From Caprimulgus europaeus (lineage: Eukaryota > Chordata > Aves > Caprimulgiformes > Caprimulgidae), in NCBI GenBank assembly GCA_907165065.1, contig OU015524.1, positions 39,375,295 to 39,439,294 on the forward strand: a stretch of 64,000 nt of DNA, in the 5' to 3' direction. The position numbers were made by a program, and so were the translations under genes. The notes below the pieces were generated by a model. That model did no database searches. It was not told where the DNA came from and saw only the letters and a program-made list of their open reading frames with translations. Shown one piece after another: positions 1-64,000 of the stretch (position 1 is the first letter of the stretch; each line of letters opens with the position of its first letter).

Positions 1-1865
1 GCTAAATTAGACAAAACACGAGTGGGTTCAGTCTTGTTCTAAATCAGGTAGGAATACTGGAAATGATCCGTCAAATACTTAATTGTACCTGTAGTAGTAT
101 CTGAAGAGCTAAATAGTGCTCAGTAACATAGAAGAGTTTTCTAGTTCTGCAGGATTACTGTAAAAATACATTTTGCTGCAAGAAAACAAGTCTCTACCTG
201 CTAAGTAGTGATGTACAGGCTAGGTTCAATTTAGGACCTTTTCCATCTTAGAAATAAAGTATAACAGAAAGATGAGAGATGTGTAGTATTGCTCTTTGAT
301 TTAAAAAATTTGTGTAGAAACATGTTAGTTTCCTAGGAGGAATGAGGTCTATTCAGAACCTGTTAAATATTGTTGTATGTGGGGTTTTTTTAATCCTATA
401 CTAAATGAAGTGGTCTTTTGCACACTGAAATTTAAGCCAATTTGAGTTTTCTGTTATGTGTTTTCAGGATTTTGGAAACTACTTTTACAATAAATTTTCA
501 TGTATCACTAGTTGAAAAGTGCTACTGTACATTTGCATAAGCTATTTTAAATCTGATGGATTAGAAACAAGTCTCAATCCTTTCCAGCAGTCCCAGTCTA
601 TCACTATTTTACCCTCTTTGTGGACTTTGCAGGCGATGCTCTGAATTCATGGAACGCACTGGTTTGATACAATTACTATCCATTTTAAGACAATCAGTAA
701 ACATCGGTTGAATTGTGAGTAGTTTAGCTTGTTTAAAGCTAATGTATATTATGTATGTAGTGCTGCAGACATAGGACACTTGCTATAATATTTGAAAAAA
801 ATTATTGGCATAATCTCTCCTTGCAAAAGTTTGTAATGTTTGTTTTTATCTTAATTGATTTAAAGAATGTAATTGCATTTTATTAAGCAGTGACAAACAT
901 CAAGGAGTACAGTAAGAAATCCCAAGACCATGCTAATATTTCTTACAATTAACAGGGCCACAATGGTGAAAACAGACACTGCTTTTACTGATGATGAGGT
1001 GGCCTGGCCTGCAGAAGGGAGAAGGATGGAAAGATCTTTTTGGCTTTGAAACAGGAAATTGGTTGTAGAATTAAGGTGCTGGAGTGCAGAGTACACAAAC
1101 AGAGCATCTTCTGTGTGATAGTCAAGGACAGACTAAGGAGAAGGACATGGTTTTCCCTATGTGGCATTTATCCCTTTTCTAAATATCCAGATCACACCAA
1201 TTACACTGAAATATCCATTAGCAATAAATGTAACATTGCAGGGGTTTTTTTCCCCTCTTTTTTGTACTCAGTCATTAACCTGCACCTTGCAGTTCTTCAT
1301 GTCTTTTAGAAGTTGCTTGAAAATTAATAACTGTTACCTTTTGTGGAATCAGAAGCACACAGAAGGCCGCTTGCCAGTGCTTGTGATCAGTGAAGACACT
1401 TGAGCTGGAGCCTCCTTAGCTTGCAAGCGGAGAGGTCACTGGCAGCACACGTTGGGAAAGCCTGGAGTGTGCAGTGTTGGGACAGCCTGGAGGGTGCAGC
1501 GTTGGGACAGCCTGGAGTGTGCAGCTGGCCCACAGGGACCTGGGACGTTGAGGTGTGCAGGGACACGGGGCAATGTCTTCTGGCTCTTGAGGAGGGCAGG
1601 GCTTTTGAAGCTTGGGCCTCATACTTCTGCTGCTCTTCTCCTGATGTGTCTTTGAAGGCTCTGGAAGTAAGATGTTATTTTTCACATCCTGCATTCAGAT
1701 AAAAATGCAGATAACTAGTTCTAACTAGCTAAAATGCAGGTTTTAGCCTGTTCATTGATAAAGCATGGGGAGGCTGTGCAGGCCTGCAGTACTGCTTGTT
1801 TTAGGAGGGGGATAGTATAGGGAGTGTGATAGCTGAGACGTGTGCCTGCTGCCTTGCCGACTTGA
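1..1865. other. Non-coding, AT-rich; no gene recognised
   Basis: The first kilobase is AT-rich and resembles untranslated or intergenic sequence. The only structured element is the 25-bp tandem repeat at 1,451-1,525. Short open frames on both strands show no family resemblance. Confidence 0.5.
1451..1525 (+). repeat. 25-bp tandem repeat, 3 copies
   Basis: The unit GTTGGGACAGCCTGGAGTGT plus GCAGC repeats three times with one or two changes per copy. Confidence 0.9.
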
Positions 1866-2163
1866 TACATAAATCTCTTAATGTCTTCAGTTTCAGAAAA
1901 CAAGTTCTACATCTTACAAAGCTGCAACTTAAAAAATGGACCAAAAAATGACAGAAATAAATATTACCATCATCTGCTTGAAGTGGATTACAGTGATGTA
2001 CAAGAAAGCTTAGTGTCTGTCAATATTTGCCATTAATACATTTAAGACATGCTTTATAGACAGAAGTAATTTACATTATATGAAAAATTCTGGTTGATTA
2101 AGAAAAACTCTGTTCTATTTTTAGTCAGAAGCATCCTTAAGCCCAATTGCTACTAATAAGTCA
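1866..2163 (+). repeat. Left arm of a ~300-bp inverted repeat
   Basis: This arm is about 95% identical by eye to the reverse complement of 4,685-4,987. It includes stretches such as GATGATGGTAATATTTATTT, seen forward in the right arm. The two arms flank a 2.5-kb spacer. No coding frame and no known repeat family was recognised. Confidence 0.88.
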
Positions 2164-4346
2164 TATGTTATGTTGATACAAGTGCTGGACTGACCTCTGA
2201 TTTAACCCTTGTTAGAGCCAGCCCAGCAGAGGTACATCCCAGAGCACCTTCCGCTGTGCCCTGCCAGTGTGTACTACAGGAGAGGTGGCTGAGCAAGAGC
2301 CCTGCCCTATGTGCCTTCCTCCGTTGACAGGGATGCTGTGCTGTTTCTGGAAGCCAGGCACCCCACAGTTGGAATTGCTGCCTTGGGTTTTTGACTCTAA
2401 AAGACACGACTGGTATAGAAAGATACTTCTTTCCTTAATGACATTTATCTGGAGCAGGAGACCCTCCACGGAAGTCGCCAGTGTGTGCTCAATTTTATCC
2501 ATCATAGCATGCTGACTGGCACTCGCTCTCAGCAGTTTGAACTTTTCCTTTATTTACACAGTCCTTGTTTATATTAGTGTTGATCAATAAGGTGTATCAT
2601 CCTTTGCTGTGAAGCTGTATGCCTGTCCACTCCATCCTGAAATTGCCAGCTTGGGAATGGTTTGGATTAGTCTTTGGCAGCAATCCTTGTTCTGTCCCAT
2701 CACCCTTCACCTCCATGTTTAAAGGTTAGGCCAGGCAAAACTCTTGTCGGTCCAGCAGCAGGGAAGAGACCACCATGTATGGGACACGGGGCAGCAGACA
2801 AAAGGGGCTCATGTCACAACAGTGCAGACAGGAACCTGGCTCGCTGACTCATCACAGAGAGCACCGTCTGAACCTAAATACAAGGATCTTGTGACTTCTG
2901 AAGCAATTTGGGCTGTACTCCCTAGGAGGAGGAAGCCGTCACACAAACGTGGAATTTCCTACCTTTAGCGCTTCTTGGTCATGTGAGTTATTCCTGTAGC
3001 ATAAGTTGTCTGTGTAGCCTTCTGGAGAAGCAAGCACCTGCAAAAGATGTGACGGCCTGTCCCAAGAAATACATTTAATGGACAGTATGGATGATAACCA
3101 CTTTAGGTTGGTGGCTACCATGGACCTTTCAGATACCTAACCTTCTGTGAGATGAATTCAGCGTCTCCGTAAGGGCACACGCTCTGCCCAGGCAGTTTGC
3201 GGGGCTCTCCTCCTGGTCTGTCCGTAGCAGTTGTTACTGGCAAGCGAGGGCTGCTCTGTCTGTTGGAATCAAACCACTCTTGGCTTTGCCTTTCAGCTCC
3301 ACATGTAGCTTAGACTGTTACAAAGTGGGCTGTTGACACCAGAGGTGATCCAGGGCCTCCTCTTCTTTCCTGTGCAACCCTGCCTTCTCCTTTGTACCAC
3401 TGGCTCTGCCAGCTGATGCAGCTGAAAATTAACACTGCACAAAAAGCTGTTCCCTGGCCATTGTGAGGGAAGAAACACGCTGATGTTTTGAGAGCAGTGT
3501 GGATTTAGATCAAGTGCCTCGAGAAGTTGCTCTGCTGCAGATGTTGTTTCATAGGTAGCAGTCCAGCAGGTTCCTGGGCTGGTATTTGAGGTGTGCCTCA
3601 AGGTAAATTTTTAAGCTGTCCAGTGGGACTTTTTATCCGTCTTCATGGTCACTCTGAAGCTACTTAACGGCAGTCAGGCGATTGCTTGTGGTGACTGTGC
3701 GCCGTTTCGTGAGCTGTGAAAGCAAAGGGTACTTAGAATTGCCAGAGGTCGGGAAGAGAATGGTTATTCCACTCATGTCCCCATGTGTTATGAGGGTGTT
3801 TGTCCTTCAGGAGGAGGACGTTATGCTACTGGATGCAAGTGTGTAGGAGTTAGTTGTTCTGATAGTTTTGTTGTGGTGAATGGTTATTGTGACGGCTGTG
3901 GAGATAATGTGCAATAGGTTATGTCAGAGTAACCACCCTCGCGGGGACGGGGCAGGCACGAGGAGTGTGTGCGGGCTGCTGTTGCCAGGGCAGTCAGCAA
4001 CACTCATGCAAGTTAATAAAAAAAAGACTTTTTTTTCCCCCCAAGCATTAATACTGATGCAAATTAAATTTCAACTGCAAGGCAGTTTTATTCTGGGTTG
4101 GCTTGGCTGATCGTTTCTGTAGGTTGACTTTGCCTAACTTATTCCTAACTGCCTGTACAAGTGATCTTTTCAGCTGCAGCACCTAGGTGATGTTAATTCA
4201 ACATGCTCCTCTAAAAGCCAAGGAAAAAAGGGCAGGCTTCTGCTGGCTTTATATCTTCTGCCAGGTCTTTTAATCTGTTTGTCTTATTCAGGCATTTGAT
4301 TCAAAAATAAAGAGGGATTTATATTTTAAAATAAGGCTTATATTAT
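2164..4346. other. Spacer of the inverted repeat; no gene recognised
   Basis: This is single-copy-looking sequence between the two arms, moderately GC-rich. No transposase or other recognisable frame was found in it, which argues against an autonomous transposon with long terminal inverted repeats. Confidence 0.5.
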
Positions 4347-4616
4347 AGAATCACAGAATGGTTTGGGTTGGAAGGGACCTTACAGATCATCTAGCTCCAA
4401 CCCCCCTGCCATGAGCAGGGACACCTTTCCACTAGACCAGGTTGCTCAAAGCCTCATCAAGCCTGGCCTTGAACACTTCCAGGGAGGGGGCATCCACAGC
4501 TTCTCTGGGCAACCTGTTCCAGTGTCTCACCACCCTCACAGTGAAGAATTTCTTCCTAATATCTAATCTAAACCTACCCTCTTTCAGCTTAAAGCCATTT
4601 CCCCTTGTTCTGTCAT
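4347..4616 (-). mobile_element. CR1 LINE, 3' end fragment
   Basis: The plus strand begins ATAGAATCACAGAATGG and continues through the familiar antisense CR1 tail (TTGGAAGGGACC, CACCCTCACAGTGAAGAA). The element is therefore on the minus strand with its 3' end at 4,347. It ends near CCCCTTGTTCTGTCA. It is 5'-truncated, as is usual for CR1. Confidence 0.93.
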
Positions 4617-4684
4617 TAACTTAAAACCTAATGGTTCTAATTGCAGCTATACTGTTAGATGTAGAGCTACATTTACAATTTCCT

Positions 4685-4987
4685 GACTTATTAGTAGCAA
4701 TTGGGCTTAAGGATGCTTCTGACTAAAAATAGAACAGAGTTTTTCTTAATCAACCAGAATTTTTCATATAATGTAAATTACTTCTCTTTTGTCTATAAAG
4801 CATGTCTTAAATGTATTAATGGCAAATATTGACAGACACTAGGCTTTCTTGTACATCACTGTAATCCACTTCAAGCAGATGATGGTAATATTTATTTCTG
4901 TCATTTTTTGGTCCATTTTTTAAGTTGCAGCTTTGTGAGATGTAGAATTTGTTTTCTGAAACTGAAGATATTAGGAGATTTATGTTA
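4685..4987 (-). repeat. Right arm of a ~300-bp inverted repeat
   Basis: This is the reverse-complement partner of 1,866-2,163, with scattered substitutions and single-base indels. It begins about 70 bp after the end of a CR1 fragment. No target-site duplication was found outside the arms. Confidence 0.88.
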
Positions 4988-7900
4988 TTTCTGAAGCAAA
5001 TCTGAATAATAAAGACATAGTAACCATAGGGTTACAGAAAGAGGAGTGTGGAAAGCAATCCTTGCCTCAGAGCTACTTCACTTCAGCCTGTTTTATTTCT
5101 AGCATGTTTATCTATAAACTTTATTTTAAAACTTCCCCTTCCATTTCACATCTTAATTTTTCAAAATAGAGTAGCTGTCCTGAGGTTTCTGTCACGAACA
5201 GTGTGGAGGGGGGTTATTATGAACTCCGAGCCTCATGTTCCACGTATGTCATGTGAATGTGTGAGGCTTAATTTTTATTAATTCCTGAGGGAAAACTGGA
5301 GACTAGAACTAATAAGATATTTGTATGGTAATTGTTTCTTCTGGGATGTGTTTTCTGAGAATTCATAACAAACCAAAGAGGGTTGTGCCAGTAAGGAATT
5401 TATTTAGAAATAAGCTGTTTAAACAGCACAACAGAACTAGAAAATTTAGCAGGGAAAAAAATATAAAATCTACTGAAGGCTATTAAATGCCCAGGCACCC
5501 TCTCAGGCATAAGAATTCACTCAGCACAGGTCACTTAAGGCTGTGAGGGTATTCTGAGGAAGTGTCATGGTGTGCTTCTCCTGCCCTTACACTTTCCCCT
5601 GTGTATCCAGCACTGGCTAAATGAACTTTTTGCATTACTCACTCTGGCTCTTGCAGTTTTGCCACAATGAGGCTAAAGCCCAGAGAAAGGAAAGAACCTT
5701 CTTACTGCTTAAATGTACTATGGTCTGGACAACTGGTTCGTTTTTAACACAGACAGTGATGTAATGCAATGATATCACTGAACTGAAGGGTAAGGGAGGA
5801 GAGCACTGGTGTGCCAGGAGCCACTTCGACAATGTGTTTTCCAATCGCTGTGCCCTAAAGTAGACGTGTAATTAACAGCATACAGGGAAAGACGAGTTAC
5901 ACTCAAGGGGCAGAGTGTATCAAAACAGACACTCAAATCAGACAGCTGTGAAGGATGTCCAGTAACTATGCTGTGTATCAACTAGAGAAAAAAAATACGG
6001 TGCATGAGGTAGATCTCATTATATCTTGGGATTTTTTTCTTTTTTTGGGTGGAAGGGCAAAGGGTTTTGTTTTTTGATTTTAATTTCGTAATCAAGTACC
6101 AGATACTTCAGAGTAGGTTTCACTGACTTATGCCCACCCCATCTTGTCTGGTGACACGACTGTCCGCTAGTGCCCTGCCAGAGGCAAGGTAGTTTGTTGC
6201 ACTGGAAGTAACCGTACTCCTGAGACAGCCGCCATCCAAAATACATGGAAAGATTCAGGGAAGCCGGGGTGTGTTTTTTCATCATGCTGCAGAGGCTGGT
6301 CTCAGTGTGCTGGGGCAGGACCTCTTGTACAAAACAGCACACCTTTGGCAAGAGGCAAAGGAAAGAAAGCTCATGGCTTCAGAAGGATCGCATAAGAAAC
6401 AGCCAGTCTGCAAGGCTGAGATTCGAGAGATCAAAGTCAAACACAACGTATTATTTCCAAACAGTTGTTCCAGATTTGCAGGCACCTCAGGTGTCTCACT
6501 GTGGTGTCCAGATTCCCTGGCAAGAATTCAAGGGTTTTCTCGTTTGTGACAGGAATGACTTCATGTCTTGCACACTGAGAGTGTTAATTTAGCATATAAA
6601 TATTTCTGTACCTGGTGTGGTCTCTGCTGTTTTCTGAGAAGGATCAGAGATTAAAAATACTTCATACCTTGTTGCTAGTGTTTTCAGATCCAGTATTTTT
6701 TGCTTTTTTCCTGATGCCACACTGTGACCTGGCCTGAAGGCTGAGTCAGTCTGTTGGTGACTGGCTACCAAGGGCTACGACCTTCTGTCAGATTTGGATT
6801 TTGGAGAATCCTAGTTTCCTGCCTAAAACATTGGGTGCTGGGCTGAAGTCACATCTATGAATTAACTCTACAGAGCACCTGATGCAAGACAGCGAGCAGC
6901 ATTTGGTGAGGGCCAAAAGCTGTGCTCTGAGGTTTTGGAAAGTAGTAGGGCAACTGGAGCTCTCTGAGTTGCTGGGCTAATTGTTCCTGGGTGGAGCAGG
7001 AGGATTTGTCTGCACCCTCTGCACTAAACTGTTCGCTGTCGTTTCCCTCTGTGTGCACAGTGGTGCTGCTGGGGAAGCTCCAGGAGTCTCCCTTAGGGTA
7101 GGGCCCAGTGCTATTACCCTCACCAGTGAGACAGCTGACTGCTCCCTGAGTTTCAGACCTCCTGAGTGTGGCCATCTACTCGGTGGCTGCTGATCTGTGC
7201 AGAAAAGTTCATTTATTTATGCTGGTAGTCTTATTTTCCCATACGTTTTCCCATGCTGTTAGTTTTATTTTCCCAGCATGTCAGACTTGTGCCTTCTCAG
7301 TACCTCTGCAGGAACAAGAGCAGAAGCTAAACATGTGCTTAATTGCTCACTTATAAACTGTTTAAAATTCTTAGAGAGATGGATATAATTGATGTCTAAT
7401 TAGTTTTTCTGGTCCACTAAAGCTAAAATAGCCTAATGCCAGCCAGAGGTAGCTGGTGAGTTACTTGGGGAAGTCTATGTTGACAGGAAGCTTCAACAAC
7501 AAACTTCACCAAACCCAGTGCTTCAGAGAGGGGTTTCTAAGGTGAGGAAGGGAAAGGAGTGCTTATTTTAATGAATGGTCCTTCAGGGTGATAACTTGGT
7601 CTTACAGTAGTATAATTCTGAATAATAGTGTTGGTTCCATCCAGTTCCTACCTCATCGTCACGCTTGGGAGCGATACATACATCCCCGTGTTTTATGGTT
7701 TCCTTTTTACATTCATTTACCTCCTGTGAGGGTACTTTAAACTAGTTGATCAAGATGATCATTGTGATACAGCAGTTTGGCTTAAATCCCCCATCTTCTT
7801 CAAAATGTTTGTAATGAATATTAAAAGACTAATGCTGTTCCAAGTTTGGGTTTTGGGGGTTTTTTGGTTTGGTTTTTTTTTGGGGGGGGGGGATTTTTTC

Positions 7901-8835
7901 TCAGCCTAACTACAGGCAAGCCTCAGATTTATTTGGAACATACTAGAGTTCTCTTTAAAATCTTATCCATAATTATCTGCTCAGACAAGCTGTGGCAAAA
8001 GACCAATCCCTAAGAAAAACTTGAGGCATTATGCTGTTGTTTTTAAGTCAAATCATGGAACAGTCCCCAGACCCTTACCGTTTCATTTATTAGCTCTTTC
8101 TCCAAAAATGCAGAGCTGCTACACAGTCAGAGGAGTAGAATTTTAGCGTTTTGGTTTTATTTAAACCTCAGTAACCATCAGCTCCTTAGTTACTAGGGGT
8201 GTGTCTGCTAAGAACAATCTGTCACCTGTCACTGGGCTTTTAAGTGACTGTGATTTCAGATCCAGAGCTAAGACAGGTAATTAATGAAATTGTCCAGACT
8301 TCCGTTGAGAAAAGTGCTATTTTTTTATATTATCGTTATCCACAATAGTGCTGCTTTTTCAGTTAATTTCACGTTTTTACACAATTTCAGTCTGTAGGTG
8401 TGAAGAATGACTGATTTTAGCTCATTTGTAAAGATGTATCGGGTACAAACTGTCCAGAATCTGCTAATTTATATAAATGCTGGTTAAGCCTATTTTTTTC
8501 ATAATTAATACAGCTCACTTTTAGAATCCATTTTAACACACATACACTGATATTTCACCAGAACCGTAAGCTCCCCAAATTCTTAAAGCTCACTGATAAC
8601 TTCAAACTTATTGAGGTTATTATTACTATGATTCTGGGGGAAAAAAAGAGGTCAGAGTACAGACACTGTGAATTTTGACAATTTCTAAAATATCATATAA
8701 TCAGTGCAGAATAGCATCATGAAATGGAACAATAAACCCTATTTTCTTGTCCAGAAAGATAGGAAATTGTCGTTGGACCTCTATCCCAATAACTATGAAG
8801 TTACTGTATTTAATGGCACCATAAACTCAGGGGAA

Positions 8836-8900
8836 ATAGGGCTGGAAGGGATCCCAGGATGTCATGTTGTCCAAAATTGTGTGGGAAGTATGGGCCAGAC
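8836..8900 (-). mobile_element. Possible very old CR1 tail
   Basis: GGGCTGGAAGGGATCCCAGG and then ATGTCATGTTGTCCA resemble the antisense CR1 tail (GGAAGGGACCTCAGGAGGTCATCTAGTCC) with many changes. Nothing beyond about 65 bp is recognisable. Confidence 0.35.
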
Positions 8901-11900
8901 AAAAGCCACGCACCAATCCTTTCTGCCCCTAGCATCCTCCTTGCGTGTGCACACCTTTAGGTCAGCATTACAAATGAGAGCTTCCACAAAGTCCTGATGT
9001 GAAGGGAACATTGAATTTCATGTGTTTAATTTTCAGTACCGATGTGTTCTCCTGCTGGCGCAGCCTGCTTTCGCATCCAGCTAATGTGTCTGGTCAGAGC
9101 GCGTCCCACACCTGTGGAAGCTGTGGTTGGGAGAGACAGGAACCATACCTGGTCCGTCCTCTGTGGCGAGTCAGGCTGGTTGGGGCTGGCTGCACAGAGC
9201 AGGAACCCGAGCAGCCCGAGCAACATGGCTGGAGGAGCCCCAAGAAGTGAGGTCTCCTTTGGTCCTTAGATCCACAGAAGAGCAGCTGAAACCGTGTTCC
9301 CTTCTGGCACGGGGAGCTGCTGCTGGCGGCTTTGTTGGTCTCCCTTCCACCTTCCAAGCCCAGTATTTGCTACAGCTTTGCTTGTTCCTGGGGGATCTTT
9401 GTGCTGGTGGAGCTATGTCTGCCTGTGCTGTGTTTAGCTCTGGCCTTACCACATGCAGTGTGGGAGCTGAACGTGGATTTAGCTGTTTCCCTGCAAAAGG
9501 GTGGTCCCTGGACACCAAGCAGAGTGCCGGTCTTCCCAACGGCCTCTCAGTTGCTGATGATAGCTGTGCCCAGCGTGACCTTGGCAAGGAAGCAAGATAC
9601 TTCCCTGGTTGGGCTGCAACCCACCACCCCATCCTCACTGTCAGTGTTTGACTTGTGTCAGCACCTGGCTGGGGGCTCTGACAACCGTCTTGAGAGTCCT
9701 GAGGAACCATCCCACATTTCTCCAGATCTCTGGCTAACCTGCCCTCACTAGCCTTGAGCGTACTAGCCTGTTAGAGCAAGGTAACACACTTAGTCCAGTC
9801 TTGGTTGATTACTTCAGAAATACTCAGTTTTGCTGCCTTTTTGAAGATCCCTTCCTGCTTCAGAAACTATTTTAAAACTGTATTCGAAATTCCCCAGGCT
9901 GCTTGCCAGGAGTTACTGACCAAGGAAGTTCCATCTAGAGGAAAATTCTTCCAGTTCTTGGAAGCAAAGTTGTTCTCACCTACGTGTTGCCTCCAGACAG
10001 AGGAAGTGAATGCATGAGTCAGATTTTAAAAAATACAACGCCCCTGATGTTTTATCACTCATCAGGATACCAGGGATTTCATATGTGTCATTTGCTCGAC
10101 TCGCCTGCAGCAATACTGGGTGTGTATCTGACAGCCCCAGTCTCTTCCCACATTGCTGAGGGTGCTCAAGTCTGACTGCTGTAGGACAGAAGCTGCATGG
10201 CAGCATCAGTGAACTGAAAGAACCTCGGTGTCGCACGAGAAAACTGCAGAGAAAATGTTCAGTGTGATTCAGGGTAGAGTTCAGTTATCACTGTGGGATC
10301 AAATTGGATTTTCAATGCCTCAGACAATTTTCAGTTAACAAGTTGTACAGGATGCTTTTCACAAGGCTGATGGGTACTGTGTGCTGTACTTTGTGTGCTG
10401 CTGTTGGAAAGGAACACTGGGAACCAGTTTTGAAACTCATTGTTTCCACTCCCATAGCAACTGTGGGTCAAGTGAATTCTAGACTGAAAATCCATTTGAA
10501 GGTCGGTGTGTTTGGCTGAACAGAGGTAAGGAAGGCCAGCTGAAGAGTCTGGGAGTCCGACATTAGCATTCATGTCCTGATCTGAGGGTTTGGCTGTCTC
10601 AGAGGCAACTGGAGGCTTTGACAGCAAAGAACATAAGGACTCACATCCCTGAGCAGCCAGTATTGCTGCTGGTACTGGGATGAGTCAGCCAGCACGCTGA
10701 GCTGACCTTACCCTCCTGTTCCCCACTTTTTTTCACGTGTCTATCCAAGGCTGTTTCATTAGAATAGAAAAGCAAATAAATCTGACAACATAGGTCTGTA
10801 AACTACATTGTAAGACAGAATAAAGATTTTATGCTTTACATAGCGGGTCCTTACAAGGCAGACAGACAGCCTTTCCTCTAGGGTTTCCTTGAGTCCCTCT
10901 CATCTTCTGTCCAGGCTTCTGCCTTGTCTTCTCAACATCAGCTTAACTTCCAACCAATATTCCTCCCTAAATCCTTAGTTTGAAACTCAGAACGCTGAAA
11001 CCTGGCCTCTCTCATTGCTAAGACCTTTATTTACTATGGGACCCATCTCCTGGCTCTTGTAAGGTCCTAACCATGTAGACAGCACCCTGGCGCTATGTTC
11101 CTCCTCACAGCTCCTAAGTGCTAGGCCGTGGCTGGACAGGCTGGAGCACAAAGGACACACTTTGCAAGCTCATCAGGAGAGTGACTGAGCTGTCCTCTCA
11201 GGGAATGCCATCCATGTGGGTGAGAGTTTCAGAGGAGGTGGAGTACTTTGAGACAAATTGCTCATCCAGGAAGAAAGGTAGCAGGCTGGAAAGCTAATTC
11301 CTTTCCATCAGCCTCTGCTTTCCCTGGCAGGGCTCCAAAGAGCGTCTGAGCCTTCTCTGACATGAGCTAGGAGGAAGAAAACTCAGAAGGAAATCTGGGA
11401 AAGGCTACGTGATGGAGAGTTTACTCAATCCTGCAAATACTGGCCATGCCAGACAAGTTCCTTTCAAGTACTTGTGAGTTTTGTTGCTCTTATGATTACT
11501 CTTACACCCTTATGTTTGGTTGGCTGAACTAAGAGGGACCCAGTGCCAGTGTGTAGGCAACTGAGTCGTGCCCCCAACTGTCTGGCAGCTTCAGTCTGAA
11601 GAACCCAAGCCACAGTTCCCCTCTGTGTACATTTAATCACTGCCTTATACATCGTATAATGCACTCTTCTTTTGCTGTCCTCATCTATGGAGTGACCATC
11701 ATGTTCTTTCCAGGTAATTAACCACTTTATTGATAGGCTCAGCATAAGTGTGAAATCCAGTCACTGGCAGCACCATGTGTCTGTTCTCACTGTGGATCTT
11801 CAAATGCCACAGTTAGACTTCTGAGCTACACGTTTCTTCCATAAAATACCACATCTGTCTTCCAAGGGGCTTTGTTCCTCCTTTGATGGACTATAGACCA

Positions 11901-14494
11901 TCATGTTCTGCTTCTTAATTTATCATCTAATTGCTTATTAGTTGTGCTGTAAAGTTCTTTGACTTCAGTTACATGAGTACAGTAATTAGTGTTTATATTG
12001 CCAAGGCCTGTGTAGCAGCGCTTTAACACTGCCTAAGGAGATGAAACACTCCACAACAGAGCACGAATTGAGCTCTCAGGATTTCTAATTTTACATCCTC
12101 AAGTTTTGTAGAGCCTTGCTGTGGGAGTCTCTCCAGAAACGGGGTCATGAGTAATCCGGTATAGTCATTTTGAGTGGATTTCGCAGCAGAGGTGCAGAAA
12201 AATATTCACAGGAAGCTTCCAAGGTCACGTTGCTTCCCCTGCATGGAAGAACAGGAGGACTTTTCAGTAACAAACAGTTGTTTGTTAAGGTTATGGTCAG
12301 CTTGAACAGGACTTGAACAAAAATATTTGGTGTTTGATTTTGCTGCCTTCAGCATTTCTGTATTCTTGTCTACATTTTTGTGAAATGTTGGATCAGTTTC
12401 TAGAAACATATCAGAAATCATGCTGAAAATGGATTCCACCTTGCTAATGCCTGTTTCCAGATGTTTTCTCTGATTTGCCTGATTATTACCCACTGAGAAG
12501 GCTGTTCTTCCACTGAAATGATTACCTGCAGGTGCTAGCACTGCATTAAGTTGAACACACGCAGGGTGCCGTCCCCATGGCCACTGCCACCTTTTAGAGA
12601 TGTGAGTCGCTGGCTGTCGTGGTGGGCACAGCTTGTCTTCACACCACCAGTTCTGAGCATTCACCACAGGCCTCCACTGTGCTACCTAACCCGGGCTGTG
12701 GCTTTTCTCTTGTTAGGCTAAATATGTCTTTACACTTTCATGGACTCTTTCCAAACGAAACACGATTGAGTAATTAATGATATGTAGGGAGAGTTAAGCT
12801 TTTTAAGTTTTGCACATTTTCCTGCTAATTATGTCATCAAAGACTGGCTTGCTTTGTTGCTATGGAGCTTCTCTGTGAGGCATGACTTTGGTTTAGTCGG
12901 TAATACCTGTATTTCTGAGAGCAACTTCCATAAGATTTGGCCTACCCAAACTTCATCTTCATACAAGACTGATTTCTGGCCGCTCGATAGCCTTGTCAGA
13001 TATCAAAGCAGACAGTGAGTAAGTTCTCCCCAGATCCATATTTGTGTAAGAGGGACGGGCAGCCTCTCAATAACTGCACTGTCTCTAACCTGCCATTGCT
13101 GCCTTTTCTCCTTCCACTCAAGGTGCTGCAGTGTAGTCTCCTTGCAGCTGCTTGGAGAGCTCACCACCTGATCATACATTGCTTCTGCTTCTTCTGGCCA
13201 GGCTTTTCCAGGGCAGACAAGAGATTTCAGGCCTCAGAGATGGCAACAGTGCTGCCTCCAGTACTGGTGTGAGCTGTGCTCACCTGTGCCTGCGAGGAGC
13301 TAATGGGACCTGGAAGTACCTGCTCCTTCCTCCTCCTCCTCTCCCCTGCCTGGGGTTTGTGGCTGTGCCGGCTCTCAGCGACACGGGGCAGGCAGCGTCG
13401 TGCTCACTGCCAGCAGGATGTCTCAGGGGCGGCGGTGACTCCTCTGAAACTGTTTTTACACCACACACAGGGCAACGGAGTGACAAGTCATCTCCTCTTA
13501 TTACAGCAAAGCAGATCTGTTAGCTTGAATCTTGGAAGTCTTTTTCATAACATCATTTCTGCAGCAGCTGGTTTCCATGGAAACCAAGAAGCGACTCACA
13601 CTGCGTACAGGAAAGAAGACCGCTGACCTGCTTGTCCTTCCCCGGCCCGTGCCGCTGGGCTTCCCTCCATTTGCACATGCACAGGCATTGCTCGTTGCCG
13701 TGAGGTGGACAAGCCCAGGCCCAAAGGCTTCAGGTTGTTCCTCCAGCAGCAACCCAAGTGCAGTGCCTCTCCTGCTGCTGCCATCCTCTTCATCCTCCCT
13801 CATTCTGCCTCTCCAGGCAGCTTGTCCTGCAGCCAGGGGAGAAGGGCAGAGGCAGGAAGAGTCTCCAGGCATCTTCACCTGCACTCCCACCACTGTCGTG
13901 TTCCCAGGCCCCAGCAGGGGTGGGAAGATTTGTGGTTAAGGTTATGGTACCTACTTCTCTTTAAATGGCCAGAGGGCACTAGGAGCAAACACACTGCTGT
14001 GCCTTCTGAGGCCAGCTTTGAAGGGCGAAGCTGTACGAGGAGCCTGAGCATCACTGTGCCTGTGCTGTGTCCTCACTGAATTGTCCTGCCTGGAGATTGC
14101 TCTTTTCCAGACACAGACCATGAAGGGGTCAGCAAGAAAAGGGAGCAGAGAGCTGCCATCTCATGGGGGTGATGCCTGAGGTGTCCTGGCACTGTTACTC
14201 CAGCACAAAATGGGGCAGTGCTGGGTGGATGCTTGCCTGGGACTGGCCATGGGATGGCTTGTAGCATTTCCATAATCGAGACTATGACTTACATCAGGAG
14301 AATCAGCTCCTGGCACCAGATGATATTTTTTAATTGGATTGTGGACTCGAGATTTCAGCAAGTGGGTGTTGATGTGATGCTTTCTGTGGGTGGTTTTTTG
14401 GACTTAACTAGCCCTGAAGGTAAGCTTTTCCAGGCTGCAAAGAGCAGCGACTGCTTTGGATGGCCTCGGTGGCTGAGCCCTCTCTGTGCCTCAG

Positions 14495-14647
14495 GGCAGA
14501 GCAGCCACCCCCCCTGCCTCAGCCTGTCTGCCTGTCCAGCTAAGTGTGCCTTGGTGTGCCTGCATTCCCCTGGCAGAGCAGCCACCCCCACTGCCTCAGC
14601 CTGTCTGCCTGTCCAGCTAAGTGTGCCTTGGTGTGCCTGCATTCCCC
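14495..14647 (+). repeat. 77-bp tandem duplication
   Basis: Two near-identical copies (14,495-14,571 and 14,572-14,647) differ mainly in a C-run. They lie in a GC-rich stretch and give mirror-image chance open frames on both strands. Confidence 0.92.
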
Positions 14648-14983
14648 ACATCCCCATCCCTGTGCCTGCAGGAGGGAGGAGTGACTCAAGACTCTCCTTT
14701 AGCCCCATGGTGGCTGAGCTGTCCCATCTCCACAGCCAAGAGTTCACCACGGAAAAAACAGTTTCCACCTTTACACCTTATATAATCATGGTGAGACAAG
14801 CAGAACCCTGACTTCTTGTTTCAATGGGAATATTGTGTACTGCAAACACTGGAAAAGCCCTTACTTTCCTCACAAAGAATAAAAGCCAGGCTACTTGTTT
14901 CTTCATTGCTTGTCCAAGAGAACCAGGTTATTGACTGAGTGGCTTAAGCATGTCCCTGTAATAAAACCTGCAGTAGAGCCTTA

Positions 14984-15017
14984 CCCATCCCATCCCATCC
15001 CACCCCACCCCATCCCC
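14984..15017 (+). repeat. (CATCC/CACCC)n minisatellite
   Basis: There are seven pentamer units of CATCC/CACCC in a row. Confidence 0.85.
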
Positions 15018-16859
15018 TGTGTGGGACTGTTACAGGAGCCAGGCTTGCTGTGCAGTTTCGTGGGACAACATTTCATTCCCTTTTCAGTTTTAGAGCCCAC
15101 CTTTCTTATTTTTGGGCTTGCATGTCAGAATCTGGCAGCATGGAATGGAGAGGAGCTCCCCTGAAGGCAGGCAGCTCCCACGCCTGCTGCCAGGGAGGTG
15201 GGAGAGAGTGGGATGGTCGCCCCCATGCCCACTGCCTGGGCAGTAAGGGCAGTGCCAGGATGGACCCTTCCCTGCCATGGCCTTACCCCCACAGGGAGGG
15301 ACAGGGATGCTGGAGAAGACTCCAGGAGTGCTTGTGCCTCATGTTTCTGTCACGACATGGCCCTGTGGGTGGGATGCTGGCAGCAGGGCTTGCAGAGGGG
15401 AGTGATGGCTGGGCTTTCTCAAGCCTCCCCACATCTGTCTCCCTCCCAAGGCAGGTGGTGTTTCTTCAGGAGCCACAAACCCACATCATGCTCTTCCAGA
15501 ACCTGAGGTTTTGTCTGTGTTTGGGTAGAGAGAAGAGACTTGTCTGGCCCACACTCAGCTGCAGCTATTGGATGCATTTCTTCAAACACTGCAAGCGCCA
15601 GCGTGGAGTGTGTTACTTGAAAACACAGTTCTAAACTTAAAGGCAGCTTTAGCCCTTGGTCTGAGTGGCAGGTCTCCCTCATGCTGAAAGGTCACTTAAT
15701 GCTTGAACAACTGAGTCGGGAGCTTCTTCTGAAGTGAAAGTAAGGTGATGCTGTGGGAGAGGGGAACTGAGATGGAGCCCTTGAAATCTCTTTCTGGGTC
15801 TCTGAGAGTCCATCCTGCTCATCTGAGTGGCTCAGTGCTGTGTGACACTGGCTCAGGTCCCCTTGCAGGGCACGCTCCGCATCTGCTGCAGCACCCCAAC
15901 AGCAGAGATTTAACCTTGCAAACAGTCTGTCCCTGTAGCTCTTATCCCAAAATCAAGTTGCTGTTGGGAAAGGAGCACCAAGAGAACTTTTGTGGGCTGC
16001 TCAGACAGGAGGGCAAAGGTTTCCCTCTTCTGAGGTCATCGTGAAAGGATGATGTCATCAGCACAGGCTTCCACAGTTGATAAACTAGGAGAGCTGTTAA
16101 TTGAGTACTTTGGCCTCTCCACCTGCCTATGGACATGGGTTTTGTAAAGTTTCTCAAAGACTAGCTTCTCAAAATCAAGCTGACAGTCACTAGAAGTGTG
16201 CTTTTAGGACATTTTTTTTCCCATAAAACTGAAAAATTAAAATTTACGAAGGTCATCATCTGAAAACTAACCTCCTTCACTTTTCTTTGGCTTACAGACG
16301 TGGCTTAAAGGCAACTCCTGGCTTGCAAAGATGGCAGAAAGTCACCTTGGAGTCTGCAAGGAGGGACAGAATTGAGCTTTTCCAGGCTACCGGGTATATG
16401 CTGCAAAGGCCACCACTGGTGGACATGAAACAAGGAGTTGCTGCTACTTCAAGACACTGTCAGTAAACCTCCCCAGAAGATAAGGAAGAAGAAGCATAGA
16501 TTAACTGATGACACAGTCAGGGAAGAGTGACATGACCTATAGGGTTACCTGGTCTGCAGGTGAAAGGCAGGTAGGTCCTCAGTGACCATTTAGGAAGTTG
16601 AACATCTGTGAAGGACAGAGTGATGACAAAAAGACTCTGAGGAGCCGGTTGTGCTATGTATGGGTTATGGCACAGGCTAGGACTAGGAAGGTGTGTAGTC
16701 TAGCTTTGATCAGATTCCTGTTTGTACTTGGTTTAATTTTGCAGTATTAGTGTATTATCAATACTTTCATGTTGGTACATTTAGCATAAAAGCCTTTTTT
16801 TTTTTCTCACCTGAAGACAATCTCAGCAATACTAGCACCAGCCGTTACACCTTTGCAGT

Positions 16860-17240
16860 TCAGTGCCGCCTGGGGAGCTGCTAGGGGCTGCCTGTCTCTG
16901 AAGGGTGCGTTGCAGGCTCCCACGCCACGCTCGTCCCTACTCCCCGAGAGCACAGGGCCAGCGCGGCGTCCCTGCGCGTGTGCCCGGCGCGGCTGCTTCA
17001 CTGGAGGGGCCGTGAGGCTGAGCAGCCACCTGGGCCATGGGGACTGTCCTGCCTTTAAACCTCTTAACGCACACAGAAGCTGTAAGGCTCCTGGAAGTGC
17101 AAAGCAGCTTAAAGAAAGCAATTCCAGGGTGAGAGCATCCTCAGGAGCTGGGGAACTCCCTGCAGCGTTTCTCTGCCCTGGACTCCGGAGAGCTGGAGGT
17201 AAGAGCCAGCCCGAGCAGCCTCCGCTCAGCCGGTCACCCT
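16860..17240. promoter_or_regulatory. Isolated CpG-rich patch
   Basis: CpG density rises well above its surroundings (GCGCGGCGTCC, GCCCGGCGCGGC). No recognised exon starts here. It could be an orphan CpG island or promoter of an unannotated transcript. Confidence 0.3.
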
Positions 17241-18191
17241 GACTGTTGTCAGTTCTCATTCAGTGCTTTTGCTAAACTTTCCAAGTCTCTCTGACATGAA
17301 AATAATTGACCTTTACAGTTACATTTGAGGTGGCTATATTGCTATCAGCTCTTGCTAGTCTTCACTGCTCCCATCATATTTGCTTAATGGCATGTGAATT
17401 AATTTCTTGGAAGCTGACACTTCCCCGCAGGATTAGTTAGTGACTCTAACGTGGGGCTGGTGCACAAAATGTAAGATGCAGAGCCTATTTGGGGGGAAAA
17501 AATAGGAGAGAAATTCCAGTGGTCTTGGAAATCTTCACTTTTAGAATGCTATGACTGCAGTAATGAATGAGCTGAAGAAAAATAAACTCAATTCCAGCTA
17601 TTTAAAGGTTCAGCAATTCTTTCCAGGAGAAAAACAAGCAACTATTGTGTGCCTGGGCTGGGAGGGCTGGCGGGGAGGCAGCATTTCCCACAGGCAAATT
17701 AGGAATGGGAAAACCAGAACAAAACCCGCAAGCCCCAGAAGCCCGAGTAGGGAACACAGGCCATTTTGTTTGACGTGATTTGTGTTGTCATTAGGTGGGT
17801 TTAATGGGGCTTTATTCTTATTCTGAGAGGAAAGCTGGGCTTTGCTTGAGATAACAGTAATGACTGTTCAGACCTGGGAAACGTGAGGGAGCCGGACAAA
17901 AGCGCATTTGCCGTGTCACTCAGGCACCCATTGGGAACAGAGGGTCTCCTCCTCCCCGCTGTCCCTCCCTGGCAGTGGAGGCTGGTCACGTTTTGCTACA
18001 GCCTGACAAAAACTTCCCTGTGCTGTTTGGCCAGGGCAGGGTCTGTCTCACGTCATTTCTCTGACTGTAAAGGAAGACCCGTTTCGGCTGCCACCAGCCA
18101 CGCTGGCACCAGGCCTGAACCCCACAAAAGGTGTGTTTGAACCCCGCGTGCTGCGGCCCCACAGTCGCCTGGGGCAGAAGATGAGGCTGGC

Positions 18192-18289
18192 ATCATGGCT
18201 GCAGGAAAGGCTTTTCTCATCTGAGATGTCTTGAACCCAGTATCATGGCTGCAGGAAAGGCTTTTCTCATCTGAGATGTCTTGAACCCC
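18192..18289 (+). repeat. 50-bp-step tandem duplication
   Basis: ATCATGGCTGCAGGAAAGGC and the following 29 bp occur twice in a row with no internal mismatch, indicating a recent duplication. Confidence 0.93.
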
Positions 18290-20281
18290 TTCCTAAGCCT
18301 CTCCTCCCAAGCCCTGGTGAGCTCTCTCAGGAATGGTTCAGCAACACAGTCACGGCTTTTTGAAATCCCAGTATTTGGGCACCTTGTTTCAGGCTGTGTA
18401 AAAGTGAAAGAGGATGAAGAAGTAAAAAAGGCTCCCTGAAAGGAAATCTTGAGTTGAAACCCATTAACTTAGTTTGAACAGTCCCCGTGGGGCACAGGTG
18501 AAGCCCTTCTCTTTCAGCTTTGTTGGCTTCATTCAGAAGACACTAAGAGGGCTTTCTCTCACGCAGCTGCACGGGGTAGAAGCAGCACTGCAGGTACTCG
18601 GCAAGTGCAGCAGGCCTTCTGCTTTGAGGGTTGCAGGATACGAGAACCACCAGCCACCCATCTTCCACCTGTGGAAGGAGCAGTGTTACCTTAGCTCTGC
18701 TTGTCCCGAACTGCTGCTCAGAGGTGGGCAGAGATGGAGACCCAGAGATATGCGTAGCCCTTTACCATCCCCAAAGCAAGCTAAAACTGTGCCAGTGCAG
18801 GAATCTTGCATTTCTTTATGGCTAGATCCTGGTTTAGTTTGAGATGGGCTAATGTTAATGGACCAGGTCATGTGAGAAATACAGGATTCCTACTCTAGAC
18901 CAGTAGGAATCAGAGTCACTGGTGGAGTAGAGCTGCTTTCTCAAAGCAATGCCATGGGCTTTCCTAACAAGTTGTTACATTGAAAAGTTTGCTGAAGTAT
19001 TTTTATGATCTAATTTAGATCAAACCAAAGGGTATCAGAGAAAGCCAGAACTGTCCAATAGCCATTTTCATGGTATTTTATGAAGCACTGTGGAAGAAAA
19101 TATTTATGTAGCGGCAGCGATACGACTGCGGTGCCTTTAGCCATAAAAAAGCTTTGCCTATTGGAAAGCTGTTCTGATGAAATTTCAACATAAACCCTGC
19201 ACACCTGAAAAAACTGTTTAAGAAATTAAATTTGAAACATTTCTGTTTTCAAGAACAGCTCAGTTAAACTCAGCTATTCACCCATTAACAAACAATGTGA
19301 TATATATTTTTTGTGTATTGATTGCCTTCCTAGAAGCAGATAGGCACTCCTGGCCATCAGATGCCACAAGTAAATTTATCTGGAATTCACAGAGTTTTAA
19401 CTGATGAATTCTGTCAAAGTTACTGAGTTTCCTTTCAATTGGATACGAGTTCCTCAAACTCTCTTGCAGCTTTGCTAGTGATTAGGGTCCGGCAGCAGTC
19501 AGAAGAGGGAACACATCTCTATCTTGGCAACTTCTCCAGCAAGTCACATCCCATCCAATCTTCATTAGCAGAGCACACGGAGATGCCAGGCTCAGCATGC
19601 AAAGCATGGAAAAGCACATCCCCTTCCCAGCTGTGGGACGAGAGGGGCAGGGCAGCACCAGCTCTGACAGCCACAGAGAGTGCTCCAACTTACCAGTGCC
19701 CTGAATGTGCGGAGAAGTATCAATCCCGTTACAACACATGCACTCATCTGCGTTTTGCAAAGTCCAGAGGCAACACCACTGGGTGCTGGCAGAGCCCATC
19801 CTCAAGGGCTGCTGCCAGCTCCACGCCCGAGCTTGTGATGTTTGGGGAACTGGCTCTGCGGGCTGGCTCACTGCACTGCTGCCCCACAGCACCCCACAGC
19901 CAGTACGGCCGTGAGGAGCTGCCCAGAGCAACCACAGCTTCAGGCAGAGGTACCACCACCACCCCACAGAACTGTGCAGGGGGTCAGGCTGCCGCCCAAC
20001 TGCTGAACTGCCCCGTCCAGGAAACAGCTCAGCAGCTTTTTAATTAAACAGCCAGGGGAGTTTCTCCTGTCTGGGTCAGCACTGGGCCGTGCCACCAGCA
20101 GCACTGCCACTGGTAGCATGGCCACAGCACAGGTGGCAGTGGCTTAGGCTGGTGTTGCCCTTGGTACTTTACCACAGTCTGAGTACTAATGCTGTGCTCA
20201 AAGGAACTGGCAAGGTGCAGACAGGACAGGCCCCACGCACCTCGAGGCTGCTTAGTCTGGTGTAAATCCAGGCTACAGCTA

Positions 20282-20722
20282 GAATCACAGAATGGTCGGG
20301 GTTGGAAGGGACCTCAGGAGATCATCTAGTCCACCTCCCCTGCCAAAGCAGATTCCCTATACCAGGTTGCATAGGAAAGCATCCAGGTGGGTTTTGAACA
20401 TCTCCAGAGCTGGCGACTCCATAACCTCTCTGGGCAGCCTGTTCCAGTGCTCCAACACCCTCACAGTAAAGGAGTTTTTCCTTAGGTTTGTCTGGAACTT
20501 TTGGTGTTCCAGTTTTTGCTCATTGCCCCTTGTCCTGTCACTGGGCACCATCGAAAAGAGCCCGGCCCCATCCATTTGGCCCCCACATTTCAGGTATTTA
20601 TAGACACTGATAAGGTCCCCCCTCAGTCTTCTCTTCTCCAGGCTGAAGAGTCCCAGCCCTCTCAGCCTCTCCTCATACAGAGATGTTCCAGGCCCCTCAT
20701 CACCTTTGTGGCCCTAAGAGGC
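20282..20722 (-). mobile_element. CR1 LINE, 3' fragment about 440 bp
   Basis: The plus strand starts AGAATCACAGAATGGTCGG and runs through GGCAGCCTGTTCCAGTG and the antisense of the C-terminal ORF2 region (CCCCTCAGTCTTCTCTTCTCC). It lies on the minus strand, just past the probable end of the DESI2 3' UTR. Confidence 0.93.
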
Positions 20723-20809
20723 AATCTGTAGAATATGGCAGGCAGTATCTGCAGTGTATCCCAAGCATATCCTAAGTGTTTGACACCCCAGTACCTGCAG
20801 TTAGCACAC

Positions 20810-23800
20810 CAAATCCGAAAACGTTTTTAATTTATTCTATTGAAAACTAGTGGCTCTTAACAATAATGCCTTGGACAAACCAACCTGCAGCTCCTGATGC
20901 TCATGCCAGAGTACAGCCTATAGCTTAACCATAGGAAACCCTCGGACAGTTTTACCGTCCTTTGAAAGCATCTTTCAAAGCCAGTGGCACCGACAAAACA
21001 AGCTGTAGGCACCAGGGGAATAACACACAGAGCCAACTGCCTTTTTTTTAATAAAAGTATTTTTAATAAACTGATGGATTTAAGTTTCAGATGCTAGACA
21101 ACTTGTTGCCGTGTACAGGTAACAAAAGTCAAAATTCTTTGAATTTTATACAAATACTATGTAGTACAGTAAACTTGAATACAAGTTTACAAAAAATGCA
21201 TCAGTGAATATTCAGCTTGTAACCAACTTCCAACAGTGAAAATTATCATGTATCAATAGTGATCAGAATTGCATTGCAAATTTTAGAAGTAATGCAACTA
21301 TGTTTTTACCAAGCCACTCTGAAGTTACCGGTGCACACTGACAGTACATTGGATTTTTTTTTTTTTTTTGGCTTGCTGAACAGAAAATGGCATTTAAATA
21401 AAATGACTTTGAGTTAAAGAATATAATACGTATCAAAAGTACTATCTTACAGAAAATTAAACAAGAATGAGAAAGTAAACAGAGCAGAACCCTGAAGTAG
21501 TGATATTTTTCTACCCGTTTTGATGGAAAAGACTCCACAGGTGTCCAGCTTTCTCACAGCATTTTGGAGTGTCTAGTCCTAGCACAGTGTGGTCGTTAGT
21601 AGACTAAAGTAATCCCTGCTTGGCAGTAATGCTGGTGAAAGGTAACTTGCTCTATTGCTAACAAATCTGAGTAACCACTGGCAGGGCGACTTCTTGGAGG
21701 CACCCAGTGGAGGCTGAGTGGACAGCACGCGATTGCAGTTGCTCTGATACAATACCCAACCGCCTTCAGGGTTCAGGTGTCAGTTTCCTCATAGGATTTA
21801 CAAATGGATGGCTTTGAAACAACAACAACAACAAAAAGGGAGCATAGGACAGTATTTTCACCTGTACAGCTACCAACAAAATGAATGTTTTTGTTACAAA
21901 CTTTCCAGTCTGCTTTATAAAAAATAGTCTTAGTTTTACTTCTAAATAAAAACTGTGCTGTGATCTGTCATGTTCTTGCATTGTACATGCTGTCGTTGTG
22001 TGTGTTAATGAAGGTGTAGAGAGTGGTGACCTAGCGCTCTGGAGATGTCAGAAGCCTAAAAAGCCGATTTTGGTACATAAAAGTTAGGTAGCAATGAAAA
22101 TTCATTCTATTTATTTTTCCTAAAACCTAGGAAAAGCTACAGTACATTGCTAGATCAGTGGCCTCAACCCTGAGCTGAAATAAAGGACCTGCCTTGGCCA
22201 AGAGACTTAACTACCACAGCTGCACAGCAGAGACAAAATAGCCTGTCTGTGGCCTGTTGTCATAGATGTAAGTAGTGTGAGATCCAGTTCTGTAACGCTT
22301 GAGAGTTGACTGGAGACCACCATATTCATTTTCACTACAGGAAAAAAAGGAGAACTCAATTCAGAGATTCAAGTGAAAAAGCACTCGATGGGGAGAGTCA
22401 GCATGTCCAGCTTCTGGAGACCAAAGACAGAATGTAGTTCGTGGTAGACCCGTCAGTCTGAAGTGTTTTCCACTTGGTAGAAGAGATTATTAAAACACGT
22501 ACCAAACTACCGTTAGAGACTTCTACTATTATCCCACTCTTTCTAGAAAGTGTCTCACTTGATTTTTTTCCCGCAAAACTGAGCGTCTCTCTCTCTCTCT
22601 CTCTGTACCTGCACTGCAGCACAGAGGATGAGTGAAAAATCAGAGACTGTCTGACAAAGGATTCAACCCAGCTGCTAGCAAAAAAACTTCTGCTTGTTTC
22701 CAACGTGAGTCGGAGTTGGCGATGATAAGAGTTCTTACTGCGACAGAGCCAGAGCCTACTGCACCTTCCTGTGGGGTTCAATGGCACCGCCTACCCGTGG
22801 CTAGGAGCATTCATAACGTCTTCGCATTCTCGCCTCCTAAGAGGAATTTCTTTTTCCTTTTAACCAGCAGAAACTGTAGAGTCAGTATTTCACTTAATGG
22901 AAAAACTAAACCCAGCAACAGACTGAAAAGAAAGCTTATAAGGATCATTTATACTTTAGTAATGCACACTGTGTGAGCTGATCAGTTTACGGGTGGTATG
23001 TTTTTCGTCAGTTTAAGGCAGCAAGTCTTACAACACACACAAGCTCACCTCCCTCGCCTTTGTGCTACTGTATCCTTATGTGCACAATAGAACCTCACTA
23101 ATTTACACTAATGACTGGAAGAACCATTAATTCTCTTGGTAAGCGAACAAGAATAAGGCATTCCATTATATATTCTGATCACTAATTATAATTTATCTCT
23201 AATTATAATCTACCAGCAAACATACTTCTGTGTTTTAGAAAATAGTATCTCTTACCTTCAGATATAATTATGTGTGCAGATTAGTGGGTTCTGCTGTGTA
23301 AACACGCAGGTGCCTAAGCAATTTTCAGGTTTTTCTTCATTACATCTGACAAGGAAGTTAATGCCACAGATAGACACTGTGGGAAAATAAATTAGGATTT
23401 CTCTCTAATTTGTGCGGATATGCACAACTGGGCAGTAATTTATAGCTAAAAAACCATGAATGTTTACGAATGCAAATGAAGCAAAATCAGCAGCAGAAAG
23501 CAAGGCCATTCCCCAACCATAAATGGCTTGTATTACAAACTATATGAAACAAACAGAAAAGAATACAAGTACTAACTCTTATATACAAATTTGATATCGA
23601 GTAAAGCAAATAGTGAAAAAATTGTTGATGCTTCTAACAGATGATGTTCGCATGTGTAAATCCTGGCTGAAGTGGACTGTAAGTACAGACAGAAGATAGG
23701 ACGCAAACTACGTGGCTGAGTTAAAAAAAAGGGGGGTGGGGAATCAATGTGCATTGCAATGAGATAGAAATTTCCCTTCACATGTGCAAAAGTCCACAGT

Positions 23801-24407
23801 TTCATTAATGTAGAGGTCATACTTCTAGTAACAGATCTTGGACAAAACCAGTCAGCCTACATCCTGGAATCTACCTGTTCACATCAGCCACTTTAAGTGC
23901 ACAGTACCCTGTTCACACATGTACTAGTCAGCAGTTTCTGGCATTTCTCAGAAATTTAACGTTCACCTGCCTTAAATCTTGAAAACAAAGGGGAGAGTTC
24001 ATCCAGGGCATCACACCACTGCTTTTGAGCTATATCAACACTTAAATCAAACTCAAATGCTCTCTTCTTCCATGGTGGCAGGAGTCCTTACAGGACTTGT
24101 AAACAGCAGTACACAATACTGTAAACAAATAATTTAAGTTCTGCTTTATACAAGATGTTAAGTTAACCCAGGTCTACCAAACAGGTGAAAATGAAAAGGG
24201 TGGCTTCACACAAAATCCTTCCCTTTTCTCCCAGCAATTCTTTTCACTACATAAATAACCCTGAGCTGAAACAGGGGTTGTTGACAAGAGCCTTTTTTGC
24301 ATATAAAAACAATGTTCTAGAGTCAGCTCTCATGTTCTGTCAGGAAGTCAATTGCTGGAGAGATTAAACTGAAGTATTTCAAACCGTTGGTTACTTTGGA
24401 GGAGGAC
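20810..24407 (-). other. DESI2: Probable DESI2 3' UTR (about 3.6 kb)
   Basis: There is no intron acceptor or new reading frame after the DESI2 stop. The sequence is AT-rich and free of recognisable transposons, unlike the sequence just beyond it. On the minus strand the last AATAAA before the CR1 at 20,722 lies at 20,836-20,831, giving a likely cleavage point near 20,810. A second AATAAA lies near 22,107 and could give a shorter form. A (TC)n run of 19 bp lies at 22,586-22,604. The UTR length is inferred from signal position only; no transcript evidence is available. Confidence 0.5.
20831..20836 (-). terminator. Candidate distal polyadenylation signal for DESI2
   Basis: The minus strand reads AATAAA in an AT-rich setting, and the CR1 fragment begins about 110 bp further downstream. 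It is the last canonical signal before repeat-derived sequence. This is a motif only and is unconfirmed by 3'-end data. Confidence 0.4.
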
Positions 24408-24641
24408 TTAGAATTTGGTGTGGCGACCAGTTCTAGACCCAGATGCTGAGCTTGCCAAGGAAGCTGATGCTGCTGCATCCTCAGCTTCCTCCAGCTCCTC
24501 GTGTAGCTCCTGGCTAACGCTGGACTGGAGGGCTGCAGGAGTTAGCCACTCCTTTGGCAGACAGCTCTGGAGAAATGGAATACAAGAGCTGAAGTAAGCA
24601 AGGCGATTCACCCATCGTGGAATCTCTTTTCCACACAGAAT
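24408..24641 (-). CDS. DESI2: DESI2 coding exon 5 with stop codon
   Basis: The acceptor is CCTCCCTAG at 24,642-24,643. The exon opens [13 protein letters not shown] and continues [13 protein letters not shown]. It ends in an acidic, alanine-rich tail and HTKF followed by TAA at 24,410-24,408. The human tail ends in a similar GRHTKL. Confidence 0.96.
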
Positions 24642-27600
24642 CTAGGGAGGAAGGGAAAAGAAAGGATTAACTTGTCTTCTGGGTTCAGCGGTAACAACAC
24701 TACAGTACTGTAAGTAAAAAGCAAAGGCTGCAGCAGCCTTCTGAATTATGTATCACAAACGCTGGTCAAGAAGCACTCCAGTTAGTTGCACTGAGAGATC
24801 TTTATCAGTAAAAGCAGCATCTCAAGTCACACTAGGAGACTTGTTTTCCCCTGTGAGAGTCTGACACATGGTTCTACACTTTCTTTTTTAGAAGTCCTGA
24901 AAAGCTTAACCACCTCATTCTGTTTGAATAACTTCTATAAAAGGCAGAGAAATGCGGTAAGGTATGCTTTCTAGTCACTGCTAATTCCTCAGAAACAGAA
25001 ACTGCAAGAGAAATCTCCCTATTATCATAAAAAAGCACCCTGAAATCAAGCAGTCAAGAAGACAGTGCCAATGCTACAGTTACGTGGAGCCATGCAAACA
25101 GCTGTGGCTATTTACTGTGTCGGCCTCTGATGACCTTGCACAAGGCATCACTGTCTTACAGCACACAGGCAAGCACACACACATACTTAGGTTCACCAGA
25201 ACAAGAGAAGCTATAGGAGGCAAACCTGGTTCCAACTTCTCAAAACTATATAAAGCTGCATTAAATACTTGTTTTTACTGTGCATGAGTCATTAAGTGGT
25301 TTCATTGTCACTGTTCAAGGAGTGAGCTGTTTTACCTAACAACCTCCGTATTTGCTTCTGGTATTGCTTACACCAGTGCCAAGCTGGAGAAAGGGACAGC
25401 TGATGGGAGCGCTGCTCTGTGGTAAGCGAGCAGCATTTAACTTGTAATTATATCCCCGTGTTTATAGTCAATTTGAACACTAAATAGGACAAGACAGAAA
25501 ATGGGAACATGGCCATGCAGTTGAAGAGTATAGTAAAAACTTGGCCATATAGGCCAGATTTCAGGACAACTGCAGCTTTGTCAGTGTCTCACCCTACTTA
25601 CTTGTACCAGCCTTGCACATGAATCATCTCAAAAAAATTTTCCAGTACCACTGGAAGATCAAAGAGTCTACACAAAACACAGGACATACAATCAGTATGC
25701 CATTCACTGTTTTGAAAAAAAGAACTATTTAATTTTATGGAAGTTCACCATGGGAAAAATAGCCACCCCTTTTTTGGAGCACTTCAATGAAGCATCAGAA
25801 CAAATTCTGACAAGCACAAATTGCCAACTACCGATAAAAATCACAGTTGCCACTCCCCTCTTTGTCCTGGGTTAGTTGTTCCTGACCCTCTCCCTTGTGT
25901 TGATACACATGTGAGTGATCAGGCATTCAATCATATTGGCAACCCAATCATGTTAAAATAAAGCTGCAGAAGCAAAGCCCATTCAACTCCACAGTCAGAT
26001 ACTTTGCATGACCACTCGGGTATCTACGTGACCAGGACACAGGTGCTGGCAGAGCAATAACTTGACAAAAGCCTCTCAAGCAGAAGATTGACATTGTCTG
26101 TGGAACTTCAATCCCTTCGTTATTCTTTAACAGTAGGTTAAAAATTATTTTCAGTGTGATGGCTCTGTGGTGAAATACTGATAAAAATAACACGTTGTTC
26201 AATCTTTACTAGTGATCTCTGAAGCATCTGAAATGATTTTGAAATCCTGCTAATACTTTATTTACTAGGTCTCTCAGTGAGGAATGCACCCCTGCTCAGA
26301 CACAAGCCACGTGTGAAAACAGTGTTTAGTATTTTGGCAGCAAAGTCTTGTGCTTTGGACGTAAGCACAAATGAAACCTGAGAAACGGTGACATTTGCCC
26401 AAGGTAACAGAGACAGGAAGTTGGAAATTAGGCCAAACATTTCAAAGAACAGGAAGGAGATGATGCTCTGTAGCCACTTGGGAAGCACCTATAGACCTCC
26501 ATGTTCGTTTACCTCAGATAAAGCTGAAGAAAAGTGATTGCAGTTTTTGTGCATTAGATGATAAGCATTTCCTTTGAATTCTTTTCCAAGCTCTTCTACT
26601 ATTTTTTCTACGTCATCTTCCATAAAGTCAGTACTGCCTAGAACCACAGCCTCTCTAGAAGGGAAACAGAGAGAGTAGAAAGTGATCAGCCTTCCATGAT
26701 ACAGGTGGATTACTGTTCACACATTGCTCAAAAATCACCCCACTGTGGGTGGTGAGATCATTCTGCCCTCCCAGAATAACATAAGATTCTTTCTGTTCCG
26801 TTTTACAGCACCACTTTCATCTTTATCGTAAGAGATTATTTCCTTGCTGATTATCCACCTGTAGCTCACTTAAATTCTTTGCAATTTAACTCTGACAAAC
26901 ACTGGATGCATTCTTCCCCTCCTCTCCAAAGGATATTGTTTCTAAGAGACAGCTGAGAACAGGTAAGAGCTTGTAATGCAGGGAAGGGTCAAGGCAATCA
27001 CACTGACAAAGTGGAAAAGAGACACAGGGAAACTTTCAAGAGCAACATTTTTCAGCTTTTTCTTTGAATAAAAATTTCCCTACCTTGAAAAAGTTAGCCC
27101 ATTGTGTACACTGCATGAATAACAAAAGCTAGCCACGAGTCCAGACAATTTGAACACATTTAAGGAACTTAATGGTATGCTAAAAATAATGTTCTTTGCT
27201 GTAGACACTTCACTGTCACATCACCTCTGCCCACCTTTCATTTTTAAGTACAGAAAACACACTAATTTCTCAGAAAGTCAGAAATCCTGTAGTATCTTCC
27301 AACACATCCATCTTCAAAAATAAATGCAACAAGTTGTCTTTTTAATACGCCTTCTCCAAAGCAAGAAAATAGGTATCTTTCTTACTTAAATTTAAATGTT
27401 TCTCCTAGCTCAGAAGCATTTCCTGGTGAAATTTCAAATATTCCAGAAAAAGGGTATGGATGACCACCATAGGCAAATTCTGAAAGAGAAAGCTCAGATT
27501 TAACACAAATAGCACACAACAACAGTAAAGAACAACAAACCTCACTGACCAGAAGATCGCTCCACAGGGATCTAAAGCTAGAAATCAGACATCTTATTCA

Positions 27601-30600
27601 CATGGGTAACAAATGGAAGGAGCTGGAAATTAGTAGTTTTGTTAGTTATTAGTCAATCTACGTAAAAACTGATGGGAAATTTTCTATATCAGTGTACAGG
27701 TTGAACTTGAATAGCTTCACAGTAAGTATATATTCTCTGCATTGCATAATTGAGGATTTACAAGTTAAATTGTAAGTCCTAACAATGTTCTTTGTACATG
27801 CTTGTCTTTAAAAGTCCACTTACATATTTATAAATTAGGGATTCAAAGCACTGCATCCTCCAAGGTCTGATGGCGCTTCTATTCAGTGCACACTACAGCT
27901 GTAAGTAGGTTTTTTAAAATTTTTGGATTTGCAAGAGTTCAACTGCCCCGAGTTCTTTACTACAACAAAAAAGTAAACCAGTGCATACATCTGAAGCCTG
28001 CACAGAACATCTGCTAGCATAAGCACTTACAGTACATGAAAATACCATGGTGTGCTTCAGCTTCCTTCTGTGTCTGTAAGATAACACAGCATGCCACACC
28101 CAGAGCACAGTAAAAAGCTTTAAGCATGACTTCAAGCTTCCTTACTGCAAAACTCATAACACATTGTCCAAGTCTAGCATTCAGTTTTATGGATAATCTT
28201 TTTTACACCAGGTTAACAAATGAAGTTTGAGGTACTATAAAAAATGGAAGTCATTGTTCTAGCAGGGGTATGAGCTGCTATATGAGAAAGCTGTTATAAT
28301 CTGAACAGGAAGGGAGGCACATGTATTTGGCACAGCTCAAGGACCGGGTTTCAGGCGCAGCACTACTAAGAGGCAGGTCTTTCTGGTTTGGATTAAAAGA
28401 AATAAACAAAAAATTTGTTAGTTTGTTGCTTTGATAACACTTGCAAATCCAGTTACAATGTCACCATTATAGTAGCTGACACATCTGCAGTTCAAGGTAA
28501 CTTTGCACAACTGCTCTTTGGCCTGCGTGCCACAGCTGTTACGGCTTTTGCTTGCCTTCAAACACATTCCAAAAAACAAACAAAAAAAAGAACTGAAGTA
28601 GGTTTTTCTGCTTTAAATGCACGACTTTTACTGACACCATCATCTCAGAGCATCATTATACTGCTGGGCAGGAACAGCTCAGACCTGAGCCTGTGTTGCA
28701 GCATGCTCAGAAACACCTTCTGGCAGTGACGGGGATTCAAAGTGGCCTGAACAGACCAGGAAGCTGCACCCCCAAAGTACAACCTATTTAGCAACACTGG
28801 AATGTACTGCTGTATTTATCACAAGTGTATCTTTTGTAAGTAGTATGCATGAGATGCCTTTTAAAGAAACTGCACCTTTGACAGTTTCTTTAAACCTGTT
28901 TAAAACCTGTCTTAAACCAACCCACCAATAAGCAATAGACAGTTGTTTGTTTGTTTTTTCTGAGCATCATGCACCTTTAGGTGTCTACCAGCACCATACC
29001 ATTGTTTCTGTAGTTAAAAATTAACTCCTTGCATTTAGTGCTGGCAGAATACTGAGGAAACATGACTCAACCATGCTTACATGAAGCATGCACATGCTTT
29101 AACAATAGGCATTTCAAAACTTAAAATAAAGATTTATATGCCTAGCTGAATAAATTGCACACTTCTACACAAGAGTGCAAGATGACTACTGGATTATTCA
29201 TACACAAGGTTTTTTGCAGAGGCAGAAGAGATGAGAACTTAAGAGAAAACTAGGTTTCAGGAGATAGACTACCCTCACTACCTGAAAAGTGGCTTTCAAG
29301 TAACAGCATCACCAAAAACAGGAGTAAATTATGTTTTGCTTGTACGTACCTCGGCCATACACCTCTATACCTGAATGGAACACTCCAATTCCAAGGGAAG
29401 AAGTATATTCATTCATCCAATACTAAAAGGAAAGAAGAAAACAAAAAAAAAAAACTTTAGTTAGTTTCCAATACAGATTTGTCTTCTGATAGCAGGCTGA
29501 CATGTATTTGACCCCCACATCAAAAGCACAAAACCCTACCACAAAGTGAAACTGCACCACCCATTTCATGGGAACAGAACATGCCATTAAAAATTCCCCA
29601 GCTGTACACCCTGAATTAATTCCATCAGGTTCTACTCCAGTGTTTTAGTGCTGTCAATATCTGTCAGCCAAGGAGAAATCCAGATCACCTTTTGATTTGT
29701 CAACAAGTTACAGGTTGTAAGGTTTTCCATTAGGTGGAACACATTCTGGAACCAGTGGCAGTAATTTCACAGGAGTGCTTTTTTTTTTTTAAAGTAACAT
29801 CAGAATTGAGGACTGTAATGTCCACACATCAACTGTCATTTATAGCAGTGACCACACCCCCCAGAGGAGCACAAGACACACTCAGAGATAGACAAGATGG
29901 ACTGAAACTACCCTAGTATATTTTCTCTTTGTATACTCAGTCGATGGTCACCACAGAAGAGACTAAGCTCTCTCCAGGCTCCTGATGTGTGTGTCTCCAT
30001 ACACCAGGTGTAAGTCTTTTGCACAGGTCTAACACCTGTTTCCAATATATCACCTCCATCATAGCCAACAGATAATAGCTGCATTTCAAAAGGGAGCTAG
30101 GGAGTGATAATCAAAAAAAAAAACAAACCAAACAACAAAAGGGAAAAAGAAAAGAAAAAGACCTTCCTTTAGTGCTTTCTCTTGTCTTTTTCAAAAGCAG
30201 CAGCGAGTATCTATCAGGAGCTAACTATTATCCTCAAGACCTTAAAGATGCACAGAGCTTTGGAAAGGGAAACCCTCAAAATTACTGTCTTTCCTTAGCT
30301 GTATCACCACCCTCAAAATGTCAGTTTCCAAGCAGTAAAAATTTTCAAGTGACACATAGTTTAAATAGGAATCACAGAAAAAGGCTAAAAAAAAAAAAAA
30401 AAAAAAGAAAGAAAAAGAAAATAAAAAGCCTCAGTTGTGTCCTTAAAACTGAAATTGGTTAGCAAGAAAAACCTCTCAAAAATACAAGGAAAGCATTTTT
30501 TTGTCAATTATGCCAGTGGTGGGATATTTCCTCCCAGGTCACCTGGACCCAAAGAGCACTGTTGTGAATTTCTGCAAAGCAGATTTCAAAAAGTCAAAAA

Positions 30601-33600
30601 GTCCTGCTGGCAGGCAGGATACAGACTGAGGTAGCACCCCCAGCAAATCAGCATTTGTTTAGCAGACAGGAAGCAAAAGAAGCTATCTCCTTTACAGAAC
30701 CTGTTGACATAATAAGTGCTTTCTGGTGTGAAGTCACTATTAAAACAGCAAAACTGATGATAAAAATGTAAAAGGTTACAGGTGTCACACTTTGTTAAGG
30801 TCTGCTAGCTGGAGTTAGTGCATAATTTACAGGGCCATTACAAACATATTGGTGTATAATGTGCATTTCTGAGAGCTAGTTTTCTCCTAATAAAAATGAT
30901 ACACTAAAATTTGGACTGAGAAGCTATTAATGAAAACCAAGACAAGTTAAATGGCAAAAAGAGCAAGTTAGGCCAAAAGTTACAAATTTTCATGTGTAAG
31001 ATATGGATGTATTTGTCTTTTACAGTCATCCTTATTCTAAGTATCACCAAACCTAAAATAAATGGTCCCCCAAATTCAGTTACCAGCAGTTGCCAAACAC
31101 CAGTACATGATTTTTGCAGCCTAAAATTCACAGTTGTGGAAGCAGGCACATGACACAAATGACTATCTGGATAACAAGATGCTGATGCTCTCTTCTATAG
31201 ATAAGCCAGTTGTGGGAAATTTTGTCAACATTAATTAACAGAAGACAGATTTTGCTCCTTATATTTATTTAAGGTTAAGGCTCATTGAGATCTGTGGATA
31301 AATTTTGCTTAAGACTAAACCTTACCCTTGGCTTTAGTTTCTGGCTTTGTCAACACACTGCTACGTTAGCTAGTGGGGTACGGACAACTATACTAAACCA
31401 CCACCTCAGCCTATTTAAAGGGCTTAGCAGTTCTTTCCCTCCCCACTCCCAAAAAGAGCAGAGCACTAGTCTGTATGATCAAGCCACATCCAGAAATACA
31501 CTGGGTTACATTTACTCTGTATAGAAAGACCAGGGGCATAACAAGAAGAGAGCAAGGAACGAGAATGATGTTAAGACTACCCAAATAACTAAAGGGGTTT
31601 CTGAGCATAAAAAAAAGGGGGATTTTGTTCATTGAAGTGAAATCATTGTCCCCAGGAAAATGGAAGAGCTACTTCAACATACACCTGTTTCAGTTCTGAA
31701 GCCAGTTCTAGCCCACATTTTACCATTTCAAAATAGCTTTAGGTTTATATTTATAGTCAAAACCATAGGCACATTCAACATACACTTGGTCAGCACAGGA
31801 TGAAAGTATGTTTGCCTAATGAGAAGGTGTATCCAAATGAACCTAATCTAGAACTGAGCCAGACAGGGTCCCTCAGCATCTTTCCTCTCTTGGACGCTCA
31901 TTCAGCCAGAAAACTCTGGGCCCGGCCTCTGAATTCCAAATAATCTACACAGCACACATGCATCAGATCTGTTAATGCCAAGCAAGGTTATTGCTGCTCT
32001 CTGAAAATGGAACAAAAGTTACAACAGATACCCCTTAAGCAGCAGAAGTAATAAAGCCTACTTTGTTACCAGGCAGGAAAAAAGAAAAAATTATCCACTT
32101 TCCTCCCCTCCCACAGCCCCATGGAACATAATGCAAGGTAGAGGGAGAGGACAGAGAAGTGGGTCACTAACCCCCACATCAATCCGTACAGAGGCAGAGG
32201 AAAGGGACAGAAAGCTGCTCCAACAAGGTGCTCAGCAAGCCCAGTGCTGTACAAGCGCGCGCTCCTCCTCACTGGTGCCACCTAAACGCACGGGCTCGCT
32301 GGACAGCAAAGACCGAGCACTGGCGGCAAATCAAACAAGCGCTCACAGCTCTGCAAGAGGCGCCTAAAGCAAGGTGGCACCTCACTCAGTATTTCCAGTA
32401 AGAACAGAGGAGGTTAATTGAAGATAAAAGAATTTCAACAAAGCAGAATTACTTTCCCCCTAGGAATAGTAATTATATCTAATTATTACTTAATCTGGAT
32501 CAGCTATTGGAAGGTTGGTCACATTTTCTCATTGAACAGAACGCCTTATCTCACTGAAGGAAAAAATGCAGAACAAATGCAACAAAGTGTGCTGAATTTG
32601 GCTACAGTGGAAAAGATCATATATGACTTACAAAACAAAGATTGTAAATTAAATGACATCTATATAGCTCGATGGTTCAGTAACATGCCATAAGCTCTGG
32701 AATCCCAAACTGATCCCAACAGCTATATCCTTGCTTCCATTGCACAAACTGAATTCCCTTCAGTTAGTCTTGACAGGAGTTTTGCCACAGTAGAATGCAC
32801 AGAGGCAGCACAATCCCGTGTCGTCAGTATTTTGCAGTAAGTCAGTCTTGTAAAACAGGAATTCATGCAAATATTAGAGAAGTATTTTTCTATGTGCACA
32901 AGGAAGTTATGTCATTGAAATAAAAGAAAAACACTAATCCCAGTGCTTCAAAAATATCTTTTGTTGCTTTCTTCAGAGCTTTCATTTATGTTAATACTTT
33001 AGATTGTTATAGCCTTATTTGACAAGGGAAAAAAATAGGATGCTACTTTGGACACAAAAAAAGCTAGACTCCTAAAAATAGCAGTTAGTTAAAATGAAAC
33101 TATAAAGTACTCTGCTTCTCAAAACACAATATATCAAAGTCTTCACCCTACCCTTTTAATGATCATAAAAGATGTTCAAAGGCATGAACTGCAGCACGTA
33201 AATATGCCCTTAAGCTTCTCTCTCCCTGTAAACTTACCCGTACTTCAAAGTCTGCTTTCTTGTTCAACACACAGACCCCTCCTTGCCCTTTAGTTTTATC
33301 ACAGATTTTAGCTTTTTCAAGCGCTAAGGACAATGGAAGGGCACATGCTCCAAAATCAACCGACTCGGTCCTGTAAGGAGTTTCAACAGCAGCAAGGTCA
33401 CCTAGTACTCCCCTGCATACCTAAGCAGCTGTCTGAGAAACGAGGCTACAGTTAGCACTTGGGTTAAAATAAAGCTGTTTGTGCAACTGTTACAATTATA
33501 GTAGTGTTGATTCTGTCAGCCAGGTGACTAACAGTGGTTTCTTGTCCACAAAAAAACCCAACCCCAAACCCAAACTACAAAAAACCCCAAACCCACCTCC

Positions 33601-36491
33601 AAGTGATGCAAAATGTCAGAAGCAAACAGTAAACCTGCCAGTGCCTCAATACATGTTTGGCAGGATTTGAGGAACAAAAGGAACTTCAAAAGAGCCATCA
33701 GGAATGCCTCTTCCCTTCTCCCCGCCCCACAACGCCGTACCATTGATTTCAGCAGGCTGTCTACATGCCGCAATGGAACTGCTGTGCAACATGAAAGTAA
33801 GGCTTTAGCTTAAGCTCCAGCTTCAACCAGGTTTCAAATGGACTGAGACATCGTTCAGCAAAAGAGTTCAAGGTATATTGACAGCGTCTTTCACACGCTG
33901 TGGGAACCTCAGTTCTTCTTTCCAGTCTAAAGGAAAATCTGTTTCTCTACTGGTCAAATAATGTAGACATTGTTGTAAAACAACAAACACAGCTGAAGCA
34001 GGATATAGAAATATTCGGCTTAGTGGTCTCAGCTTACACTATGTATAATTTGTGGTGATGTACAGCTTCGAGAAATACCACAACTGCAGATCAACGTACC
34101 AGAAAGCCACTCCTATCTATGATCAAACATCTGCAAATAAATGTGCTTGCTCGCTTCTTTTGGAGAACAAGTTCCTTCCACAGATGGTGGCTTTAGAGAC
34201 TATGCTACTTCTTGATGTAGGCAGAGCCCCACTAATCACAACAGGACAACTATCAGTCCCCGACACGTCCTAAGGAAAAGTATGACACTAGTTTTTATAA
34301 GCACAACCTTCCTGTTGCCTTTTTTTCCCCTCTCTTCCCTCCTGTCAACTGTCAGCCTTCCTAGGATGGCTGGAGTAAAACTGGTAACAGTATTTCAACT
34401 CTGGAAGAAAAAGGAAGGAGGATATGGGTTGCAGCAAAGAAATCTAAGGTGTAAGAGATAAAGGAGAACGATGTGAATGAAAGAGCAGACTAATACAACA
34501 GGATAAGAAAAGACATGCTGAAGTCACACCCCACCAATGCTATCATCATAGTGAGAATGAAGGTTCTCACAGCGGCCATGGCCTTACTTTCCAGGCAGGT
34601 ACTCACAAGGGAGACAGGCAGTCTATTCTGTTAGTTCTCACAGCCTACCTGTGAACTGGGCCCTGGCGACACTTTGCACAGCTAAGCAAGTCTTTGTGAG
34701 AACACTGGGTCTTCCATCTTAGTGAGTCAAAAGTGTGTCAAGTCTTGACTTCAAAGATACCATCTTATGTAAGAGTCCCGAAACTGAAGTCCTACTTCTT
34801 TCTCTGTACAAATATTTATAGCTAATATATGTAAAACCATCTCTTTTCATGCTCAAAGAGCTTCTCCAATGTGTATTTTTTAAACTGTAGTCCAGAGAAG
34901 GCATACATATGCATATAACAGAGCATCCCTCCCTCCTTAAGTCTAGCATAAATAAGGCACACCGACTTTTTGTCATATCAGCATCACGTATGAGCTCAAC
35001 CACGTGAGCAAAGAGCAAATTTTTTTTTTTCCTCTCAGAAAAATCACAGTAAGCAGACTGCTCATATCTCTGTCCTCCCTTCATTTGCTACAGTGAAAAA
35101 CAAAGTAGAAGTAACAGGTTATATTTGCAGAAGACAGAACTTGGACACAGGAGGAGGGGAAAAAAAAAATATTTGACAGGGACATTGATTTCTTTAACTA
35201 TTATGGTGAAAAAAAATAATCATATAATCTCATATATAATTTTAGTTACAAGCCAGACAGCTCTTTATTGATTGTTATTAAATATTCTGGCGTTAGAGCT
35301 TGAGTATTCCCTGCATTTTCTCTCTGCTGACAGTCACTAACTCTACACTATACACCTCCACCCGTTATAAAACACCAACAGTTCATTTTAAAATGGTGGT
35401 GGTAGGAAAGCCCATCCAAAATAAGCCAAGTAACGCAAACAATGTTACCTGAAGCTAGTTGACAATCTTACTGTACCTCAAAACATGGTCCAAGAACTAG
35501 TGCTACGGGCTCAAAACATGGTCCAAGAACTAGTGCTACTTGCTCTAATCTCCAGTGACTGAAACGCATTAACGGATAATATTTTCTTAATATTACTTAT
35601 CCACACCTCCTGTTCCATGCAGGTACTTACACCTCATTTGTTACCATGGCACTTGAGCAGCTTCCAGCTGAACATACGACAATACAGCAGTTGCTGTAGG
35701 TGTCACAGAAAGATTACCCAGAAGAGAATGAAGGTGAGCTCATAGGGCTGCAAATCGAGCTGGGGCAATTCCCTTATTCCTACCGAGATGTGGCCATACT
35801 GAAGCTCTTAAAAAAAATCTGGTCTAGAAAAAAATAATCATTACTGACACAGCGCTAAAAAACTCTTATCCCTACACAGACAGCGGTCACCCCTAACTCC
35901 TGTCCTGCTGGAAAACCAGCCACTTCCATGGTTTCCAGGAGGAGGAGAGGCTGGGCCTCCCCTGCGGAGCCCCGGGGGCAGGGCCAGAGGAGGAAGCACA
36001 GCCCGGGGACGATCCCTCACAGCGGGGACAGGGGAAGAGCTTCCCCGGCGACAGGGAGCGGACCTACCTGTCACTGTAAGACCCGGCCCGCAGCACCGCA
36101 AACTTTTGCTGGGGATCACACGAGACCTGTAAAACCTGACAGAGCTCCGCACACCATCGCCCCCGCCCCCGCTTCGCTCCTTCTCCCGCTCCACCGCCCC
36201 GCGGCCGAGAGCCCCCGGGGCCAGCTCGGGCGGGGAGCGGCTGGGGAAGGAAGAGCAGGAAAACTTTCCCGCCGCCCTCGCCCCCGCCGCCCCCGCAGGA
36301 CGCTCCGCGCCGCAGCCCCCACGGACCTCCCGGGAGGGGGCCAGCACCTCCGCCCGCGGCCGCCGCCACAGGTGGGGTCCGCGCCACCCCCAACGGCCCC
36401 AGGCCGGGCCTGGCCGCCGCGGCGAGCCCCTGGCGCCGGGCCGGGCGCTCACCATGTCGTAGACGTTGAGGATCACCAGCTGGTTCGCCAT
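24408..36491 (-). CDS. DESI2: DESI2 (PPPDE1), deSUMOylating isopeptidase 2 / deubiquitinase, complete, five coding exons
   Basis: Coding exons in order are 36491-36453, 29422-29350, 27479-27386, 26654-26513 and 24641-24408. They total 582 nt, giving 193 residues plus TAA, one fewer than human (194). All introns are GT-AG and all phases join (0, 1, 2, 0). The protein is a PPPDE-fold papain-like cysteine peptidase. The catalytic pair is visible as His29 in VFHSG (exon 2) and Cys107 in HKNCNHF (exon 4), matching His30 and Cys108 of the human protein. The family is known for cleaving ubiquitin chains, and a palmitoyl-thioesterase activity has been reported; it is mainly cytoplasmic. Residues about 14-116 form the catalytic domain. 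The tail from residue 117 holds a Cys-rich [11 protein letters not shown] segment and an acidic/alanine stretch ending in GRHTKF. The ATG at 36,491 sits in a CpG island, as expected for a housekeeping gene. Intron 1 is about 7 kb and is the longest. No lesions were seen. Confidence 0.97.
26513..26654 (-). CDS. DESI2: DESI2 coding exon 4, carries the catalytic cysteine
   Basis: This 142-nt exon encodes [11 protein letters not shown] through HFSSALSE. The acceptor is TTCCCTTCTAG and the donor is [18 protein letters not shown] contains the nucleophile Cys107. The exon ends in phase 0, so exon 5 begins on a full codon. Confidence 0.95.
27386..27479 (-). CDS. DESI2: DESI2 coding exon 3
   Basis: This 94-nt exon encodes [13 protein letters not shown] through ELGETFKF and two bases of the next Lys codon. 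The acceptor is CTTTCAG and the donor is GTAAGA. The encoded segment is essentially identical to the mammalian protein, which shows strong constraint. Confidence 0.95.
29350..29422 (-). CDS. DESI2: DESI2 coding exon 2, carries the catalytic histidine
   Basis: This 73-nt exon encodes YWMNEYTSS...GIEVYGR plus the first base of the next Glu codon. The acceptor is CCTTTTAG and the donor is GTACGT. VFHSG supplies the active-site His29. The residue after TSS is Leu where human has Ile, a conservative change. Confidence 0.95.
30378..30427 (+). repeat. A-rich low-complexity tract
   Basis: An A20 run is followed by GAAAGAAAAAGAAAATAAAA. It lies in DESI2 intron 1. Confidence 0.9.
33238..33370 (-). other. 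Exon-like segment inside DESI2 intron 1 (candidate poison exon)
   Basis: On the minus strand this 133-nt block has a good acceptor (GAAACTCCTTACAG) and a perfect donor (CGG followed by GTAAGT). One frame is open for 44 codons, including [15 protein letters not shown] and [11 protein letters not shown], which I do not recognise. Spliced between DESI2 exons 1 and 2 it would read ATG GAC CGA GTC GGT TGA, stopping after four codons, so inclusion would destroy the product. It could be a regulatory cassette exon, an exon of an unrecognised nested transcript, or chance. Confidence 0.3.
35477..35539 (+). repeat. 33-bp-step tandem duplication in DESI2 intron 1
   Basis: CTCAAAACATGGTCCAAGAA plus CTAGTGCTAC occurs twice, with three bases (GGG) between. 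The copies are identical, so it is recent. Confidence 0.93.
36453..36491 (-). CDS. DESI2: DESI2 coding exon 1
   Basis: This encodes 13 residues, [13 protein letters not shown], beginning at the ATG at 36491-36489 in a GC-rich context. The donor GTGAGC follows directly (36,452-36,447), in phase 0. The human protein starts MGANQ, so this bird copy is one residue shorter at the N terminus. Reading past the donor gives only a chance GC-rich frame. Confidence 0.95.
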
Positions 36492-36897
36492 CGCCGGCGG
36501 CCCGCGGGCGCCCCCCGCCCGCTCGGTCGCTCCGGCTCCGGCGGCGGCGCTGCTCAGGCCGGCGGCGGGGCGGTGGGGACCCCCGGGGGCCGCTTCCTCC
36601 TCGTCCTGCCTGTTGCTGCGGGGCGGGGGGGGGCGGCGGGCACCATGGAGCCGCCGCCGCGGAGGGACGGGGCCTCGCCCCCGGGAGACGCGCTCAGCCC
36701 GCGGCTGGCGGCGGGGGCCGGGCGGCGCGGGGGGGGAGCGGGTGCGGGCCCCACCCCGCTGGCGATGGCGGTGCCGGTGGCGGCGGGAGGAGAGGGGGAG
36801 GCGCGGCGGTCAGGGCGCGGGCGGGGGAGAGGCGCAGGCAGCGCTCGCGCCCTGCCTGGCGCTGGCGCCGGGGCCGCGGGACGGCCGGGCCGCCCCG

Positions 36898-36902
36898 CCA
36901 AT
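36898..36902 (+). promoter_or_regulatory. CCAAT box (NF-Y type)
   Basis: CGCCAATGGGCG contains a CCAAT core with GC-rich flanks, between the DESI2 ATG and the ZNF143-like pair. NF-Y can act in either orientation. Motif only. Confidence 0.35.
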
Positions 36903-36963
36903 GGGCGCAAAATGGAGCCGCTCGAGCCCGCCCCCATCTTCCGAGGGGAGCCGGCCGGCGGAG

Positions 36964-36985
36964 ACTACAGCTCCCGGCGCACAGC
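36964..36985 (+). promoter_or_regulatory. ZNF143/THAP11-type (SBS) motif, copy 1
   Basis: ACTACAGCTCCCGGC resembles the vertebrate ACTACAnnTCCCA core bound by ZNF143 at CpG-island promoters. It is about 470 bp upstream of the DESI2 ATG. A second copy follows 34 bp later in the same orientation. This is a motif match by eye. Confidence 0.55.
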
Positions 36986-36997
36986 GCGGCGGGAAGG

Positions 36998-37019
36998 ACT
37001 ACGGCTCCCGGCCTGCCAA
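36998..37019 (+). promoter_or_regulatory. ZNF143/THAP11-type (SBS) motif, copy 2
   Basis: ACTACGGCTCCCGGCCTGCC repeats the core of the first copy with a CG in place of CA. Two copies in tandem at a 34-bp step make a chance match less likely. Confidence 0.5.
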
Positions 37020-37427
37020 GCGCCGCTCCGCCGCCGGGGGCGCGGCCCGGGGGTGGGGGTAGCTGTAGGGGCTTCCTCCGCCCCGGGTTCACGGCGGAGG
37101 GGCAAAGGCTGCGTGGGCGGGACGAGGCTCCCCTGTCCGTGTTCTGTGCGCTGCCTTTCCCGTCTCCGTCCTGGGGAGGTGTCTGGGGGCGTGAGCTGGA
37201 CGGAGAGCCCCGGTGCGAGCTGCTGAGCCGGCGGCTGCTGCCCGCCGGGCGGGCACTGCGCACCCCTCGCGGGGACCGGGCCGGGCAGCCCCGCGCTTTG
37301 GCAGCTGCTGTGCTCTGCCGGGCCGCCGTGTGCCCTGTGCCGTGTGGGACGTGACACACGTAGGCTGAGGGGCTCGGTGTTCGGCGGCAGGAAGGTCTGT
37401 TGGGACCGTGTGGGAAGCATCCCCCGG

Positions 37428-37440
37428 CACCGCCATTTTG
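37428..37440 (+). promoter_or_regulatory. YY1-like site at the island edge
   Basis: CACCGCCATTTTG contains the GCCATTTT / AAAATGGC form recognised by YY1 near start sites. It lies at the far edge of the CpG island and could mark a divergent start. This is a single motif with weak support. Confidence 0.3.
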
Positions 37441-37450
37441 TGCTGCTGTG

Positions 37451-40400
37451 CAGTGAAGAGTGTGGATTTGAGCTGGCGTCACGTTTGAGCTTTTTGGGTC
37501 TGCAGATAACCCACGTGTGGGTACTGGTGGGCGCAGGGCCGCTTCTGAGGCTATAAACACCTTCCAGGTGTGGTATAGTAACCTTGTCATGTAACCTTGT
37601 GGTAAGGTAACCTCATGTATAAACTTCTCAAGCAGTAGGAAAAACAAAATTCCAGTTGGTAAAAGCGTCAGCAGGAGAAACGATGCTTTCTCTCCTCCAG
37701 CAGCCACCCGGAGGGGCAGATGTGATTTTGTAAAGACAACTGCTGCCCCTTTACAGCACGTTAAAAAGGTGCGTTGCCTTTGAGAGTGCTGCGGGAAGGA
37801 TGTACCCCTCTCAGGGGTGTTCTGGCTTCCGCTGTTATTTTTGGCTGCAGATGTTTAGATGTTAGATGTTTAGCCCCTCTTTCTCAGCTAAACCCCCTTT
37901 TGGCTGCTGAGCTCTGCGCCCTGGGCAGAACCGCTCTGTCCCCGCATTGCTACAGCACGGCTGATGCAGACAGTTAAAAAAGCATCAGTTTATTTCCTAC
38001 TTTGGGGAGTGATCTTTGGGTAGAGGAAACTGCTATTGTTGCAAAAACTTACCAGAGGTTTGGCTACTGTTCAGGCACCTAAGAGACTGGTGTATGAACC
38101 TGTGGCTCGTCCTGGCCATATGAGGACTGTTGGCAGTAATGCCTTACTTTGCCAGTGGAAACAGTAACCCCGTGGACAGGATGTCTGTGACTCCTTTGGG
38201 TCACGTCCTTCCCCTGCTCCTTTGGCTGGCAGCTAGGAAACAAGCTGGTAGCTATTAAACCAAAAAGTTTTGTGGGGAAAAGCTACTTCTATATTGAGGA
38301 ATGCTGAGGAAAATATGATCCTGTCTTAAAAACTGCGGGAGTCAAAAACCTTACCTGAAAAGGCAGGGGCTCCATTTCCAACCAGCAGTATGCACTAACT
38401 GGGAGAGCATACAAATGCTGCAATGGCTGCTAGTGAATCACTTAGTCTTCATTCTGTCCTGTTTGTTGCCCGTCTGCAAGATGTATCGTGAAGAAAAAGG
38501 AGAAGAAGATGTAACTTCTAGACTGTATGACAGGAGAGAGATAAAATTCATATTATATGAATGAAGCTGAAGCGTGAAGCCCTAAAGCGTTATTTTTTTG
38601 ACTTAAAAGTTGAATTTTGGTATTTAAATATTAGACTTACTACATAGAGGGCAACACAATACTACAGCTTTGACTTCTTCAGTAATGGAGTTTTATCTTT
38701 TCATGCAGTTATCTGCAAAAGACAAGAAAATCCTGTTGAGCAAAAAGACTGTGATTAGGTAGGTGTCAGAAGTAATGTTAAGTGTGTGTGAGTACTGCAG
38801 AAAGTTATGCCTTATATGGTATACTTTATAGCAGTTTACGTTTATCTGAGTAGTTTGGAGAGTGAGAAAGTTTGGTGTGGGGATACTCCAAGATACTAAG
38901 TTTAGTTTAGCAGTTTGGTAAAGGGAAAGGGGTCAGTAGTGGGAACTGTTACCACAAAGGAAGTATAATGTGTGAACCCAGGGACTTCAGCCTTGTGAAA
39001 CTGAAAGCCAAGCTGCTTGAGCCCTTAGCAGGAACACAGAAAATCTCCTCAGAGAAGAACACAAGCCATAGTTGTCTGCTAGTCTATACTTTATTTTTTT
39101 GTGCCATGACATTTTGCTGTCCTTGTATAGACAAAACATGCTTAAAGAGCAGTCTAGTTTCCTTATGGAAAATGCTATTGTCTGTTCAGTTTTCAAAGGA
39201 TTAGAAATAGTGAAGATCAAAGGAGCACTGATTTTCAGCCATGAAAGAGAACTGAGAAAGCTAAGGCACCTTAGATTCACAGAGGGATGCAGAGCACCAT
39301 GCACAGATATTGCTACAAACCTCCCGTGTGTCTCATGCATTTGGCGTATGCACAGCTAAGGTGGAACACAGAAGTGCAAATGCTCCAGAAGGAATTGGAG
39401 GGCTCTCACCTAGGCTTCAGCCCATGGGAACATCCCATCTTAAGGGAGAACCAACTTCACGTTCAGTAGGAACAGACTGTTTTCACTGGAGGTGAAATTT
39501 TAGAATTAGTTTCTGATTTTTTCTGATTTCTGTCTTGGTACAGACTGTACTGAAATAGATGGGATATGAATCATGCCAAATGAATCAGTAACAAATTATT
39601 AAAAATGCTCATGTATTCTTTGTGCCAGATTTATACAGCTTTTATAATCTTTATGAAATTTTTACTAAACTGTGAATATTAAATAAAGTGATTATGAGAA
39701 GTTAAACCATTTCTTTATCTATGGAGCTTTATTAAACTTATTTTAGAACAAACAGAACAATTGCCACTGACAGTGCAAGCTTTACAAGGTATCTTAACTT
39801 GCCAGTAAGAAAATTCTGTATAGAAGTGCAAAAATGTCTTCAGCTGGAATTAAAAAATAGATTTAAATAAGACACAACTATTATAACAAGTATTGTAATG
39901 CTTAATTTTATATATTGAAGGAGAGAATAAGCTTGAGAGGATGTATAATCCAAATATGTACTTCAAAGAGAGAATTAGCATTCTTTAAACAAGAAGAAAA
40001 ACATACTATCAAAAAAATGTCTCTGCCTTGGAAAAAGGACTTTCTACAAGAGTCATCCCAGCAATATCAGCAGGGTTTGTGAAGGTTTACACAGGAGGTA
40101 ACGTGCCTCTGCAAAGATCAGGATACAATGGAACATTTACAGCTTGAAAAGAGGCTGGAAAAAGTTTGGAAACTGTGTTTTCTTTACTGTAGATTTAGTA
40201 TAAGCAGGCAATATTGCAGGTACTGCAGTGCATTAACCAGTCCTTGCTGGTTTCTGTTTGACCTCTGTGCTGGTGGTTGAAGCAAGAAGATTTTAAATAG
40301 GAGGAGGAGAAAAGCCTCTTTGCTGGGCCAGAACCTTTTTTCAGGTTGTGAAACCTTACACTTGTTGGTTCAAGGGTAAAGTTGGCTAGTAGAAGTAAGC

Positions 40401-40955
40401 CTCCAGGAAATGGCAACATACCAGTTTATTTTATTGACTTTTTACTGGAATTTATCTATGTTCCCAAAATATATGGGATGTGGGGTAGTACACTGAGTAT
40501 TATACAGGTTAATTTATTTTAAAAAAATTGGAGTGTATAAAAAAGTTGAAACATTAAATTGTTAATTTGAAGCAAAGAGAAGACAAATATTCTTAAATAG
40601 AAGCAATATTCTTCTAAGTTCTTGTGAAAGATAAGATAGGACATTTTATATTTTTTTCAGATAACCTATGTTTACTTACAAATAGTATGGGTTTTTTTTG
40701 TAAATGCCTCATTGTTTTCAGATTATTTACTCAGTATATATGCTGTGGATTAGTCTGAAATATGGAAAAGTCAAAGATTCTGATAAAAGACACCCTCATT
40801 TCTAAGTCAGAGCTAGGCAAAAGTGAAAATATTGGTAGCACTTAAAGCCAAAGGAAATCCCGAGCAAACATATTTTAAAAATATCAACGTTAGGCATTTC
40901 ATCCATTTTCACCTCACATCGTTACATTTTATCACATTATAAAACAGACAATAAC
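37451..40955. other. Interval between CATSPERE and DESI2; no gene recognised
   Basis: About 3.5 kb of AT-rich sequence. The last CATSPERE exon (membrane segment) should lie here on the minus strand but was not identified. On the plus strand an AATAAA at 39,683-39,688 in an AT-rich context could end a divergent transcript starting in the CpG island. Confidence 0.45.
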
Positions 40956-41120
40956 CTGTAGTTTTGATCTAATATCCTCATCCTCACTGGACACATAAAT
41001 GGCACAATGACTAGTAGCCCAAATAATGTAATTGTTCAAAGTGCTGTTTAAAATCTGATACTGCTCATGCAGTCCTTCATTTGCCCTGTTCTGATGAAAC
41101 ACAAAACAGGATCTGTAGTT
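40956..41120 (-). pseudogene. CATSPERE: CATSPERE exon with NYRSCFVFHQN (last one recognised)
   Basis: This 165-nt exon holds 55 open codons. The acceptor is TTATTGTTTCTGTTCAG. NYRSCFVFHQNR aligns to mammalian NYKHCFSYAIGK, and YQILNSTLNNYIIW to YEIINSSNGNHIFW. The donor GTTATT is weak. The following membrane-anchor exon, expected at lower coordinates, was not found. Confidence 0.82.
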
Positions 41121-42839
41121 CTGAACAGAAACAATAAGAGAGTTACTTATTTTTGAACTAGCTTTGAAAAGCAATTAAACACAAACAGTTTTAGTGTGGT
41201 GGTTTTTTAATGTGCAAGTAGTGGCTGAAAATTATTAATAGATTCTGCTATGTAAATGTTTAATTGAGCATAAATTAAATGTCTATATGAACATAAATTA
41301 TATAATTCAGTCCCTTGACAGAGCTATTAAGAAACTGCCAATAATTCACCAAACACATATATCAGTCCTTAGAGTAACTGTATTTCTCCTAAAGACATAA
41401 TTTTAGAGAACTTTCTGGTTTTACAATTTTAATTCTGTCTTTACTCAGTTTATTATATTCAGTCTCTATTATATAGATCTCAAGGCTACCACAGAACAGA
41501 AGAGACCGAATATAAAATAGAGAACTGGGAAGATGCCTCAGAATTTATTTCTGAAAATCTTCAGAAAGTATTTTCCTCAGTCTGAAAGGGGCATGAAGAT
41601 GCTTCATAACTGTGGCTAAAGTCCTGGACAAGAAAGCCCTGGACAGGACAAAGCATTAGTTCTGTGGATATTATAGAACATATTCCATTTTTCCCCATCC
41701 AGCTTGGCTGCTTGAAGGTAAAAACCCCAGATGTCATGGTTCCTGCATTCTCTTTACCTTCTTTCTACCTCGTAACACTTGTGGGTTCCTGGCATGGCTT
41801 CCAATGGGAATGTGAACAATCAAACAGCCAAAAAAAAAGAGGTTACTTCCTTGCATTTCTCAACATATATGTGCTTGGCTAAATAAAGTCAAGAAAGAGT
41901 CTTGGGTAGGAGTTTTATGTGTGTTCTAAAAGTTATGTTATTGTCATAGAAAGCTAGAAAAAAGGTCAGCCATAAGGAACTGACTCTCACCTACACTAAT
42001 GGGCCAAAGTAATGGTGACTGAAGAGGTTATCTTAGTGGACAGGTTTAGCAGAGGTTTGTAATCCCATACTCCAAGGATTTTCTTATTAAAAGATGCAGA
42101 AATTTAGTTAAGGTTCCATTAAGATAACAGTTTGCTGGCAGGAGAGTTGAGTCTGCTTTGCTTCTTCAGAAGTCTACCATGAAGAAAGTGGGAAAAGCAG
42201 ATTAATCTTCACATAGAATAATCTTTAACTTAATTGTGCAAGGCTAAAAATGGCATGAAATGAGATGTCAGAGCTAGCAGAGCTCTAGGAGAGCTAACTG
42301 AGAGATCAAAACTCTTTGGTTTGAACAGGTAGCAAAGAATTGCTGCTTGGAGGAGAGCTCATAATGGAGAGCATGATCTTCATGAATAGTGAGCTGAAAG
42401 CCTTCTCAACTTGCCTGTCTCAATAGATCTTCTGTATTCCTTTCTCCTGTTTACAAGAATGTTTCTAACTGGTAAGAGCAAGGTTATATTAACCCCAGTA
42501 GCATCCACATCCAAACAGATGGAAAGTATGTGGAAAAACATATTGCAAGTTGATATAATAGTAATAGAAGTGTCCTGGTATTCTGGACTGAAAGTCTCAG
42601 AAGATCCTGAAGACAAAGTTGCTGAGGGAAAGTTGGGCAGCTGAAGTCCAGCAAAACCACTTGGTCTTCATCCTTCCTTACCTTGACAATGTCCTGTGAA
42701 AGGCAGGAAACAGAGGAAAATGGGTACATCAGCTCTTTTAAGCATATGATTGTGAGTAAGTCTGATGCTGACCTGAAAGCCAAGCGTCCCCTAAAGCATA
42801 ATATCAATAATACTATTGATACATAGGGCAAAAAGAGCA

Positions 42840-43174
42840 ATACTGAGCAAAAAGAGCTCTCTTCACAAGGAGCCACATGGAGAAGACATGGGGCAATGGC
42901 TACGAGTTGCACCAGGAGAGGTTTAATCTTGATAAATTAATTGTTTTACAGTGAGAACAATTATTCACTGGAGCTACCTCTCCACTGATGTTGTAGAATC
43001 CCCATCACTGGAGTTTTCCAAGATGAGACTGGACACAGAACCAGATAATCTCATCTGGGCTCCCTTTCTGACAAAAGGTTGGGCCAGATGATGTTTCCAT
43101 CCCAACCTGACCTCGTGAAGCCCAGGTTCCTTCCAATCTGGGCTTCACGAGAAATCTATGATTCAATGATTCAA
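42840..43174 (+). mobile_element. Diverged CR1 LINE, 3' fragment
   Basis: GGGGCAATGGCTACGAGTTG, then GAGGTTTAATCTTGAT, GGGCCAGATGATGTTTCC and a terminal AATCTATGATTCAATGATTC correspond to the sense strand of a CR1 tail, including its degenerate 8-bp terminal repeats. A perfect hairpin interrupts the usual CCTTCCAACC segment near the end. The 5' boundary is uncertain. Confidence 0.75.
43112..43151. repeat. Perfect 14-bp hairpin at a CR1 tail
   Basis: CTCGTGAAGCCCAG and CTGGGCTTCACGAG are exact reverse complements around a 12-nt loop (43,126-43,137). Confidence 0.9.
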
Positions 43175-45665
43175 AACTGTTTTACAAAGGTACTTAAATT
43201 TATCCAGAGTTATATTTGTGATTAAGATTAGATTCTAGCAATAAGAAGAGTACAAATAGGTCAGGCTTCTTAAATATGAATTGAGGCATGAAAGCAGCAT
43301 TGTTTTCATTCAAAGTATATTCTAATGTTAAAGGATTTTAAGCAGACGTGTAACTGTAATGATTAAATAGATTTCACCCTAAATTTAACTATAGCTGCAT
43401 TTCTAGTATCAAAACCACAGGTAGATGACAAAAAATGCTTACTGAATTGCAATGATATTATTGTCCCTTTGAACAAATGCCCAATTCTGTGAAACAATTT
43501 TTTTTTAGATGAGAAATAAATGCTATGAAGTTGACCTAAATGCCAAGGAAACTACTGATAAATAGGATATCCAAGTGGAATCCTTTCCAAACTGCCATTG
43601 GTAACAAAACTGTCTCTGGCTTTGATGTGGAGAGGATTTCAGACAAATTTTTGTCTCTCTGAACAACACAGTGAAAACAAGATTTTGCAGAAATTTCAAG
43701 CCAGATACTCCAATCTTGTGCTCAAGAAATAGCTCATTCTTTGCCTTTACTTTTTAGGAAGGACAAACACTTTTTTTTTGCTTATTCTATTTCCACTGAC
43801 TTGAACCCACTCTTCTTCTGACAGCTTCCTGCTGTGTGTTTGCATCTGAGGATTTTTTTTTTAGTTCTATAATCCCCCTCTGGCTTCCTATCTAGCGCTC
43901 TTCTTGGTGTTCCACTCTTCTGTTATTACAAGAGTTTCAATTATTCCTGTTGTTGACCACAAAGAATGCTTTACTGAGTATTAAGTGATACTTTTGCCTT
44001 TCTTGTAATATAATAACTAACAATGCTGATAATAGATTTTCAGAACAAAATTATCCTTTTAGATCATTTTATGGTTACACCAATGCAGTATTGTCATATC
44101 AGCTTTATTCCACCTTGCAATATTTCACCATGCCCCCTCCTCCAAGGATATTGGTAATGCCAGAATATGAAGTAAGATAACTATAGATTTATTCACACTA
44201 TCACCAGCTATTTCTAAACATACATTTTTATAGCTGTGGTCCTCATATTTTATCCAGTGTAGAGTTTTTACTTTGTTTAAGAATCATGGGTCAAGACTGT
44301 GCTTTATACAGACAACCTGATTGTTAAAAATACAAACTAAAAAAAAAAAAGATTAAAAATGTGAATTTTAGATGTGTATCATTTGAGTATAATACATTAA
44401 AAGGTGGCATCATGTTTCAATATATATGATTTACTTATCCTTAAGAGATAATTTTGTTTGTCAAGGTTGCAAATGAATAAGTAAGATCGTGTCCAAACTC
44501 ACAGCATATCTGTATATTTATACCTAGAAGAGTGTCAAAGAGCTCTTTCATAAATTGAGCTGTCAGAGGAGGATACCAAAGCTCCCATAACACTACATGT
44601 AGATAAGGAGTCAGCTTAGATATCCTTTGTCATCCTACTGACAAAGGAAGCAATGTACTATTTTAGGCAGAATTTGTTTTGATGAACATGTGGACTAGTG
44701 TGCATCATTTTTTTCTCTTTGGAGAGAAGGCAGTCTAAAATTTCAAAGTGATTTTTGAAGTTTCATTTCCCAACCATATTTTATTGGGCACATTTTTCTT
44801 CTGTTTACCGTATCATTTTGATACCTCCTACATGCATAATTTGGAATAGTCTGTGATGTTAAGTCCAGTATACAAAATGTTAAAATGTTATGCAGCTATA
44901 TACATCCATTCAGACTAAAGAGGTCTCAACATGTGTAAAAACAGTCATATACTTTGCATGTAGACCACTATGCATAAGACATTTAAATTACATTCTCAAT
45001 GGATGGATTACTTCTTTCATGAATAAAGTGTACCCATAGTCAGTTCTGCCTTTCACCTCCCATAATATTAAGTTTGTTTCAGCATTTCTACCATATGACT
45101 CGCCATCATATCTGTAAAACATGTGGAATGTGACATCTCAATGAAACAGCACAGTCACACAAGCAGCCTTTGTATGCAGACCTGTGCGTGGATCAGTGAG
45201 CACGTAGAGCTGCTGCTGCTGTGGAGGGTAAGACAGGTAGGCAGCATGCTGGCAAGACATTTTGCTCTAAGGCACCTTACAGCATCATGCAATTACAGCA
45301 CTGATGTGGTCCAGCAATACCCACTGAAATCAAACATCTCGTACTGTGTGTGAAAAGGAACATAAAAGATTTGATAACATTACCCTTGCTGTTGGACTTG
45401 GATGCTTTCTGCAGCTTCACATCCCTACGTGACCTTGGTAGAAGAAGTCTTCCTCATGCCTCACAGCTTATCAGCTTATTTTACTTACAAGGAAATAACA
45501 GGTTGGAAATACTCTTCATAATGAAGTTCCATTAGGCAACTGTATTATTTGTCCCAATCATAATAGGTTATCTAAAAAAGGAGAAGTTTTATTCAGATAT
45601 TTAATGTCACACTCTGTTTCTCTTTTTCATAGTCAGCCCAACTAGAATGAACCTGTAACTCTTAC

Positions 45666-45699
45666 CTGGTCCTCAGCTGTTGGATTCCACAGAAATTTC
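45666..45699 (-). pseudogene. CATSPERE: CATSPERE 34-nt exon with FLWNPTAEDQ
   Basis: The acceptor is CATTTTATTAG and the donor is GTAAGA. It reads KFLWNPTAEDQ after a split Gln codon, aligned to mammalian EVWGPEN. It ends in phase 0 and leads directly into NYRSCF of the next exon. Confidence 0.7.
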
Positions 45700-45775
45700 C
45701 TAATAAAATGAAGAATCAACAATCATTTTATTAAACCTCTTATTTTTATTTATCATGATATAACATAGTGTCAAC

Positions 45776-45908
45776 TGTTTAGACAGAAAGATTTCAAACT
45801 GCCACTCTTCTCCATGAATTAAAAACATAATCAGCAAGTCTTTATTTCTACTATACAGCTTAAGCTTCCTTATGTTATTAAAAATCAACTTTAAAATGAT
45901 ACTAATTT
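45776..45908 (-). pseudogene. CATSPERE: CATSPERE exon with FLIHGEEW
   Basis: This 133-nt exon opens EISIILKLIFNNI and continues to MFLIHGEEWQFEIFLSK, aligned to mammalian VWEIHGRDDYSF. The acceptor is CAAATCTTTAG and the donor is the weak GTTGAC. The mammalian segment around YIWGEYGCPL has no counterpart, so an exon may be lost or the exon shortened at its start. Confidence 0.7.
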
Positions 45909-46062
45909 CTAAAGATTTGTAGTCAGCTACTGCTATCAGCATTACCCAGAACTACTAACTAAAAATTTAGATAACAGAAACAATACAGTTCCTAGTTGCT
46001 TTACACTGTTCATTTAACAGCACAATGAGTGGAACTCTGAACTACAGTAAATGCCCATTTAC

Positions 46063-46113
46063 CTGTTGGGATCAGGTTCAGATAATGCTTTTGCAGATAT
46101 TTCAGAGAGTAAT
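46063..46113 (-). pseudogene. CATSPERE: CATSPERE 51-nt exon with DYSLKYLQKHYL
   Basis: The acceptor is TTTTTATTTTCTCAG and the donor is GTAAAT. DYSLKYLQKHYLNLIPT aligns to mammalian DFSYVIEKSYLRHQPS. The frame is open and the phases fit both neighbours. Confidence 0.72.
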
Positions 46114-46350
46114 CTGAGAAAATAAAAAATATTTCAATAGTTTTCTGCATTGATTCTATTCTGGTAGAGAATACTTGGAATACTAGTTAACTTTAAGTTA
46201 ATAAATACTGTGTCTGTACTGTAACAAAAGAAAAAGATTGTGGGAACTAATTTTATTAAGTGATGTATATTCAAATATAGCACTTCATTTTCATATGACA
46301 CTATGTCCAAAATGCCTAGTCTTCTTTGGGCTGTTAATACAGTGCCTTAC

Positions 46351-46403
46351 CAGGTATTCTGTGGGTAGTAAAATTAGGTTTTTCACAGACTACATCTACA
46401 GGC
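46351..46403 (-). pseudogene. CATSPERE: CATSPERE 53-nt exon with PVDVVCEK
   Basis: The acceptor is GTTGTCTTTTAG and the donor is GTAAGG. PVDVVCEKPNFTTHRIP aligns to mammalian QIAVGCDDKKFIAIKG, keeping the Cys and the Phe. The split codons at both ends agree with the flanking exons. Confidence 0.7.
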
Positions 46404-48035
46404 CTAAAAGACAACAACAAAAAAAATCTGTATAAATTAACTTCATTTAATACTTCAGCAGTGCACAAAAATGTATATTATTTTTCATTATTCTGTGCTT
46501 TAAGAATAATAATTATTTGTACAACAATTTTTCATCTATTATTTTGGTATTCTGAACTCTATTCACAAATAACTTTCCCAATCATTTCAGATGCTGCTGA
46601 ATTTTCTAAGGATATTAATTTTTAAAAGAAAATACAAAGAAGCTGGTTTTGGGTATGAATTCTGGCACAAGAGTTCCAATGCCAGTGATTTTAAAGTGGG
46701 TTGCCAGTACTGCTGATTCAAAGATGAAGTCAAAGAAGAATGACCATTTGGGGTATTTAGCCTTTCTCATGGGTCATTTGCCAGAATTTTTGGGTGGGTA
46801 CGTCAGCTAACTGATAATGTAGAAATCTTGTCTTGGATTGAAAGCAAGAGAAGCTATTCAAAACAAAACACAATACAGAGTCTGAGCTCATTATCAATTG
46901 TCAGACCAATTTAAGGGGACACAAGAGACTGGCAAAAGAACTTTTAAAAATATAATGAGTATAATTATGGGAACAAATAAAAGAAAGCTGTTAGTAAAGC
47001 AGACAAATCACAGTAGTTAGGACTGTTAGGCATCTACTCTTGTTTTCTGATTCTCTCAGGACATTTTAATTACATCTGGATTCTTCTAAATAAAGCACAG
47101 TAAATTTAGTGAACTAAAGCATTTCGGTTCTTAGGTGATTACTTTGTGACATATGAAGGTCGGAAGCCTCTGAAATAACAGGGAATTGTAATTAATTTAA
47201 AACATAAGAATAAGGTCCAAGAACACATGCATCTATGGAATAACACTCTCCCAACTACATCAATGCAGTGGTTTAGTCTATATGATATCGTATTCATCTG
47301 CGCTGAAACTCTGATGCTTCAAAGGAGAGTGAAAACAAACACACCTTCACCTCACAGAGGGTAATTTGGCCATGGTGTACTGGGAAAACCATACCTTTCT
47401 AATTCCTACAGCATACCTGATGGAACACTTAAGCCTGTCATTAAATTGCATTCATTTTCTTGTGTAGAATTGCAAGTATGAAAAAAATCTTGAGGGCAAT
47501 GGCCACTTTCTTTTATGAAACATGAAACAAATTGATTTCTTAGGTGTCACATTGTAAGACTTCCTTCATTTTCTAGATAATTTTTGTGATCCTAAAGCCT
47601 TCTTAGTATTTTTGCATTCCTTTTGTACAGGAGATATTAGAACTGGACACAAATATATTAGTGTCAGCTTTATCAATGCTATGCACCAAAGCAAATTGAT
47701 CTTCTTAATTCTTATTCATGTGCTTTTTCTTACACATACAAAAATCCCATTTGGTCCTTTGCCAGAGCACTGTACTAAGGCTAAGTGTTGAGGTGCTTAT
47801 TTTAACAGTAGCTGAAGTCATCTTCTTCAAAGAATGAGGTGGCTCAATCATGTGCCACACTCAGTAATCTCTTGTATATCTTTCTAGGAAGAATAGCTCT
47901 TGATTTGTATGTGGAATATAAAGTTTAGAGTCTGGCAAGAATCTACAATGATAAAATGCCAAATGAGAGAAGACATTTTTTAGCCTGCAGTAGACTATCA
48001 ATTTGTTATTAATTTACTCATGTACAAAAGACAAC

Positions 48036-48172
48036 AGCACCTTGATTGTCAAAGGGACATCTGCATTTCTGAAAAAAAGCTGGTTAATAGTATGGAAGAA
48101 GGTCAGAACTGTCTCCTGAGTAACTTGAGTACCAATAACACTTTCAGACATGGAGAGAAGATTTGAATACAC
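48036..48172 (-). pseudogene. CATSPERE: CATSPERE exon with VYSNLLSM and VPLTIKV
   Basis: This exon has 45 open codons plus 2 nt. The acceptor is a strong TTACATTTGCATACAG. The end NADVPLTIKVL aligns with mammalian KACPIAQKVF. This 3' end uses donor GTTGTC, which is poor; the better-looking GTGCTG five bases earlier would break the phase with the next exon. Confidence 0.7.
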
Positions 48173-50126
48173 CTGTATGCAAATGTAAAGCAAAAGTGAG
48201 GATAAGAGAGTTAGGACTGATCTCCAATCCCAGATCCTCATCAGTGAATATAACCTGGGGATGTAGGTTTGTTCAACAGCTGTATCTTTGCCCAGGAATA
48301 TTTAAATGTTGAAAAGCCTGTGAGCTAGAACATAAAGAGTGAAAAGAAACTGTGGAATAAATCTATGTATTAGGTAAAATATGCATGGTTTTTCTGTCAA
48401 TAGGACCCTTATACAGCCCTCGGAACAGTATTCTCTATTTTGTATTTTATAAATATTTATTTGCTTTCCCTAATGTGACTCAAGTCCATTGTGGGCTGCA
48501 TATGATCCTTCTTGAAGTATTACAGCAGTAAGCAGTTATTTTCCTGGTAGTAATATTAACTGTATTATATATGTAAATAACTGTCAGGGCAGTTAACAGA
48601 GTACTGAAGAAACTTTTAATTCCTACTTATCGGAACTCCATTATCAACTTAACATCTACTGTATACATTTTCTGATACTCACAATGCCTTTGTATAATTG
48701 GATTCTAAAGTATAGTCAGTTTGATGGTAAAATGTAAATGTCTAAAAGAGAATAACAAATAACAATAATTAATAAAAATCTTTAAACCACAATGGTGCTT
48801 TTAGTGAGATAAAGAATAACTTCATGATATCTTTGGAATCTGAAAAAGCACAGAGAAGAGGACTAGAATTCCCTGAGAGAGGGCGGGAGCTGGAAAGAGA
48901 AAATGAAGGAAGGAAAAGGAAAAGCAAGGAGCCAAGGTCACTGGACAGCAGAATTATATAGCTACCTAAATCCTCAACTCTCTTTTCTTCATAGGCACAA
49001 CACAGAGAAGGAAATAGCATCTCAGACCAGTACAAGAATTTTCCTTCAACAACATTCCCCCCCCCAAGAAGAACAAACAATACTCTAAGACCAGGAATTC
49101 TCACATATATTAGAGGAAAACAGGGATGTCTTTGATGTGATTGGAAATGAATCTGTCTCAAGGAAGGCTGCAAAGATACATCATGACATTGTGATAGAGG
49201 TGGAAACACTCTAACCACTCCATCTCATCAGTGAGAACCACAATGCTGCATCTAGAAGGGGGATGAGGTGTGTGCCATATGAACAGCAAGCAACAACAGC
49301 TCATCTCTCATCAGATCCTTTTCCTTTACACCATTTACTTTTGGTATTTCCTAGCTCTTTAGCCCAGGACCTGTCCTAAGCCTTGCCAAACCAATCAAGC
49401 TTAAGTCAGTATTTTTATACTAGCAGTTTGGGCTCATTTGTGGGCTTGATAAAGGAGCCTTGTTTCTGAGATATCTAGGAATGGGTGAACTTGTAGAGAG
49501 TGACGGGACTTAAGCTATTCAGAAATAGTAGTTGCTTCACAACATGCTATGATTATGGTACAGACACCTATATTAGCAGGTTGTTCAAGCACAAGAGAGA
49601 CACTTTTTATATGTATGGATCATTAGACATCCAAGTGTTGACATCCATGAAGCATAGCAGCAACAGAATGGAAATGAGCAGATAAACTAGACAAAATGCT
49701 GACAAACACTTAAAAGATACTAAAACATGTTCCATATGCCTAAATCAGGGCAGATTATTTCCATCTTATGTAACTAATTGTTCATGTTTATTTACAGATT
49801 TAAAGTACTGACCTGGTATGATAAAACTTAGTTACTGTGCTATTTTATTTTATAGTTATAAGTAATGGTTTATCTTATTGAATTTTAAATCCAAGAAATA
49901 CACTTAAATAGTAGCTGTATTAGTAGAAAAGTAATCTGCATGGACCTGTGTGAACATATACTCCACTGTGAAGTCTCAATAGCAGTGGGTGCATGTGGAA
50001 AGAAGCCCTTCTCCACTCCTCCATACACATGACTATCCCAAATGTTGCTCAAATAGAGAAGAAAATGTAGAGCAAAATCTAGTAGGAGGAAACTAATATT
50101 TTAAAGAAACTTTAAAAAAAACTTAC

Positions 50127-50309
50127 CTCATTTTTAACACAGGTTCCATGAGCAACCTCATAACTGCTGCTTTTTTCTAGTTGTAGTAGGTCTGGCCTGT
50201 AGACTTCCAGAGATGTACCTACAGCCACCTTCTCCTCAAAAGCTGTCAGAGACCAAAATGTCACTTCATCTCCCGTGTCCAGATAGTAGTCATTCAAATC
50301 CATGCTGTG
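50127..50309 (-). pseudogene. CATSPERE: CATSPERE exon with YYLDTGDEVTFW
   Basis: This 183-nt exon holds 61 open codons, phase 0 at both ends. The acceptor is TTGTAGCTTTTCAG and the donor is a perfect GTAAGT. YLDTGDEVTFWSLT aligns gap-free to mammalian FLDKGEALTVWTQI, and LEVYRPDLLQ to VESYGPKILQ. A conserved Cys lies in HGTCVKN. No lesion is visible. Confidence 0.8.
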
Positions 50310-51379
50310 CTGAAAAGCTACAATTGAGAAAGAATCTTCAGAGCTAAATGTAGAGCTAAATATTTCAATTTCCAAAGGATAGATCTGTCAGTATATTCTA
50401 GATCCATCGATTAATAACATGTGTACACTAGCAGATGGATTCAAATAAAGGACAATATTTTTGTTTCCACTTATGCACACAGGAAGCTCTACCAATTCTT
50501 TCAAGCCTGCCCTTGCAGCAAATAAAATGTTATTTTTCATTTTTTATCAATATATTCCCAAAGCAGGCTATAAGAAAAGCAGACAGAATACACACTTGTG
50601 TAACTTAAATTTAGAAAAGACTATGGCTTTATTTATTTCAAATTAACTTTTCTTAGAGTGGTTCATGTTTGTGCTTCATACTTTTGCACATAGGGACATA
50701 AAGGAGACCCCACCATATATCTGTAGTCCCCTCAACCCTATAATTCTAGATCTAAACAGCTCTATGAGAACATCTTCCAGAGACAGAAGGTGACTAGGCA
50801 TATGGCATACATATCTCAAAGAACTTTGACTAATGTTAAGTAGTCCTTCCATTTTTCTTTGACAGTATAGATAAAAAAACATGCTAATGGTGATAACAAG
50901 AAGCATCCCCTTCATATCCAGAGCTAATCTGGAGTTAACATATGTTATGAAAAAGATTGCTTTAAGAAACACTGTCATTCATAGATGCTTTTACAATGGC
51001 ATTGTAGGTGGAACTCCAGGTTGCTGCTTGTGGATGTCTGATATTTTTCAGTTCTGATTAGTATACCTTAATCTCTGAAAGCACTTTCACTTAATCCTGT
51101 AGAGGAGCTATTCAGCTGAGTAGTCTTTGTAAAAAGTTTGTTGTGCTTTTCATTCCTCGGGATACAGAAAGAATGAAAGAGATGTTTGTCTAAATAATTT
51201 GGTACCATTCAGATTAAGATTTGTCTGCTGTCCAACTCAGGCCTGAAACTACAGGGAGTTTAGGAAAGAGCACAGATTAATTAATTTCCTAACAGTAATG
51301 AAATTCAGCTATGACTGAAATTTTGAATGAGTTCCAAACCACTCCACATGGAAGAAGAGCAACCTTTAGTGCCTTGATC

Positions 51380-51404
51380 TTTTTTTTTTTTTTTTTTTTT
51401 TTTT
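51380..51404 (+). repeat. Poly-T run of 25
   Basis: An uninterrupted T run could be the minus-strand poly-A tail of an old retrocopy, but the sequence to its right is not recognised as any transcript. Confidence 0.9.
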
Positions 51405-52189
51405 ACCCTGGTTGAAGTGACCACCTTTATACAGAGGTGAATGAACAAACCAAATCACCATAAACTCAGATGTCCAGTTTACCAAAGTCATGAACAGCAA
51501 GTGTAACTCCTACTGGAGAACAGACTGTTCTGACAGAGGGAAGCTCTTAGCCCACCTTTGAATGAACATTGGAGCTGTGAAGCTGAGCAAGCTTTCCCCA
51601 ACTTGGGTATTGAAGACTGCACTACTGTCAGTCAAAATCCTGAGACAATATTGCTCCAATATATACTCTGGAGCAACAGTTCCTGGTATTAATTCTTCAC
51701 AAGAATCAGATGCTTGCTATATCTTTCCTTGAATACTGCAAAACTCTGTTGAGAGTATCTGTCAGATCATCTTTTCTTGGAGAGACACTTCTGGTGAAAC
51801 CAATGACTGAGTAGGCAAAATAAAAAATGTAGCAGAAAATAATAGTGACAATCCATTATTATTATTTTGATTCATGGTTGACTACAGTCTTTTATCTTCT
51901 TGTCCCTAACCACATGGCTGAAACACTACTTCTCATATCTGATAATGGTGTATTTATTTTCATTGACTGTGTTTTTAGTACAGACATAGATGCATTTTAC
52001 ATGCCCTGTATTGGGTACTGTTTTTCATATTACGGTCTATTCCCTTCTGAAAACTAGCTCTGGCTCTCTTAAACTAGTATAATCTGAAAGAGATGGTGAA
52101 AATAGACCAGCTTATTTCAAAGTCATGAGGAGATATTTCCACTTCTGCAGCTTATCAGCTGCTGCCCCTAATTTTGTAACGTTAATGAA

Positions 52190-53105
52190 TTTGCATTTTG
52201 TCCCACTGATGAAGATATTAAACATATCAGTGCACCTCTGACAGTTAGACTTTGAGCTGTTGATCCTCTGGGATCAGTTTTCCACCTACCTCACACATAT
52301 CATTACATTGTATATCAAATGCATTGCTAAGGTCAAGGTAAATGATATCTACTGTTACACTCTTGTCCACCAAGTCAGTCATCTTTTCACTGAAAATGAT
52401 CAGGTTGGTCAAACATGATTTTTTCTTGGTAAGACCATACTGACTGTTTCCAGTTTCTCATTCTTTCTGTGACTGGAAATGCCTTCCAGGATTATTTGAT
52501 CAATAATATTACCAAGGACTGAGGTTAGGCTGATTGGCCCATAGTCTTCCTTGTCTTCCTTCTCTCCTTCTTCAGATGGCTAAGATGTTTGTCTTTTTCC
52601 CCTGATCACCACAACTGTTCAAAGATGATGACATGCAATGACATCTGCCAGCTCTCTTAGTGGTCTTAAGGGTATCCTGTCTGATCCTGTGGCCTCAAAT
52701 GTCCAGCTTATCTAAGTAGTCTCTAATTAGGTCCATTGATAATATAGGTGGTAACTCTCTCCCACAAAATTTACTAATGTGAATGGAGACCTGGTAAGAC
52801 TGAAAACAGAGTTTGTCAATAGAGACTGAGGGAGGAAGGCACTGAATACTTCAGCCTTCTCTTTATCCTTAGTCAGGAGATCTCCAGCCTGATCCACCAG
52901 TGCGCTCAGCTTTTCCTTTTTTTTCCTTGTGCTGTTGATGCACCTACAGAAGCCTTTCTTTGTTCCCCTTAATATCTCTTGCTAGTTTCAATTCCAGACA
53001 AGTTTAGGTTATCCCAATTCTGTCCCTGCATGCCTGCTACCATCTCCTGTACACTTTGGTTTTGCATTTGAGCTCAATCATTACCTCATGTAGGATATGT
53101 TACTG
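52190..53105 (-). mobile_element. Old CR1-like LINE body including reverse-transcriptase fragment
   Basis: On the minus strand near 52,440-52,315 translation gives KKKSCLTNLIIFSEKMTDLV and then IIYLDLSNAFD. This matches the RT signature (YLDFSKAFD) of CR1-type LINEs with substitutions. Upstream minus-strand sequence (53,105-52,860) also resembles avian CR1 ORF2. It is riddled with stops and indels, so inactive. It sits in the CATSPERE intron between 50,309 and 54,771. Confidence 0.8.
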
Positions 53106-54770
53106 GACCTGATTTTGGTCATATAGATCTGTTTATAGCTACAGTACATTAAAGTGCACTTCTATTTTAAACATCCCACATTCTCCAAGAGAAAGGCCTG
53201 AGGCTCAGCCTGTCTTCCCATTTGGACAGAGCTGTCTCTTGCCTATGCCAGGGGTAGTAAGACAAGACTTTTGTTGCAGTGGCCATGAGGCAGAAACTTT
53301 CTCTCAACAAAGAGCACTGGAAGATTGATTAATGGGTTTCCTTATGCTTCTCCTTGCTGAGTCAGTATGGAAATGGTACTCAGGTATAGGCTTCTATGAG
53401 CCATCATAAGCCTGAATTTTCTCTAAAAAGGACCACCAAGAAAATGGCTTCAGTACTATGACTTGACCTCTTCTCATGCCACTGTCAGTCTGCCTTTCTA
53501 TGGTATCTTGAGGTTATTATTTTTAGCAGAAATATTTATCAAGACCTCTTTGGAAATCTTCTTGCCAATACCCTTGGCCTGGCCACCAGCGCTGTGCAGT
53601 AGTTGAGCTGGCAGTTCTGCCATACTCTGCCTAATTGCTTCTTGTTCTTTGTAAGTAGTCTGTCAGCTGCTGCTGTATTTGAAATAATAAGCTTGACTCT
53701 CAAGCCATCACCAGGCTAGCTTGTTTGGATCCACCCTCTATGTCATATAAGATGCATCAGTAGGTAAGACTGAGTGCCCAGTAAGCCTGATAGCTTCATC
53801 TTGCAAGCCTTGTCCCAATTAATATTTATGGTGGCCTTTGGAGCCAGCTAATTTTGCCTGAGAGAGCTTTTCCATATGATCCTGCACTCTCAGAAGGGTT
53901 TTTGATTGGAACAACAATTCAAAATGGTAGAATCTCTTAAGTTTCATGAACAATTTTGTAGAAGATGGATGTGGAAGCAGCAGTCCAGCACTGCTGCACT
54001 GAACTCTGAACTTCATAGAGATGGACTCAGACTGGATTTTTGTACAGTTACCAGTAGTCAAAAAGACATGCCATTGTCTGTAGAGTGAATGGCACCTGCT
54101 TAGTTGAATTCTCCTTCAATAGCCAACTAGAGATGAGCATCTACCTTGGGAAAAGACTTGATGGGCTTTCCTGAGGCTGGAATAATGAATAAAAGGACTT
54201 TTCTTAATAACAGCTATATTCTACTTGGGAATTCCAGGTATTTTCAGTAGGATGCTATGATTATAATCTGAAAGTGAGTGCCTTAAAAAGTCAGAAAGTT
54301 GCAAAATAATCTCTCTTTGATGTACTGAAAAAGTTGTCATGCTATTTCAGTCACCTTCTCTTGAGAAAAATCAGAGTCACCATGCCATTAAACATCTAGT
54401 CAAACAGAACTGAGCAAAAATAATCAAGTTATCTTCTTGTAACAAATGCTAAGGCTGAAAGCCGGGGTTTTCTTATTAGAATCATACTGAATAGGAGGTG
54501 TATGTTAGAATCATACTGATATAGTTGCAGGTTAACAATACCTGAAGAATAAATAACTGTAGTTTGTTAACTCTCTTCTTGGTATGTCTATCCATCTAAA
54601 AATAATAATTTTCAGTCTTAACAGACCAATTAAATGAATAAGTATTACACTAATACTGTCAGTTATAAAATGTTAGCTTCAGTGATCACTTACTTGAAAT
54701 TTCTTTTACTGTACTACTTAATTAAAAAAATAATAAATACTTAAAATATAAGAATAAATAAAATAAGAAT

Positions 54771-55224
54771 AATCTGGTGAATAGTGCTCTCATGAGACAT
54801 TTCTGACAGAGAAAGTTTTGATCCAGATACTTTGAAATGTCTGGTAGCTGTGTTGTTTTTTTAAGTGTAGTAAATGCTCACAGCAGCCCAGATGATAATG
54901 ATGCATTTATGTGTATCATCCTCATAACAGAACTGCGGGGAACAGGTAAGTCAAAATTTCTCAAGCCCCAAAATTGTCTGTCTTCATTATACACTGCCTG
55001 AAAAAAAGTCTGGAGGAGCTGCAGCCACTGCAGACCAGCAACAACATAATTTCAGATGGGACCAAGTCATAGCTAACAGCATCTATAGATAAAGCAGCAA
55101 TGTTTGGAAAATTTAAAAACTTCACGAAGTTTGCTGTATCTCCTATTTTATTAAATGTTTCATTATATCCAAGATAAACCTCAGAAGATGTCCATGCTGC
55201 CAAAGTACTGAATTGTTTTCCATT
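54771..55224 (-). pseudogene. CATSPERE: CATSPERE exon with VYLGYNE and VYNED, carrying several lesions
   Basis: The acceptor is TTTTTTTAACAG, followed by NGKQFSTLAAWTSSEVYLG, aligned to mammalian STFAVWTENEIYLG. A conserved CxxC (VCSGCSS) follows. At the minus-strand T7 run (plus A7, 55,001-55,007) the frame breaks, and one extra base restores AVYNEDRQFWG (mammalian VIYNEDTKQWV). Near 54,880 homology again changes frame: SGLL is followed by SIYY, with about 13 nt missing relative to the mammalian spacing. After SIYY an in-frame TAA lies at 54,863-54,861, then SLSEMSHESTIHQ aligns to LSMLSNDSIIHE. No donor was found at the end. Confidence 0.8.
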
Positions 55225-55721
55225 CTGTTAAAAAAAATCCCCTGACACAGTAATTAGGTAAATAGTAACTTCTCTTAAAGTTTATATCAAGAATGTACAT
55301 TAAGAAATAAAGATGTTTGGGATACATTTTCAGTTAATGTAATTAGGAGAGCTTCACTGAAATACATTTACAAATTTAAGCTGTGATCCTAAAAATGATT
55401 TCATTCTAAAAATGAGCTCATGCAGAGAGAGCCACAGACAGTGTGCAGACCTTATTTCAAAATGTTCTTTAAATAAACTTGTTGCTGTCTGGTCATTTCT
55501 AACTCCAAGCCCAGCATTACATCAATGAAAAGTAGATCTAAAATAGATTCATCCAGACATTTAATGAAGGCCATCCATATCTTAAATGTCAAATGAGAAC
55601 TACAGATAACCTACCTGCACTGGATAGAACAGATGAACACCAATATCTTGAATGTATTCCAGTTATTTAACTTTCAGGAAGCTCATGTTCCACTCCAAGT
55701 TTAAAAAACATTATTAGCTTC

Positions 55722-56113
55722 TCATTTATAAAAAGTACCATTTATTAAAGATATTATTCCATTATCTCTTAGAGCCACATCAGTTACATTGCTATTTAGG
55801 CCTTGGGTCAAAGTATCTGAGGAAACTTTTATTTGTAGGTGAGTTTTGAATCCATCATTTGTATAGAAAGTTCCAAAATTTGATAATAAAACTGCTGATG
55901 TTGGAAAACATGCAGACCATTTATTTACCAGAGAAGTCACTACTTTGGGGGGAACAGAGTGAGATGTAATTTTCCTTGCTAGGAAATGATTGTTTGGGCC
56001 TTGGAATTACAAAAGGAGTATCTAGAACAAAGCATTCCTGAAACACTGTTGTCTTTTCATGTATTTTTGCTACAATGTCATCAGATATTGCAGGTCCACT
56101 GACTGTCTGTAAT
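55722..56113 (-). pseudogene. CATSPERE: CATSPERE exon with TVFQECF, broken by a frameshift
   Basis: The acceptor is TTGTTTCTTCCATTTCCAG. The first part reads LQTVSGPAISDDIVAK, then TTVFQECF, and stays open to CSPQ. After the G6 run (plus 55,947-55,952) homology continues in another frame as WSACFPTSAVLL and ALRDNGIISLINGTFYK. These align to mammalian WDACVVASAVL and LSRDGIVFLINGVLY. A single-base indel in the run is enough to explain the break. No good donor follows FYK (TGAG is found, not GTGAG), so the 3' boundary is approximate. Confidence 0.8.
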
Positions 56114-58139
56114 CTGGAAATGGAAGAAACAACCAAAAAACAGAGAAACTTGAAAGACGAGAACTTCAGACAGCTGAAATTCAGCTACATGATTAATGTC
56201 ACATTCTTAGAAGAATTGCACCCATAGTGGTACCAAATTATTCCCAGATTCTGTTCCAGTTCTAGAAGGCAGATGATGAAATGAAATCAGGGAGAAAAAG
56301 ATCACAATTTGCCTGCAGTTGGACTTCAACTTCTAAATTTACCAAGACAGGTATATTCCCATCTCAGTGCTAAGAACTGTACATGGCTGAAAAATCTGGC
56401 TGAGAAGATAGTATCTGAAAATAAAAATTAATGAGTTTACATTTTAACTCCGTGGAACAATACAGCTTTCACTATTACTGAGGACACCTTCTCCCCACCT
56501 TTCCCATAGCCTCCTTTGAGCTACTTGGAATGTGTAGAAGAAAACAAATTAAAAAGAACTAATACCAAGCCATGTTGCGGATGATGATCAAGGCCACTGA
56601 TAATTCAGCAAGAGTTGCGTTGATAAGCAATAAAGAAAATGGGACTTAAAAAGAGAGAACCTACATGTAGGAATAGGCTTATTGTAAATCATGCAGATTA
56701 GCAAGCCTGGCAACAGAAATGGTCATGAGTCTTGGGAATTTCTAAGTCTTCTAAGGAAGAAGATTTCTTAGCTTCTTACACACTCATTGTGTGTGGGGGT
56801 ATATATGCTTCACATTGACAGTTACACATGCATCCCTAACGCAGATATTCTAGGCACTGAAAGCACAAAATGTTAGTATGCTTGGTAAGCAACTAAGAGA
56901 ATCCTATAAAAAAATTTAAAAATCACATTATGTCATTCTATATCCTAATGGTTATATGCGTTGCTGGCCCATCCTCAGTGTGTTCCATAGAATTATTAAT
57001 GAATTCTAATTATTCATTAATTGGGGGGTTCCTTACAGAGATCGACAATCTGTGTGGTCCTCTCAGTTATAAGTACACAGTATACTGTCACTTTATTAGG
57101 ATATACATTGATATGAACACAGCTCTAATAGCTCCAATACATCAAGTCCAAAGTGAATTTGAAACTTAAGAGGTTTCTTTGACAAACTTTCCCAGGAAAC
57201 AGAGAGTGTGGATAATGCAAGTTAATTAAGACAGATAAATTTTTTTGTAGCTGCACAGCTTTCCAGTATTACTTCCCTAACTTCAGTTGGCATACTACAA
57301 CTCATTCATTAAATACATAGGATAATAATGCATCTGATGGAGTGCAAAAGGCCAGCATCTCTGAAGGTGACCTGTTCAAAGATCAAGGCCCAAACAGTTC
57401 TGTTTCACTACAACAGGATACAGCAGGGCTGACAGAAACTTAAGCATCCAAAACTTCAGCTCAGTATAAAGCAGACCTGGGAGGAGCACAAGCTTTCTAG
57501 TTTTGGTTTCTGGAGAAAACATGATGCAGGATAGAACCTATTCCTATTCTTACAAACTGTTCGGAGTTTCCTGAGAAGCTGCTGCTGAGTTTCAGAGGAG
57601 ACTTAGGAAGCCTAAGAGCCTCCCACTGTTAACCAAATAATGAGCAAAACTCTTGACTCTGGTAGCTCAGTTAGGATTGGTCTTGTTTCTTTTTCTCTCA
57701 TTTCACTGGAAAATATGTCTCCTGAGAAACTGAGTTTGAAATTTCAGTTTTCATACCTCATCTAGTGATAATCATCCTGTCCAGTCTGACTAGAATTTGA
57801 ATTAGTCTATGGGCTCAGTGCTCTCAAGAGGGATGCTAAGGAGACGCTTGCATATGATTATTGGATACAAGTTGTTTCACCTCAAACTTACTTCAGTGCT
57901 TTTCTATCAACAGATGTATTAACTTCCAGACTTATCTCAGTAAATAAAATATTTGGAAAGGCAAAAATCATGCAAATTCTGTTCTTGCAGATGTGAATGA
58001 AAGTGCCACTGGCTTCAATGCAAGGTGTTTCCGCAAAATAACCAAGCATATGTGAGATGATTCACATTAATCAATAGACTCTTTGCCTTATTTGGAAGAC
58101 AAAAGACTTTATTTCTAAAGCAATTTTATTTTCTCTTAC

Positions 58140-58163
58140 TTGATGATTCTGCATTTAAGTTGT
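58140..58163 (-). pseudogene. CATSPERE: CATSPERE 24-nt micro-exon
   Basis: The acceptor is a strong GCTTTTTTTAG and the donor is GTAAGA. It contributes QLKCRII with split codons at both ends (1 + 21 + 2 nt), aligning to mammalian GTWRIVV. Both split codons are completed properly by the neighbouring exons (GG/A and AA/A). Confidence 0.6.
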
Positions 58164-60328
58164 CTAAAAAAAGCAGCAGTTAATAAGATACAAAAAAGTA
58201 ATACCAGAACTCACACCATTAAGAAACAATTTACTGAAATTGCTAGAATGCATATTTCCCATTTCGGGGGTGGGGTGAATTATTGAAGCTCCGCTGTGAC
58301 AAATGCGATTGAAAAAGCCCAGCTTTGGTTATAGCAACTTTTGACATGGAGTGTTGCTATGTTGCCATCTAGTGATAAAATAGAAAGGTACAACAGATAA
58401 CATCGGAGGAAGAGCAAACCAAACCTACACAAACAGTACTACCTACCACATTCAAAGTCATACTCGTTTCTTGCAGTATAATACATAGCATGAATTACAT
58501 GCTGAGAGTAAACTCTTTATAAAAGAAGGTAAAGTCACAAAATAGTAGTGAACTGTTTCTAATTGGCATTAAGAGATTGTGTAAAATGGGTAAGGGTCAG
58601 ACGGTGAATATGCTGCAGCAAACGTCTGCAGTTGAGAACCCCTTGTGAAATGTAAACCCAGAGTCATTCTCACTGCCCCATAACAAAAGTTAGCTCTGAT
58701 GCATTTGGATTAGCTTCACTGAAGGCCTATGTGGGATAGAATTTTACAGATCACTAAACTTTTGAGAAATACCTTTGCTACATATAATTTCTGGTATGGT
58801 CACATAACTTATTTACTAGTTTGTTCTATTTTCTCATGAACTAACTTACAATCAAATAATACCTGTCAATTTTTGTCATTGCTGATCTGTTGTGTTTTCA
58901 CGGCACACTGCAAAATATGGTGAATACTACATACTCTTAGGAAAGAAGTAATTGCCCTAAAATGCAGTAAGCAGTGGTAAAACTAGAGCAACTGACAGTA
59001 TGGGAGCCCTTATATTAATTTAAATATTTATTGGTTCAAAATACTAGAAATAACAGCGCAGAAGAGTTTAATCAGGGGCTGCAGCCCAGAAAAAAAAAAA
59101 AAATTGAAGGGGATGGCAGTGCCACTCTTTAAATGTCAGGTTTATCTTGGTACATGAATTGCCTTGTTGTGATTGTTCAGACTCACCAAAATCTTATCAT
59201 AATCCCTTTATTTATTTCTAAGAAAATTGACAATAGTTGATTGTGAAAGAAACTCATTCATCCTTTGGAATTCTATGACGTTCCTAAGAAAAAAAGCTCC
59301 TATGAATGTTACCTGATGGTGGATGCTATAGTACGAGGAGGCTCCGGGATCCCTCTTGCTTTTCCCTCACCTTCCAACCACTTCCTGGCTATCCTGTTTC
59401 CTGTACAGAACATACAAACCCCGAGTCAAAGCATGACTGTAATATAAGCATTAAAAGAAGGATTAATACTTGGAGTATTATTTTATCACATATATTTAGA
59501 ATCATATTACTATTGCCATTGCCCTACTACTGCTCATCAAGGTTATAGTTAGTTGATTTACAGAAAATTCAGCATTTACAGAATTCTTCAGCAGCAGTAA
59601 AAGAAAATGCTTCAGATGTGGCAGTTTTTGCACAAATACCTGAACTTTATCCTAAACAAGCTAGCAGAGACACTGGAAGCAGTTTAATTGAACCTGAATG
59701 ATATTCTGCTTGAGCTACCTTACTTATTTTTTTGAAATTCAGCACATAAAGTAAAAATGTGCAACCCCTACTTAGAAGTCTAGAGAGGGTGAAGAAGAGT
59801 ATCTGTCCAAGACTTTTTTCTAAATGAGGATGAGGTCTTTGACATAACACCTTACACAGGTCCTGAACTTCTAGGAACGGCACACCTGAATGGGGGGATA
59901 CACTGAACTTTGAGCTGATTACTACAACCTGATAATTAAGACATTAAGACCATTCACTATGGTAAAAATTTTAGGTGATTTTTGATCTTGCTTTCTACCC
60001 CATGAGCTTCTATACATATGAAGCAGAACAATTACATGCAGTGAGTTTTTTAGGACTGACAAAAAGGCCAACATAAGTTTTAAGTACTATGGTAAATGAA
60101 ACAAAGGGCAGCTAAATGTGTAGAAGACAAGCTGTCTTCAAAGAAGAGGAAACATGGCAAAATTATTAGTGAAGCACAAAGTTACCTCAAAGTAGAAAAA
60201 AGAGACCTAGACATGGGCCTCTTATCAACAGCTCTCGTAATGGCCCTGCTTATCAATAGCTGTTTGTTAAGTCGCAAGGGTAACGATCTTAAATAGCATT
60301 CCACAAAACAAAACAAAATAAAACATAC

Positions 60329-60398
60329 CCTAATTTTGGATGCTCCTGAGAATAGCACTTTTCTTTTTTCAAATAGGTATGAACTCCAAAACAGCCTG
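60329..60398 (-). pseudogene. CATSPERE: CATSPERE exon with VHTYLKKEK
   Basis: This 70-nt exon has acceptor AATACTCAG and donor GTATGT. It reads GCFGVHTYLKKEKCYSQ and then EHPKL, aligning to mammalian PVIHTVLKRKVYSSNEK. It ends with two bases of a Gly codon completed by the next exon. An AG three bases inside could serve as an alternative acceptor without changing the phase. Confidence 0.7.
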
Positions 60399-60817
60399 CT
60401 GAGTATTTGAGAACTCCTATTTAAATAAAATAAACGTTACTATTAATTATATTTTTGTCCAGCTAATGTAAGGCTGTTTATTACATTCCTCTTTTGAGAT
60501 TCTGAAGTTGGAATCAGCTTGGATATTATAAAATAATTTTTCAAATAATGACATACCATTAAAATAATATTTACTCAATTTTTCATTTCAGAACACAACA
60601 CAGACACAAGTTCAATTTTCTCTACCTTTTTCAGACAGAAAACAAAACCACTTTCCTAATATCTAGTTCTCTAACAATAAAAGTGCCTTCACAATACAAT
60701 TAATATTGCTACCTTTTTCTTCTTTCATTTCAATCTTGACAATAGTAACAAATGTTAAAAAATTAAAAGATATAATTTAAAAAAATTCAAATAAATTGTA
60801 GTGCCATGCATGCGTAC

Positions 60818-60842
60818 CTTGTGTCAGATACTGTACCAGAGA
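60818..60842 (-). pseudogene. CATSPERE: CATSPERE 25-nt micro-exon
   Basis: This encodes SLVQYLTQ plus one base, with acceptor TAATTAG and donor GTACGC. It aligns to mammalian SIVLSTQ. Its length (8 codons + 1) is exactly what is needed to join the phase-0 end of the preceding exon to the phase-1 start of the next. That phase fit is the main support, because 25 nt alone is weak. Confidence 0.55.
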
Positions 60843-61474
60843 CTAATTACTTTCTGCCATTTGTTTAGATCAGAAACTTATTCCTAACAAAATTTATTGT
60901 ACATATTAATCCTTACAACTAATCCATGTGGGATAATCTCCTAAATGAATCTCCATTCAGTCCAGAGATCTATTTGTATAGATCAGCTTGTACAATAGGT
61001 TGTCACATTTTAGGTCTAAATTAAACCAGTGAATTGACATCTCTGTCTATCGCATATGATGACTTCCACAATGCTTTTGCTTAAACCTTTTTTTGCAACA
61101 GTTTGCTATGCGGGTGTATAAGGAAATCTGAAAAGAGACTTCTGTTTAACTGTCACACCTTACTGCCTACAGTTACAGTTTCTGAATAAAAATTTCACAA
61201 ATACTAAAATATAACTGAATCACTAAAACTTGCTAATTATTCTATTTCTATGAAATAGACAATAAGTTTCACCTCACTCATTATACCTGCCTTACTGCTG
61301 CAGTATAACAGGAGAGAAAACCTTGCAAATTTATTTTTCCTAACACAGTAAAAGGAAATAAGTAAAGATGTATGCAGGCAGTATATTTCAATAAGACATT
61401 TCCAGTTTGAACTGGTAAATTTTCACAAGACATGCATTTTAACTTCTTTCTTAAGTGGCATAATTTCCATGTAC

Positions 61475-61549
61475 TTGTGATGGAATAATTGCAGCGTGGT
61501 TCAGTTTGGAAGTATCTGCACTTCCAGGATCATATATCCACAAAATAAA
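61475..61549 (-). pseudogene. CATSPERE: CATSPERE exon with WIYDPGSAD motif (first one recognised)
   Basis: The minus strand reads WIYDPGSADTSKLNH followed by AAIIPSQ, with donor GTACAT at 61,474. It aligns to mammalian WAYDPESADPDELLGN. A long pyrimidine tract precedes it, but the expected AG just before the Trp codon is absent: the sequence runs TTTATTTTG TGG. This looks like a lost acceptor, so the 5' boundary is approximate. The exon ends in phase 0. Confidence 0.75.
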
Positions 61550-63965
61550 AAGGAGACACAAGTAAATAGTTTTTTAACAAACACTAATATTGTATCACTA
61601 TGGCAGTATTTCTTCTTGTGACAACATATAAGATAACAATATTAACTTAGGTAATGCATATTGCAAACTACTCTTTTACTCTTTGGGGGTTTTTTTATGT
61701 GAACAGACAACAACTGAAGTAAGCAGCACCTCCTTTCTCAGAAATAAAAGAGGAAAGAGTAAGAATTTATGCAGAAGAATTTTTTGTCCTTTGATGCTGT
61801 TATACTTACTTCCCTCAGAAGCCCTTCCTCAATCTCTCTCCATTCTTGAGGGCTATGCAGCTATATACAGCCCGTTCTGCGGCAGCAAAGGAAGAGGGGT
61901 TAGTCACTGGTGAAACAAAACAGAACTTGTTTCTTGTTGAGGAAATGTTACAAAGCTGTTATTTAAATGTGCATCATGTACGCTTCCACGACTGGCACAT
62001 CACTGACATACTGCTCTTTCAGTCAGGAAGAAGGCAAACAGCTGGTATTTCCATCCCATGGCACATGCAAGGGGAGTAGCCACTCAGTGAGGCAGACTCA
62101 CCACCTTCCCCACGAAGTAGAGTGCTGTAAGGACGTGCACAGAGGCAGTTACCACAAAAGAGCTGATGTGCTGCAAGTTTACATCCTACAGTTGGCATCC
62201 TGCAGTTTCCTATTCATCTACTCAAACCAAAATGCCAAGTCTTGCAATCCACCCTTAAAACAGGGCAAGCTGAGTAATGGCACAGCTGCTTGCTCAGGGG
62301 TGGCTGAGGAGAAGAACTTGCACGGGGAGAACATAAGCTTGCTTCCACAGCTGTGAAGTTCAACCATATTCAGCAGACTGCAAACTACTCAGGAATTCAG
62401 TTTGTTAGCAAGGACACTTTCACTATTATTTAAAGCTTTTGTATTTCCCCACATGATCACAATCTCTCTTACAGTCAAAGAAGGGGTGAGATAGGAAATA
62501 ATTTATCTTATCTCTTTATATTAAATTTGGCAGATGCTATGAAATACGGAATTTTTAAAACAAGATTGTATTAGTTTACTGTACCAATGGAATGTTTAAT
62601 CAGATTCACTGTATGCCACACACATTTTAAATATCTCAAACAAGGATACAATTTCAAATAAATGAGTAATAGGTTGGTCTGCCAAAGTCTGCCATTAACC
62701 AGCCTAAATCTGTGTCAAAATTATTTTCCATAAAAATAAGAAAAAAACGGAGAAGAGCTAAATCAAAATATAAGGCCAAAAAACACACTCAAATTTATCT
62801 GTCTTTCACTTACGGAGCGTGGATCTGTTCTACAAAAACAATACATTACATATTACTTTAAATTATCATTAAAATCTTGCTATTGAATAAAACTATTTTA
62901 TATTATTTATTTGTATGAGAGACATACACAGTGTCTAAAATACTGTTTTTAACACACTGGCTTTGGTTGTTCAACTGCACAAATATTTTAACATCTAAAG
63001 AGAGATCCATATCTGTTGATGTTTCTCATTTTAAAAAAAATATTCTAAGCATCTTTCATGGGCTTTTTTATAACAAAGCTTCTCTCTTACCAAAAATATG
63101 TACTATTTAAAGAGAGCATGTCTTCTGAAGATTTCACCTTATCTAAAGTTATCAGATTAAAAAGATCAGTTTTCAAGGAAGTATACCTGCTATATTAGAG
63201 TGCACAATGGACACTGTGTTGTGCCCTATCTAAGGAGAAGATTCCCCTCTCCAGTAAGGGAGACATGCTCTCTCTGTAATGACATGACAAGGAGCAAACT
63301 GCTGCTTGTGTTAGAGTTGGGGCCTCTGAATCTTCTGCCCTCTTGCTGCAGCTGGAATGGGTAAGGTCCAAGGGTGAGGGAAAGGCAGGGAAACTGCTGC
63401 ATCTTGGATAACAGAAATACTACAGAATTAGGCTTGCATGAAATCACACCCCAATAAACATCCTAGATGAAATGTTAATTTTGATTAAGCCAATGCTAAA
63501 ACATCCACTGCCTTCAAAAGAGGTCAAGAATTCGTCCATCAGTTTAAGCAGAAAAAAGAAGCTGTAGACATCGATCAGAGTTGATAATACAGAAGCATGT
63601 TTCAATCACTACCCAAGTAATACATTAAAAGTCTACTGATTATCTTCAAATTTGCTGAAAAAAATTCCGCATGACTACAAAACTAAATTTGCAGTTTTCA
63701 AGCAAAGACACAAGTAATTCTAACTAGTGTGACTGAGGCAGAAAAAAAGTCTGATCTATGGTTCTTCTAGGATGAGAGAGATTGCTGCTATTAAGGCCAT
63801 CTTTGGCTTCTTGTCAATCACACTTTGTTTAAGTTTGGTAACTGTACTCACTGCATTCCTTCCAGCAAAACAAACAAACAAACAAACAAACAAACAAACC
63901 CAATTAAGTGCCCCTTTCTGCAGTAGTATCTGGGAAATGTAAGAAGACATTCTCAGGCAATATAT
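61550..63965. other. Region expected to hold the first CATSPERE exons; none supported
   Basis: AT-rich sequence. Two exon-like blocks with splice-like flanks (62,816-62,831 and 63,189-63,231, minus) were seen but could not be tied to the N-terminal protein sequence. Plus-strand open frames at 61,683-62,356 have no recognisable similarity. Confidence 0.4.
63866..63899 (+). repeat. (CAAA)n microsatellite
   Basis: Eight consecutive CAAA units are present, translating on the minus strand to a spurious LFVCLFVC stretch. Confidence 0.95.
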
Positions 63966-64000
63966 CATAGAATCATAGAATGGTTTGGGTTGGAAGGGAC
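63966..64000 (-). mobile_element. CR1 LINE 3' end, cut by the window edge
   Basis: ATAGAATCATAGAATGG followed by TTTGGGTTGGAAGGGAC is the antisense CR1 terminus. The element continues beyond the window. Confidence 0.9.

Follow-up and report, generated by a model that had tools for sequence, protein, structure and literature searches.

The window, the whole stretch of 64,000 nucleotides that was analysed, carries on its minus strand a relic of CATSPERE, which lies between ADSS2 and DESI2, on the strand of DESI2. Exon 1 of ADSS2 is found on the plus strand, near 75.0 kb in window coordinates. On the minus strand, DESI2 is represented by a match to its first coding exon (36453..36488), two internal exons (29351..29422 and 27385..27480), an exon match whose blast piece overruns the exon (26345..26665), and a match to its 3' coding exon (24411..24680); COX20, also on the minus strand, precedes the window by about 3.3-4.3 kb. 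The human order is ADSS2, CATSPERE, DESI2, COX20, and the order at the bird locus agrees with it, so that the original prediction was right to place DESI2 downstream of CATSPERE, on the same strand and in the mammalian order. HNRNPU gave no match in a neighbourhood search around the locus, and Rfam gave no match across the 64000 bases of the window. Two open stretches on the minus strand, 4435-4620 and 20360-20713, resemble what we take to be the C-terminal end of CR1 ORF2.

Ten CATSPERE exon stretches lie inside the window (61552 to 40956) and three outside it, at 65.6-69.2 kb, all on the minus strand. At least 13 minus-strand exons had been predicted within 40956..61549; the strand and the end coordinates agree, the outermost in-window stretches being 61552-61475 and 41120-40956, whereas the count is ten in the window and reaches 13 only if the three outside are included. 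These three are N-terminal: the one at ~69205-69117 carries an in-frame stop at 69184, and those at 67345-67276 and 65668-65580 look intact. Inside the window, 61475..61552 (human aa 118-143, NTD2) has no recognisable AG acceptor. The stretch at 55615..56113 (~aa 182-345) has a CAG acceptor and a GTAGGT donor, one frameshift between 55956 and 55931, a second at 55724, and a TAA stop at 55669. The next, 54774..55224 (~aa 346-500), has lost its donor GT and carries frameshifts at ~55008 and between 54917 and 54899, together with a TAA stop at 54863. Both splice sites of 50127..50567 (aa 503-650, the propeller end and Ig-like domain) are canonical, and the stretch is disrupted by a frameshift in an A-run at 50544 and a TGA stop at 50390. 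Two stretches with TTTTAG acceptors follow: 48683..48741 (~aa 651-670; GTGAGT donor), which is open if this donor is real, and 46351..46403 (~aa 697-715; GTAAGG donor), which we assigned by inspecting the sequence, the aligner having taken another path. The C-terminal domain is represented at 45489..45571 (~aa 742-768), where the TAA stop at 45547 falls in a codon without human counterpart, and 45012..45111 (aa 768-801) is open. The stretch at 44234..44320 (aa 802-830) has lost both its acceptor and its donor and bears TGA stops at 44293 and 44245, both at positions where the human protein has W. The last, 40956..41120 (aa 831-883), has a frameshift at 40988.

Several exon calls of the aligner were rejected: 60289-60215 and 58287-58252 were not recovered when aa 112-190 were aligned alone, nor were 47344-47303 and 46343-46194 with aa 645-770 alone; 38046-38038 comprises three codons, 40221-40198 comprises eight codons and appeared in one alignment run only, and 78756-78724 is positioned beyond the first exon of ADSS2. 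Within the intron of 4.2 kb that separates CATSPERE aa 502 from 503, minus-strand ORF pieces (52100-53000) appear similar to a CR1 LINE reverse transcriptase.

A profile of human and mouse CATSPERE scored 571 against the minus strand of 40000-64000 in a splice- and frameshift-aware alignment, versus 41.5 for the plus strand, 46.0 for the reversed profile, and 44.1 for a column-shuffled profile; a protein-to-genome alignment had been proposed as a check with reptile CATSPERE, and here the human and mouse profile aligns on the minus strand. The aligner was purpose-written to tolerate introns, frameshifts, and stops; a trial with lax penalties gave 233 on 6 kb, upon which the penalties were tightened and the controls introduced. 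The mouse half of the profile was taken from PDB 7eeb_H, and the human reference sequence was checked by end-to-end alignment with 7eeb_H (1148 bits). Beyond the window, the N-terminal profile scored 120.9 versus 41.0 and 36.5 for controls. A phmmer search of PDB with six joined minus-strand ORFs returned two sequences at E<=1, 9ubw_H and 7eeb_H, both of them CATSPERE (best E 2.6e-32), and in Pfam these joined ORFs match the propeller and Ig-like domains of CATSPERE. When the blocks were joined and each stop or frame change was written as X, five Pfam CATSPERE domains scored above cut-off: NTD1 (47.2 bits), NTD2 (32.6), beta-propeller (230.1), Ig-like (37.5), and D/E C-terminal (62.8). The ORFs of 57.9-61.6 kb had no PDB match at E<=10, though 61552-61475 does align to the CATSPERE profile. 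Over the whole locus, 748 codons were aligned after five exon calls judged spurious had been left out; 261 of the 748 encode the human residue and 244 the mouse residue, and of the residues shared by human and mouse CATSPERE the relic keeps 182 of 376. Functional mouse CATSPERE (PDB 7eeb_H, 9ubw_H) has the same domain order over ~aa 32-882, but the bird copy is disabled. In the spliced alignment, human aa 1-30, 144-181, ~671-696, 716-741, and 884-951 are without counterpart at the locus, only a three-codon match lies past aa 882, and the C-terminal transmembrane segment was not found. Elsewhere in the assembly, a profile search found no place above the CATSPERE family cut-off and only two weak matches (E 0.07 and 0.14).

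The lesions described above amount to seven in-frame stops in 725 codons (19 blocks) and six frameshifts. If the donor is the GTGAGT at 48682, an eighth stop, the TGA at 48681, lies outside the exon; it is probably intronic. We examined 25 splice sites (13 donors and 12 acceptors) and judged 21 intact, a share inflated by our having located sites partly by searching for GT and AG, with some coordinates shifted; the four lost sites are the donors after 54774 and 44234 and the acceptors before ~61562 and 44320. Lesions along the gene rule out an intact CATSPERE, and the locus, as judged from sequence, is not a working gene. A transcript from it is possible, because 21 of the 25 splice sites look intact, as do several exons, among them 67345-67276, 65668-65580, and 45111-45012.

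The locus is orthologous to CATSPERE, retains its position, strand, and exon order, and carries disabling lesions along the gene. We therefore read it, with a probability of about 0.95, as a CATSPERE unitary pseudogene, the orthologue of mammalian CatSper epsilon, in place between ADSS2 and DESI2: it bears multiple lesions, is present as a single copy in its original place, and has kept its introns. Both the CATSPERE identity and the relic state put forward in the original prediction are borne out by the alignment score (571 versus 41-46), the five Pfam domains above cut-off, and the lesions along the gene. That errors of sequencing or assembly make a functional CATSPERE look broken is extremely improbable; three frameshifts do fall at or near homopolymer runs (50544, ~55008, and ~55.95 kb), but homopolymer errors would not account for the seven in-frame stops, two of which fall at tryptophan codons, or for the four lost splice sites and the exons that are missing. 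A use for a truncated or rearranged protein or RNA derived from CATSPERE, which corresponds to the original suggestion that one part of the complex survived longer than the others, is favoured by those exons and splice sites that are intact; the lesions, however, are spread along the gene and the transmembrane end was not found, and we consider such residual use very unlikely.

We searched the same assembly for CATSPER1-4, as had been suggested. CATSPER3 had matches near 47.44 Mb of contig C8, three of them collinear on the minus strand (best E overall 2.0e-8), and spliced alignment scored 334.8 versus 47.0-50.8 for controls and recovered further pieces. CATSPER3 is, as judged from sequence, a decayed relic (C8:47440001-47450000, minus strand): a stop interrupts its pore exon, and the frame shifts near the 3' end. 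The other three pore subunits had only weak matches in assembly searches, which could miss a copy after heavy decay or strong divergence: 17 rows for CATSPER1 (best E 8.8e-4), 26 for CATSPER2 (best E 0.0012), and 12 for CATSPER4 (best E 0.14), which we take to be other cation channels. A CATSPER2 candidate with internal stops on C16 at 2.77 Mb scored 223 in spliced alignment versus 88-138 for shuffled, reversed, and other-strand controls; it was rejected, as the alignment has the look of what we take to be a T-type calcium channel. We thus found no intact CATSPER1-4 pore set, CATSPER3 being a relic and CATSPER1, 2, and 4 without convincing match. CATSPERD (PF15020) and CATSPERG (PF15064) had no Pfam match, in a search whose method, applied with PF22850, also missed CATSPERE's own C-terminal exons. 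The idea that epsilon outlived the rest of the complex is not supported, since CATSPERE, too, is broken and CATSPER3 persists alongside it as a relic.

Loss of CatSper in birds has been described before. The available passages of a 2019 study (PMC6679542) report fragments of CATSPER3, B, D, and E and no trace of CATSPER1, 2, 4, G, and Z in zebra finch, the same in chicken (CATSPERE fragments included) with additional CATSPER2 fragments, and CATSPER1, 4, and G as present in ratites and lost across Neognathae. According to the accessible part of PMC6660944, CatSper is conserved only in kiwi and tinamou among the birds shown, and ostrich has three alpha subunits; as early as 2008, the part of PMC2572835 at hand described degenerate remnants of CatSper-beta and CatSper3 from both chicken and zebra finch. 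A contrary claim, in the portion of PMC11289002 available, is that birds lack CatSper1 only, with 3 to 9 bird records for each other subunit. The view that CatSper is absent from birds, with chicken as the tested case, is outdated by what these passages report (PMC6679542, PMC6660944, PMC2572835). As far as tested, the subunit losses agree with the zebra finch pattern in the passages of PMC6679542; CATSPERD fragments, known from zebra finch in those passages, were not seen here by the Pfam search, a weak test. CATSPERE is likewise broken in zebra finch and chicken, and the zebra finch locus spans ~12 kb, but the passages of PMC6679542 hold no exon or lesion map, whereas the present analysis maps 13 exon stretches with their lesions. 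The CatSper-beta and CatSper3 pieces in the accessible part of PMC2572835 are likewise in-place remnants between conserved neighbours and differ from the CATSPERE relic in belonging to other subunits and being short fragments only. Among the literature found, judged by title or the start of the abstract, we did not find an avian CATSPERE relic mapped exon by exon.

The CatSper complex would have lost its function in the bird lineage, selection on its subunits would then have relaxed, and CATSPERE would since have decayed neutrally; no protein function would be expected from the relic. Neutral divergence in birds is low, and for this reason the relic is still readable. From the stop count we obtained 0.074-0.100 substitutions per site (transition/transversion ratios 2 to 6), and splice-site loss gives ~0.08 per site; the two measures of decay agree. 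With the neutral rate assumed to be 1.3, 1.9, or 2.5e-9 per year, the stop count corresponds to an age of 30-77 My, with Poisson intervals of 12-159 My, and the estimate is biased young because exons too decayed to find go uncounted. The neognath ancestor is about 90 My old. After 90 My, 8.2-21.3 stops are expected versus the seven observed, and the probability of seven or fewer lies between <0.001 and 0.43, according to the rate and transition bias assumed, so that an old loss fits comfortably only under the slowest rate and the count falls below expectation under the faster ones. Using seven instead of eight stops left the odds between old and later loss unchanged.

These numbers bear on whether CATSPERE stayed functional long after the neognath ancestor and was then lost late and independently. 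The low stop count, the point estimates, and the largely intact splice sites all point that way, but the upper ends of the age intervals reach 61-159 My, unfound exons bias the estimate young, and the splice sites were in part located by looking for GT and AG. Furthermore, the loss of CATSPER1, 4, and G across Neognathae, reported in the passages of PMC6679542, would leave no working channel. The stop data do not separate an old from a later loss of CATSPERE, and the inference from good preservation to late loss finds no support with intervals of 12-159 My. We regard late, independent loss as unlikely, and equally doubtful is its corollary that CATSPERE died tens of My after the neognath ancestor and that neognaths lost CatSper several times, subunit by subunit, and not once.

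The CATSPERE pseudogene adds a well-preserved case to a gene loss that was already published and comes as no surprise. Taken alone it repeats the published pattern, and its interest is limited to dating the loss, for which a relic that spans most of CATSPERE with mapped lesions is useful; lesions common to bird orders would tell a single loss of the channel from repeated ones.

That the locus is avian, as originally predicted, is corroborated by the adult beta-globin of the assembly: among its 146 residues, 4 differ from the best-matching PDB chains, which include 3eok and 1faw and which we take to be bird haemoglobins. The pattern of losses alone indicates that the host is probably a neognath bird. 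The beta-globin cluster is located at the end of contig C1 (126 Mb), and none of C1-C12 and seven smaller contigs reaches 150 Mb, which suggests that the large ancestral bird chromosomes are split in this assembly.
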